Shown one piece after another: positions 1 through 40,180 of a DNA stretch of 40,180 nt. The notes under the pieces are model-generated. The model was given only the letters and a program-made list of their open reading frames with translations. It was not told the origin of the DNA and did no database searches. The position numbers and the translations under genes were made by a program. Every line of letters starts with the position of its first letter. Within the stretch, counting starts at the first letter, position 1. This DNA is from a virus: positions 1 through 40,180 of IMG/VR virus record IMGVR_UViG_3300028786_000016; one strand, written 5' to 3'.

Positions 1-87
1 TGAGCCGGTCGTGAACGACAGGCCATCGAGGCAGGGATTCGACTGCAGTACGCCGAGAGCCCGGCCGGTTCCAACTGGTGCGCTCAT
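1..87 (-). CDS. Hypothetical phage protein, truncated by the window edge
   Basis: An ORF opens at an ATG at 87 behind a strong ribosome site (GGAGG, about 6 bases away) and runs off the left edge after 29 codons (begins MSAPVGTGRALG). It lies just downstream of the intrinsic terminator that ends the coat operon, so it needs its own promoter or read-through. Only the N-terminus is seen and I recognise no family. By position it should be a head or tail structural gene between coat and the gp4-like gene. It does not continue in frame into the right edge of the window. Confidence 0.6.
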   Translation of the reverse strand, partial: MSAPVGTGRALGVLQSNPCLDGLSFTTGS

Positions 88-98
88 GTTGAGCCTCC

Positions 99-130
99 AA
101 AAAGAGAGGGAGGGGCTGCGAACCCCTCCC
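99..130 (-). terminator. Intrinsic terminator after the coat/head-fibre genes
   Basis: On the minus strand a perfect 8-bp stem (GGGAGGGG / CCCCTCCC, 7-base loop) is followed directly by a T-rich tract (TCTCTTTTT). It starts 7 bases beyond the stop codon of the head-fibre-like gene. This is a textbook Rho-independent terminator and would end or attenuate the leftward head operon. The tail of its T tract abuts the ribosome site of the next gene. Confidence 0.85.
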
Positions 131-136
131 GATGGA

Positions 137-418
137 TCACGAACCCTTCAGCAGACCGAGCGACACGAGACTGGCCCGGATGTTTTCCAACTGCGCGGCA
201 AACGAATTGAACGCCGTGAGTGTGGAGAATCCGTAGCCGCCACCGGTTGCCGTGGTGAGCGTGAGAGCCGCCTGGTTCGCATTCGTGGGCTGCGTGATGG
301 GAGTCACGCCGTAGAACGCGATCAGGCTGGAAGCCGTGGTGCCCATTGTCTGGGGGCTACCAAGGCCGATGTCAGTGCTGCCCGTCGTTACTGCCGGGCC
401 GGGATTTGTCGTTGCCAT
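137..418 (-). CDS. Small head-fibre/decoration-like structural protein
   Basis: 93 aa, ATG start. It contains the phrase FYGVTPITQPTNANQAAL followed by a TTATGGGYGF segment and a C-terminal helix (AQLENIRASLVSLGLLKG). From memory, this YGVTP...Q pattern occurs in many small phage virion proteins that decorate heads or form head fibres; the assignment is by that pattern only. It lies 11 bases after the coat gene and before a terminator, so it is probably made in large amounts with coat. A very similar C-terminus appears at the right edge of the window (40000-40180), so the phage has two copies of this family. Confidence 0.65.
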   Translation of the reverse strand: MATTNPGPAVTTGSTDIGLGSPQTMGTTASSLIAFYGVTPITQPTNANQAALTLTTATGGGYGFSTLTAFNSFAAQLENIRASLVSLGLLKGS

Positions 419-429
419 GTGTTTTCTCC

Positions 430-1809
430 TTAGCCCGCGACCCGAACCGCAGCCGTGCGGTACAGACCCGCATAGCCATACAGAACGTCACATCGGGTAG
501 GCATTGCGTCGTTGTTCACCGTGTACTGGGTGACCATGCGCATGCTCATGCCGATGTCCGAATCGTTCGCCCGTGCGGCCTCTTCCACGCCACGCGGCAG
601 CGGAAGATCCGCGAACGCGAGTGCGAAGGCCGTCTTGTGCATGGCGATGCCCTGCGGAGATACGACGCTCTGGCTGCTCGCCACACCCGTATTCAGGCCG
701 CCGTTGACCGTGATCGCTGAGTTGGAAGCAAACGCCGACGTCGTCACCGCGTTCTGGAACTGACCACCGGTGATCACGCACTCGCCGATGAGGATCGACA
801 GCGCACCCGCACCGGAGCCCGCCGTGTACTCGCCAGTCGTGGCATTGAAGGTGCCGCTGGTGAGCGAGCCGGAGGCGAACGCAGGGCCCGGAGTTGCCGC
901 GCCAGCAGGGTTCTGCGTATAGCCGAACGGCGGGAGTACCACGAACTGCTTGAGCGCGTTGCCATACTGCGTGCGGCTCTGCGGATTCGCAGGGAAGACA
1001 CCCGCAATCTGGATCACGTCGCCGACCTTCAATACCGCGGTCGAGGCGGTCCAGTTGGTCGTCTGGATGAAGCCCGACTGTGCCCAGCCAGTGGTGAGGA
1101 ACGCACCGGCGGTATTTGCCGTCAGCACGGCCGCAGTCGTCTGGGTGGTTGCAACGCCAGACGTATACGAGACCACGTTCTGGTCCTTGTACCAGTCGAA
1201 GTTCGCGAAGTTTTTCGCGATCATGTTGCGCTTGATCATCTCGCCGATCTGCGCCTGGGGATTGAAGAGACCCTTCACCCCATCGACCGCCGTCGCCATC
1301 ATCTGCGGCGAGAGAATCATGCAGCGATCCTCTTCCGGGATCGCTTCATCGGACAGCCGCGCATCTGCCAGGGCGAACGTGAGGTAGTTCGACGGATACG
1401 TACCGAGGGTGCCGATCTGGTTCGCCGTGTTCTGGTAGGCGAAGTACAGGCCATCACTGTCGATACGGTTGGCGACAGTCGCCATCATCGGCTTCAGTAC
1501 ACGCGTACGGAACAGGTCCATCGACAGCAGGAGATCTGCGGTCGTGAACTGCACGTCCACGTGAAACTGATTGTTCAGCGAGACGGGAACGTACGTCTCG
1601 TTCGTGTCTTCGACATTCAGCGCGGGGCCGAACGTGCCGAGGTAACGCGGCGGACGCCGCACGTTGCAGGTCGCACCGATCTTCGCGCCCTTAATGGCGA
1701 ACTCGTCAGAGTACTGACGATCCACCTTGTCGGCGAAGACCAGCGTGTTTTCGAGGACGATCAGCCCTTCATTGGTGATGTAGCTGATCGTGAGTAGGTT
1801 GTTGCTCAC
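430..1809 (-). CDS. Major coat (capsid) protein, P22 gp5 family
   Basis: 459 aa, GTG start with a GGAG ribosome site. It forms the T=7 shell of P22-like heads. Family features are an N-terminal arm with DKVDRQYSDEFAIKGAKIGA, the conserved VRRPPRY segment, and the stretch LNNQFHVDVQFTTADLLLSM. A variable Ala/Thr/Gly-rich middle (about 215-370) corresponds to the inserted I-domain plus extra decoration, and the C-terminus contains MVTQYTVNNDAMPTRCDVLYGY. P22 gp5 is about 430 aa, so the length fits. It follows scaffold and portal, the P22 order. The family call is firm; details of the inserted domain are inferred. Confidence 0.92.
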   Translation of the reverse strand: MSNNLLTISYITNEGLIVLENTLVFADKVDRQYSDEFAIKGAKIGATCNVRRPPRYLGTFGPALNVEDTNETYVPVSLNNQFHVDVQFTTADLLLSMDLFRTRVLKPMMATVANRIDSDGLYFAYQNTANQIGTLGTYPSNYLTFALADARLSDEAIPEEDRCMILSPQMMATAVDGVKGLFNPQAQIGEMIKRNMIAKNFANFDWYKDQNVVSYTSGVATTQTTAAVLTANTAGAFLTTGWAQSGFIQTTNWTASTAVLKVGDVIQIAGVFPANPQSRTQYGNALKQFVVLPPFGYTQNPAGAATPGPAFASGSLTSGTFNATTGEYTAGSGAGALSILIGECVITGGQFQNAVTTSAFASNSAITVNGGLNTGVASSQSVVSPQGIAMHKTAFALAFADLPLPRGVEEAARANDSDIGMSMRMVTQYTVNNDAMPTRCDVLYGYAGLYRTAAVRVAG

Positions 1810-1842
1810 GTAGAGGACTCCGGAAAGAGGTTGGCATACCCC

Positions 1843-2871
1843 TCACCGCTTTCCCCCTGCGCGCTCAGCCAATCGCTTGGCGCGCAGTTGCTGGAAGGAC
1901 ATCTTCGACTCGTCTGTTTCGACAGTCGTCGTCTTGCCTTCGAGTGGGGTGATCGGTGCGGGCGCTCTGGAGACCTGCGTCGAAGTAGCTGCGGCACCCT
2001 TGTCAGGTGTGGCTTCAGCCTTCTTGAACAGCTTGTCTTCCAGTTTGCCGAGCTCCGCGATTGCGCGGATCGGCGACAGTTTTGCGATACGGTCGAAGTC
2101 GTCGCGATGCTTTGCGAAGTGGTAGCCCAGGCGGGCCCCGTTCTCGCTGTCCACGATGTACGCCTGCATGTGATGCGGAACTTCCCAGTCAGCCTCGCCA
2201 ACTACCTCGTGATAGTCGGGAATGTCTTTGGCCGTCGTCGCGATGCGTTCAGCGAACTGCTGTTGCACCGTCTCGATCTGCTGTTTCTGGGATTGCTTCG
2301 CATGCTCTGCGCTGTCGGCCTTGCGGGCCTGCGCTACTTCGTACTTCGTGAGTGCTTTCGTGTACTCACCGACCGTTTTGAAGTCCTCCTGCTTGGGTTC
2401 ATCACCCTCGCTGGCTGCTGTGCCCTGCACTGACTTCGTACCCTTCAGCGCATCCAATTCGCGCTGGAGAGCATCTGCACGCTCAACTGCCGCTTTTCGC
2501 TCGCGATATTCATCGCGCCCGAACTCTTCGGCCTCTTTCATCGCCCTGTGCTTCTTAGCGACGATCTTGTCGATCTTGCGTTTGACCGCGTCGCTCAGCT
2601 TTGCACCATCGTCGTCGTGATCGTCATCTGCGGCCGCAGCCGCCGTGTCATCTGGCTTCACCGCCTCATCTGGCTTCACGAACTTGCCATCGGGGCCACG
2701 GGCAGTTTCTTTCGCTGCCTCTGTGGCCTTTGCGCTGTCAGCCGCGGCCGTAGCCGTCGCTTTTGCTGAATCAGCCGCAGCCTGTCCAGACGCGTCCGGT
2801 GCCTTGAATTCCGGCACCTGACGCGTCTGGATGAACTGCTGGATGTTTTCGTTCGTGACAACCTGAACCAT
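1843..2871 (-). CDS. Scaffolding protein, P22 gp8-like
   Basis: 342 aa. It is highly charged and helical, with an Ala/Lys-rich N-terminal third (repeated ADSAKAT-type segments), a central coiled-coil-prone region and a short basic C-terminal helix (FQQLRAKRLAERAGGKR). In P22 the C-terminal basic helix-turn-helix of scaffold binds coat and directs procapsid assembly. P22 gp8 is 303 aa. The call rests on position between portal and coat plus composition, since scaffolds are poorly conserved. The gene starts 5 bases after the portal stop. Confidence 0.85.
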   Translation of the reverse strand: MVQVVTNENIQQFIQTRQVPEFKAPDASGQAAADSAKATATAAADSAKATEAAKETARGPDGKFVKPDEAVKPDDTAAAAADDDHDDDGAKLSDAVKRKIDKIVAKKHRAMKEAEEFGRDEYRERKAAVERADALQRELDALKGTKSVQGTAASEGDEPKQEDFKTVGEYTKALTKYEVAQARKADSAEHAKQSQKQQIETVQQQFAERIATTAKDIPDYHEVVGEADWEVPHHMQAYIVDSENGARLGYHFAKHRDDFDRIAKLSPIRAIAELGKLEDKLFKKAEATPDKGAAATSTQVSRAPAPITPLEGKTTTVETDESKMSFQQLRAKRLAERAGGKR

Positions 2872-2876
2872 TCAAA

Positions 2877-5078
2877 TCACCCTGCGTCGCTCGGACGCCG
2901 ATCGGTCTGTGCGGCCTCGATGGCCTTGTCTGCGGCCTTCGCTTCGTGGGCCGCCTCCACATGAGTGTTCAGCAACTGACCACCCACCTTGATTTCTGCT
3001 ACGTCGAGCGCCGTGTCGCGCTGGATATGCGCCACAGCAAGCTTGGTACGCGTGTTGCGATCCACTTCGCTTTGCCAGCCGTCGTAATCGCGCTTGCTGT
3101 TGAGATCGTCGCTGTCGGCCTTGCGCTCGGTGTCGTGCGCCTTGGTAGTGGCCGTGATGAGCGTGCGCTTGGTGGCGCCCTCTTCCTTGAGCTCCGCGAT
3201 CCCGCGGCCGTACTTGATCTCCAGCGCCTGCTGCTGGTTCTGGTCCTGCATTTGCTTCAGTTGTTCCTGAAGCGAGCTGATGATGGTCTGCGCCTGCTTG
3301 GGCAGGCCCTCCATGATCTCGTCCATCGCACCCGGTGTAGTTGCGGCCACACGATCGGCGAGCTGGTCGAAGCCAGGATGGTCGATGTTGCGCAGAACAA
3401 TATCCGGACCTTTCTGCACAACCACCTCACCAAGCGGTGTGTTGAGCAGTTCGATCATGTTTTCGGCAGCTTCCTCGCGCTTCGTCGCATAGCCAGGCCC
3501 CGTATCCATCACCACGGCATAGCGACCCACGCTCATATCGTTTTTCACGATCTGAACGGCAGGGTTCTCTGGATGGTCGGCACGCTCGTTAAGCGTCACC
3601 ATCTCCGGCTGACCGTCCTCGCGAATGATTCGCTGCATGCGCTGCGTGTCGTAATAGGCCGGAATGCGCTCAAGCAGCAGCACGCCAGTCCACGCAATCG
3701 CGAGCGTCTGATTGTCGTAGTACTGGAAGTGCGTCAGGTCCTGCATGCCCTGCCGGCGCTGCAAATACTTGTTCCCCGACACCACGCGCGCGGAGATTTC
3801 CGGATTCTCCTGCGGCATGCCCGCAACCGACATGAGATCGTGCTCGGCCCCAGAAGCCGCCTCTGTCATTCCCGCCTCAACCTGTGCAGGCGGAATGCGT
3901 TGCGGAGGTGGCAGCGGGGTCACACCATCCGGGCCCGCTATGGGTTTGTAGACGAGCGTGGAGTACGACTTTTGGTTGGCGTCATTCCACTCGGGATGGC
4001 CTTCGATCTGCCCCTCTGCAGCCACCCACGGAGCCTTGGGTGTTAATGCATAGCGTTCGGTCTGTGCCGTGCGCCAGTAGTTGAACATCTGCGCGGGGTC
4101 TTTCAGGTCTTCGACCATCCCCTTGCGCAGCACACGCCCGTTCACATCCTCAACATTACCTTCGCAACGAACAACCGGAATGTGTTCACCGGGATCAGTG
4201 CGACGATCTACGACAGTCTTGCCGTTGAGGCGGAACCACTGCACTTCGCAACGCGTCGAGGGACGCTCAGCCACGATCGTGAGCCCTAACGCCGAGATCA
4301 CATCTGGGTCGGCGAGATCAGAGCGGTATTTTGTCTGTCCATCGCTGAGACGGCACAGCGTGTCTCTCACTTCGTGGATGCGGTAGTACTCAGCAAGCCT
4401 GACTTCGTCCTTCGATTCCCAGTCAGTGGTCATGTCGCCCGGCGCATCGGTATAGCGCCACTCGACGTTCGCAGCCTTGGGATAGCGGCGCTTGTACTCG
4501 GCGCGTTTCATCGTTTCACTGATGATGCACCAGTACTGATCACGCCCATCCGGCATCACGGACGAGGGGTCCATGTATACCGTGAACGGGTTGCGGATCG
4601 GCTTGATCATCAGCTCCTGGTCGAAGCTGCGTGGATCGATGTATTCTGAGATGACTCGCCAGTACCCCCAGCCGATATCCACGGCGTTTTTGACGCCTGT
4701 GTCGTAGGCCACCGAAGCCGTCGAGCGATCTTCGATGTGGCGGATCAGCCCATTGACCACGCTCGCCGTATCGACATCCGCGCCATCACCGACAGGATGA
4801 CACTTGATTCGCGGTCGCTGCTGGCGAAGCGTGTTCTCCTGCCGCTGGCAAAATGTGTTCGTATGATTGATCGTAAGCGCGGGCCGACCATCGATCTTGC
4901 GCACGTTGCGCACATCCGCATCCCACTGGTCGCCCCATCGGAAGCGCTTGGCATCGATACCCTTGATACGATTCTCAGACTCAGCAGCGGTCGCAATGCG
5001 CAGGCGCTCGGCGCACTCGCGCCAGATGCCTTCGTCGGTCGTGGCGTCCTTGTCAAAGTCTGAGACTTGGGCGCTCAC
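2877..5078 (-). CDS. Portal protein, P22 gp1 family
   Basis: 733 aa from a GTG at 5078, whose GTGA overlaps the upstream stop; AGGGAG lies 6 bases before it. A longer ORF to 5204 would overlap the upstream gene for no reason. P22 gp1 is 725 aa. Seen: N-terminal ENRIKGIDAKRFRWGDQWDADVR, then RPALTINHTNTFCQRQENTLRQ, the clip/stem region, and a long charged C-terminal coiled coil resembling the P22 barrel (EEQLKQMQ-like, polar, Gln-rich). It forms the dodecameric vertex ring through which DNA is packaged and ejected. It lies in a terminase-portal-scaffold-coat block. Confidence 0.93.
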   Translation of the reverse strand: MSAQVSDFDKDATTDEGIWRECAERLRIATAAESENRIKGIDAKRFRWGDQWDADVRNVRKIDGRPALTINHTNTFCQRQENTLRQQRPRIKCHPVGDGADVDTASVVNGLIRHIEDRSTASVAYDTGVKNAVDIGWGYWRVISEYIDPRSFDQELMIKPIRNPFTVYMDPSSVMPDGRDQYWCIISETMKRAEYKRRYPKAANVEWRYTDAPGDMTTDWESKDEVRLAEYYRIHEVRDTLCRLSDGQTKYRSDLADPDVISALGLTIVAERPSTRCEVQWFRLNGKTVVDRRTDPGEHIPVVRCEGNVEDVNGRVLRKGMVEDLKDPAQMFNYWRTAQTERYALTPKAPWVAAEGQIEGHPEWNDANQKSYSTLVYKPIAGPDGVTPLPPPQRIPPAQVEAGMTEAASGAEHDLMSVAGMPQENPEISARVVSGNKYLQRRQGMQDLTHFQYYDNQTLAIAWTGVLLLERIPAYYDTQRMQRIIREDGQPEMVTLNERADHPENPAVQIVKNDMSVGRYAVVMDTGPGYATKREEAAENMIELLNTPLGEVVVQKGPDIVLRNIDHPGFDQLADRVAATTPGAMDEIMEGLPKQAQTIISSLQEQLKQMQDQNQQQALEIKYGRGIAELKEEGATKRTLITATTKAHDTERKADSDDLNSKRDYDGWQSEVDRNTRTKLAVAHIQRDTALDVAEIKVGGQLLNTHVEAAHEAKAADKAIEAAQTDRRPSDAG

Positions 5079-5365
5079 GCAAGCTCCCTGAACGCCCGCG
5101 CGAGTTCCAGCATCGTGGACTTCACTCCACGCTGCTTCTCGTCTACGCGCGACAGGCTGTCCATCTGGCTCACACGGATGGTTGCAGCCTCTTCGAGCTG
5201 ACAAGCCGCATCCTCACCCAGCTTCTGCCAGCGCTCGATCTCGGTTGCGGCCGTGATCAACGCAGCCTTCACGTTGAGCGGAGTAGTCTTTGGACAGTTC
5301 TGCTCGAGATCGCGCAGCATGGCTGCAGTGTTGGTGCGCTCAGCAGGAAGGGTGAAGCCGTTCAT
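5075..5365 (-). CDS. Hypothetical protein between terminase and portal
   Basis: 96 aa. The start is placed at the ATG at 5365 because its ATGA overlaps the previous stop. Begins MNGFTLPAERTNTAAMLRDLEQNCP; the rest is helical and rich in Ala, Glu and Arg (AALITAATEIERWQKLGEDA), so probably a small coiled-coil protein. Similar small helical proteins are often encoded between large terminase and portal in phages. I assign no function. Confidence 0.75.
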   Translation of the reverse strand: MNGFTLPAERTNTAAMLRDLEQNCPKTTPLNVKAALITAATEIERWQKLGEDAACQLEEAATIRVSQMDSLSRVDEKQRGVKSTMLELARAFRELA

Positions 5366-5553
5366 GACCCTCCCTGCTTGTCGATGTATTCCGCAAGCGC
5401 GGATGCAACGAGTGCAGTCGTCGCGACCGTGCGCACACGCGGACCACACAGCCGCGTCACGAGGTCAAACACTGACTCGGTGATGTCGCCATCCGGTACA
5501 GGCTGAGCAACGATGCGCAGCAGTTCCTGCTTCAGTGACTGAATGTCGCTCAT
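5362..5553 (-). CDS. Hypothetical 63-aa protein downstream of large terminase
   Basis: 63 aa from an ATG at 5553. Both ends are fixed by 4-base ATGA overlaps: with the large terminase stop upstream and the next gene downstream. Begins MSDIQSLKQELLRIVAQPVP; predicted mostly helical, no Cys, no membrane segment. Family not recognised. Position suggests packaging or head assembly, but this is inference. Confidence 0.75.
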   Translation of the reverse strand: MSDIQSLKQELLRIVAQPVPDGDITESVFDLVTRLCGPRVRTVATTALVASALAEYIDKQGGS

Positions 5554-6989
5554 GACATCCAGCTTGCGCGACCGTTGCGCTGTGCAGTGGTGGGAGCGGG
5601 CTTGTTCTGCATGGCCGCGATGCGCTTCATCATCATCGCGTAGCGTGTGGCGCTGATGAGGTCGTCGCCCTCCTTCACGATCAGCCCGTCGCGACGGTGG
5701 TAGAGATTGAACTCTTCGAACCACTGATTTAGGTGAGAGAACACCTTAAGGCGACCGGTCTGCATGCGGTCGAACATCTCGGCGATACCTGCCTCCACGC
5801 CGAACGAGCCATCCTCGAAAGTGGCACGCTGGACATGCATCTTCAGGCCCTGCGCGCGGTACTGGGCGGCGAGCTGTTCGCCCGAACCCTTGTCGTGTTG
5901 GAGGCCATCGTGAGGCCATGCCCATGGCAACCACTCGCCCCATGGACGTACCGCGGCAGCAAACATCGCAGGTGTCTGCTCGCGAGCCCGATGGCATGCG
6001 ATGACATACAGACAATCAGCATCGCGATCCCAAGCCAGCCGTACTCCCGCAGAGGGATGGTCCCAGCCAAAGTCGATGCCTCCCAACTGCACCCAGTGCT
6101 GGGGGATCGGGAAGGCCTTGACCTTGATGTCGTCTTCATCGATGGGAAACACACGGCCACTCCCCAACTGCGGAATGCCCTTGGTACGAGCATCACGCTC
6201 GAAGGCGGGATACGTTGCAATGATTGCAGCGCGCTGCTCTGCCGAGTAATGCGCAGCGTCCTCAAGCGTCATCTGCGTGACGTGCGTGCCAGGAACCTTG
6301 TCGATGATGAAACGCTTCACAACGCCTGTGATGCCCTTGAGCGGTGTGAACGTGATGAGGTTTGGCATCAGGCCCACATTCGTACGAGTCAGGCCCTCGC
6401 TGTAGATATCCTCTGGCGGCTCTTCGTCGTACCAGACACCACCCAGCGTCTCGCCCTGCCACTTCTCGCGGCCCTGGTCGTATGATTTGAATGCGAGCGA
6501 GCTTTCGCTCGCCTGAATATCCCCGCCGCCACCGAAGCGCGCGATGATGCTGTCCACCGCGCCCACAACACCACGGCGCATGGCAGGCTCACCCTTGAGC
6601 GCATCGTGCGGGATCATCCCCGTCCCCCATGCGCCGATGCGGCCCAGCAGGATGCGCTGGGGATTGTCCCGAGTAGATTCGCTTGTAACACCGCCGCACC
6701 ACCACGCAGGAGCGGACCGGAATACGTAACCGTCCCACCAGTCGGGATAGCGACCCGTGAGGTGCATCGCGACTTCAGCTCCGGCGCTGAGTGTCTTCCC
6801 AACCTGGTTCGCAGCCATGAGGAGCCGCTCACGATGTGAGAGACCAGCCGCATGAAACTCGCGCTGCTTGGGGTATGGAACATAGCTAGTTAACTTCCGA
6901 CGGGCTGCGCGGAGCTGGATCTCCTGCTCGAATGCCTGCAGTACCAAGCGAGGATCGGAGTTGTTCAGCAATGGCGCTAAGTTCGTCAT
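5550..6989 (-). CDS. Large terminase subunit, P22 gp2 family
   Basis: 479 aa (P22 gp2 is 499). ATPase and headful nuclease that pumps DNA into the procapsid. The N-terminus has the adenine-binding-type PYPKQREFHAAG (39-50). The Walker A variant MAANQVGKT lies at 58-66, Walker B GGVWYDEE ends with the acidic pair at 189-190, and a coupling motif TFTPLKG is at 213-219. The nuclease domain begins at GGIDFGWDHP (Asp306) and includes WPHDG and a late DLISATRY acidic motif. The start at 6989 overlaps the small terminase by 104 bases; it is favoured because residues before PYPKQREF match the P22 protein in length. Confidence 0.95.
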   Translation of the reverse strand: MTNLAPLLNNSDPRLVLQAFEQEIQLRAARRKLTSYVPYPKQREFHAAGLSHRERLLMAANQVGKTLSAGAEVAMHLTGRYPDWWDGYVFRSAPAWWCGGVTSESTRDNPQRILLGRIGAWGTGMIPHDALKGEPAMRRGVVGAVDSIIARFGGGGDIQASESSLAFKSYDQGREKWQGETLGGVWYDEEPPEDIYSEGLTRTNVGLMPNLITFTPLKGITGVVKRFIIDKVPGTHVTQMTLEDAAHYSAEQRAAIIATYPAFERDARTKGIPQLGSGRVFPIDEDDIKVKAFPIPQHWVQLGGIDFGWDHPSAGVRLAWDRDADCLYVIACHRAREQTPAMFAAAVRPWGEWLPWAWPHDGLQHDKGSGEQLAAQYRAQGLKMHVQRATFEDGSFGVEAGIAEMFDRMQTGRLKVFSHLNQWFEEFNLYHRRDGLIVKEGDDLISATRYAMMMKRIAAMQNKPAPTTAQRNGRASWMS

Positions 6990-7266
6990 CTGTCAGCGCT
7001 TCGAGCGGACGTACGAGCTCGACCTCCTTCGGCATCAGGGCTGCAATCGTTCGGACGTATCCAAGCGGATCGTCCTTACGGGCCTTTCGAACTGCTTCGA
7101 CCCCGTGCTTGCTGAAATCCGCTGCCAGCGTGCGCAGGAAGTCGCCCTGCAGGGTTTTGCGCAATCCCTTGGGTGTGCCCCCGGGATTGCCAGAGACGCC
7201 CTTAGGGAACGGCTTGAGGTTCTGGAGGCTGCGCTCGCTGACTCTCTTTGCTCCTGAACGAGTCAT
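6886..7266 (-). CDS. Small terminase subunit (DNA recognition)
   Basis: 126 aa, ATG at 7266 overlapping the previous stop as ATGA. The N-terminus carries KPFPKGVSGNPGGTPKG, the proline/glycine-rich lead-in (family DUF5681-type) common in small terminases of many phages. A helical middle follows (LRTLAADFSKHGVEAVRKARKDDPLGYVRTIAALMPKEVEL) that would support oligomer formation. It sits directly upstream of large terminase. The role, pac-site binding and presenting DNA to the motor, is inferred from family and position. Confidence 0.85.
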   Translation of the reverse strand: MTRSGAKRVSERSLQNLKPFPKGVSGNPGGTPKGLRKTLQGDFLRTLAADFSKHGVEAVRKARKDDPLGYVRTIAALMPKEVELVRPLEALTDDELSAIAEQLRSSLGTAGIRAGDPAPRSPSEVN

Positions 7267-7670
7267 GCAGCCCTCGCGCGTGAAGTCAGGTCATCCCGCA
7301 CGATCGCCACATCACGCTCCTGGCAGATCAGGTGCGGCACGCCGTTGTAGATTACCTCGGTGAACTGATAGCCCTTCCCGTCGAACTGGTTCAGGCCACC
7401 AAGCTCGATCACATCGCCGGGCTTCAGTTCGGTGGGGCGAAAGCGCTTGGAGTAATCCATCTTGGCGCGCTTGCCGAGGGCGTTGTTCGTGTACTTGATC
7501 GGGTTGTGACCCGGACCCACGGCGACCACTTGACCGCGAAGGGGACGGCCATTGCGGACGACGTGGATCCGAGAACCTTCACCGTGGACGCTTTCGCCAT
7601 CCCATTCGAGCGGCTTCACGAGGATGCGGTCGCCGGTCATCCGCATCGTGCCGTTAATGATCTCGGTCAC
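7263..7670 (-). CDS. GroES-like co-chaperonin (Cpn10 fold)
   Basis: 135 aa, ATG at 7670. The sequence follows Cpn10 layout: GDRILVKPLEWD near the N-terminus (compare the GroES start region), RGQVVAVGPG around 45-54, LKPGDVIELGG at 82-92, then a second-half strand pattern ending in HLICQERDVAIV (compare the GroES C-terminal edge). About 25 residues between VGPG and KPGD replace the usual mobile/roof segment. Phage Cpn10 homologues such as T4 gp31 replace host GroES so GroEL can fold large phage proteins. The gene is translationally coupled to small terminase. The fold call is from pattern only; activity is inferred. Confidence 0.7.
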   Translation of the reverse strand: MTEIINGTMRMTGDRILVKPLEWDGESVHGEGSRIHVVRNGRPLRGQVVAVGPGHNPIKYTNNALGKRAKMDYSKRFRPTELKPGDVIELGGLNQFDGKGYQFTEVIYNGVPHLICQERDVAIVRDDLTSRARAA

Positions 7671-7852
7671 GATGCATACCCCGTGCAGATCAGTCCGCCA
7701 GTGGCAGGGTTGAGGTCAAACTTCACACGCCTGCACCCTGTGCTGCGAAGGATCCGCTCTGCATCCTCACGATTCTCTGGCGTATCTGCGCCACGATTCA
7801 GGACCGCCATAGGCGGTGCTTCAACAATCGGTGGCGGCGTCTCGTAAGGCAT
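7667..7852 (-). CDS. Hypothetical 61-aa protein
   Basis: 61 aa from ATG 7852, giving a TGATG overlap with the upstream stop; a TTG one codon earlier is possible. It ends in an ATGA overlap with the GroES-like gene. Proline-rich N-terminus (PYETPPPIVEAPPMAV), then a short charged segment DTPENREDAERILRSTGCRRVKFDLNPATGG. No recognisable domain. Confidence 0.7.
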   Translation of the reverse strand: MPYETPPPIVEAPPMAVLNRGADTPENREDAERILRSTGCRRVKFDLNPATGGLICTGYAS

Positions 7853-8124
7853 CAATGGCTCCCATTGACGAGCGCAAGGCGCACCGCGCCGGCGGTTGTA
7901 TCTTCCGCAGGTGGGGCAACGTCCCAGTCAACCGGGCGATTCAGCGCAAGCTGGAAATGGTCGCAACCACGGCCACAGCCCATGTGCTTCGTGTACCAGT
8001 CATCGAGGCGCTTGAGGTTCGGCGCCATGTACGGGACGTCGTTTCCGAGGCGCTCGCCGATCACGATCGCATCCTCGAGACGTGGGTGATGCGAGCACAC
8101 GAGAAACATCCGATTGGCGCTCAT
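7852..8124 (-). CDS. Hypothetical 90-aa protein
   Basis: 90 aa, ATG at 8124. Begins MSANRMFLVCSHHPRLEDA and contains KHMGCGRGCDHFQLALN. The pattern of spaced Cys and His (C-SHH near the start; H-x2-C-x3-C-x-H later) could bind metal but matches no family I know. It is coupled on both sides by overlapping start and stop codons within the operon upstream of packaging genes. Confidence 0.75.
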   Translation of the reverse strand: MSANRMFLVCSHHPRLEDAIVIGERLGNDVPYMAPNLKRLDDWYTKHMGCGRGCDHFQLALNRPVDWDVAPPAEDTTAGAVRLALVNGSH

Positions 8125-8171
8125 CGCTTTGGCCTCGGACGCTTCGGCTTCAGGATGTCGCAGAGCTTCAC
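8121..8171 (-). CDS. Possible 16-residue basic micro-protein
   Basis: A GTG at 8171 overlaps the stop of the secreted protein gene (GTGA), and its TGA overlaps the ATG of the next gene (ATGA). This gives a 16-residue peptide, VKLCDILKPKRPRPKR, filling the only gap in an otherwise fully coupled run. It is highly basic at the C-terminus. Perfect overlaps at both ends argue for translation, at least as a ribosome relay; chance is not excluded at this length. Confidence 0.4.
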   Translation of the reverse strand: MKLCDILKPKRPRPKR

Positions 8172-8563
8172 GGACTGATCACCAGCGTTACGGTGACGTT
8201 CGTGGGCGGATTCGGGATCGTGACTGGTAGCGTCTTGGTGGACTCGTTGCTGAAATCGCTACAGCCGGCCGAATTACAGGCCTTCACACGGGCGAAGATT
8301 GTTGCCCCAGGAGATGCCGTGATCGACTGCGTGGTCGTCGTGGCTGTGCCAGTGATCGTTGCTGTTGGTGCTGCCGCGGTATTCGCAGGGATCGTGGCGG
8401 TGCTGACCCAGACCTGGTAGCTCGTGATCGCCTGAGCGCCAGTGAGCGGGGAATTGTCGGTTGCGGTGGTGGGCGCGGACCAGGCGATGGTCGCAGTGGC
8501 TGCATGCGCGAGCAGCGGCAGGAAGAGCGCGAGCAGCGCAAGAGGCAGGAAGCGAAGTTTCAT
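8168..8563 (-). CDS. Exported Ig/fibronectin-III-like protein
   Basis: 131 aa. A clear Sec signal peptide (MKLRFLPLALLALFLPLLAHA, cleavage after AHA) is followed by one beta-rich domain: TATIAWSAPTTATDNSPLTG, SYQVWVST and FARVKACNSAGCSDFSNE. This matches a fibronectin type III strand pattern (W-S-P, Y-x-V, V-A-N-S-G). It would be periplasmic or released. Phage FnIII domains usually decorate virions and are not exported with a signal peptide. Role unknown; cell-surface or superinfection functions are guesses. Its ribosome site lies in a hairpin (8566-8587). Confidence 0.75.
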   Translation of the reverse strand: MKLRFLPLALLALFLPLLAHAATATIAWSAPTTATDNSPLTGAQAITSYQVWVSTATIPANTAAAPTATITGTATTTTQSITASPGATIFARVKACNSAGCSDFSNESTKTLPVTIPNPPTNVTVTLVISP

Positions 8564-8565
8564 CG

Positions 8566-8587
8566 AGCCCTCCAGTCACAGAGGGCT
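8566..8587 (-). promoter_or_regulatory. Hairpin enclosing the ribosome site of the exported-protein gene
   Basis: On the minus strand AGCCCTC and GAGGGCT form a perfect 7-bp stem with an 8-base loop. The downstream arm is part of the Shine-Dalgarno sequence (GGAGGG), only 5 bases before the ATG at 8563. It could hide the ribosome site until upstream translation opens it. The upstream gene stops at 8597, 10 bases away, so a terminating ribosome could do this. There is no T tract, so it is not a terminator. Confidence 0.5.
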
Positions 8588-8596
8588 ACCTATTTA

Positions 8597-8818
8597 CTAC
8601 TCCGGATTATTCCCCCGCAAGGAAGTTTCACGCGAAACTATGATCTGAACCTTCTTCCGTACCAGCTCAACGATCCATCGCTCGCTGACTTCAAACTCAT
8701 CGGCGAGTGCGGCGTTGGTGGGGAACATGCTCAGCCGTCGTTCAATCTCACGCCGTCGAGTCACCGAATCGATGATGAACTCACGTTCCGCATCCGTGAG
8801 CTTGCGCTTACCACTCAC
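8597..8818 (-). CDS. Small helix-turn-helix protein
   Basis: 73 aa from GTG 8818 (GTGA overlap). Begins VSGKRKLTDAEREFIIDSVTRR and contains ALADEFEVSERWIVELVRKK, a plausible helix-turn-helix (ALADEF / VSERWIVELVRKK) of homeodomain-like or sigma-like type. Very charged. Probably DNA-binding; target unknown. It lies between replication genes and the exported protein. The end region (VSRETSLRGNNPE) is not recognised. Confidence 0.7.
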   Translation of the reverse strand: MSGKRKLTDAEREFIIDSVTRRREIERRLSMFPTNAALADEFEVSERWIVELVRKKVQIIVSRETSLRGNNPE

Positions 8819-9096
8819 GTGATCTTGCTCCCTAGAGCTCGAGCGGCCTCTTCCAGCGTCTTCACGATCGGCACGCTCCAGGCGGTGAGCATGTCGGTCT
8901 GCGACTTTTTGCGCTTGCGCTTGTAGTGGCCGCTTTCGACTTCGAGGAGCTCGTAACAACCAGTACCACGATGGCGACAAAGCAAGTCTGGAAGTTCTTC
9001 GCTGGAGAGACGTACACACTCCCAGCCGATCGCTTCGAGACCGCTGACGATGCCAGGCTCCGTGATATCTCGACGGGGAGCGTACTTCGGTCTCAC
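8815..9096 (-). CDS. Small VRR-NUC/PD-(D/E)XK-like nuclease fold protein
   Basis: 93 aa from GTG 9096 (GTGA overlap). The run LPDLLCRHRG...YELLEVESG...KRKKSQTDML...PIVKTLEEA follows the layout of small phage VRR-NUC proteins (P-D, then E-x-K, then a late Q/K helix and a valine strand). The usual E-V-K lysine reads E-V-E here, so the active site may be altered. Neighbours are replication genes, which fits a DNA-processing role. Call is from motif pattern only. Confidence 0.5.
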   Translation of the reverse strand: MRPKYAPRRDITEPGIVSGLEAIGWECVRLSSEELPDLLCRHRGTGCYELLEVESGHYKRKRKKSQTDMLTAWSVPIVKTLEEAARALGSKIT

Positions 9097-9311
9097 GGAA
9101 CCTCGCCATAGGTGTCCGCGTACTTCATCGCCATCGTCAAACGACGACCATTCAGGATTGTGAATGTCACATCCAGCACAGGATCAATTGCTGCCCGGAT
9201 GCATTGCCGACGCTGATCGGGCGTTGTGAGGCCATCGAAAGCCGCGCACTCGATACCGAGCGAGCGGATCTTCGACACCAGGGCCATTTCATCAGTGAAC
9301 TTCGGCGTCAC
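9093..9311 (-). CDS. Hypothetical 72-aa protein
   Basis: 72 aa from GTG 9311 (GTGA overlap with the replication gene stop). Contains DEMALVSKIRSLGIECAAFDGLT and DVTFTILNGRRLTMAMKYADTYGEVP. Mixed alpha/beta, soluble, no motif recognised. It sits between the P-like gene and the small nuclease-like gene, so a replication accessory role is possible but unsupported. Confidence 0.75.
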   Translation of the reverse strand: MTPKFTDEMALVSKIRSLGIECAAFDGLTTPDQRRQCIRAAIDPVLDVTFTILNGRRLTMAMKYADTYGEVP

Positions 9312-9823
9312 GCGGCCAGCTCCTGCACAATCTCAGCCTCGGCTGACCGGATCCCCGCAAGCCATGCGTCATCCTGATCGCGCATCGTGACGTCGTCGAA
9401 ATCTCCAGACGCTCGCATGAGAGCCGCCCAGCGATTTTTATGGGCCACGAGTATCCACGTGGCTTCCGGCGCGATCTTCTCGCGGGCGAGTCCCTTGCGA
9501 AGGATGTAGCCCAGCAGCCGGAAGTTCGCTTTCTCGTCCCACTGATCGCCCTTCCACTCTGGCGCCGAGAATTTCTGCGGAGCAGCCGCCCTGAGCTTCT
9601 TGCGCGCGGACCAGATATCGCCAATGGTGAATTTGCGCGGAGGGTCATCCTGCTCGCGGTACTGGCGCACGAGAAAATCTCTGACGCGCGCAAATTCCAC
9701 GATCCCGAGATCTTTCAGCCCCTTCCAGAAAACCGAGCGCTGCGCCTCGCCCAGCGGCTTGTCGATGGCAGCGAAGATCTCCGCCAGGATGACATCGAAG
9801 GCCTCTCGATCATTTTCCTGCAC
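9308..9823 (-). CDS. Replication protein, possible lambda P-like helicase loader
   Basis: 171 aa from GTG 9823, preceded by GGGAGG 6 bases upstream; this gives a 14-base overlap with the upstream gene instead of a long one. The pattern FWKGLKDLGIVEFARVRDFLVRQYREQDDPPRKFTIGDIWSARKKL resembles the W...L...F.P..gd...W helices of lambda P-type helicase loaders. It follows the O-like gene exactly as P follows O. Expected role: bringing host DnaB to the origin complex. Similarity is weak and positional support is strong. Confidence 0.55.
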   Translation of the reverse strand: MQENDREAFDVILAEIFAAIDKPLGEAQRSVFWKGLKDLGIVEFARVRDFLVRQYREQDDPPRKFTIGDIWSARKKLRAAAPQKFSAPEWKGDQWDEKANFRLLGYILRKGLAREKIAPEATWILVAHKNRWAALMRASGDFDDVTMRDQDDAWLAGIRSAEAEIVQELAA

Positions 9824-10601
9824 GGGCGGCCTCCCGGGCCTCAAGTTCGGCGGTGGTAGGGGCATCGCGGTACACGCGACGGGCGGCGCCATTCGCCCGC
9901 GGCTTCATGTCGAGCGCCTTGCGGCACCAGTTACGCCACGTCGCGTCCCAGTCGTGCTTGCGGGCGTTGGCGCCGGATGAGGCCTTCCAGTGATCGGTGA
10001 ACTTCTCGAACTCCCGCTCCGGATCCGCGCCTTCCTTCTGGGCTATCGCTCGCCTCTCGTCCGTCAGTTCGAAATCCGCCGGCAGGCGCTGGGCGGTTGG
10101 GGCGCGCGCAGCGCGCTTTTCCGGTGCTACTGACTTTGCTACGGAGTGATGACTTACAGAGTAAGACTCCGGAGAAGATTGGGATGGGATGGGATGGGAT
10201 GGAGGGTCGAGCAAATTTCCGGCAATTGCTTCAGCTGTTCCAAGCAATTGCTCCCTTGCTACCCGAGCAATTGCTTGAGACGCCCTTCCGCCCAACGCGC
10301 CCGCCGCCGCGCGTTTTTCAGAGATCTGGTGCGACTTTTCGCGGTGTTGCTCGAGCCGTTGGTTGAGCAACCGTCCAGCATTTGCTTGAAATTTGCTTGA
10401 GACAGTAGCCCAGCAACGCTCGAACAATTGCCAGTCCCAACCAATTAGTTTGCAGATTCTCCGAGGCTCTTCAGGCAGCGAGCCCAAGGACCATTGATAG
10501 CCAAGGAGCAGCAGGTACAGACCCCTGTCCTCGCCCTCCCACTCTGCTGTTGATGCAAGGAAGTCGCCGAAGAACAGCGGGAGGAATGCCTCTTTGGCCA
10601 T
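9810..10601 (-). CDS. Phage replication protein with DUF1376 domain (O-like position)
   Basis: 263 aa from ATG 10601. The start is set by the DUF1376 opening FLPLFFGDFLASTAEWEGEDRG (YdaU-like), a winged-helix-type initiator domain, in roughly the first 90 residues. A low-complexity linker with a PSHPIPSQSS stretch follows, then a C-terminal helical domain (FEKFTDHWKASSGANARKHDWDATWRNWCRKA) common in phage replication proteins. The middle of the gene holds the iteron cluster 10209-10432, as lambda O holds ori. It is first in the leftward operon after the Cro-like gene. Confidence 0.8.
   Translation of the reverse strand: MAKEAFLPLFFGDFLASTAEWEGEDRGLYLLLLGYQWSLGSLPEEPRRICKLIGWDWQLFERCWATVSSKFQANAGRLLNQRLEQHREKSHQISEKRAAAGALGGRASQAIARVAREQLLGTAEAIAGNLLDPPSHPIPSQSSPESYSVSHHSVAKSVAPEKRAARAPTAQRLPADFELTDERRAIAQKEGADPEREFEKFTDHWKASSGANARKHDWDATWRNWCRKALDMKPRANGAARRVYRDAPTTAELEAREAARAGK
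10179..10206 (+). repeat. GGGAT tandem repeat (G-quadruplex-capable) in the replication gene
   Basis: The plus strand reads four consecutive GGGAT units followed by GGAGGG. It lies 3 bases from the first iteron-like element. Within the replication gene it encodes the flexible PSHPIPSQ linker. Five G-runs within 28 bases could fold as a G-quadruplex on the non-coding strand. It may help origin melting, or may only be a linker microsatellite. Confidence 0.7.
10209..10432. repeat. Iteron-like cluster, candidate replication origin
   Basis: Six or seven related elements with minus-strand consensus CTCAAGCAAWTKC occur at about 10209-10218, 10221-10234, 10241-10253, 10265-10279, 10378-10390, 10390-10405 and 10422-10432. 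Three contain the palindrome GCAATTGC. The copies are read in different frames (SQAIA, EQLLG, AEAIA, KFQAN), so conservation is at DNA level, not protein level. Position inside the first replication gene mirrors lambda ori inside O. Inference: binding sites for the DUF1376 initiator. Confidence 0.6.
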
Positions 10602-10614
10602 GGTGATTGCGGCC

Positions 10615-10887
10615 TCAGCCGACTCGAGCTTCAGCGCGCTTCGGGCGGATCTTCCGCACCTTCCGTGGCCAGCCACGTTTCTTTGGCGCGGCGTTCCGCT
10701 CAAAGATGTCGCCGGCTGTAATCGTGTGGCCGCGTTTCGCAGCGGCATCGATCACATCGGGCCACGCGTCCTCTGGGATGCGTTTGCGGCTTCTCCATGC
10801 GAGCACCGTGTCATAACCACGACCGAGGTCGTCGGCCATCGCGGAAATCGACGGCCACAGGGAAAATATGTCGTCTTTGGCTTGCAT
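10615..10887 (-). CDS. Cro-like regulator (carph-isopro type HTH)
   Basis: 90 aa from ATG 10887. Begins MQAKDDIFSLWPSISAMADD and continues LGRGYDTVLAWRSRKRIPEDAWPDVIDAA, the pattern of the short carph-isopro HTH proteins that occupy the cro position in many GC-rich prophages. A basic tail (KKRGWPRKVRKIRPKR) may add DNA contacts. It is the first gene of the leftward replication/head operon and is divergent from the XRE regulator. Its likely promoter leaves almost no leader (see 10894-10932). Confidence 0.75.
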   Translation of the reverse strand: MQAKDDIFSLWPSISAMADDLGRGYDTVLAWRSRKRIPEDAWPDVIDAAAKRGHTITAGDIFERNAAPKKRGWPRKVRKIRPKRAEARVG

Positions 10888-10893
10888 CGCCCG

Positions 10894-10932
10894 AGTATAG
10901 CCGTGATTATTTATCAGCCACAAGGCTGACAA
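10894..10932. promoter_or_regulatory. Divergent immunity operator with leftward promoter
   Basis: A 9-bp inverted repeat (TTATCAGCC at 10911 and GGCTGACAA ending 10932, 4-base gap, one mismatch) lies between the Cro-like and XRE genes. On the minus strand a TATACT -10 (10899-10894) stands 18 bases from TTGTGG (-35, weak), which lies inside the repeat, so a bound repressor would block it. The -10 is only 6 bases from the ATG, implying a leaderless or nearly leaderless cro-like transcript. Confidence 0.6.
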
Positions 10933-10940
10933 GTTCGCGC

Positions 10941-11261
10941 ATGACCGGGATCGTTATCCAGTTGAACATGCCGGGCATGACTGGACGACGAAAAGCCAGC
11001 ACGCCGGCCCAGTACCGGAAAGAATTCGCCGAGCGGGTGAAGGCCTCCCGCATTCAGTCGACGAAGACGCAACAGCAGGTCGCAGACGAGCTCGGCGTAA
11101 AGCTCAACACCTATCAGACGTGGGAAGGCCGCACGCTGATGCCGCACCAGCATCTAATCCCTTTCTGCTACGCCACCCGCCAGGATCCCTACTTCCTGCT
11201 GAGCGGCATCCCTTTCAGTCTCGGGCAAGCGGTCGCTCCCAGACACTCCCGAGTCGCGTAG
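10941..11261 (+). CDS. XRE-family HTH repressor (CI-position)
   Basis: 106 aa from ATG 10941 (ATGs at 10968 and 10977 are alternatives; none has a good ribosome site, so a leaderless message is possible). The HTH is at about residues 31-60: RVKASRIQSTKTQQQVADEL, then GVKLNTYQTWEGRTLMP. It ends shortly after with an aromatic PYFLLSGIPF segment. There is no S24/LexA-type cleavage domain, so RecA-driven self-cleavage is not expected. Divergent from the Cro-like gene, it probably maintains lysogeny; which protein is repressor is inferred from position. Confidence 0.7.
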   Translation: MTGIVIQLNMPGMTGRRKASTPAQYRKEFAERVKASRIQSTKTQQQVADELGVKLNTYQTWEGRTLMPHQHLIPFCYATRQDPYFLLSGIPFSLGQAVAPRHSRVA

Positions 11262-11295
11262 CACGCACTGCCCTTAACTGCCTCACTGAGGCACA

Positions 11296-11318
11296 GGCCC
11301 TGTTTATCTTAGAGGGCC
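11296..11318 (+). terminator. Possible weak terminator or hairpin after the repressor gene
   Basis: GGCCCT and AGGGCC form a 6-bp stem with an 11-base loop about 35 bases after the XRE stop codon. The next bases are A/T-rich (GCAAATAAATTTG) but lack a clean T run. It could reduce read-through from the repressor gene into the early operon. Just before it, TGCCTCACTGAGGCA (11279-11293) is another palindrome with almost no loop. Confidence 0.3.
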
Positions 11319-11339
11319 GCAAATAAATTTGTACTGCTT

Positions 11340-11383
11340 CTGATAAATAGTCATTGACACTACTGATAACTTGTCAGTAAGCT
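11340..11383 (+). promoter_or_regulatory. Rightward early promoter with operator-like half-sites
   Basis: TTGACA at 11354-11359 is a consensus -35; a weak -10 (TAAGCT, 11378-11383) follows at 18 bases. Between them lies the palindrome CTGATAACTTGTCAG (11363-11377), and another CTGATAA is at 11340-11346. The same half-site (TTRTCAG) makes up the operator at 10911-10932, so one repressor could control both divergent operons. The first gene starts at 11418. Strength and start point are untested. Confidence 0.6.
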
Positions 11384-11417
11384 TCCCGCACGCTCACAAA
11401 GCGATTCGGGAGGTCCA

Positions 11418-11624
11418 GTGAAGTCCATCGTTCTCGCCCTCGCGCTACTCGCCCTGACAGCTTGCGCCGTCTGCCGCGAACACCCCACTGCCTGCACGGT
11501 TGGCCTTGCACTCGCTGGCGGAGTGCTCGTCGCGAGCCAGCGCGGTCACAACCGCACGTCTGGAGTTGATGGCCGTGTCACGACGCTGCCGGTGAACTGC
11601 ACGAACCCGGGGGCATGTCAGTGA
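11418..11624 (+). CDS. Small cysteine-containing lipoprotein
   Basis: 68 aa from GTG 11418 with GGGAGG 4 bases upstream of it. The N-terminus KSIVLALALLALTAC is a lipoprotein signal with lipobox LTAC (Cys16), followed by AVCREHPTACTV and a Gly/Val hydrophobic patch. It is the first gene of the rightward early operon. Early phage lipoproteins often act in superinfection exclusion, but nothing here proves it. It overlaps the next gene by 10 bases. Confidence 0.7.
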   Translation: MKSIVLALALLALTACAVCREHPTACTVGLALAGGVLVASQRGHNRTSGVDGRVTTLPVNCTNPGACQ

Positions 11625-11983
11625 ACAAGCTTTCAGTTGAAGAGAACGTGTTGCGCGTAGGCGCAGCGAAGTGGACGAAGGGCGGCACCATCAAGTTCGG
11701 TCGCTATGGCTCCGGCGAGCTGGCGATCCAGATCATCAACGAACTCGACGGCCAGCCCGAAGCGAAAGCCACCGTCTCTCTCGTTGGCTACGGCGCCCCA
11801 CACCCGGGCGAACACGGAGTGTGGCTCAAGGGCTGGTCCGAGAACGAAGGCATCCCTGAAGCGCTCTCCAAGGCCGGCATCGTCACTCTCACGGGCCGCA
11901 CGTGGGAGACGGGCTACACGGAAGCACAGCACGGCGAACTGACTGACGCCGCGCGCGCCGCCCTCGCGAAGGCGGGCGTATGA
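11615..11983 (+). CDS. Hypothetical 122-aa early protein
   Basis: 122 aa from ATG 11615; GTG 11621 with a GTGA overlap is an alternative. Begins MSVNKLSVEENVLRVGAAKWTKGG; beta-rich, with ELAIQIINELDGQPEAKATVSL, GYGAPHPGEHGVWLKGWSENEG and a C-terminal Ala-rich helix. No membrane segment or known motif. It is the second gene of the early operon, where control and anti-host proteins are common; no function can be assigned. Confidence 0.7.
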   Translation: MSVNKLSVEENVLRVGAAKWTKGGTIKFGRYGSGELAIQIINELDGQPEAKATVSLVGYGAPHPGEHGVWLKGWSENEGIPEALSKAGIVTLTGRTWETGYTEAQHGELTDAARAALAKAGV

Positions 11984-12180
11984 ACACGCTCACCAGGCAG
12001 AGCAGGACGTTAGCCGAACGCGTGTTCGCTATCAGCCTGAACACCGCGGAAATCTTCTGGACGGCCGAGGTCTACAGCGACGAGGTCGCCTACGAGACCA
12101 ACGCCAAGGTGTTCATCTTCGCTGATGGCAGCCGCCTGCGTGTCGATGCGACGAGCGACCGCGCCGAGGTGCTGTCGTGA
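11980..12180 (+). CDS. Hypothetical 66-aa early protein
   Basis: 66 aa, ATG overlapping the previous stop (ATGA), ending in a GTGA overlap with the next gene. Contains AERVFAISLNTAEIFWTAEVYSDEV and ETNAKVFIFADGSRLRV. Small beta-rich soluble protein, not recognised. Confidence 0.65.
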   Translation: MNTLTRQSRTLAERVFAISLNTAEIFWTAEVYSDEVAYETNAKVFIFADGSRLRVDATSDRAEVLS

Positions 12181-12389
12181 CCGTGTCGGATCACCCCTGC
12201 ATCAAGGCGGCGAACGAGAAGCTGGCCACGCGCAACACGTGCGTCAACGTAGCGCAGACGTTCAACTTTTCGTCTGAGACCGAAGGCGAGCGACTGCTCG
12301 TTGCGACCATGAAGGTCGATGAGAAGAAGCGCGGCAAAGCGCTGGCCGTGTTCGCCACCTACTGCCCGTTCTGCGGGGTGAAGCTGTGA
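12177..12389 (+). CDS. Hypothetical protein with a C-terminal Cys pair
   Basis: 70 aa from GTG 12177 (GTGA overlap). Begins VTVSDHPCIKAANEKLATRNT and ends FATYCPFCGVKL, a single CPFC knuckle at the extreme C-terminus that could bind zinc together with other Cys (positions 8 and 21) or within a dimer. Such CPxCG tails are common in small phage proteins. Function unknown. Confidence 0.65.
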   Translation: MTVSDHPCIKAANEKLATRNTCVNVAQTFNFSSETEGERLLVATMKVDEKKRGKALAVFATYCPFCGVKL

Positions 12390-12616
12390 ACAAGCCCTGC
12401 TGTCAAGAAAAACGAACAGCCATCGAGGCGAAGGCTGATGCGATCGACTGCGATCTCTACCGCGTGATTACCCGCGTGGAGAGGCTGTACGACTCGATCA
12501 AGCGTCACACAGGCCCGCGAGTCACCGACCTCCACAAGTCGCTTATGGACCTTCGTGGTGCCCGTGCTGGCATCCGCATGCTGATGCACGACGCTGACCG
12601 CAAGAGGACCGTATGA
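12386..12616 (+). CDS. Hypothetical helical protein
   Basis: 76 aa, GTG start overlapping the previous stop (GTGA). Begins with a Cys pair (NKPCCQEKRTAIEAKADAIDC) and then forms long charged helices (YRVITRVERLYDSIKRH, ARAGIRMLMHDADRKR), probably a coiled-coil dimer. Overlaps the next gene by 4 bases. Not recognised. Confidence 0.6.
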   Translation: MNKPCCQEKRTAIEAKADAIDCDLYRVITRVERLYDSIKRHTGPRVTDLHKSLMDLRGARAGIRMLMHDADRKRTV

Positions 12617-13035
12617 GCATCACGAGAGTGGAAGGGATGAAGGCCGGTTCGAATCCGGCGCCCAGCGACACAGGGTCTAAGCACGAGGGGAGTGTCGCTT
12701 CGACTCCTCGTGCATTCACGGCCGCCCTGGCTGAGAAGCGCTGCCGCCAGGACATCACTCTGCGCGACGGTAGCGCCGCGCAATGCATGCGCAAGGAAGC
12801 GTGGGACGGCCTCGGCTTGTGCTGGCAGCACCAGAAGAAAGTGCGTGCAAACGGGTGTGACTGTCAGGCCCCAAATGCTTCGGGCGGCGTGAAGCAATTC
12901 AGCATGACCTGTCCGATCCATAACTACTTGGAATACAGGCCGCGCCTGACGGCGCGACTTACTGGCCGGCCAAAGAAGCCCGTTGATTTTTCCGACGTTG
13001 GCGCACAGCACCTGAATGAGGATGTAAAGCCATGA
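12613..13035 (+). CDS. Hypothetical protein with Cys-rich middle and tRNA-like DNA in its 5' end
   Basis: 140 aa from ATG 12613 (ATGA overlap). A cluster of Cys and His at about 58-105 (CMRKEAWDGLGLCWQHQKKV, GCDCQAP, TCPIHNY) suggests a zinc-binding domain. The first 35 codons (KAGSNPAPSDTGSKHEG) read through DNA that looks like a tRNA T-arm (12643-12659) and a second hairpin, so the N-terminus may be a recent extension and the conserved protein may start later. Confidence 0.55.
   Translation: MSITRVEGMKAGSNPAPSDTGSKHEGSVASTPRAFTAALAEKRCRQDITLRDGSAAQCMRKEAWDGLGLCWQHQKKVRANGCDCQAPNASGGVKQFSMTCPIHNYLEYRPRLTARLTGRPKKPVDFSDVGAQHLNEDVKP
12643..12713 (+). other. Orphan tRNA T-arm-like segment and adjacent hairpin
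   Basis: Positions 12643-12659 form a perfect T-arm: 5-bp stem GCCGG/CCGGC around the loop TTCGAAT, with the invariant GGTTCGAATCC. The following GCCCAGC could be an acceptor strand, but no GCTGGGC partner lies upstream, so this is not a full tRNA. A second hairpin (GCACGAG at 12681 with CTCGTGC ending 12713, plus inner GAGT/ACTC) also carries a TTCGACTCC loop side. Possibly a tRNA remnant. Confidence 0.45.
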
Positions 13036-13304
13036 GCGTTCGACCTATTGACCTGCAGGAATCTCTCCTACCGCAGGTGAATGACGGCTGCCCTGATATG
13101 CCGGCACTGCAATCGAAGCTTGCCGCGATTCTCAACCAGCTCAACTCCAGTGAGTTTGAGCTTCTCGAAATGACGAAGGGCTTCGTCTATTACGGGAAAT
13201 ACAAAGCGCCAATCCCGGAGCTTAAAAGCATCGCGCTGCAGATCAAGTGTGGCCGGCTTTTCCTGGAGGATCTTATCGGAGAGTTGTCGGAGCAGGCCCC
13301 ATGA
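13032..13304 (+). CDS. Hypothetical 90-aa protein
   Basis: 90 aa, ATG overlapping the previous stop. Starts MSVRPIDLQESLLPQVNDG, then helical with KLAAILNQLNSSEFELLEM and LQIKCGRLFLEDLIGELSE. Acidic, soluble, no known motif. Overlaps the next gene as ATGA. Confidence 0.65.
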   Translation: MSVRPIDLQESLLPQVNDGCPDMPALQSKLAAILNQLNSSEFELLEMTKGFVYYGKYKAPIPELKSIALQIKCGRLFLEDLIGELSEQAP

Positions 13305-13480
13305 CAATCACCTGCAAGGGCGGCAAGTGCCCCGAGCCTATGTGGTGCAGGGAAGAATGCGAATGCCTGTGGGATCGCTGGAACAATAGCTCGGCGGGAC
13401 AAGCAGCAGGCATTTCGCCTGATCCAGTGGCCTCCGGCGCCGCGTACGACAGGACATGTGCCGGAGAGTCCCATGAGTGA
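13301..13480 (+). CDS. Hypothetical Cys-rich 59-aa protein
   Basis: 59 aa from ATG 13301 (ATGA overlap). The N-terminus CKGGKCPEPMWCREECECLW has five cysteines within 16 residues, a likely zinc knuckle or disulfide-rich stretch. The rest is Ser/Ala/Gly-rich (SSAGQAAGISPDPVASGAA) and probably disordered. Overlaps the next gene by 8 bases. Function unknown. Confidence 0.6.
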   Translation: MTITCKGGKCPEPMWCREECECLWDRWNNSSAGQAAGISPDPVASGAAYDRTCAGESHE

Positions 13481-13640
13481 GCTTACCTATACCGAGGTTC
13501 GCGCCATGAACGACACGGATCTCATCACCGCCGCGGCGTTCTCTGGGGATCTGCTTACGCATGAGCTGGCGAATCGATTCGACGTCGCGCTGGAAATGAT
13601 CTCAGAGATGGCGCGCGCTCAGAAAAAGGCAGCCTCGTGA
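13473..13640 (+). CDS. Hypothetical 55-aa protein
   Basis: ATG 13473 is chosen because GGAGAG lies 6 bases upstream; an in-frame GTG at 13458 would add five residues. Acidic helical protein (SELTYTEVRAMNDTDLI, HELANRFDVALEMISEMARAQ). The ELANRFDVALEMISEM part could be one half of a helix-turn-helix, but this is weak. Ends in a GTGA overlap. Confidence 0.6.
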   Translation: MSELTYTEVRAMNDTDLITAAAFSGDLLTHELANRFDVALEMISEMARAQKKAAS

Positions 13641-13891
13641 GCATCACCGGACACACCATCTTGACCTCGAAGGCGCTCGATGACGCCTACGTGGAAGCTG
13701 ATCGCCGCATGAAGGCCAGCAATGGCCACAGCTACATCACGATCCTCAAGACGCGTTGCCAGTACTGCGGGCGCTCACCGTGGCAGAAAGGTCGCTGCGG
13801 CGAGTGGTTCCACACTTTCACCGATCAGCTGCGTCACGTGCTCCGTGAGCGGCATTACCTGTCGGATGAACAGCAGGACGTGAAGCCGTGA
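13637..13891 (+). CDS. Hypothetical protein with CxxC zinc-finger-like motif
   Basis: 84 aa from GTG 13637. Contains TRCQYCGRSPWQKGRCGEWFHTFTDQLRHVLRERHYL: a C-x2-C followed by Cys and several His residues, resembling a small zinc-binding domain. The first half is mixed (TSKALDDAYVEADRRMKASNG). Coupled on both sides. Specific role unknown. Confidence 0.65.
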   Translation: MSITGHTILTSKALDDAYVEADRRMKASNGHSYITILKTRCQYCGRSPWQKGRCGEWFHTFTDQLRHVLRERHYLSDEQQDVKP

Positions 13892-14085
13892 ACGCACCTC
13901 CCTCAATCGCGCTGGCACTGATGGCATGGGCGCTCGCGAAATGGCGGCACTACGGCGTGAGAGGTATCGCATTTCCCTTTGAGGATCGGCCCATGCCTCG
14001 TGTCTTCTGCTTCCCAACGCGCCGCGGTGCTTACAGCGACTACTACCGCATTCTCGATCGCATCAGCGCTGGGAAGAAGCCATGA
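13888..14085 (+). CDS. Hypothetical 65-aa protein
   Basis: 65 aa from GTG 13888 (GTGA overlap). Begins VNAPPSIALALMAWALAKWRH, a moderately hydrophobic helix that might associate with membrane, followed by basic and aromatic segments (FPFEDRPMPRVFCFPTRRGAYSDYYRIL). Not recognised. Confidence 0.6.
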   Translation: MNAPPSIALALMAWALAKWRHYGVRGIAFPFEDRPMPRVFCFPTRRGAYSDYYRILDRISAGKKP

Positions 14086-14270
14086 ACGCCATGCATGCCC
14101 TCGTTATCCAGCCCGAAGGCGCCGAGCGCAGGTTGCTGCTTGCCGAGCTCAACTGCCGCCACGAGGCGATGGTGAGCGCACGCAACGCCGCCCGCGCCGA
14201 GATCCGCATCTACAAGCGCCACCGAAAAATGGTGCGCGAACTGAAAGCGAAACTGCGAGGTGAATTGTGA
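14082..14270 (+). CDS. Hypothetical coiled-coil protein
   Basis: 62 aa, ATG overlapping the previous stop. Nearly all helical and strongly basic (GAERRLLLAELNCRHEAM, RNAARAEIRIYKRHRKMV), predicted to be a short coiled coil. Ends in a GTGA overlap. No family recognised. Confidence 0.6.
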   Translation: MNAMHALVIQPEGAERRLLLAELNCRHEAMVSARNAARAEIRIYKRHRKMVRELKAKLRGEL

Positions 14271-14533
14271 GCTTCCCCAGCCCTTTCAGTGCCGACTTTT
14301 GGATCGACCGAGATCCGTCGTGCCTCAAGTACGACCATGTGCCGTCGCCCTCGAACGTCGTGCAGTTCCCTGGCGTTGCCAAGGCGAACGCCGCACAGGC
14401 GGCCGAGTCGCTTGAGCAGGACCGCTCGAACATGCGCGCCGACCTTAAGTCGGACCTGATGCGCCAACGGCGCGAGTACGAACAGCTGATCGCGTCGATT
14501 GACGATGCGCTCATGGAGTTGTCCGGTGGCTGA
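14267..14533 (+). CDS. Hypothetical 88-aa protein
   Basis: 88 aa from GTG 14267. The N-terminal half SFPSPFSADFWIDRDPS is aromatic and possibly disordered; the C-terminal half is helical (KANAAQAAESLEQDRSNM, LMRQRREYEQLIASIDDAL). Overlaps the next gene by 8 bases. No recognised domain. Confidence 0.6.
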   Translation: MSFPSPFSADFWIDRDPSCLKYDHVPSPSNVVQFPGVAKANAAQAAESLEQDRSNMRADLKSDLMRQRREYEQLIASIDDALMELSGG

Positions 14534-14789
14534 GTCATTCAGCGTGGGCGAGATCGCGATCTTCAAGCATGACGGTATGGCGCGCTACGACGGCCAGGAG
14601 GTCGAGGTGTTCAGCGTCACGGGCTGCAACGGTTGCGGAAGGTCTCCCCATGGCCGATACGGCATACGAGCGCAGGACGGCCATCGGCTTTGTGTCGATG
14701 GGAGAACCTTGCGCAAGCGCCGCCCTCCGCAGGACTGGGTGAAGCTCTGCAACCTGACCGACGTGCCGCGCGAGGTGGCCCATGTCTAA
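14526..14789 (+). CDS. Hypothetical protein with CxxC motif
   Basis: 87 aa from GTG 14526, an 8-base overlap with the previous gene; the longer ORF start is unsupported. VAESFSVGEIAIFKHDGMARYDGQ, then VFSVTGCNGCGRSPHGRYGIRAQDGHRLCV: a small beta-barrel-like (KOW/SH3-like) opening with an inserted C-x2-C. Ends overlapping the next gene by 8 bases. Function unknown. Confidence 0.6.
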   Translation: MAESFSVGEIAIFKHDGMARYDGQEVEVFSVTGCNGCGRSPHGRYGIRAQDGHRLCVDGRTLRKRRPPQDWVKLCNLTDVPREVAHV

Positions 14790-15165
14790 CACTCCGCTGG
14801 CCACTGATCTCGTGAGCCAGTGGCTCGCGGCACTGCGCGATGGAAGCTACAGGCAAGCCATCGGCGTTCTGCACGAGCGTCGCATGGATTGCGATAGCTA
14901 CTGCTGCCTCGGCGTGCTCAAGCATGTAGCGGAGGAAAATGGCATCAGGATTCGGCGAGCGCTCACTTCCGATCACTTGGACGAGCACGATGCGAAAAGC
15001 GTTGCCGGGCTGACGTACGAACTGCAGCGCAAGCTTTCCATGATGAACGATGGGGGCGCCGAGTTCCCGCAAATCGCGGACTGGCTGGAGCGCTTCTACA
15101 AGGGTTACGGCTTTGCGCGATTTCGATCCGCAGCACTGTCCGCACTGAAGGACCTCACGCCATGA
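14782..15165 (+). CDS. Conserved phage protein of the CCLGVL type
   Basis: 127 aa, ATG. The pattern W-AALRDGSYRQAIGVLHERR...YCCLGVLKHVAEENG...MNDGGAEFPQIADWLER is a widespread phage/prophage family (usual wording W..ALRSG.Y.QG.G.LR....CCLGVLCDL...MND....F..IA). It sits in many early regions of siphoviruses and podoviruses. Biochemical function is not known to me. Coupled by overlap on both sides (8 and 4 bases). Confidence 0.7.
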   Translation: MSNTPLATDLVSQWLAALRDGSYRQAIGVLHERRMDCDSYCCLGVLKHVAEENGIRIRRALTSDHLDEHDAKSVAGLTYELQRKLSMMNDGGAEFPQIADWLERFYKGYGFARFRSAALSALKDLTP

Positions 15166-16190
15166 AGGCAACGCACGAAGGCGCCATCGGCTCCGATGGC
15201 AAGACATGCGATCACCTTGGCTGCTGGTGCCGCGAAGTCCACCCGTCTAACTGCTCATGCGGAGATTGCCTCGGTTTCCGCGAGGGTATTCCCGGCGCCA
15301 CGCGCGGACGTGGCTACTCGCGAGAACCTGTAGCGCCCACCTCAAGCGAGCGCCTAAGCGAAGCTCTTTCGCTGTTCGCCATGCTCTACAACGATATGGG
15401 GCTGGCGGATTTCACGGCCTACTACCTGCCGCACTGGCGGCCGCGCATCCTCGCGTTCATCGAAAGGCGTCCGCCGACCTATAACCCGGCCGATGCGCCG
15501 CCGCTGACTGCATCGGCTCCGCCGGCCTCAAAGGATGAAACGCACCTTGAGTGGCGCCTGAAGGGCGACGTGCCGGACAAGCCGTGGTCATTGGTGATCG
15601 TGCACCCCAATGGATTCTTGTGGACCGTGCTCAGCGCCGCGCAGCCGCTCGAAATCCGAGGCGTTCACGAGACATCCCGTGAGCCTACCGGGGAGATCGG
15701 CGCACTGATGCGCAGGGTGAACGCTCGGATTCCGTCCAGCGTGACACCATCGACTCGAATCGAGATTCACCCATCGGAGTGGATCACGCTGGCGAATGCG
15801 TTGGCGGAATCACGGGGGCCATCACCGGCTGAGACGTCTGCGCTTCTCTCGGACGCCGCCCGTGACGTGATCGCGGAGCGCATTCGACAGGTGAGCGTCG
15901 AAGGCTGGACTCATCAGCACGACGACGAGCACGAAGAGACGGACGCCTGCCCGCTGCTGGCGGCCGCGATCAGCTATGCCGATCACGCGTGGAAGCATGA
16001 ATACGCGGCAGTAATGGACTGGCCGCCGGTCACGTGGCCATGGGACCGCTCATGGTGGAAACCGAAGGACAAGAGACGCGATCTCGTCAGGGCGGCCGCA
16101 CTCCTGATTGCGGAGATCGAGCGACTCGACAGACGCGCTTTGAAATCCACAGCAGAGTCATCCGGGAAGATCGCGAAGGAGCCGCAGTGA
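15162..16190 (+). CDS. Composite early protein with Ea22/DUF550-like C-terminal domain
   Basis: 342 aa, ATG overlapping the previous stop. The N-terminus has a Cys-rich motif CDHLGCWCREVHPSNCSCGDC (zinc-like) and a Pro-rich linker. The C-terminal 100 residues hold the phage motif IAERIRQVSVEGWTHQHDDE...AAAISYADHAW...WWKPKDKRRDLVRAAALLIAEIERL, as in lambda Ea22-type and DUF550 proteins. These are accessory early genes of unknown role. The unusual length suggests a fusion of two modules. Confidence 0.65.
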   Translation: MKATHEGAIGSDGKTCDHLGCWCREVHPSNCSCGDCLGFREGIPGATRGRGYSREPVAPTSSERLSEALSLFAMLYNDMGLADFTAYYLPHWRPRILAFIERRPPTYNPADAPPLTASAPPASKDETHLEWRLKGDVPDKPWSLVIVHPNGFLWTVLSAAQPLEIRGVHETSREPTGEIGALMRRVNARIPSSVTPSTRIEIHPSEWITLANALAESRGPSPAETSALLSDAARDVIAERIRQVSVEGWTHQHDDEHEETDACPLLAAAISYADHAWKHEYAAVMDWPPVTWPWDRSWWKPKDKRRDLVRAAALLIAEIERLDRRALKSTAESSGKIAKEPQ

Positions 16191-16348
16191 AGCTCGCCGC
16201 CTGGATCACCGTGCTCGTCATCCTCTCGTGGGCAATCGTCGCCTGCATCGTCGAGCACGGAACAAAGAAGCGCCGGCTCAACCGATACAAAACCCGTCCG
16301 GACGAGCGCGATAGCCGTCTCTACTGGACCAGAACTTGGAGAACGTGA
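16187..16348 (+). CDS. Small single-span membrane protein
   Basis: 53 aa from GTG 16187 (GTGA overlap). One strong transmembrane helix (LAAWITVLVILSWAIVACIV), then a basic, probably cytoplasmic tail (KKRRLNRYKTRPDERD). It sits directly before the recombination genes. Size and topology match small phage membrane proteins whose roles include exclusion; no specific match. The stop overlaps the next ATG (TGATG). Confidence 0.65.
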   Translation: MKLAAWITVLVILSWAIVACIVEHGTKKRRLNRYKTRPDERDSRLYWTRTWRT

Positions 16349-17100
16349 TGAGCGCAGTGATGGAACGGCAGCAAACACTGCCTGGCGTGCCGAATCAGGT
16401 TGCTGTGACCCCGATGCAGCTCCTGCAGATGGCAATGAATCAGGGTGCCGACCTCGACCGGCTGGAGCGGCTGATGCAGCTTCAGCGCCAGTGGGAGGCC
16501 GGCGAGGCGCGCAAGGAATACGTGTCCGCCATGGCCGCCTTCAAGGGCGAGCCGCTGGAGATCCTGAAGACCAAGGACGTGAATATTCCCGGCGGCGCGA
16601 AGTTCAAGCACGCGACGCTGGCGGATGTTGTCGACGGCGTTGCTGGCGCTCTGTCGAAGCACGGCCTCTCTCACGCGTGGGAGACGAAGCAGGACAACGG
16701 CCTGATCACTGTGACCTGCATCGTGACGCACGAGGCCGGGCACAGCGAGCGCACCACCCTCTTTGCGCCGCCGGATGACAGTGGCAAGAAGAACAACATC
16801 CAGCAGATCGCCTCGACCGTCACGTACCTCCAGCGCTACACGCTGATGGCCGCGTGCGGGCTTGCGGCGAAGGACATGGACGACGACGGTCGCGGCGCCG
16901 GCACACAGCGCGAGCTCGCGAAGGCTCCCGAAGGGTACGAGAGTTGGAAGGCCGACATGAACTCCAAGGCGCAGGACGGAAATCCCAGCCACCTGGAAGC
17001 CTGGAAGGGCTCCAAGCAGGAGTTCCGAAACCACGCCTCCACCCACGACCTCGACTGGTGGGAAGGCTGCAAGAACACGGCACGGAAGAACACGCAGTGA
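16348..17100 (+). CDS. ERF-family single-strand DNA annealing protein
   Basis: 250 aa from ATG 16348 (GGAG 8 bases upstream). Recombinase that anneals complementary single strands, as P22 Erf. Core signature: EPLEILKTKDVNIPGG, ATLADVVDGVAGALSKHGLSHAW, TVTCIVTHEAGHSERTTLFA, PPDDSGKKNNIQQIASTVTY, LQRYTLMAACGLAAKDMDDDG. A short C-terminal tail with WEGCKNTARKN follows. Paired with the exonuclease immediately downstream, so together they form a Red-like two-component recombination system that would serve concatemer formation before headful packaging. Confidence 0.92.
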   Translation: MSAVMERQQTLPGVPNQVAVTPMQLLQMAMNQGADLDRLERLMQLQRQWEAGEARKEYVSAMAAFKGEPLEILKTKDVNIPGGAKFKHATLADVVDGVAGALSKHGLSHAWETKQDNGLITVTCIVTHEAGHSERTTLFAPPDDSGKKNNIQQIASTVTYLQRYTLMAACGLAAKDMDDDGRGAGTQRELAKAPEGYESWKADMNSKAQDGNPSHLEAWKGSKQEFRNHASTHDLDWWEGCKNTARKNTQ

Positions 17101-17756
17101 ACTACACCGTTCTGAATCTCGAGCAGCGGTCCCTCGAATGGATGGCCGCTCGCGCCGGCAGGCTCACGGGTTCCGTGGCCTCGGACGCCATGGCGACCAT
17201 GAAGTCCAAGCCGAAGGAATTCACCGCTGCCCGAAAGCATCTGCGCATGCGGCTGGCGCTGGAGCGAATCACCGGCCGCCCGCAGGAGCGAGAGTTCACC
17301 ACGGGAGCCGTCCAGCACGGCGTTGAGCGGGAGCCGACTGCGCTCGCTCGATATGAGGCGATGAGTGGCGAGATCCTGACACGCGTCGGGTTTCTCTCGC
17401 ACAACGACGTGCTGGCCGGCTGCTCTCTCGACGCAGCGGTAATACCGGGGAAGCGTATCGACGGGATCGTGGAGGCAAAGTGCCCAGAATCTGCAACGCA
17501 CTTCGAATACCTGCACACCAAGAAGATCCCCTACAACTATCGCTGGCAGTGCCTTCACAACTTGTGGGTGAGCGGCGCCGACTGGTGCGACTTCATCAGC
17601 TTTGACGATCGGTTTGACGCGCCTCTCGACTATCTCTGTGTGCGACTAGAGCGAGATCCTAAAGAAATTCGCGAGTACGAGATCGCCGTTCTGCGCTTCC
17701 TGGCTGAAGTCGATGAGGTAGTGGACGAGATCCACAAGCTGAGGATCGCAGCGTGA
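17097..17756 (+). CDS. YqaJ/lambda-exo-type 5'-3' exonuclease
   Basis: 219 aa from GTG 17097 (GTGA overlap). It degrades the 5' strand of duplex ends to supply single strands to the ERF protein. Seen: SLEWMAARAGRLTGS (substrate-strand Arg), GAVQHGVEREPTALARYE (His74/Glu77), then the metal site Asp112 (SLDAAV), Glu126 and Lys128 (DGIVEAKCP), and the late YNYRWQCLHNLW motif with Gln151. All catalytic positions are present and length is usual for the family. The neighbouring annealing protein supports the call. Confidence 0.92.
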   Translation: MNYTVLNLEQRSLEWMAARAGRLTGSVASDAMATMKSKPKEFTAARKHLRMRLALERITGRPQEREFTTGAVQHGVEREPTALARYEAMSGEILTRVGFLSHNDVLAGCSLDAAVIPGKRIDGIVEAKCPESATHFEYLHTKKIPYNYRWQCLHNLWVSGADWCDFISFDDRFDAPLDYLCVRLERDPKEIREYEIAVLRFLAEVDEVVDEIHKLRIAA

Positions 17757-17923
17757 AGCCCGGCCGCCCTGGCAAGTTGACGCCGGCCCGCGTGCGCTCG
17801 ATCCGCCGCTGGTATCGGCGTCGCGTGAAGGACAGCACGGCTGCGATGTGCCGGCGCCATGGGGTCAGCAAGGCCACGCTGTACTGCGTTGGGCGGCGGG
17901 TCGCCTACAAGGAGGTTCGCTGA
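17753..17923 (+). CDS. Small HTH (resolvase-type) DNA-binding protein
   Basis: 56 aa from GTG 17753 (GTGA overlap), stop overlapping the next ATG. Reads KPGRPGKLTPARVRSIRRWY, then STAAMCRRHGVSKATLYCVG: a basic helix followed by a canonical Hin-like helix-turn-helix. GKLTPA...R and GVS..TLY are typical of resolvase C-terminal and small phage HTH proteins. Too short for more than one domain. Possible operon regulator; target unknown. Confidence 0.7.
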   Translation: MKPGRPGKLTPARVRSIRRWYRRRVKDSTAAMCRRHGVSKATLYCVGRRVAYKEVR

Positions 17924-18249
17924 TGATCTCCGAGGAACGAGCAGAAAAGGCCATCGAATATCTTCGCGACACGGCGAAGGAATACGGCCAGATGTGCGGA
18001 CGCATGGTGTATGCAGCATCGAACCTACGCCGCACAAAAGCGCTCCAGATGATACAGGCGCCGCCCGGCTCCGTGGCTGACCGAGAAGCCTTCGCCTACA
18101 GCAGCGACGCCTACAAGGTCGCCATGGAGGAGGAACAGAACGCCACGGCGGATCGTGAAACTTCGCGGGCCATGCGTGACGCCGCGGAGTTCACCTTCGA
18201 GATGTGGCGCTCCCAGAACAGCGCCCGTAAAGCAGGAGTGAACATGTGA
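17923..18249 (+). CDS. Conserved protein of phage recombination operons
   Basis: 108 aa from ATG 17923, preceded by an unusually perfect AAGGAGG. MISEERAEKAIEYLRDTAKEYGQMCGRMV...RRTKALQMIQ...VADREAFAYSSDAYKVAMEEEQ...EMWRSQNSARKAG matches a helical family often found beside Red/ERF/RecT genes (ALDFLRD..., E.YR..L.G...A..E, WRSQ). Function not established; possibly a recombination or RNA/DNA-binding accessory protein. Confidence 0.75.
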   Translation: MISEERAEKAIEYLRDTAKEYGQMCGRMVYAASNLRRTKALQMIQAPPGSVADREAFAYSSDAYKVAMEEEQNATADRETSRAMRDAAEFTFEMWRSQNSARKAGVNM

Positions 18250-18590
18250 CTCCGCGCGCTCGCGAACTGCGCTTCCGTCGCCTGAAGGAAATTGGCTGCC
18301 TTGCCTGCTGGATGATCGGCTTCATGGACGTGTACCCAGAGATCCATCACCAGAATCTCGACGAGCACGCCGGGCAGAAGCGCCTGGGCGACGAATTTAC
18401 GGTGCCTCTCTGCGGCTGGCACCACCAAGGTCACGGCCCTGCGAGCCTTTACGAGACGCTGGGCCCATCTCTGAAACTGCATGCGCGCGAGTTCCGCGAG
18501 AAGTTCGGGAGCGATGCCGTGCAGCTTGAGAAGACGAACGACCTGATACGCATGCGCAATGAAATGGCCTTCGGCTGGAGTGTTGCATGA
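18246..18590 (+). CDS. Ref-like HNH protein (RecA-dependent nuclease family)
   Basis: 114 aa from GTG 18246. Cys18-x2-Cys21 (GCLACWMIG), the doublet EIHHQN (His34/35), GDEFTVPLCGWHHQGHG with Cys56/His59/His60/His63, and LKLHAREFREKFGS. This arrangement matches the P1 Ref fold, an HNH nuclease that cuts at RecA-bound D-loops, and its many phage relatives. It lacks the long disordered Ref N-terminus. Placement after ERF and exonuclease suits recombination; nuclease activity is inferred. Confidence 0.8.
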   Translation: MTPRARELRFRRLKEIGCLACWMIGFMDVYPEIHHQNLDEHAGQKRLGDEFTVPLCGWHHQGHGPASLYETLGPSLKLHAREFREKFGSDAVQLEKTNDLIRMRNEMAFGWSVA

Positions 18591-18739
18591 TCCTATCCCG
18601 CTCGACCCGCAACCGCATCAGCGCGTTCGCGAACTTCCTTGATCGCATCGTGATCCGCCTGCGGAAGCTCGTGCGCGACACGACGCCGAAGCGGAAAGCT
18701 TCTATGTCCGAAGCACTTGTTGTAACCAACGGAGATTGA
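18587..18739 (+). CDS. Hypothetical 50-aa basic protein
   Basis: ATG 18587 overlaps the previous stop (ATGA). MILSRSTRNRISAFANFL continues as an amphipathic basic helix (RIVIRLRKLVRDTTPKRK) with a polar tail. Could bind nucleic acid or membrane. Ends 1 base before the RNA ligase start. Not recognised. Confidence 0.55.
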   Translation: MILSRSTRNRISAFANFLDRIVIRLRKLVRDTTPKRKASMSEALVVTNGD

Positions 18740-18740
18740 C

Positions 18741-19388
18741 GTGGAATTTCAAGAGTTCGAAAAGATCGCGCGCCTTAATCGCGAAGTGATCGTGACCGAG
18801 AAAATCGACGGCACCAACGGACAGGTGCACATCCGTCCGGCGGAAGGCTCCGAGCTGGAGATGGGCTACGACACGCAAGTCAGCATCGACGGCGTGGCGC
18901 ACTACCTCCGCGCCGGCTCGCGCAGTCGCTGGGTGCTGCATCTTGGCAGCGATGACAACCACGGCTTCGGCCGCTGGGTCCACGCGAACGCTCACGAACT
19001 GGCCGGGCTTGGCGCTGGTGCTCACTTCGGTGAGTGGTGGGGCTCAGGTATTCAGCGCAAATACGGGCTCGCTGAGAAGCGCTGGAGCCTGTTCAACGTC
19101 GGCCGCTGGCTGCGCGATCCTGGCGAAATGCTACGCGAGCCCATCCCTGAGGGCGACAAGCGTGCTTACGCGCCTGCGTGCTGTCATGTCGTGCCGATCC
19201 TCGCTCAAGGCGTCGGCATGCATGCGACCGTCGAGGAAGCGCTCGACCGCCTGCGCATGAACGGAAGTGAAGCGGCGCCCGGCTTCTCAAAGCCCGAAGG
19301 CATCGTCGCTTTCCATACGGCCGCGCGCCAGCTGTTCAAGGTGACGCTGGAGCGTGACGAAGAGCACAAGTCGCAGCGGGCCGCCTGA
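18741..19388 (+). CDS. RNA ligase, Rnl2/RNA_ligase family
   Basis: 215 aa, GTG start. Nucleotidyltransferase motifs are in order: motif I TEKIDGTNGQ (Lys21 would be adenylated), motif IIIa-like AHFGEWWGSG (Glu98), motif IV KPEGIV (Glu186), motif V LFKVTLE (Lys200). It is shorter than T4 Rnl2 (334 aa) and lacks its C-terminal domain, as do many phage homologues. It joins RNA ends using ATP and could repair tRNAs cut by anticodon nucleases. No kinase/phosphatase gene is seen in the window, so partner enzymes may be host-supplied. Starts 1 base after the previous gene. Confidence 0.9.
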   Translation: MEFQEFEKIARLNREVIVTEKIDGTNGQVHIRPAEGSELEMGYDTQVSIDGVAHYLRAGSRSRWVLHLGSDDNHGFGRWVHANAHELAGLGAGAHFGEWWGSGIQRKYGLAEKRWSLFNVGRWLRDPGEMLREPIPEGDKRAYAPACCHVVPILAQGVGMHATVEEALDRLRMNGSEAAPGFSKPEGIVAFHTAARQLFKVTLERDEEHKSQRAA

Positions 19389-19398
19389 GTTTCCTGGC

Positions 19399-19776
19399 AT
19401 GACCGAAGGAAAGCCAGTGCCGAAACGCGACTTTCTTGCCGAGCTGGAAAAGGCAAGCGAGCCGGCGCGCGTCCTGCTGCGGGAGGCGGGCACGTACATC
19501 AACTATCTGCGGTGTGTTGTCCGAGACATGCTGCCTTACTTCCCGAAGGATCACCCGTATCACGTCGGGTTCAGTGAGGCTGCGGCAGGCACTGGAGTGA
19601 CGCGCGCGCCAGATTGCATTCACGACTGGGTCGGCGACGACGCCTGCGCTTACTGCAAGCTGGATGAGTTGCGAGCTGCTGCGATTTTCGCCTGCAGCGA
19701 GATCGGCTGCTTTTGCCGCGAGGGCGTGACCGGCAGATGCGCAATGTGCAAGTTGGAGAAAGTCATCAATGGCTGA
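19399..19776 (+). CDS. Hypothetical protein with two CxxC-like motifs
   Basis: 125 aa from ATG 19399. N-terminal half is helical (KRDFLAELEKASEPARVLL). C-terminal half is Cys/His-rich: CIHDWVGDDACAYCKLDELR, FACSEIGCFCREGVTGRCAMCKLEK, a pattern expected of zinc binding. Starts 10 bases after the RNA ligase; whether it acts with the ligase is unknown. Confidence 0.6.
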   Translation: MTEGKPVPKRDFLAELEKASEPARVLLREAGTYINYLRCVVRDMLPYFPKDHPYHVGFSEAAAGTGVTRAPDCIHDWVGDDACAYCKLDELRAAAIFACSEIGCFCREGVTGRCAMCKLEKVING

Positions 19777-19801
19777 GCTACTCCGTACCGAGGATAGAAG
19801 C

Positions 19802-19954
19802 ATGAAGGATCTGTGGGACCTCCACCACGAAGCTATCCGCGGAATCCGCGAGAGGCTGGCCAAGACGGGCGCAACCATTCAGGTCGACATCATCATTCGC
19901 GACAAGGCGGCGACTGAGCGGCACACGAAACGCATGCTGAGGAAGAAGCGATGA
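19802..19954 (+). CDS. Hypothetical 50-aa protein
   Basis: ATG 19802 is preferred: GAGGA lies 7 bases upstream and the leader closely matches that of the gene at 25915. An in-frame ATG at 19769 would add 11 residues. MKDLWDLHHEAIRGIRERLA then TIQVDIIIRDKAATERHTKR: helix-strand-helix, basic end. Overlaps the next gene as ATGA. Unknown. Confidence 0.6.
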   Translation: MKDLWDLHHEAIRGIRERLAKTGATIQVDIIIRDKAATERHTKRMLRKKR

Positions 19955-20091
19955 CTGATGCAACCACGAAGGAACCGGTTGTTGAATGCTGGCGCTCCTC
20001 GCTTTACGCGCCGTGCGACGACTTCGAAGACGATGACCGCGGTATCTGCTTGAACTGCGGCCACTGGGAGGAATGCCATGGCAACCCCTGA
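19951..20091 (+). CDS. Hypothetical 46-aa protein with zinc-knuckle-like end
   Basis: ATG 19951 overlaps the previous stop. MTDATTKEPVVECWRSSL, then acidic DDFEDDDRGICLNCGHWEECHG: C-x2-C-x-H-x3-C-H suggests a small zinc-binding knuckle. Overlaps the next gene by 14 bases. Function unknown. Confidence 0.55.
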   Translation: MTDATTKEPVVECWRSSLYAPCDDFEDDDRGICLNCGHWEECHGNP

Positions 20092-20398
20092 GCTACTCCC
20101 TGCAGATCCGGTGATTGACTACCTCGACACGCCGCCGCAGCGCTGGCACCAGTTGGGCGCCAATGGTGCGTTTGTCGAGCGCGCCGATGGCGAATGGATG
20201 AAATTCGCGGACGTGGACCTGTACATGTTCGAAGGCGGCCAGCTCATGCTGCAGATGGTCGAGGAGCACAAAAGGCTGCGCGAGGCACTGACGAAAATCG
20301 CTGCCTTCGATCCGGGCCGCTTCAGGCCGCTCGTTGACGAGATCGCAATCTGGAAGCTGGCGACAGACGCGCTCGGCTCCGGTTCCACAAGGGGATGA
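20078..20398 (+). CDS. Hypothetical 106-aa protein
   Basis: 106 aa, ATG with GGGAGG 6 bases upstream. DYLDTPPQRWHQLGANGAFV, DGEWMKFADVDLYMFEGGQL, then a helical end (MVEEHKRLREALTKIAAFD, DEIAIWKLATDAL). The first 40 bases share the TGAGCTACTYC motif seen at two other gene starts. Soluble; no family recognised. Confidence 0.65.
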   Translation: MATPELLPADPVIDYLDTPPQRWHQLGANGAFVERADGEWMKFADVDLYMFEGGQLMLQMVEEHKRLREALTKIAAFDPGRFRPLVDEIAIWKLATDALGSGSTRG

Positions 20399-20405
20399 AT
20401 CGAAA

Positions 20406-20663
20406 ATGAAAGTGGTCTGGAAATACGCGCTCTCTACAAACACTGCTCAAACGATCTTCAACGCCCCCAAGGGAACGGAGTTCATCCGGTTCGCGATGCA
20501 GAACGACGAGCCGCACGTGTGGGCGATTGTGGACGAAGAGAATGCAATGGTGTCACGGACCCTGCAAATCTTCGGTACCGGGCGAACCATCCCCCGAGGG
20601 GCCAAGTACATCGGCACGTGCGATCAGGGCGCATTCGTGTGGCACCTGTTCGAGCTGCTGTGA
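20406..20663 (+). CDS. Conserved phage protein, DUF7352-like
   Basis: 85 aa from ATG 20406. MKVVWKYALSTNTAQTIFNA, EFIRFAMQNDEPHVWAIVDEE, RTLQIFGTGRTIP and YIGTCDQGAFVWHLFE match a small all-beta phage/prophage family (K..WK..L......I..P......V....W.lvd...r.f...GTG......YiGT.....vWH.f). Probably an oligomeric beta protein; role unknown. Confidence 0.7.
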   Translation: MKVVWKYALSTNTAQTIFNAPKGTEFIRFAMQNDEPHVWAIVDEENAMVSRTLQIFGTGRTIPRGAKYIGTCDQGAFVWHLFELL

Positions 20664-20679
20664 GCGAGACACCGCAGCC

Positions 20680-21060
20680 ATGAATGCACAAGAAATCTTC
20701 GACAAGGTAGCCACGCATCTGATCGTTCAGGGCGAGCGTTCAATAAACGATCATATTGCAGGCGGCTGCGCCTACCGTGGCGTGGGTGGAATGAGCTGTG
20801 CCGTGGGATGCCTCATTCCCGACAAGGCGTACAAGCAGTCGATGGAGGGCACCACGGCGGGCGCCATCATCGAGCAGTACCCCTCGCTTAAATGGATGGT
20901 GAAGCACAAGCAGTTGCTCTCATCCCTGCAGGGCGTTCACGACAACCACACGCCAATGGAATGGCGTCAGAAGCTCATAGAGCGCGCCGAGGTTTTCCGT
21001 CTCGATACGAAGGCGCTTCAGTTCGCAATCCGACGACCCGCAATCGGGGTCACGGGATAG
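20680..21060 (+). CDS. Hypothetical 126-aa protein
   Basis: 126 aa from ATG 20680 (no strong ribosome site). MNAQEIFDKVATHLIVQGER, GGCAYRGVGGMSCAVGCLIPD, KAYKQSMEGTTAGAIIEQYP, then DNHTPMEWRQKLIERAEVF. The CAYRG...SCAVGCLIPD segment resembles a recurring phage/prophage family in which a conserved Cys-Gly motif is followed by P-D-x-x-Y. Function unknown. Confidence 0.65.
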   Translation: MNAQEIFDKVATHLIVQGERSINDHIAGGCAYRGVGGMSCAVGCLIPDKAYKQSMEGTTAGAIIEQYPSLKWMVKHKQLLSSLQGVHDNHTPMEWRQKLIERAEVFRLDTKALQFAIRRPAIGVTG

Positions 21061-21074
21061 ATGGACCTGTAGAC

Positions 21075-21452
21075 ATGGCCGAAGTCCCCTTCAGCGCGCT
21101 CGCGAAACTGGCCGACACCAAGAAGGTGAAAGCGGTGGCGATGTGGTGCGCTCGAAATCGAATCCTGACCTTCAGGGATTCGAAGGGACGGCCGTGCACT
21201 ACGGAGACCGCGCTTGACCGCGCCCTCTTCCGCGGCAAGGATGAAGAAAACGAGCCGAACTACGAGCCGCCGCCATGTCGCAACTCTCCTGCGGACTCTC
21301 GATCCCTGCCGTCACCGAAAAAGACGGGCGCTACTACAAGATCATCCGCAACAAGTGGCACCCGCTCAGTCGGATCGATGAAGGGGTCAACGCGCTTTAT
21401 CGCGCGCTCTACGAGCTCGACCCCACCCGCCCCGGAACGATCGGGGAGCTGA
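21075..21452 (+). CDS. Excisionase-position protein (possible DUF4224-like), long overlap with integrase
   Basis: 125 aa from ATG 21075. The N-terminal 65 residues (EVPFSALAKLADTKKVKAVA, WCARNRILTFRDSKGRPC, TETALDRALFRGKDEENEPNY) form the small module normally found just before phage integrases, where a short protein ends near PNYEPP and the integrase starts. Here the frame runs on 178 bases over the integrase gene; the extra part (SRSLPSPKKTGATTRSSATS) is low-complexity and probably not conserved. Function inferred: excisionase or directionality factor. Confidence 0.6.
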   Translation: MAEVPFSALAKLADTKKVKAVAMWCARNRILTFRDSKGRPCTTETALDRALFRGKDEENEPNYEPPPCRNSPADSRSLPSPKKTGATTRSSATSGTRSVGSMKGSTRFIARSTSSTPPAPERSGS

Positions 21453-22195
21453 TCAACGTGTACCGCGCCGCCGGAATGGACGAGCTTGCCGAGGCCACCC
21501 GTAAGGACTACGGGAAGATGCTGCCGCGGCTCGATCACCACTTTGGGCACATTCGCCTGGGCGCGCTGAAGTCGTCGCAGATTGCCGTGTGGCTGGAGAC
21601 GCGCCGGAAGGCCGGCAAGGGCGCGATTCGCGCGAACCGTGAGTTCGCCGTACTGGCGAGCCTCCACAAGTTCGGCATGCGCCAGGGCTGGGTCGAGGCG
21701 AACCCCTGCCGCGGCGTTCCCCGGAACAAGGAGCGACCGCGCAGCCGGGCCGTGACCGACGCCGAGTTCTTAGAGGGCTTCGAGCGCGCCCCGCAGGCGT
21801 TTCAAGACCTGATCGCCGCAGCCTACCTATCGGGCGTCCGGCAGACCGATATCATCGCCTGGAGCCGCTCCGCGCACCTGCGGCCCGATGGCATCCATTA
21901 CGTGCAGAGCAAGACCAAGAAGCCGCACGTGGTCGAATGGACGGACGCCCTGCGCTACTTCGTCCGCCGGGCGATGGCGCGCTTCCCCGACGAAGATCGC
22001 GTCTTCCTGAACACCCGCGGCCAGCCGTGGACCATCTGGGCGATCAACAGCCAGAAGCGCCGGCTCGAGCTGGATTGGTGCTTCAAGGATCTGCGGGCCA
22101 AGGCGCAGACCGACTCGCCCCATTCGGTGCTTGGCCACGGTGCCGCGCTTGAAGCGGTGTACCGAAAGCAGCTTCGCACGAGGCCCGTGCGATGA
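21275..22195 (+). CDS. Tyrosine site-specific integrase 1
   Basis: 306 aa. N-terminal arm-binding segment (RYYKIIRNKWHPLSRI), core-binding helices (IGELINVYRAAGMDE; RKDYGKMLPRLDHHFG) and a catalytic domain: Arg189 (YLSGVRQTDI), beta-hairpin Lys around 213-216 (SKTKKPH), KDLR with Lys271 in place of His and Arg274, His288 (VLGHG) and nucleophile Tyr296 (EAVYRK). The H-to-K change at the first box position is tolerated in the family. The gene ends 39 bases before the tRNA-like attP core and points at it, the usual int-attP arrangement. Confidence 0.93.
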   Translation: MSQLSCGLSIPAVTEKDGRYYKIIRNKWHPLSRIDEGVNALYRALYELDPTRPGTIGELINVYRAAGMDELAEATRKDYGKMLPRLDHHFGHIRLGALKSSQIAVWLETRRKAGKGAIRANREFAVLASLHKFGMRQGWVEANPCRGVPRNKERPRSRAVTDAEFLEGFERAPQAFQDLIAAAYLSGVRQTDIIAWSRSAHLRPDGIHYVQSKTKKPHVVEWTDALRYFVRRAMARFPDEDRVFLNTRGQPWTIWAINSQKRRLELDWCFKDLRAKAQTDSPHSVLGHGAALEAVYRKQLRTRPVR

Positions 22196-22198
22196 ATA

Positions 22199-22385
22199 TT
22201 CTTAGAGGCTGCGACGGCAGTCTTAGAGGGAAAATGGTGGGGTGGCCGGGATTCGAACCCGGGACCAGCGGATTAAAAGTCCCTCGCGAATGTGCTGTTT
22301 CTCTCGGTAATTACAGCATTTCGTCTCTAAGACTGTCGGCCGAAAGTATCGCGAATTCGTCGGCATTTGGATGTGCTCTTAGAGA
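22199..22385. repeat. Arm-site-like repeats flanking the attP core
   Basis: The 10-base motif NTCTTAGAGR occurs at 22199-22208, 22220-22229 and 22376-22385 in direct orientation and at 22324-22333 inverted, two on the left and two on the right of the tRNA-like core. The second and third copies extend to a longer near-inverted match (GCAGTCTTAGAGGGAAAAT against ACAGTCTTAGAGACGAAAT). This layout fits integrase arm-type binding sites. A further copy lies inside int1 (21767). Confidence 0.65.
22235..22279 (-). other. Putative attP core: 3' portion of tRNA-Lys(TTT)
   Basis: On the minus strand this reads the anticodon loop CTTTTAA (anticodon TTT), part of the anticodon 3' stem (TCC), variable loop, a perfect 5-bp T-arm around TTCGAAT, acceptor 3' strand CCACCCC, discriminator A and encoded CCA. 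The 5' half of a tRNA is absent, so it is not functional by itself. Phages carry such 3' tRNA copies so that integration rebuilds the host gene. Phage genes lie on both sides, so this looks like attP and not attL or attR. Confidence 0.85.
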
Positions 22386-22453
22386 CATCCAGTGGTGTCC
22401 AACTACTGAGGCTTGGCTAGACACCGGCCGCGCGATGCATAGTATTGGGAACC

Positions 22454-23284
22454 GTGGAAACCACCTCTGCGGTCACTGTCTCCGCGATCCTCGACAGATA
22501 TCAGGCCAACTGCCTGCGGCTTCTCTCCCCTCGTACTGCTCGCGACTACGTCCGGCACATCGGACACCTGAAAGCGCGCTTCGGCGACCGGATCGCGTCC
22601 GAGCTCAAGCCGAAGGACTTCGGTCCGTTCATTCAGGAACGATCGGGGCGCAAGGGCGAAGTGCAGCGGGTGCGGCAGCTTGCTGTGCTGTCCGCTGCAT
22701 TCACGCAGGCTGTATCGTTTTGGTACATCCTCGATTCAAATATTTTGCGCGATGTAAAAAGGCCGAAGCGGCCCCCACGCGATCGACTTATCGAAGCTCA
22801 CGAGTTCGAAGCCGTGCGCTCAGGTGCACCGCCACGTGTGCAACTCATGATGGATCTGGCCCTGCGACTTGGCCAGCGCCAGGGCGATCTGCTTGCCCTG
22901 AAGTGGGCGGACCTGAAAGACGGCCACGTCAATCTCCAGCAGGGGAAGACGGGCAAGCGTCTTGCCATCGAGATCACGCCGGACCTGAAACGGATCTTCG
23001 GGAAGTGCTGGCTGCTACCGAACCGCGGCGAGTACCTGATCACTCGTTCCTGTGGCGGGAGGTATACGAGCGAAGGCTATCGCGCGTTATGGCAAAGGGT
23101 GATGAATGCGTACTGCAAACGTGGCGGAACGCGGTTCACTTTTCACGACATACGCGCGCTGTGTGCAACAAAGTGTTCATCGCCGGAAATCGCGATGAAG
23201 CTCCTGGGCCACACGAATATCGGAATGACTTTGCGCGTATATCGAAGGGGCGTCGAGCGAGTGAAGGCGCTGGAAGTCGCCTAG
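22454..23284 (+). CDS. Tyrosine site-specific recombinase 2
   Basis: 276 aa from GTG 22454 (TTG 22445 is an alternative; GGGA lies only 3 bases before the GTG). Core-binding domain: SAILDRYQANCLRLLSPRTA, DYVRHIGHLKARFGDR. Catalytic residues: Arg142 (LGQRQGDLLALKW), Lys165 (GKTGKRL), His231/Arg234 (FTFHDIRALCATK), His253 (LLGHT), Tyr263 (RVYRR). It lacks the N-terminal arm-binding domain of integrase 1. It is complete, unrelated in detail to int1, and starts 175 bases beyond the attP core. Role: second integrase, dimer resolution or alternate site; undecided. Confidence 0.92.
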   Translation: METTSAVTVSAILDRYQANCLRLLSPRTARDYVRHIGHLKARFGDRIASELKPKDFGPFIQERSGRKGEVQRVRQLAVLSAAFTQAVSFWYILDSNILRDVKRPKRPPRDRLIEAHEFEAVRSGAPPRVQLMMDLALRLGQRQGDLLALKWADLKDGHVNLQQGKTGKRLAIEITPDLKRIFGKCWLLPNRGEYLITRSCGGRYTSEGYRALWQRVMNAYCKRGGTRFTFHDIRALCATKCSSPEIAMKLLGHTNIGMTLRVYRRGVERVKALEVA

Positions 23285-23296
23285 CAGAAACGCAAA

Positions 23297-23316
23297 CGGC
23301 TCTGTTTCCAGAGCCG
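23297..23316. terminator. Hairpin after recombinase 2
   Basis: CGGCTCTG and CAGAGCCG form a perfect 8-bp stem with a 4-base loop (TTTC), 12 bases after the recombinase stop. On the plus strand no T run follows; on the minus strand TTTGCGTTT follows. It may be a weak terminator in one or both directions, separating the integration module from the following small genes. Confidence 0.45.
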
Positions 23317-23429
23317 CCGCTAGGGTTGAGCGAGCAGTACCAGTCATCTAGTGATGCGCGCAAGACTGCCCTGCCGCTTATTCCTCAACCTTGCGCGCAC
23401 CCTACCCGCGAAATTCCAGTCGCACAAGT

Positions 23430-23461
23430 TCACCTGACAGCCGAAAAATTCTGTCAGGTGA
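23430..23461. promoter_or_regulatory. Perfect 11-bp inverted repeat upstream of the second small-gene run
   Basis: TCACCTGACAG and CTGTCAGGTGA are exact inverted copies separated by an A/T-rich 10-base spacer (CCGAAAAATT). It lies 38 bases before the GTG at 23499, in the 214-base gap after recombinase 2 (23285-23498), which otherwise holds only the hairpin at 23297-23316 and no gene. Half-site CTGACAG resembles the TTRTCAG half-sites of the immunity region. Could be an operator or a strong transcript hairpin. Confidence 0.55.
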
Positions 23462-23498
23462 GCCTGCGTCGGCGTTCTGTCAATGGAGCACGTGAGCC

Positions 23499-23729
23499 GT
23501 GACTAACTTTTCCTTTCCGACACTGCCGGAAGCTCCATGGGAGCTGAAGAACCCTGACAAAGAAGTCATGGTCATGCAGGTGATTCGCACGACCAATGCG
23601 ACGCGCGGGGATGGCAAGGTCACACCAATCCGTCGCATTACTCAATTCTGGAGCATGGACGGCGAATTGCTCGCCGAGAAAGATCCGTGCGCTCATCACG
23701 CCGCACAAGCCATGCAGGAGACACCATGA
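23499..23729 (+). CDS. Hypothetical 76-aa protein
   Basis: 76 aa from GTG 23499 with GGAG 11 bases upstream. MTNFSFPTLPEAPWELKNPD, VMQVIRTTNATRGDGKVTP, RRITQFWSMDGELLAEKDPC: a beta-rich small protein. First gene of the run beyond recombinase 2. Overlaps the next gene as ATGA. Not recognised. Confidence 0.65.
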   Translation: MTNFSFPTLPEAPWELKNPDKEVMVMQVIRTTNATRGDGKVTPIRRITQFWSMDGELLAEKDPCAHHAAQAMQETP

Positions 23730-23941
23730 TCGACTTCGCGAAGGTGAAGGAAGGCGACAAGCTGAAGATCGTCGGCGCCGGTGCGCCTGGCTTCGCCAAA
23801 CTTGGTGAAGTCGTCACGGTCACAAGCTGCAACGAGCGCAACCGGTGCGACGTGGTGAACGAGGCCGGTGAGTCTGCGTACTTCGCTCTCACGTGCGGCG
23901 CTGCCCGACTGGAACCGGTAACCGTGGAAGCAAAGCCGTGA
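23726..23941 (+). CDS. Hypothetical 71-aa beta-rich protein
   Basis: 71 aa, ATG 23726 overlapping the previous stop. FAKVKEGDKLKIVGAGAPGF, KLGEVVTVTSCNERNRCDVV, ARLEPVT: a KOW/SH3-like barrel pattern (V..GD.l.iv......lG.vv.V). Two Cys may pair. Function unknown; barrel fold is a guess from the pattern. Confidence 0.65.
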   Translation: MIDFAKVKEGDKLKIVGAGAPGFAKLGEVVTVTSCNERNRCDVVNEAGESAYFALTCGAARLEPVTVEAKP

Positions 23942-24126
23942 ATGAGCTTGAACGGGCCGTCCTCGCTGCCGCCGAAGAGCGCTTCGTCGCGTACATGGCC
24001 GAGCGCCACTACAAGAGCGAAGACCACGTCCTGAAAGCGATGAGCAGGCAGGAAACGCCAGCTAACAAGCTGATACGCGCGGTGGCTGAGTGGCGGAAGG
24101 CCAAAACACAGGAAGCAAAGTCATGA
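23938..24126 (+). CDS. Hypothetical helical protein
   Basis: 62 aa from GTG 23938 (GTGA overlap). ELERAVLAAAEERFVAYMAE, then charged helix LIRAVAEWRKAKTQEAKS. Probably a small helical bundle. Coupled on both sides. Not recognised. Confidence 0.6.
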   Translation: MNELERAVLAAAEERFVAYMAERHYKSEDHVLKAMSRQETPANKLIRAVAEWRKAKTQEAKS

Positions 24127-24437
24127 ACGCCAGTAAGGCGATCCCGAACAGCGCGCAGACTCAGTGGGTCGAGATGGCTGCGAGCAAGAAGCGTAAAATC
24201 CCTCGCATAACGCCACGAGGCGAGCTGGACCGGCTTATTGACTGGTACGAGCGGGAGAAGCCCGATATGCCAAGGGTGATGCCTGGCGGGGTCGCGCTAC
24301 CCGCAGACCAGATCAACAGGTTCGCAAGCAAAGTCGAGGAAGGTGTTTGGCAGTATCGCGGCTGGCGCATCACGCAGGCGGACGCGTTGCCGAAAAAAGA
24401 GAAGCGGATGAAGATCGCCAAGAAGAAGCGCTTTTAA
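24123..24437 (+). CDS. Hypothetical 104-aa basic protein
   Basis: 104 aa from ATG 24123 (ATGA overlap). KKRKIPRITPRGELDRLIDW, YEREKPDMPRVMPGG, KVEEGVWQYRGWRITQADAL and a Lys-rich end (KEKRMKIAKKKRF). Strongly basic ends suggest nucleic-acid contact. Next gene starts 15 bases later. Not recognised. Confidence 0.6.
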   Translation: MNASKAIPNSAQTQWVEMAASKKRKIPRITPRGELDRLIDWYEREKPDMPRVMPGGVALPADQINRFASKVEEGVWQYRGWRITQADALPKKEKRMKIAKKKRF

Positions 24438-24452
24438 CTCATCGGGACAGCC

Positions 24453-24620
24453 ATGACAGCGAAGATCCCACCCAACGCTCAGCGCCTCGGCGAATCCCTG
24501 CTCGCGCTCATGGAGTCGAAGCCCGTGACGATGGGCGAGCTGGACGGCATGATCGAATGGGCGCGGATGCTTCATCTTGCACTGCAAGAGCTTCGAGCGA
24601 AGAGGACCTTTTCCCCATGA
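24453..24620 (+). CDS. Hypothetical 55-aa helical protein
   Basis: ATG 24453, preceded by a short gap with GGGACAG. MTAKIPPNAQRLGESLLALM, GELDGMIEWARMLHLALQEL: two amphipathic helices with a turn, possibly a dimerising helical hairpin. Stop overlaps the next ATG (ATGA). Confidence 0.6.
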   Translation: MTAKIPPNAQRLGESLLALMESKPVTMGELDGMIEWARMLHLALQELRAKRTFSP

Positions 24621-25186
24621 CAAATGATGTAGCGGCATGGCTTCGCGATCCGTACTGCTGCTGCGGTCGTAGCGAATGCGTCGCGGCTGCGGCGAAAGGC
24701 GCGGCCGAGATTGAGAGATTAGAGGCCCTCCTGGTGAAACAGTCCGAACCGTCCGGAAAGTTCAGCCAGGAAATGCTTACATCGATCGACAGCGATCCGC
24801 CGATCGTTGGATGGGTCGATGCCGCTCGCGTGGCTGAGTGGGCGCATCGAGTCGCGGGGCTGGAGAGCAGGCAGACCGAACCGCCAGCGGAGGCTGTATC
24901 GCTCGATGAGCGGCGGCATGAAGTGCCGCAACTTATCGCATGGATCGAGGCGGAATGCGAAAAGCTCGACAGTCCCGGGCCTGACGAGTACGAGGCCGGG
25001 CAATCATTTGCCTATCGCGCGGTACTCGCCCGGTTGCGCACTGCCGAGCAGAACGAAGTGAAGCCCTGTACATGCCCTCCAGACGACAACCCGCCGCAGC
25101 CATGCCCTCGCAAGTACGCGCTGTCTGAGTGCCGAAGGGCGGCCGATGGCTACTGCGCACCATGCCACGAAGCGGCTTATCCGTGA
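24617..25186 (+). CDS. Hypothetical 189-aa protein with Cys clusters at both ends
   Basis: 189 aa from ATG 24617. N-terminal DPYCCCGRSECVAAAAKGAA (four Cys), a Glu/Ala-rich helical middle (VAEWAHRVAGLESRQTEPPA; LIAWIEAECEKLD), and a C-terminal Cys-rich end (CTCPPDDNPPQPCPRKYALS, ECRRAADGYCAPCHEAAYP) that could bind one or two zinc ions. Looks composite. Unknown. Confidence 0.6.
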   Translation: MTNDVAAWLRDPYCCCGRSECVAAAAKGAAEIERLEALLVKQSEPSGKFSQEMLTSIDSDPPIVGWVDAARVAEWAHRVAGLESRQTEPPAEAVSLDERRHEVPQLIAWIEAECEKLDSPGPDEYEAGQSFAYRAVLARLRTAEQNEVKPCTCPPDDNPPQPCPRKYALSECRRAADGYCAPCHEAAYP

Positions 25187-25201
25187 ACCGGGGAGCGGAA
25201 C

Positions 25202-25477
25202 ATGGCGGCTAGCGCTGCGGATATAATCGCGTGGTTCGGCGCAGGAGTGAAGGATCGCTGCACGCACCTCATCGTGGTCTGCGACACCTTCGATCACGAC
25301 GACTACCCGGTTTTCGTTCACAAGAACGATGACTTCTACGCCATCTATGACCGCTACAGCGGCGGTCAAAATATGCAACGGGTGATGGAAGTCTACGATC
25401 TCAGCCGGCCGTGGTCGACGCAGGCGAAGGGTCGCATAATGAATCTGCCACCGCGACCTGCAGAGAGAACCGCATGA
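25202..25477 (+). CDS. Hypothetical 91-aa protein
   Basis: 91 aa, ATG with GGGGAG 6 bases upstream. IIAWFGAGVKDRCTHLIVVC, DTFDHDDYPVFVHKNDDFYA, YDRYSGGQNMQRVMEVYDLS. The segment HLIVVCDTFDHDDYPVFV is seen in a small family of phage proteins (CDTFDxxDYPVFV). Compact alpha/beta protein; function unknown. Confidence 0.65.
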   Translation: MAASAADIIAWFGAGVKDRCTHLIVVCDTFDHDDYPVFVHKNDDFYAIYDRYSGGQNMQRVMEVYDLSRPWSTQAKGRIMNLPPRPAERTA

Positions 25478-25668
25478 AAGCCTACGATCCTGTTTTCGAT
25501 CAGACGAAGCGTCCGAAGCCGGATCACGAATGCGTGTTCGTGCAGACCGCCAATCGTTTCATAGAGGCTTGCACCGTGCCCGGTTGCACCGAGGGCCGTA
25601 TGTCCCGGCAGTGGATCGAGCGCATGCAGTCTTCTCAGCGTCGATCTGCAACTCAGGAAACAAAATGA
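25474..25668 (+). CDS. Hypothetical 64-aa protein
   Basis: 64 aa, ATG 25474 overlapping the previous stop. KAYDPVFDQTKRPKPDHECV, TANRFIEACTVPGCTEGRM, then a polar tail rich in Arg, Ser and Gln. CTVPGC may be part of a zinc site with the earlier Cys/His. Overlaps the next gene as ATGA. Confidence 0.6.
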   Translation: MKAYDPVFDQTKRPKPDHECVFVQTANRFIEACTVPGCTEGRMSRQWIERMQSSQRRSATQETK

Positions 25669-25889
25669 ATACGAACGAATTGAAGCTCAAGCTCATGGAC
25701 ATCGCGGGTGCAGGATGGGCTGTGACCCTCACGCTTGCCGACAAGCAGGCAGAAATAAACGCCTCACGAAACGTAGGCCAATCCTACGTCTATATTAGCC
25801 GCAGGGTTCCGGACGATGGGTATGAGATCGACGCGATGGTCGCGGAGCTGACCGCCCTCTGTGGCCACGTTGACCTGCTCGGAAAGTGA
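25665..25889 (+). CDS. Hypothetical 74-aa protein
   Basis: 74 aa from ATG 25665. MNTNELKLKLMDIAGAGWAV, TLTLADKQAEINASRNVGQS, YVYISRRVPDDGYEIDAMVA. Alpha/beta, soluble, no motif recognised. Its stop begins the conserved leader found before the next gene. Confidence 0.65.
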   Translation: MNTNELKLKLMDIAGAGWAVTLTLADKQAEINASRNVGQSYVYISRRVPDDGYEIDAMVAELTALCGHVDLLGK

Positions 25890-25914
25890 GCTACTTCTAG
25901 CTGAGGACCAAAGC

Positions 25915-26088
25915 ATGAAAATCGAATCTCCACCCCTTCACGACACCATCCGGATCATCCCTGCGTTAAACCAGGACCCGGATCACAACAGCCGTGAACT
26001 CGCTGCGTGCCATTCAATGGCTGCAGAAATGGGCGGCAAAGTATCTCTGCCACCCGGCGAGTGGCCGATGAGTCCCGTGACGATATGA
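25915..26088 (+). CDS. Hypothetical 57-aa protein
   Basis: 57 aa from ATG 25915, with GAGGA 7 bases upstream inside a leader that matches 19773-19804. MKIESPPLHDTIRIIPALNQ, then SRELAACHSMAAEMGGKVSL and PPGEWPMSPVTI. Overlaps the next gene as ATGA. Not recognised. Confidence 0.55.
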   Translation: MKIESPPLHDTIRIIPALNQDPDHNSRELAACHSMAAEMGGKVSLPPGEWPMSPVTI

Positions 26089-26273
26089 CTTGGCAATCCG
26101 AAGCCGCGCAGCTGCCGCCACCGTCCAAGGACGAAATGGCCCAGTGGGCTGATGGGGTCGTGTATCACACAGCCACCGATGGCACACTGCTTTACTACCA
26201 CCCGACTCGGCGCGCATGGCTTCCCTCCCCTCGCCCAACCAAATCGACGACCACCGACAGCACCTCGAACTGA
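26085..26273 (+). CDS. Hypothetical 62-aa protein
   Basis: 62 aa from ATG 26085. SEAAQLPPPSKDEMAQWADG, VVYHTATDGTLLYYHPTRRA, then a polar Thr/Ser-rich tail. Small, probably partly disordered. Overlaps the next ORF by 58 bases, so either this tail or the next start may be imperfect. Confidence 0.55.
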   Translation: MTWQSEAAQLPPPSKDEMAQWADGVVYHTATDGTLLYYHPTRRAWLPSPRPTKSTTTDSTSN

Positions 26274-26413
26274 TGCAGCGAGCGGAGGCCGCTGCGAAAC
26301 GCGGGCATGAGCTGATGAAGAAAGGCGATCGGACCGGTGCCCATGCGGCGCTGGATGAGGCGGACGAACTCGTGGAGCGCGCCGATCTACTTGCGGAGCG
26401 GTGGAAGCGGTGA
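26216..26413 (+). CDS. Hypothetical helical 65-aa protein at the operon end
   Basis: 65 aa from ATG 26216. Two long helices (HRQHLELMQRAEAAAKRGHE, AHAALDEADELVERADLLAE), TPR-like in spacing (AxxAxxxGDxxxAxxALxEAxxL). Last gene of the rightward run; its 3' end overlaps the convergent acyltransferase by 27 bases. The real start may be a later Met (at 26273). Confidence 0.5.
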   Translation: MASLPSPNQIDDHRQHLELMQRAEAAAKRGHELMKKGDRTGAHAALDEADELVERADLLAERWKR

Positions 26414-27397
26414 AGACGCCAGCACGGGCGCGTTTCCCACAAGCCACCGTCTCACTGGCCGCTCGTAGTACCTGAACGAGAGCCACGCTGCGGCGCTTGA
26501 GACCATGAGTGTCAGCGCAATGTGAGTCGGCAGAGAAAGCCGCAGGTAGTGCCCGCTGGCGACCCATATGATGGGATGCAGCAGGTAGAGACCATAGCTG
26601 ATGTCGCCGAAAAACTGGCTGACCACGCTTGCGAGCTTCGATGTGGGTGTCCAGAAGAAATTGGCGACGATGAGCACTGCCAGAATCGACAAGGCGGCTC
26701 CGCGAGCTCCGCTGACGACGGCCTCGAAGCTCGAACCCGGGAATGCGAACAGCACGGCAGTAGCTAGGATTCCGAACGGCAGCAGCCATCGTATCCGCAT
26801 GACAGGCATCGCCTTGGCGATCACCATGCCGCCAAAGAAGAAGAATAGAAAGGACGCTGGCTGGATGTAGGCACCCCACGCGTCATCGAAGCTTGAATGC
26901 TCCAGAAGGTGATTCACAAAGGTGAGCCGCAGCACGAGGAAGGCAAGCAGTGCACCGATCATCAACCGGGGCGTGCGGGTAAACGCGAGCATCACGGGGA
27001 ACAGTGCATAGAGCACGAACTCGATGCCGATGCTCCAGCCGCCCACGAGGTAGGACGTGAGCCCCGGCGCGCTGAAGCCCTGCAGCAAGGAGATGTTCAG
27101 CAGATACCGTGCTGGATCCCACGTGTTCCGCAGGATAGCAGGCAAGAGGATGCAGGCCCACACGAGCGGCGCCAGGCGCGCGAAACGCTTCCAGAGAAAG
27201 CGTGGTGCCTCATCCAGCGTGAGCGCGTGGTAGTTGTGGTACAGCACCGCGCCCGAGATGCCGAAGAAGACATAGACGCCGTACAAGCCCCAGGTTGGGA
27301 ACGTGGCTGTCCCCGAAAGCAGCAGGCAGTGGTAGACCGCCACCAGCACCGCGCACAGGCCTCGCAGTAGCTCGAGACCCAGTATTCTCTTGGGCAT
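26387..27397 (-). CDS. Membrane acyltransferase 3 (O-antigen/surface sugar acetylase)
   Basis: 336 aa. An integral membrane enzyme that O-acetylates surface polysaccharide; phage versions alter the lysogen's receptor and serotype. Begins LGLELLRGLCAVLVAVYHC, the signature R...A...V...H, followed by about ten hydrophobic helices (YGVYVFFGISGAVLYH, LVWACILLPAILRN, YGLYLLHPIIWVASG). FFGDISYGLYLLHP is the typical late motif. It is on the opposite strand to the genes at its 3' end, between the rightward run and the lysis genes, as moron genes often are. The convergent gene overlaps its end. Confidence 0.88.
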   Translation of the reverse strand: MPKRILGLELLRGLCAVLVAVYHCLLLSGTATFPTWGLYGVYVFFGISGAVLYHNYHALTLDEAPRFLWKRFARLAPLVWACILLPAILRNTWDPARYLLNISLLQGFSAPGLTSYLVGGWSIGIEFVLYALFPVMLAFTRTPRLMIGALLAFLVLRLTFVNHLLEHSSFDDAWGAYIQPASFLFFFFGGMVIAKAMPVMRIRWLLPFGILATAVLFAFPGSSFEAVVSGARGAALSILAVLIVANFFWTPTSKLASVVSQFFGDISYGLYLLHPIIWVASGHYLRLSLPTHIALTLMVSSAAAWLSFRYYERPVRRWLVGNAPVLASSPLPPLRK

Positions 27398-27398
27398 C

Positions 27399-27423
27399 CC
27401 CGCCTCCCTTTATAAGAGGCGGG
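27399..27423 (-). promoter_or_regulatory. Hairpin at the acyltransferase ribosome site
   Basis: On the minus strand CCCGCCTC and GAGGCGGG form an 8-bp stem around a 9-base loop containing TTATAAAGG. The downstream stem holds the Shine-Dalgarno GGGAGG, about 5 bases before the ATG at 27397. It may hide the ribosome site, act as a terminator for the lysis operon, or the TATAAA may be a promoter element. Single role not decided. Confidence 0.45.
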
Positions 27424-27441
27424 AGGATACCAGCGATCTAC

Positions 27442-27639
27442 TTACTTCGCGTTTTTCGTGTTCACGAAGCCGCGTACCAGCGTGAGAACACCCAGAATGC
27501 CAGTGAAATAGGGCAGCCAGGATGGCGGCAGCACCGATGGATCGATCCCCGAAACGACGGCCGAGGCAGCCGCGAGGGTTCCGAGAAGCTTGGTTCCGTG
27601 GGTGCCGCCCGTAAGGGCCGTTGCAGTGTCGTTCATCAT
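27442..27639 (-). CDS. Holin-like small membrane protein
   Basis: 65 aa, ATG overlapping the endolysin stop. Two hydrophobic segments, KLLGTLAAASAVVSGI and LPYFTGILGVLTLVRGFV, joined by a turn with PSVLPPSW, and a basic end (NTKNAK). It matches the size and topology of phage holin/superinfection-type proteins and lies right after the endolysin. Either this or the gene at 27980 should be the pore former. Confidence 0.6.
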   Translation of the reverse strand: MMNDTATALTGGTHGTKLLGTLAAASAVVSGIDPSVLPPSWLPYFTGILGVLTLVRGFVNTKNAK

Positions 27640-27983
27640 CTGACTCCGTTGTATGAAATTGAGAAATGGTTGCCGTCAGCGCGAGTCGTGAAGTCACCAC
27701 CCCACGAGCAGCAGGGATCGAGGGACTTCCAGAAGTCCCCCAACGGCTTGTAGGCGCCGCTATCGGTGAGATAGACGCCGTTCTTGAACAGGTTCAGGTC
27801 GATCGCGAGTCTCTGCGTATGCAGGCTATTGGCGATGCCTGAGCCCTTCTGAGCGTTCATTGCCGCCTGCTCGGGGGAACGATAGGCATCGCCCAACGTG
27901 AGCTCGTAGCCGTTCTGGTAGCTCCAGTCGATCAATTGTCCGACGAGCTTCGTGAACAGCCGCTGTTTCTCGCCGAGAGTCAC
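27636..27983 (-). CDS. Endolysin, M15C L-Ala-D-Glu peptidase type
   Basis: 115 aa from GTG 27983. Cleaves the peptide cross-linking part of peptidoglycan, like T5 endolysin. Zinc ligands follow the LAS pattern: His55 and Asp62 in SLHTQRLAIDLNLF (S-x-H-x6-D), and His106 in DGNHFS with Asp103. GDAYRSPEQA (31-40) is the substrate-binding entry, and WKSLDPCCSWGGDF the usual Trp-rich turn. No signal peptide, so a holin is needed. It lies between two small membrane proteins. Confidence 0.92.
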   Translation of the reverse strand: MTLGEKQRLFTKLVGQLIDWSYQNGYELTLGDAYRSPEQAAMNAQKGSGIANSLHTQRLAIDLNLFKNGVYLTDSGAYKPLGDFWKSLDPCCSWGGDFTTRADGNHFSISYNGVR

Positions 27984-28207
27984 GGAACTCCTCGCACGAA
28001 GGACACCAGCACAGTGCCGAGCTTCACCATGCTCACGCCGATGATTCCTCCCGCAGTTGCGATGGCCCAGATGAGCCGTGCTCCCCCTTTCTGCTGCTGG
28101 ATATACTCCGTGAGAACATCGAGTTTTGTTTCGATGCGATCGAGGCGCTCACTGTGAGAATCCATCTGTGCTTCGAGTTGGCCGATGATTCGGTACTGAT
28201 CTGTCAC
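27980..28207 (-). CDS. Small membrane protein, XhlA/holin-like
   Basis: 75 aa from GTG 28207. The N-terminal half is an amphipathic coiled coil (QLEAQMDSHSERLDRIETKL), followed by one transmembrane helix (LIWAIATAGGIIGVSMVKLG) and a short tail. This is the XhlA/hemolysin-type layout found beside endolysins. Coupled to the endolysin by a GTGA overlap. May be holin or holin partner. Confidence 0.65.
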   Translation of the reverse strand: MTDQYRIIGQLEAQMDSHSERLDRIETKLDVLTEYIQQQKGGARLIWAIATAGGIIGVSMVKLGTVLVSFVRGVP

Positions 28208-28231
28208 GTCGTCCTCTTGCTTTTCTGTTCA

Positions 28232-29833
28232 TCAATTGGGCACATCAGCGGTGGTCCGCGATACCTCAATCCAGTTCACTCCGTCATAGCGGAATTGAAT
28301 TGAGCGGCTATTGCCGTTTGCCGGCTGTGTCCAGGCGGCAAGTTTGTAGATCGCGTTCCAAGTCACGGCCCCAAGTGCGCCACCGGAAGCATTTCGGATC
28401 GTCAGCCGAAGCAGGAATCCATCGTCCTGAGTAACCCCGGTTGGCGCATTGATCGCGAAGGCGGTTCCGTTAGTGCAGTTGATCGACTGCTCATTACCGT
28501 CAGCAAGAGCAGGCGTGATGCTGGTGCTATAGGCAGGCGCGCCCAGAAGGCCGCGGATTGGCGCAGAAAAACGATTCTGCCATTGCCCTCCACCCGTCAC
28601 CCCGCAGGCAACGAAGCTGTAGAGATTGGTGTTGTCAGAAACGTTGAACTCAGTATCGGTTCTCAATCCGAAGAAGGACGCGTTTTTCTGGCCGCCGCCG
28701 CCAGAGGTGATATCCACGAAATTCGCTTCAAACCGCGAGCCGTGCATCGAGAACCCCAGCGCGCCAGCCGCAGGAACAACTGCGACACGGAGATGCTCGA
28801 AATTTCCGCCAACAAATACCGAGCCATCCGCTTGCCCCAAAGCAATCTCAATGCCATGGGACTGACCGTAGGTGGAGTCGTCTCCAAATGCCGTGCAGTT
28901 CGTGAAAAGCGTATCTGTGGCGGAGATCGCTGCGGTTAGGAAGCTGTATCCCACTCGGATATGGACTGCGTCCACATCGCCGATATGGTTGTGGAACGTG
29001 CTCAGTGAGCCTGCATCGATGCCTACCGCGATATTCGTGCGAGTTGTAACAGTTGCGGTGTAGCCCTCAATGTAAAGCCGTTCTGCAGCTGCTCCGATCG
29101 TTTCCCGGAGCTTGACGCCGTTGCCGTCCTTGTTTTCCAGAACGATGGCGAGATCTGAGATGCCTGTGCCGTGCTCCGTTGCTCCACCCCTGCCGAGCTG
29201 AAAAGCCCAGGAAGCCCCCGCATAGTGCAACTCGGTCGCACGCTTCCCAGAGCCCATGATGCGGACGTACTGCGGGACCGTGATCTCATTGATGTTGAAC
29301 AGGCCCGGGGGCAGCAACACCGTGCCACTACGAATCAACCCTACAAGCGGAAGTCCCGCCATAGCGGAGTTGATTGCTGTCGTGTTGGCCGCTGCGGATG
29401 CTGAGGCGGCAAATCCGTAGCGCTCGGCTTCCATCGTTGGATCTGCCCTGAAACCGTAATTGGTTGGAACAACCAACCCAGTGATTTCAGGCTGTGTGCG
29501 CGGGAACAGGATCTGCCCAATGATCTGTCGTGTGAGGCTCGCATAGGTCACTGCCGCCGAAATGTTGTCGACGGTCCAGATTGGTTTCGTCGGCGGATCG
29601 GTATCGCCCTCTGGGGAGAGAACGAACTTATAGGTGAGCGTCTGGTCAAGCCAGAGGTTCGCTTCACCCCTGAAGTTCAGGACGATCGGGTTCGTATTCG
29701 GTGTACCGCTTTCATCCGCATAGGTTGCGAGCTTCGTGCTTGTCCCCGCTGCATAGGTGAACAGCAAGCCGCCCGTCAGTGGTCGGCCGTTGTTGTCGAA
29801 AAATTTCTGTATTGGCAGTGGGGATAGATTCAT
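28232..29833 (-). CDS. Tailspike-like protein with beta-helix domain
   Basis: 533 aa, ATG overlapping the previous stop (ATGA). N-terminal 95 residues (KFFDNNGRPLTGGLLFTYAA ... DTDPPTKPIWTVDNIS) are the head/tail-attachment module also found in the gene upstream. Residues about 115-150 form a linker (TEPEITG-type region), then a pectate-lyase-type beta-helix starts: VLLPPGLFNINEITVPQYV, IMGSGKRATELHYAG, DLAIVLENKDGNGVK. A final beta domain ends IQFRYDGVNWIEVSRT. Expected to bind and possibly cut host O-antigen; substrate not deducible. Confidence 0.85.
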   Translation of the reverse strand: MNLSPLPIQKFFDNNGRPLTGGLLFTYAAGTSTKLATYADESGTPNTNPIVLNFRGEANLWLDQTLTYKFVLSPEGDTDPPTKPIWTVDNISAAVTYASLTRQIIGQILFPRTQPEITGLVVPTNYGFRADPTMEAERYGFAASASAAANTTAINSAMAGLPLVGLIRSGTVLLPPGLFNINEITVPQYVRIMGSGKRATELHYAGASWAFQLGRGGATEHGTGISDLAIVLENKDGNGVKLRETIGAAAERLYIEGYTATVTTRTNIAVGIDAGSLSTFHNHIGDVDAVHIRVGYSFLTAAISATDTLFTNCTAFGDDSTYGQSHGIEIALGQADGSVFVGGNFEHLRVAVVPAAGALGFSMHGSRFEANFVDITSGGGGQKNASFFGLRTDTEFNVSDNTNLYSFVACGVTGGGQWQNRFSAPIRGLLGAPAYSTSITPALADGNEQSINCTNGTAFAINAPTGVTQDDGFLLRLTIRNASGGALGAVTWNAIYKLAAWTQPANGNSRSIQFRYDGVNWIEVSRTTADVPN

Positions 29834-30765
29834 TTTAGTGAATACGCCCCGGACCAGCCTGTTGGGAGGCCCTTACTACCACTGGTTGTGAAACCGGTTC
29901 CCGATGGCGGAGCAGTGCCCTTGTTGAACTGCATGGTGCCGAGGGCGCCGAAACCGAATGAGCCCGCTGCATATGCTCCGTTGTCGATGAGAATCGTAGA
30001 CGATGTACCGATCAGGTCTTTTGTTACGGGGCGCAGATTGGTTGGCAGATTGCCAATGGTGAGGAGGTTCGCGTTACTCACGCCCTGTGTTCCAAGCCAT
30101 TTGAGTGATGCCTGGCCTCCCACGATCTGCCATGCCATATCCCCTGTTGGAGGCGTTACTCCATAGCCGCCCCAAGCGGGGGTGAATGTTCCGCTTGAGA
30201 CGCCTCCTGTCAGCAACTGAAATACACCGCCCACATAGATCACCGTCGTGACCTGATTGGCCTGCAATTGATTGGCGGTGAGAGGGGATCCGTCCTGATT
30301 CACGATCGAGACAGGCCCCAGACCATTTACGTTGAGCGTACTGGGCCCAGTGTTGTCGGTGCTTGGGAGCCAGTAGATAACAATGCCATCGGTGTACGCG
30401 CTGAAGTTTGCCGTGAAGGTCAGCACATAAGCATCAGCCACGCCGGTATCAACACCGCCATAGAGCGTGACAAGCTGGCTTGAGACAACGTCATCGACCG
30501 ACCAAATAGGGTTCGTCGGCGGATCGGTATCTGTCGAAGGCGCCAGAACGTATTTGTAGGCCACGTTCGGCGGAATCCACAGGCTGCACTCGCCCCTGAA
30601 GTCGAGGGCCACCGGGTTCGAATTGGTGCTGCTGGAAGGCCCCGTATATGTCGCCAGCTTCGTGCTTGTGCCTGCTTCGTAGGTGAACAGCTTGCCGTTG
30701 ACGAGCGGACGCCCGTTATTGTCAAAAAACTGCTGTTTTACGGTGGGAGATAGGACGTTCGTCAT
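29830..30765 (-). CDS. Tail fibre/collar-type protein sharing the tailspike N-terminus
   Basis: 311 aa, ATG at 30765. The first ~95 residues (QFFDNNGRPLVNGKLFTYEA ... DTDPPTNPIWSVDDVVS) parallel the downstream tailspike, then a beta-rich part: VLTFTANFSAYTDGIVIYWL, STLNVNGLGPVSIVNQDG, VTTVIYVGGVFQLL, and a C-terminal Gly/Ser-rich domain ending FTTSGSKGLPTGWSGAYSLK. Resembles fibre tips or adaptor proteins. Attached to the tail through the shared module by inference. Confidence 0.8.
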   Translation of the reverse strand: MTNVLSPTVKQQFFDNNGRPLVNGKLFTYEAGTSTKLATYTGPSSSTNSNPVALDFRGECSLWIPPNVAYKYVLAPSTDTDPPTNPIWSVDDVVSSQLVTLYGGVDTGVADAYVLTFTANFSAYTDGIVIYWLPSTDNTGPSTLNVNGLGPVSIVNQDGSPLTANQLQANQVTTVIYVGGVFQLLTGGVSSGTFTPAWGGYGVTPPTGDMAWQIVGGQASLKWLGTQGVSNANLLTIGNLPTNLRPVTKDLIGTSSTILIDNGAYAAGSFGFGALGTMQFNKGTAPPSGTGFTTSGSKGLPTGWSGAYSLK

Positions 30766-30801
30766 GGCATCTGCTCAATCGCATGGCTACGATCCATCGC
30801 C

Positions 30802-30918
30802 ATGGACACCGAACTCTCCAAGCTTCTGCGGCTCATTCGGCGCCTGATCATCGGGGGCCTTGGCGCGGTCGTAGCCTTCTGGGTGCTCGCGTACACGTGG
30901 CTTGCTTTCAACCACTGA
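30802..30918 (+). CDS. Possible 38-aa single-span membrane peptide on the opposite strand
   Basis: An ORF of 38 codons, ATG 30802 to TGA 30916-30918. MDTELSKLLRLIRRL is a basic amphipathic start, then IIGGLGAVVAFWVLAYTWL is an ideal transmembrane helix. It fills the only sizeable non-coding gap (30766-30919) of the leftward tail operon and runs the opposite way. No Shine-Dalgarno or promoter is evident, so expression is uncertain; it might be a shadow, but the helix is unusually clean. Confidence 0.4.
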   Translation: MDTELSKLLRLIRRLIIGGLGAVVAFWVLAYTWLAFNH

Positions 30919-30919
30919 T

Positions 30920-32932
30920 TCACGGCTTCTTCCCCTTCGCGAGCGTGCCCGCTGCGGGACGCATCCGTTCTTTCTGCTCGCGAGCCACCGTGCGAGCATC
31001 AAGCTTCTCGCGCGCCCAAGAGCCGACCGGAACGATGTTGCCGCCGATGAGTGTGTTCGCGCTGCGCTCCGCGAGTCCCTTGGCAGCTTCGGCACTCGCA
31101 GCGATGAACGTGTTTGATCGGTTTGGGAACGAGCCTGCGGGCTCTCCCTTCACGTCATAGGCTACCCGCCCAAGTCGCTGCGCCTGTTCTGCAAGATCTT
31201 CACCCGCCAACAGGTCCATTTTCGGCATGAGGTCGGCGAGCGCACGGTTGTATCCATGCTGCGAAAAGTTGCCCTCATTCCGATACGGATCGATGCCGGC
31301 CTTCTGTTTGAGGTAGTTGAATGGCGCTGCGCGTACCGTTTCGAGTGCCAGTTCATCGCCGGATAGGTTCCCCATCAACCGCTCTACATGAGCGCGTGGA
31401 GCGCCAACGATGTACTTCTGCACGAACTTGTCAGCGAGCGCAGAGGATTCGCCAACTCCTGCGTCATCGTTCACCGAAGCCTTATAGGCCGGATCTGCCT
31501 TGATCTTGTCGAAGCGGGCTTTCGCAAGCGAACGTGCATTGTCGAAAAGCGGTTTCACCTCTTTTGCAACACCGACAGGTTCGGTTGACTCGATCGCGTC
31601 ACGCACAAGGCTGACTGCACGTGCTGCATTACCGTTTCCTGCCCGATCTGCGGACCGTGCCGCATTGGCAAGGGTCGTGCGGAAATTCTCAAACTGATCG
31701 AAGGTCATTCCCGCTTTGTAATCTTCCAGTTCAGCCGCAATCTCCGTTGGCAGCCAGCGCGCTTTGTTCTCGGCCTTCAGTGCTGTTTCAGCAGATGCAA
31801 CAAAGCCAGGGCCATCCATCGGAAGATCCCCGCCGTTCGCATCGCGCGCCACCTTGTAGGCAGCGTTAATCTGTTCACGCGCCGCGCTGTCGGCCGTCTT
31901 GTAGGCATCGACGATGTTCTGGCCGCTCTGGATGGGATCGTGCGCAACAGCCTGCGGCGCGGCTTGCCTGCGGAACTCATCCAGATTGTCGATGAGCTGC
32001 TGGTTCTGCTCATTGAAACGGGATGCGATTGCTGGATCTTTGCCCTTCGCGTTGAATTCGCGGGACCAGACTTCAGGATTTTTCGACGCCTGCCCTTCCA
32101 TGAGACGCATGCGAACCGGCAATGCATCCGCATCAATCTGTCGATCGACAGCGGCGGCATCCAGAGGACCGCGCTGCACTTGAGCACGAAGATCCGCCTC
32201 GAGTTCCGGACTGAGGCTCTTGGCTGCATTAATCCGGCTTGCCGCAGCCGCGCTCGCCGAGTCAGCGCCAAATCCACGAAGCGGATCTCCGGGCGCGGCC
32301 ATGGGCGAGTCGTAAATATCAAATGCTTTCTCCGCGCCCTTCCTGAAGGCGCCGCCGGCGCTTCTGAGGTCGGACGCTACGCTTGCGCCAGTACCAGGAC
32401 GCCCCGCCGCCGCGGCGAGAGCTTCCGGTGCCATGCGCAATGCAGTTGTGGCGAGCGGTCCCCACCCTGCTTCCTCAGCTTTCTCGCCTGCGTATTCGCC
32501 AACTACCCCCGGAATGTTGAGCGGGTTCCACGGGCTTGCCATGGCGCCCCCGGCCGTCTCAGCAATCTGCTGGCCGCGCTGGGTGCGCGGTTCGTAGGTA
32601 AGAGCCTGCTGGTACCATTTGATACCCTCGGCGGCCTCTTCTGGCGAATGACCAAGTATCAGAGAGCCCACTCCATGCAGGCCGCCGACAACCGTTCCGG
32701 CAAGCGCGCTCGCGCCATGCAGAATTGTTTCGCCCACGCCGACGCCCTGATCCGGATCGAAGTCTCGGGGCGTGCGTGGGTCACGCAGAGCCGATGTGGC
32801 GCGCTGGACTGGCTCCGGAATGGGTTGCGCTCGCCCTTCAAGTAATGCGATCGCATGCTGAGAGGCTGTCTGCGGCGCCTCGCCATCCGCAGCATCATCG
32901 CCAGCCAGCAGTGCAAGGGCTGCCTGACTCAT
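30920..32932 (-). CDS. DNA-ejection (internal virion) protein, gp16-position
   Basis: 670 aa, ATG at 32932 overlapping the previous stop. Expected to leave the capsid with the DNA and act at the cell envelope (P22 gp16 is 609 aa). Mostly helical, with Ala/Gly-rich hydrophobic segments (GASALAGTVVGGLHGVGSLI; GWGPLATTALRMAPEALAAA), a long charged central helical part with repeated polar helices, and a basic end (REQKERMRPAAGTLAKGKKP). Position after gp7- and gp20-like genes supports the call; sequence alone is only suggestive. The C-terminus is 1 base from the plus-strand peptide. Confidence 0.7.
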   Translation of the reverse strand: MSQAALALLAGDDAADGEAPQTASQHAIALLEGRAQPIPEPVQRATSALRDPRTPRDFDPDQGVGVGETILHGASALAGTVVGGLHGVGSLILGHSPEEAAEGIKWYQQALTYEPRTQRGQQIAETAGGAMASPWNPLNIPGVVGEYAGEKAEEAGWGPLATTALRMAPEALAAAAGRPGTGASVASDLRSAGGAFRKGAEKAFDIYDSPMAAPGDPLRGFGADSASAAAASRINAAKSLSPELEADLRAQVQRGPLDAAAVDRQIDADALPVRMRLMEGQASKNPEVWSREFNAKGKDPAIASRFNEQNQQLIDNLDEFRRQAAPQAVAHDPIQSGQNIVDAYKTADSAAREQINAAYKVARDANGGDLPMDGPGFVASAETALKAENKARWLPTEIAAELEDYKAGMTFDQFENFRTTLANAARSADRAGNGNAARAVSLVRDAIESTEPVGVAKEVKPLFDNARSLAKARFDKIKADPAYKASVNDDAGVGESSALADKFVQKYIVGAPRAHVERLMGNLSGDELALETVRAAPFNYLKQKAGIDPYRNEGNFSQHGYNRALADLMPKMDLLAGEDLAEQAQRLGRVAYDVKGEPAGSFPNRSNTFIAASAEAAKGLAERSANTLIGGNIVPVGSWAREKLDARTVAREQKERMRPAAGTLAKGKKP

Positions 32933-34353
32933 TTCGACAACTGTCCCGTCGCAGAGAGTGAATCAAGGTTCTGCATCTTGCGGGCAAGATCGGCGCGCTG
33001 GCTTTTGTTGAGGCCCACGAGGATTCGTTTCTGTGCCGCTGCGTCCCCATCTGCGACCGCGTTCTCGAGCTCAAACGCCTGAATGTCGAAGTTCTTGGCC
33101 CATTCGCTTTTGAACTTCGGCAACTGGCCGTAATCGGGATTGCTCGTACCGATCGCCTTGTCGATGCCCTGCCGGTACTTCTCAAGACCGGTGTTCGTCG
33201 CGTAGTTGAACTGCGTGACCGCCTTGAGCGCCTTCGGGTTGAACTGCGTCGAGCCGTTTGCGGCGACTGCGGCCGAGAGTCGCGCGTCACTCGGCGGTCC
33301 GCCCATGGCCTGCATGTTCGAGATGGCGTTCTTCTCGAGATACTTCCCCAGCTCCTGATAGTCGTCACCGAATACCTGGCCGCCGATCTTCGTGTTCTGG
33401 AGATACGACACGAGCGGACCGGTATTGGTCTCATCGGCGAGCTTCAGCACGTGCTGGAAGATGTTGCGATTCGCAGGCGCCTGATCGGCTGCCGCGCGCG
33501 TGTTCGCCACTTCCTGCTGTTGCGAGCGGATGTCTTCAGATTGGCCCACATATTTCGGCTGAGTGAAGGTGGGCGAGTTTGGAGCGGCATTGGGTGCCAC
33601 CCCGCGGCCTTCCCCTACAGGTGTTACCTGATTAGTCTGCGGATTCAGGACGAACTGCGCGCCCTTCTGATCGGTGACGATATTTGCGCCCGGCGGCAAG
33701 GTGAGCGGAATCTCCCCCGGCGCCGCTGTAGAGGCATCCGGATTCACGTTGACGAGCGAGCCACCCTTGTTGACGAGCGTGGGCAGCCGCGCCTGACGTT
33801 GCTTCTCGACATCGAGCGCCTGCATCTGGATCATGCGCAGCGCCTGCTGCATTTTCCCCGGCGGGGCGTTCTTCAGCGGTGCGGCGAACGTACGAAGCAC
33901 TGGCAGGGCTTCGTCTCCATGAAGCTGGCCATACTGCATCCACGCTTCGTTGACCTTCTGACGGCCTTTCTCGTTGTCCTCAGCGACGTCCGGATCGCTG
34001 AGCAGCGGCGTGATGGTCTGCGCAAGGCTTGCAACCTGATCGCCGCGGAGACTGAAGAGTTTCGACTTCGCCTCTAGCTGCGATTGCTTTGCGGCCGCGG
34101 CATGCTGGAGCACATCGAGATACTGATCGCCGGCTGCCGCGCGCAGTTCAGGGTCTTGCGTCAGGCTGTTGAGATCGACCGTACCATCCTCGCCGACGTG
34201 CTGGCCGAAGTCGTATCTTGCAAGCGCTGCGCGCTGCCTTTGCGTCTGCTGGGCTCCCGCAAGCTGCGTCTGCTGCTGCTGGATCTGCAAAAGCTGCGAA
34301 AGCTTCGGCAGGATGTCCGGAACCTGCGTGTTGAGACCGACGAGATCGGCCAT
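32929..34353 (-). CDS. DNA-ejection protein, gp20-like
   Basis: 474 aa (P22 gp20 is 471). MADLVGLNTQVPDILPKLSQLL then a Gln-rich coiled coil (QIQQQQTQLAGAQQTQRQRA), helical repeats, a Pro/Val middle with LTLPPGANIVTDQKGAQFVL, and a helical end (SQRADLARKMQNLDSLSATGQ). Family placement rests on length, gene order and composition; ejection proteins diverge rapidly. Starts 1 base into the stop of the gene before it. Confidence 0.75.
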   Translation of the reverse strand: MADLVGLNTQVPDILPKLSQLLQIQQQQTQLAGAQQTQRQRAALARYDFGQHVGEDGTVDLNSLTQDPELRAAAGDQYLDVLQHAAAAKQSQLEAKSKLFSLRGDQVASLAQTITPLLSDPDVAEDNEKGRQKVNEAWMQYGQLHGDEALPVLRTFAAPLKNAPPGKMQQALRMIQMQALDVEKQRQARLPTLVNKGGSLVNVNPDASTAAPGEIPLTLPPGANIVTDQKGAQFVLNPQTNQVTPVGEGRGVAPNAAPNSPTFTQPKYVGQSEDIRSQQQEVANTRAAADQAPANRNIFQHVLKLADETNTGPLVSYLQNTKIGGQVFGDDYQELGKYLEKNAISNMQAMGGPPSDARLSAAVAANGSTQFNPKALKAVTQFNYATNTGLEKYRQGIDKAIGTSNPDYGQLPKFKSEWAKNFDIQAFELENAVADGDAAAQKRILVGLNKSQRADLARKMQNLDSLSATGQLSK

Positions 34354-35057
34354 TACACACCGCCTGCGCTAACTTTCGGCTGTTGCCATAGTTGCGGGTT
34401 GTTGTAGAGCCAGTAGTTTTGAGCGCCCTGTGCGGCAGCGTTGCCAGCACCTACGATGCCAGCACCCTCGGCAGAACCCGCGTTATAGGCTTGCTGACCG
34501 GCATTGCCGGCGAGAGTCGTGCCCTGATTTCCGACACCTGCCGCAGCACTCTGGCCAAGATGTGCGATATCCGACAGGCGCGAGAAGATATTTCCCTGCT
34601 GCGTCTGGTAGCGATTGAACGCGTCGTTATATGCAGTGCCAGCGTACTGCTGGTTGTAGCTCATCAGGTCTTTGAGAGCTGCACCCGAGAGCGCGCCCGA
34701 TTGCGCGGCCGCACTGTTCTGCAGGCCCTGCGTCCCCTGCTGAAGCTGGAATGCATAGCCAGGATCGGCGTAATTGTAGAACTGGGTGACGTCGAAGGGC
34801 TGCGTGAATGAACCGTAGGAAGGGTCGTTCGGGTCACCATAGCCTACGCCAGCCGCAGGATCTGCAACCGCTGCATTGGGATCGTTCGGCGCTCCGGCAC
34901 CGCTGTTTGCGCCTGACTTGATCAGCAAGCCAGATGGATCGAGCAATCCCTGACTGGCATCACCGCCATTACGGGCAGCGGCAATCGTCCCGCCGGCCGG
35001 ATCGAACGCCATGCGGGTGGCGCTCTTCGGATTCAGAAGCTTGCTGAGGAAGCCCAT
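34353..35057 (-). CDS. DNA-transfer (ejection) protein, gp7-like
   Basis: 234 aa (P22 gp7 is 229). The stretch FDVTQFYNYADPGYAFQLQQ, GTQGLQNSAAAQSGALSGAA, LKDLMSYNQQYAGTAYNDAF, NRYQTQQGNIFSRLSDIAHL is the typical signature of phage DNA-transfer proteins; the C-terminus is Gly/Ala-rich (GNAGQQAYNAGSAEGAGIVG). It is delivered into the host envelope during infection. Overlaps the previous gene (TGATG). Confidence 0.85.
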   Translation of the reverse strand: MGFLSKLLNPKSATRMAFDPAGGTIAAARNGGDASQGLLDPSGLLIKSGANSGAGAPNDPNAAVADPAAGVGYGDPNDPSYGSFTQPFDVTQFYNYADPGYAFQLQQGTQGLQNSAAAQSGALSGAALKDLMSYNQQYAGTAYNDAFNRYQTQQGNIFSRLSDIAHLGQSAAAGVGNQGTTLAGNAGQQAYNAGSAEGAGIVGAGNAAAQGAQNYWLYNNPQLWQQPKVSAGGV

Positions 35058-35506
35058 CAGACGAGCCCCAGCATGCGCGCCGCCTGCGTATCCCCATGCT
35101 GCGCACGGAGCGCAAGGATCTGCCGCAGCTGCATGGTTCCACCGCCGCCGCTTGGATCACCGCCTGGGCCACCCGCGAATACGTCTGGCTGCTGAGATGC
35201 CTGAAGGATCGGCTGCACGCCCCCGCCCGGAGTCGGCCGATAGGTTGGCCCCTGCGGCATCTGTGGCGGCATCGGAGAAGGTTGCGCATTCGGGTTCGGA
35301 TTGATTCCGAGCAGCGTATTGAGCTTGCCGAGGGCGCCGTAGCCGCCCTGAATGTAGGGCTGCTGCTGCCGGTTCAACGTCTGGAACATGTCCATGTTGA
35401 TGCCAGCGGCATTTTGCGCGCCCTGCGCTTGCTTCTTGCTTCCGAGGTAGGAGGCGCCTGCGCCTACAAGAGCACTACCGCCTATCGCAACAGCGACCCA
35501 TGTCAC
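35057..35506 (-). CDS. Small ejection-type protein with Gly-zipper N-terminus
   Basis: 149 aa from GTG 35506. N-terminus WVAVAIGGSALVGAGASYLG is a membrane-active Gly-zipper helix as at the start of many transfer proteins, then a helix (QGAQNAAGINMDMFQTLNRQ), a conserved GGYGALGKLNTLLGI and a Pro/Gln/Gly-rich C-terminal half. It may be a split partner of the gp7-like protein beside it. Role: internal virion protein by inference. Confidence 0.7.
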   Translation of the reverse strand: MTWVAVAIGGSALVGAGASYLGSKKQAQGAQNAAGINMDMFQTLNRQQQPYIQGGYGALGKLNTLLGINPNPNAQPSPMPPQMPQGPTYRPTPGGGVQPILQASQQPDVFAGGPGGDPSGGGGTMQLRQILALRAQHGDTQAARMLGLV

Positions 35507-35511
35507 GAGCG

Positions 35512-36009
35512 TTACTCCGCATGATCAGATTCCTGATCGATGAGCTGTAAGCATTCACTCGCCATGAATGCATCGAGCTCTACGAAGTCCCGCGCGATGA
35601 TGTCGCGCTCAATCACTGCGAGGTCGGTCGAATCAGTCAGGTGAACCGTGGTCCACCAGCACTCTTCGTGCACATATAGTGCCCGCTTGGTGCCCGGCTG
35701 TGAAGTAAAGGTTACCGGTCTTTCGCGCGCATCGATTTCCATGCGGCCAAACTCGGTAACCACCGTCGCCCAGCCACGAGAAACAATATTCAGATGAGCG
35801 TGCTTGTGAATCTTGCCGACGACAAGCGCCCCAGTTGGAAGCTGGATTCCGCGTGCGTAGCTTCCCGGAGCGAAAGTGTGCGTAAGCGGGCAAGCAATCT
35901 CATCAAACTCCCGCATCCGGGTCTCGAGCGTGAGGATTTGCTCGCGAGTGGGCATGAGTACCTGCTCAAGCGGCGATTCACTGGCATCGAAACTGGCGAT
36001 TGCGTTCAT
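35512..36009 (-). CDS. Cupin-fold protein, phage structural region
   Basis: 165 aa, ATG overlapping the previous stop. A helical start (LEQVLMPTREQILTLETRMR) then a cupin/RmlC-like beta barrel: HTFAPGSYARGIQLPTGALV, VGKIHKHAHLNIVSRGWATV, VTEFGRMEIDARERPVTFTS, QPGTKRALYVHEECWWTTVH. The HKHAH motif could bind metal. The protein recurs in phage tail regions; it may stabilise the particle or have enzymatic ancestry. Function unproven. Confidence 0.75.
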   Translation of the reverse strand: MNAIASFDASESPLEQVLMPTREQILTLETRMREFDEIACPLTHTFAPGSYARGIQLPTGALVVGKIHKHAHLNIVSRGWATVVTEFGRMEIDARERPVTFTSQPGTKRALYVHEECWWTTVHLTDSTDLAVIERDIIARDFVELDAFMASECLQLIDQESDHAE

Positions 36010-36350
36010 GACGGCACGAATGTCACGTCTGGAAGGCCCGAATACGTGATCCGCAGAACGTCCGAAGCGTTGACCGCGAACATCCCAGAGGTTGCCCCAA
36101 CGTCGTAATAGTCCGTTCCATTACGGCTAAATTCTATCTTCGAGACCGTGCCATCTGAAACAATCACCGAGCCCTTGCGGGGAGCGCTATAGGTAGCTGG
36201 TGATGCTCCGAGCATGACCGCCGATTCATTCTCTGGCGGTAACCCGCGGTACAGGCCCGTGAAGAAGAAATACCAGTCGCGTGTCGTATTGCCGTTGACT
36301 TCGAGAGGCACCTGATAGGTTGGAACAAGGTTGAACTGCGACTGAGGCAT
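36006..36350 (-). CDS. Hypothetical structural protein next to gp10 homologue
   Basis: 114 aa, ATG overlapping the gp10-like stop (TGATG). Begins MPQSQFNLVPTYQVPLEVNG, then beta-rich (TRDWYFFFTGLYRGLPPENE; KIEFSRNGTDYYDVGATSGM; DVLRITYSGLPDVTFVPS). No homologue in P22 at this position known to me. Probably a minor tail or capsid part. Confidence 0.7.
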   Translation of the reverse strand: MPQSQFNLVPTYQVPLEVNGNTTRDWYFFFTGLYRGLPPENESAVMLGASPATYSAPRKGSVIVSDGTVSKIEFSRNGTDYYDVGATSGMFAVNASDVLRITYSGLPDVTFVPS

Positions 36351-37900
36351 CAGGCCGCTTCCTGTTCCGGCTGAGCGAACAATGTCGCGCCCACCACGTC
36401 CCTGGAAACCGGATCGGTGAAGCGAGCCTCAGCCACAAAATCGCGTGATACGCCGATCCTGCGGCGCATAGCGCGGTTTTTGTACTCCCCCGCCTTGCCG
36501 ATGGGCAGAAAGAACTCCGTGCCAAAGTTGGCGCCCCCGTCGCGCGAGAATCGCACCATCACCTGAGGGTCCGAGCCCTGCCCTACCTGCAATCCGACTC
36601 CCGGCGAAAACTCGATCTGAAGCGATGCGAAGAACATCCGCTTGCGGTTCTCGCGGCTCCAGACATGCGGGCAGCGACGCAGGGCAACAAGCGGTGTATC
36701 GCCATCCACATAGAACTGCCGACTCATCTGATAGCCGGTCTGAGACTGGAAATCTCCCACCATGCGGATGTTCTGATAGTTCGCGAAGCAGTTGGATTTG
36801 TCCCGATGGAGAACTCCCGTATCGGGATTGAACGAGGCGCGCTCATGCCATTGGGGAGTTCCCGCTGCTTCACTTGCAGTCTGGTCGTAGACCCACGTCT
36901 TGTCCGCGGTCGGGAAAGTCAGCACGTAGAAGAGATGACCTTCTTCCTCGTAGACGAACCCGATTGCATCGGAAACGAGCGGATAGCTTGTGATTGCCGT
37001 TTCGATCGCGCGCGAGGAAATATCGGCGTAGCTGTATTGCTCTGTCTTGATGACGACGTTCTCGCCGCGCTCGCTTTTTCCAAGCCACACGAGAGAACTT
37101 CCCAGACGGGCAATCGATTGGGCGGCAGAACACCCAATCTGCGGGGCTACGCCGGGAATACGGCTGAAGGCGAAGTTTGCACCGCCTGCGTCGTACCAGA
37201 CCTCTGATGTACGCTCGCCGACCAACCACAACTCGCGGTTGTTCTCCATGAGCGTGATCAGGTTGTCGCTCGAAGAGTCTTTCAGAGCGAAGAAAGCGCC
37301 CGGAAACGTCACGGTGTAGGGCGTTGGGCCCGTGGTGTAAAATGTCTGGGTGCCGGGGCGATTGAAGATCAGCCAGCCATCGATGAAAGCCACCCGATCA
37401 GCGCCGAGGAATCCGGGGTCGGTAATCTGCGCCAAGGTTTTGGCTGCGATGTTGTAGAGATAGCCGTTTGTGCCATCCACGATCACCGCATACCCGCCTG
37501 GCCCATTGTCACGGATGCATACGGGGCCTGAGTTGGTCAGCAGGTTGCCAATGAAGAACTTGTTGAACTGCGCGATACTCGTTTGAGTTGCGGGCACGCT
37601 CATCTGCGTCAGGATCACAGCCTGACCCACAATCCATAGCGCATCCGTTCCGCCAGGAAGCACCCAGATTCCTCGCACGCCACCTGTATCTGGGATGGCG
37701 ATGTCATCTGTCGTGATGCTGAAGTCGAGAATCCCGTTCTTGCCAGGCGCCCCAAGCAACGCCACGGGCGTCTTGCTTTTGCTGTCCTGTGAGTACTCGC
37801 AGTACCAGTTAACCGCCCGCTGGCGGTCCTGATAGGGATCAGGGGCCGTGTAGGCTTGCCCTACAAACCCAAAATCCCCGCCCTGGAAGTTCAGGCCCAT
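36350..37900 (-). CDS. Tail hub/packaged-DNA stabilisation protein, P22 gp10 family
   Basis: 516 aa (P22 gp10 is 472), ATG overlapping the gp4-like stop. gp10 forms the hexameric hub to which tailspikes attach and seals packaged DNA. Typical wording: YTAPDPYQDRQRAVNWYCEY near the start, GVRGIWVLPGGTDALWIVG, TLMENNRELWLVGERTSEVW, SAAQSIARLGSSLVWLGKSE, WSRENRKRMFFASLQIEFSP. These trypsin-like spaced W/G motifs match the family well. Confidence 0.92.
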   Translation of the reverse strand: MGLNFQGGDFGFVGQAYTAPDPYQDRQRAVNWYCEYSQDSKSKTPVALLGAPGKNGILDFSITTDDIAIPDTGGVRGIWVLPGGTDALWIVGQAVILTQMSVPATQTSIAQFNKFFIGNLLTNSGPVCIRDNGPGGYAVIVDGTNGYLYNIAAKTLAQITDPGFLGADRVAFIDGWLIFNRPGTQTFYTTGPTPYTVTFPGAFFALKDSSSDNLITLMENNRELWLVGERTSEVWYDAGGANFAFSRIPGVAPQIGCSAAQSIARLGSSLVWLGKSERGENVVIKTEQYSYADISSRAIETAITSYPLVSDAIGFVYEEEGHLFYVLTFPTADKTWVYDQTASEAAGTPQWHERASFNPDTGVLHRDKSNCFANYQNIRMVGDFQSQTGYQMSRQFYVDGDTPLVALRRCPHVWSRENRKRMFFASLQIEFSPGVGLQVGQGSDPQVMVRFSRDGGANFGTEFFLPIGKAGEYKNRAMRRRIGVSRDFVAEARFTDPVSRDVVGATLFAQPEQEAA

Positions 37901-38844
37901 CAGCGGAATCCGCCGTAGAGAATCCAGCCCGCATCGGTGCGCGGATGCTGGATGAGCTCGGGGTCATAGTTCGCCACCGGCGTTGGCACAGCGTTCAGCG
38001 ACTTTACGAAGTCCTCGGCTTCCTTTGTCAGTCGCTCTTGCTGGGGCGTCCAGATTGCGCCGTATTCCGGTGCCAATTCCCGTGCAAGCTTGCGCTTCAG
38101 GAAGCGTGAATAGCCCTGCGGCATCACGACTTCCTGCGTAAGGTCCGTAAAGTTTGTGAGGATGTTGTCGGTGTAGAGATGCAGCGCCGCCGAGTCAGAC
38201 GGGTTCTGGTAGAAGAACAGCGTGCCCAGGGGAAACGTCGGGTTGTACCAGAGCACGATCGGCCACGGCGCCTGAATGGCCTTGAAGCCGATATCCACGT
38301 ATCGCTTCTGGTCAACGATTTCGATCGGATAGTCGAGGCCGGACCCCTGCGTATTGATGCGCGTGAACGCATTTGTGATTCGAAGCGGCCGCGCTACCTT
38401 GAAATCACCTGGGATCGTGTAGCTGATCTGATTGATCGGCACACTTACGGAGCCGTTCTGGCTCATTGTGACGGTGCCAAGCCCTGCATTGAATGACAGG
38501 ATTGTCGTTCCATCAGGGATGCCCGCTCCCGACAGATCCCCATTGATCACCATGTCAGACGGCACGATCACGCTGGTGAGAGTGGGCGATCCACTCGTTA
38601 CGATGCCGGCGAACGTGCCCGCATCATAATTGCCGATCGTGTACTGATACTGCCCAGGCATGTACTGGAAAACGTTCTCGTTGCTTGCGAAGACGCTGGC
38701 CTGGTCCGTGCTCAGGGACTCGAGCAGATCGTTGAGTGTGCCGAGTGCATCCTCCGCATCGGATGCGGCAAGCGATTCACCCGGCGCGTACTGGTTGATG
38801 AACCGCAGCGCGCCGATGATGAGATCGTTTGCGGTCGTGCTCAC
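37900..38844 (-). CDS. Tail accessory (head-completion) protein, P22 gp4-like, with inserted domain
   Basis: 314 aa; P22 gp4 is 166. N-terminal TANDLIIGALRFINQYAPGE and AEDALGTLNDLLESLSTDQA plus a C-terminal YSRFLKRKLARELAPEYGAI match the gp4 family that plugs the portal ring. About 75 residues are inserted after GNYDAGTFAGIV: SGSPTLTSVIVPSDMVINGD, LSGAGIPDGTTILSFNAGL, a beta module widespread in phage surface proteins. The insertion explains the extra length. gp4 homologues bind the portal and gp10. Confidence 0.85.
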   Translation of the reverse strand: MSTTANDLIIGALRFINQYAPGESLAASDAEDALGTLNDLLESLSTDQASVFASNENVFQYMPGQYQYTIGNYDAGTFAGIVTSGSPTLTSVIVPSDMVINGDLSGAGIPDGTTILSFNAGLGTVTMSQNGSVSVPINQISYTIPGDFKVARPLRITNAFTRINTQGSGLDYPIEIVDQKRYVDIGFKAIQAPWPIVLWYNPTFPLGTLFFYQNPSDSAALHLYTDNILTNFTDLTQEVVMPQGYSRFLKRKLARELAPEYGAIWTPQQERLTKEAEDFVKSLNAVPTPVANYDPELIQHPRTDAGWILYGGFR

Positions 38845-39209
38845 GGATCGACCAGCAACGAAATGAGGCCATCGCCAGCCACCACTGCCGTGGTGTCGCT
38901 GTCCGCTGCAAGCTTCGTGACGGCGATCCAGAGATTACCATCGCCCCCGTTGAAGCCGTCCGGCCATGCCTCCTGCAGACCGCCGGTAGCAGTGCCGAGC
39001 GCCGGAATGGCAATCGTGACCTGGGGTGGCGTCGTGCCAACAACTGGGGCCGAGGCAGTTGCTGTGGGCTTGAACCAGTAGAGCTTGACGAAGATCTCAT
39101 AGGCCGCCGTATTGACGGCGATGATGCCTTTCACGGTCGCGACGGAATCGCGCACCTTATTGAGGTTCGTGCTGCCCGTGGTCACCAATCGATAGACGGA
39201 TGCAGTCAT
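38841..39209 (-). CDS. Hypothetical structural protein upstream of gp4-like gene
   Basis: 122 aa, ATG with ATGA overlap to the upstream gene. SVYRLVTTGSTNLNKVRDSV, ATVKGIIAVNTAAYEIFVKL, YWFKPTATASAPVVGTTPPQ, GNLWIAVTKLAADSDTTAVV. A mainly beta small protein with a Thr/Ser/Pro linker. Probable head or decoration protein from position. Not recognised. Confidence 0.7.
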   Translation of the reverse strand: MTASVYRLVTTGSTNLNKVRDSVATVKGIIAVNTAAYEIFVKLYWFKPTATASAPVVGTTPPQVTIAIPALGTATGGLQEAWPDGFNGGDGNLWIAVTKLAADSDTTAVVAGDGLISLLVDP

Positions 39210-40003
39210 GCTGCTGCTCCCAGAGGCTGGTAGGGGTTGTCATAGAGGCCAGAATGGCCATTGCGCTCTTCAAGGTGCGCCTTCATGGCGGGCGAGACGC
39301 CCACCACTTCCCACGTGTCGGGATTCTCGTGCATGGCTTTCACAAGCCCGCGGCTGCGGTTCTTGAACACACAGCCAAACTCGGCGAAGAGCTTGACGAA
39401 CTCTTCCGCCTGCACGAAATAGTCTGGCCGCGTACGGTAATCGGCATCTCCCGCACGGATAATCAGCTCTCGCTCACTCCCCTCGTGACGATCGGCATGA
39501 TCATTCGCTTCGTACGAGCAATCACAGCCAAAGAAGCTTACGTCTGTGTACCCCAGAGACAGGGCGATCCACGGAGCTCGCGTTGCCGATGAGGTCCCAC
39601 CGGCGAAGCCTTGCGCATGAGTCTCGATGAGATCGAAGCACAGAGACTCTTCGGTGAACATCGATGAGGGGCACGAGGTGGCGAGAAGCCTCTTCCTGAC
39701 CGGCGAATCCCATGGACCCGGATCTATCGGATCGCCCGGGTCCACCGTGAAAAGCGTGCAGGGAATGCCTGCTTCATGCAGGAGATTGGCTGTGTAATTG
39801 ATGGCCCATATCTCTCCATCCCATGCGCGCAACTCGTCCAGATCGAGCCTGACATTCGGGCTCCCGCCGACGATGGCTAGCTTCCGGTCCTGCGGCACGC
39901 CGAGCCGAACGCGTGGATGGTCCGCGTTCTGCTTTGAATGCTCCTGCCACGTACTGAGCGGAATTGCGCAGTCCGTTTCGAATCGGATGCGAAATGGCAT
40001 CAC
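39206..40003 (-). CDS. DUF115-like protein in the head-tail region
   Basis: 265 aa. GTG 40003 (GTGA overlap) is used; ATG 40000 is equally possible. KLAIVGGSPNVRLDLDELRA and WAINYTANLLHEAGIPCTLF, TVDPGDPIDPG, FAGGTSSATRAPWIALSLGY, SFFGCDCSYEANDHADRHEG form a Rossmann-like DUF115/MptE-like pattern (G-G-S-P; D-P...; G...A..lG). Such proteins recur in phages with unknown enzymatic function, possibly nucleotide or sugar binding. Placed among structural genes. Confidence 0.7.
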   Translation of the reverse strand: MMPFRIRFETDCAIPLSTWQEHSKQNADHPRVRLGVPQDRKLAIVGGSPNVRLDLDELRAWDGEIWAINYTANLLHEAGIPCTLFTVDPGDPIDPGPWDSPVRKRLLATSCPSSMFTEESLCFDLIETHAQGFAGGTSSATRAPWIALSLGYTDVSFFGCDCSYEANDHADRHEGSERELIIRAGDADYRTRPDYFVQAEEFVKLFAEFGCVFKNRSRGLVKAMHENPDTWEVVGVSPAMKAHLEERNGHSGLYDNPYQPLGAAA

Positions 40004-40180
40004 GCGCTGCCCTTGATCAGGCCGAGAGTCACGAGGGATGCCCGCAGGTTCTCAAGCTGTGCAGTGAAGGCATTGAATGCCGTGACACTCACAAATCCGT
40101 AACCACCGCCAGTGGCGGTTGTGAGAGTCAGGGCGGCCTGCGCAGCGTTTGCTGGCTGCACCTTCTGGGTGACGCCAAAA
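40000..40180 (-). CDS. Head-fibre-like protein, second copy, truncated at right edge
   Basis: Only the C-terminal 59 residues are inside the window. FGVTQKVQPANAAQAALTLT, TATGGGYGFVSVTAFNAFTA, QLENLRASLVTLGLIKGSA closely resembles the C-terminal two-thirds of the protein at 137-418 (FYGVTPITQPTNANQAALTL...). The frame has one extra base at 40180, so the codon before FGVT is cut. It is coupled to the DUF115-like gene. Second member of the same small virion family. Confidence 0.85.
   Translation of the reverse strand, partial: FGVTQKVQPANAAQAALTLTTATGGGYGFVSVTAFNAFTAQLENLRASLVTLGLIKGSA

Follow-up and report, generated by a model that had tools for sequence, protein, structure and literature searches.

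The window analysed here, a 40,180-base virus record from IMG/VR, carries two complete tyrosine recombinase genes, int1 and rec2, on either side of a tRNA-derived attP core, in the integration region that closes the plus-strand early genes (Table 1). The late genes (portal, scaffold, coat, terminase and head closure) fit one P22-like operon that wraps round the contig ends, and because this operon is single, the record represents one soil phage with an uninterrupted attP; two adjoining tandem prophages are ruled out. An Erf-like annealing protein and a RecE-like exonuclease are also encoded, and an early-region gene at 18741-19388 is RNA-ligase-like (phrog_548).

Table 1. Features of the integration region and late genes of the window
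Feature	Positions	Strand	Remarks
Small ORF that overlaps the start of int1; candidate recombination directionality factor	21075-21452	+	proposed from position
int1, main tyrosine integrase; arm-binding-type N-terminus, KDLR replacing HxLR	21275-22195	+	open frame, 306 aa; integrase-family matches
Putative arm-type repeat TCTTAGAGG, left 1	22200-22208	+	similar repeats in relatives L003-L006
Putative arm-type repeat TCTTAGAGG, left 2	22221-22229	+	
attP core, tRNA-Lys(UUU) 3' half from anticodon loop to CCA, 45 bp	22235-22279	-	equivalent cores in relatives L003-L006
Putative arm-type repeat TCTTAGAGA, right 1, inverted	22324-22332	-	
Putative arm-type repeat TCTTAGAGA, right 2	22377-22385	+	
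Promoter-like TAGACA-16-TAGTAT	22418-22445	+	one match, chance expectation 0.8; 8 nt separate the -10-like box from the GTG
rec2, tyrosine recombinase of the lambda-Int type without an arm domain, made up of a core-binding and a catalytic domain	22454-23284	+	integrase-family match
Perfect 11-bp inverted repeat with 10-nt spacer, TCACCTGACAG-N10-CTGTCAGGTGA	23430-23461		may be a core site for rec2, an operator or an RNA hairpin (speculative)
Coat	430-1809	-	late gene; scaffold also in late set
Portal	2877-5204	-	late gene
Terminase	5550-6989	-	late gene
Head closure	36350-37900	-	late gene

The initial annotation described two recombinases of different subfamilies flanking a tRNA-Lys attP, with catalytic residues kept in both and an arm-binding (AB) N-terminus only in int1, and this description holds: both frames are open, and the phrog_1 profile is matched by int1 from position 121 and by rec2 only from 159, the N-terminal extension being present in int1 only. 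The int1 catalytic set (R189, K213, K271-R274, H288, Y296) aligns across its relatives, which share 62-94% identity in IMG/VR, and the Lys in its HxxR box, to which the annotation had drawn attention, is a family trait (KDLR in 13/17 int1-type proteins). An interval of 39 bp separates the int1 stop from the attP core, which Rfam recognises as tRNA-like, and a further 174 bp lie between the core and the GTG of rec2; ARAGORN found no complete tRNA in the window, and the host attB counterpart was not found. Four TCTTAGAG(G/A) repeats, two on each side of the core, look like arm-type sites. Cores of tRNA-Lys also lie downstream of int in the relatives read, of the UUU type in G002, G003 and G004 and of the CUU type in G005, and small proteins like the product of the ORF that overlaps the int1 start precede int1 in G003 and G020; searches of Pfam and PHROG with 21075-21326 gave no match. 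As judged from its AB N-terminus, tRNA core and arm-type repeats, int1 is thus an ordinary lambda-Int-like, AB-containing phage integrase. The geometry of the tRNA fragment suggests that the restored tRNA gene would adjoin int1, with rec2 at the far end of the prophage. In G004 the tRNA-Lys core (L005:7046-7090) is inverted relative to int1 when compared with the window, so that the opposite prophage end would adjoin the restored tRNA gene there.

What kind of enzyme is rec2? Its frame is open from 22445 (TTG) or 22454 (GTG) to 23284 and leaves about 8 residues ahead of the core-binding domain, with the N-terminal arm-binding domain absent. A profile built from 13 homologues of rec2 aligns with lambda Int over residues 70-342, that is, the part after the arm domain, and the structure nearest to the AlphaFold model of rec2 (pLDDT 88) is that of lambda Int 75-356 (TM 0.80). 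Lambda Int scores far better than Xer against rec2, and the nearest kin of rec2 are AB-bearing integrases in trees built without Xer sequences. The homologues of rec2 have 0-14 residues ahead of the core-binding domain, apart from G008 with 40, where the ORF start is unsure, and a member of the wider AB-less set, L173, has 19; the AB-bearing sisters have 49-59, and the genomic relatives of rec2 (~30% identity) have at least 48 in 77/80 cases.

The catalytic set of rec2 is complete (R142, K165, H231, R234, H253, Y263). Across the AB-less members, the residues R, K, R, H and Y are invariant (30/30), and the His of the HxxR box is kept in all but one, in which it is replaced by Arg. Values of dN/dS for the family are low, roughly 0.1-0.4, albeit with dS saturated. 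Catalytic conservation and low dN/dS together rule out an inactive pseudogene, and rec2 is most likely, by its sequence, a catalytically competent recombinase. Full catalytic conservation also argues against a recombinase-fold repressor of the MrpR/YopR or SroF kind, to which rec2 has weak structural similarity only. The position of the -10-like box 8 nt ahead of the GTG suggests that the rec2 mRNA is leaderless and expressed independently; by eye, -10-like boxes stand 7-9 nt ahead of the start in many rec2 homologues.

A wider homologue scan splits the family into an AB-less group of 30 different loci, the window among them, and a set of 11 AB-bearing sisters at 33-44% identity. The closest 16 of the AB-less proteins make up a clade with support of 98/98, and the deeper branches are unresolved, so that one or several losses of the AB domain are both possible. 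Members of the clade came exclusively from metagenomic virus contigs; the closest relatives in isolated phages are ~30% identical and those in genome representatives do not exceed 35% across most of their length, and a search for the host through its prophages, in two scans of genome contigs, gave no close rec2.

Within the clade, the phylogeny of rec2 is discordant with the type of partner integrase. For example, the window copy, whose partner is int1, is sister to that of G001, whose partner is lambda-like, and G011 (int1 partner) groups with G012 (lambda-like partner). Between loci with different partners, DNA similarity generally begins between about -45 and +34 relative to the start of rec2 and gives out close to the stop, the exception being the pair L134/L137, where it reaches about 400 bp downstream of rec2; between loci with the same partner, it spans int, attP and rec2. 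Similarity so largely limited to the rec2 gene points to exchange as a single-gene module. The gene is dispensable, being absent from 9/17 int1-type contigs, and G003 has no more than a fragment of it; this sister phage, which has the same backbone and is the only one among the contigs examined to share the window's terminase closely (71%), retains rec2 as a 73-aa C-terminal remnant behind an HNH gene (L004:2421-3407). In other words, rec2 is, to judge from these comparisons, exchanged as one gene, kept in many phages and capable of being lost.

The initial annotation had regarded a phage with two integrases as unusual, and the pair is indeed unusual, but rec2 is not a one-off. Whole-contig searches found a second, AB-bearing tyrosine integrase in 21/30 AB-less contigs compared with 0/11 AB-bearing contigs (Fisher p 5e-5, a significance that is overstated because the sequences are related). 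The partner gene ends immediately upstream of rec2, in the same orientation, in 12 of these 21 (G000, G001, G006, G007, G008, G011, G012, G025, G026, G027, G030, G036), the G025 partner being visible only as a fragment at the edge of the contig; it is found immediately downstream in four (G004, G009, G028, G032) and several kb away in five (G014, G020, G023, G035, G043). These partners belong to diverse subfamilies, including the int1 type (306 aa), lambda-like proteins (371-430 aa), a 345-357-aa type, a 382-aa protein and a 331-337-aa type, among others. A tRNA-type core lies between the partner and rec2 in 9 of the 12 contigs with an upstream partner: Lys-UUU in the window, Lys-CUU in G011 and G027, Val-UAC in G006, G030 and G036, Met-CAU in G007, and Arg-CCU in G025 and G026 (Met, Arg and Lys isoacceptors assigned by eye). 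The remaining 9/30 AB-less contigs have no second tyrosine recombinase; several are short or incomplete, and others are large (G034, 40 kb; G040, G046, G048 and G052, 38-48 kb). Among contigs without a second tyrosine enzyme, a serine recombinase was found in G010 only, elsewhere on the contig.

We favor, with a probability of roughly 0.6, a reading in which int1 is the working integrase and rec2 is an active, arm-independent accessory recombinase exchanged beside attP. Int1 would integrate the phage at a host tRNA-Lys gene, using the standard arm-dependent mechanism of the lambda type. The rec2 clade would have lost, or never had, the arm-binding domain, and rec2 would be a separate accessory gene beside attP, passed between phages independently of the primary integrase and expressed from its own, probably leaderless, promoter. 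As one rec2 lineage pairs with integrases of different tRNA cores, the target of rec2 is probably not the tRNA core but a short core site of its own, on which it would act without arm sites in the manner of arm-less recombinases such as Brujita Int, Rci and Cre. As to the reaction itself, a second, arm-independent integration or excision is our tentative first choice and resolution of phage multimers a weaker candidate; help at the partner's attP seems unlikely, and inversion less likely still.

Such a site was looked for and not found, and this counts against the favored reading, as do the dispensability of rec2, the AB-less contigs with no second tyrosine recombinase, those in which rec2 stands several kb from its partner, and the unresolved deeper branches of the rec2 tree. 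No 10- or 12-mer in the rec2 flanks rose above shuffled sequence; when more loci were added, AGCACA and CATACAG were frequent upstream of rec2, at a level borderline against shuffled maxima. The strongest local candidate, a speculative one, is the palindrome downstream of rec2, which was equalled in length in 2/200 shuffles, has an RNA hairpin z of -4.7, and is not conserved in relatives; it is also the sole site candidate near rec2 for a Cre-like multimer resolvase. Perfect 8-10-bp inverted repeats, candidate operators, RNA hairpins or recombination sites, occur at or just before the rec2 start in L136, L137, L157, L141, L146, L155 and L159. We rejected a start-overlapping hairpin as a conserved rec2 site, as the sequences differ among loci and the window copy has none.

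Could rec2 instead be an alternative integrase with an attB of its own, serving a second integration site or an arm-less, freely reversible integration? We regard this as possible but doubtful. The AB-less contigs that have no other tyrosine recombinase speak for it, as does G034, in which rec2 stands alone beside a complete tRNA-Ile gene; in addition, the AB-bearing sisters are apparently the sole integrases of their phages, and arm-less integrases such as Brujita Int exist, as cited in two papers (PMC8138268, PMC6109161). Against it, the paired phages already have a complete integration module, and the second att site that the initial annotation had suggested looking for near 23284 or 26413 did not materialize: no second tRNA-type fragment was found at either position or near rec2 in the window, and the flanks hold no conserved core-like motif. 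The tRNA gene of G034 is a tRNA-Ile(GAT) gene (L155:3821-3895) directly upstream of the rec2 homologue, which is the sole tyrosine recombinase found in that 40-kb contig.

Somewhat less probable, in our estimation, is that rec2 is a passenger: the slot beside attP, at the prophage end, would be a hotspot where selfish or moron genes insert, and rec2 would be one of several kinds to have settled there at no benefit to the phage. Among int1 relatives, that slot is occupied by an HNH gene in G003, a GIY-YIG-like gene in G005 and an arm-domain-like/HNH-like protein in G002, and G017 has one of the latter between int1 and the core; moreover, rec2 is transferred as a lone gene, and its G003 copy is degraded. 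The refuting condition set by the initial annotation, relatives with rec2 always inactivated or replaced, has a mixed outcome: the G003 remnant and the other genes of G002 and G005 fit it, but rec2 is intact and catalytically conserved in 29 other AB-less loci. A passenger fits poorly with catalytic residues kept across 30 divergent homologues (one His>Arg), with an accompanying integrase that goes with the AB-less and not the AB-bearing forms, and with the five paired contigs in which rec2 lies outside the slot, several kb from attP. As a separate observation, two int1 phages encode related proteins (L003:7114-7647 and L031:5918-6418, 53% identical) beside int1/attP, each with an N-terminus like an integrase arm-binding domain followed by an HNH-like C-terminus; the N-terminal resemblance is 33% identity to the L052 integrase (E 5e-6 for the L031 copy), and the L031 copy has no Pfam match. 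Such proteins are possibly nucleases or regulators aimed at arm sites.

An invertase or shufflon recombinase that switches a surface gene, such as the tail proteins or the acyltransferase at 26387-27397, is improbable. This proposal draws on the arm-less recombinase Rin of bifidobacterial prophages, which occurs in phages that also have a canonical AB-bearing integrase and serves a tail shufflon (PMC6109161), and on the shufflon recombinase Rci of plasmid R64 (IntP2 subgroup), which lost the AB domain within an otherwise AB-bearing group (PMC8138268), as well as on the tail paralogues and O-acyltransferase nearby. Rin, however, to which rec2 is likened here by description, adjoins receptor-binding-protein cassettes with 11-bp rix repeats (PMC6109161), whereas rec2 adjoins attP and not the tail genes, and such repeats were not found; Rci is a plasmid-borne invertase of a subgroup other than that of rec2, and the window has no sfx-like repeats. 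Inverted repeats flanking the tail and acyltransferase genes do not exceed the chance level, no Rin- or Rci-type crossover repeats above chance surround variable gene segments in the window, and the two tail paralogues are in direct orientation. These two tandem genes (28232-30765) have homologous N-termini (a 98-nt repeat at 76%) and a 20-bp exact direct repeat at 29586/30512, and they adjoin an endolysin gene in addition to the O-acyltransferase.

It is a long shot that rec2-type enzymes mediate or mark the swapping of whole int-attP units with different tRNA targets, acting beside their own 5' end, an arrangement that would explain both the related rec2 genes beside unrelated integrases and the break in homology at the rec2 start. 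Least probable of all is the suggestion in the initial annotation that rec2 was captured from a nested element whose remnant (23499-26413) has been absorbed: small uncharacterised genes do follow rec2, but three of them have relatives in the early regions of other phages, not as a block with rec2, the DNA shared around rec2 is essentially that gene alone, and no flanking repeats or second core were found.

How does an active accessory recombinase beside attP compare with known systems? Lambda Int, the best match by structure and profile and alike in its catalytic residues, differs from rec2 in having an arm-binding domain; rec2 is also a second recombinase in its phage, and no att site was found for it. 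Tyrosine recombinases comprise simple and AB-containing groups (PMC8138268). Brujita-type integrases (IntBrujita subgroup, PMC8138268) are phage enzymes that, like rec2, consist of core-binding and catalytic domains only; Brujita Int, however, is a simple recombinase (PMC8138268), whereas rec2 falls among AB-bearing integrases and in most cases is accompanied by a partner, and the rec2 model is distant from the Brujita-type structure 5vfz (TM 0.42). Tyroviruses conserve three tyrosine recombinases whose roles are unresolved (PMC9703825); unlike rec2, these are Xer-like, scattered over 160-170 kb Bacillus phages and not tied to a tRNA attP (PMC9703825). Phages with two recombinases and arm-less enzymes are thus already known, and what is notable about rec2 is its attP-adjacent pairing with diverse integrases. 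This recurrent pairing across integrase types appears to be new among the open-access papers that we covered.

Integrases are a standard marker for classifying temperate phages and for predicting where they insert, a practice that assumes one site-defining integrase per phage. Recurrent arm-less companion recombinases beside unrelated integrases would break this one-phage-one-integrase assumption. They would also explain second integrase genes that annotators have dismissed as duplicates or remnants, and, as a class, would offer a natural system for studying what an integrase is capable of when its arm-binding regulator is missing.
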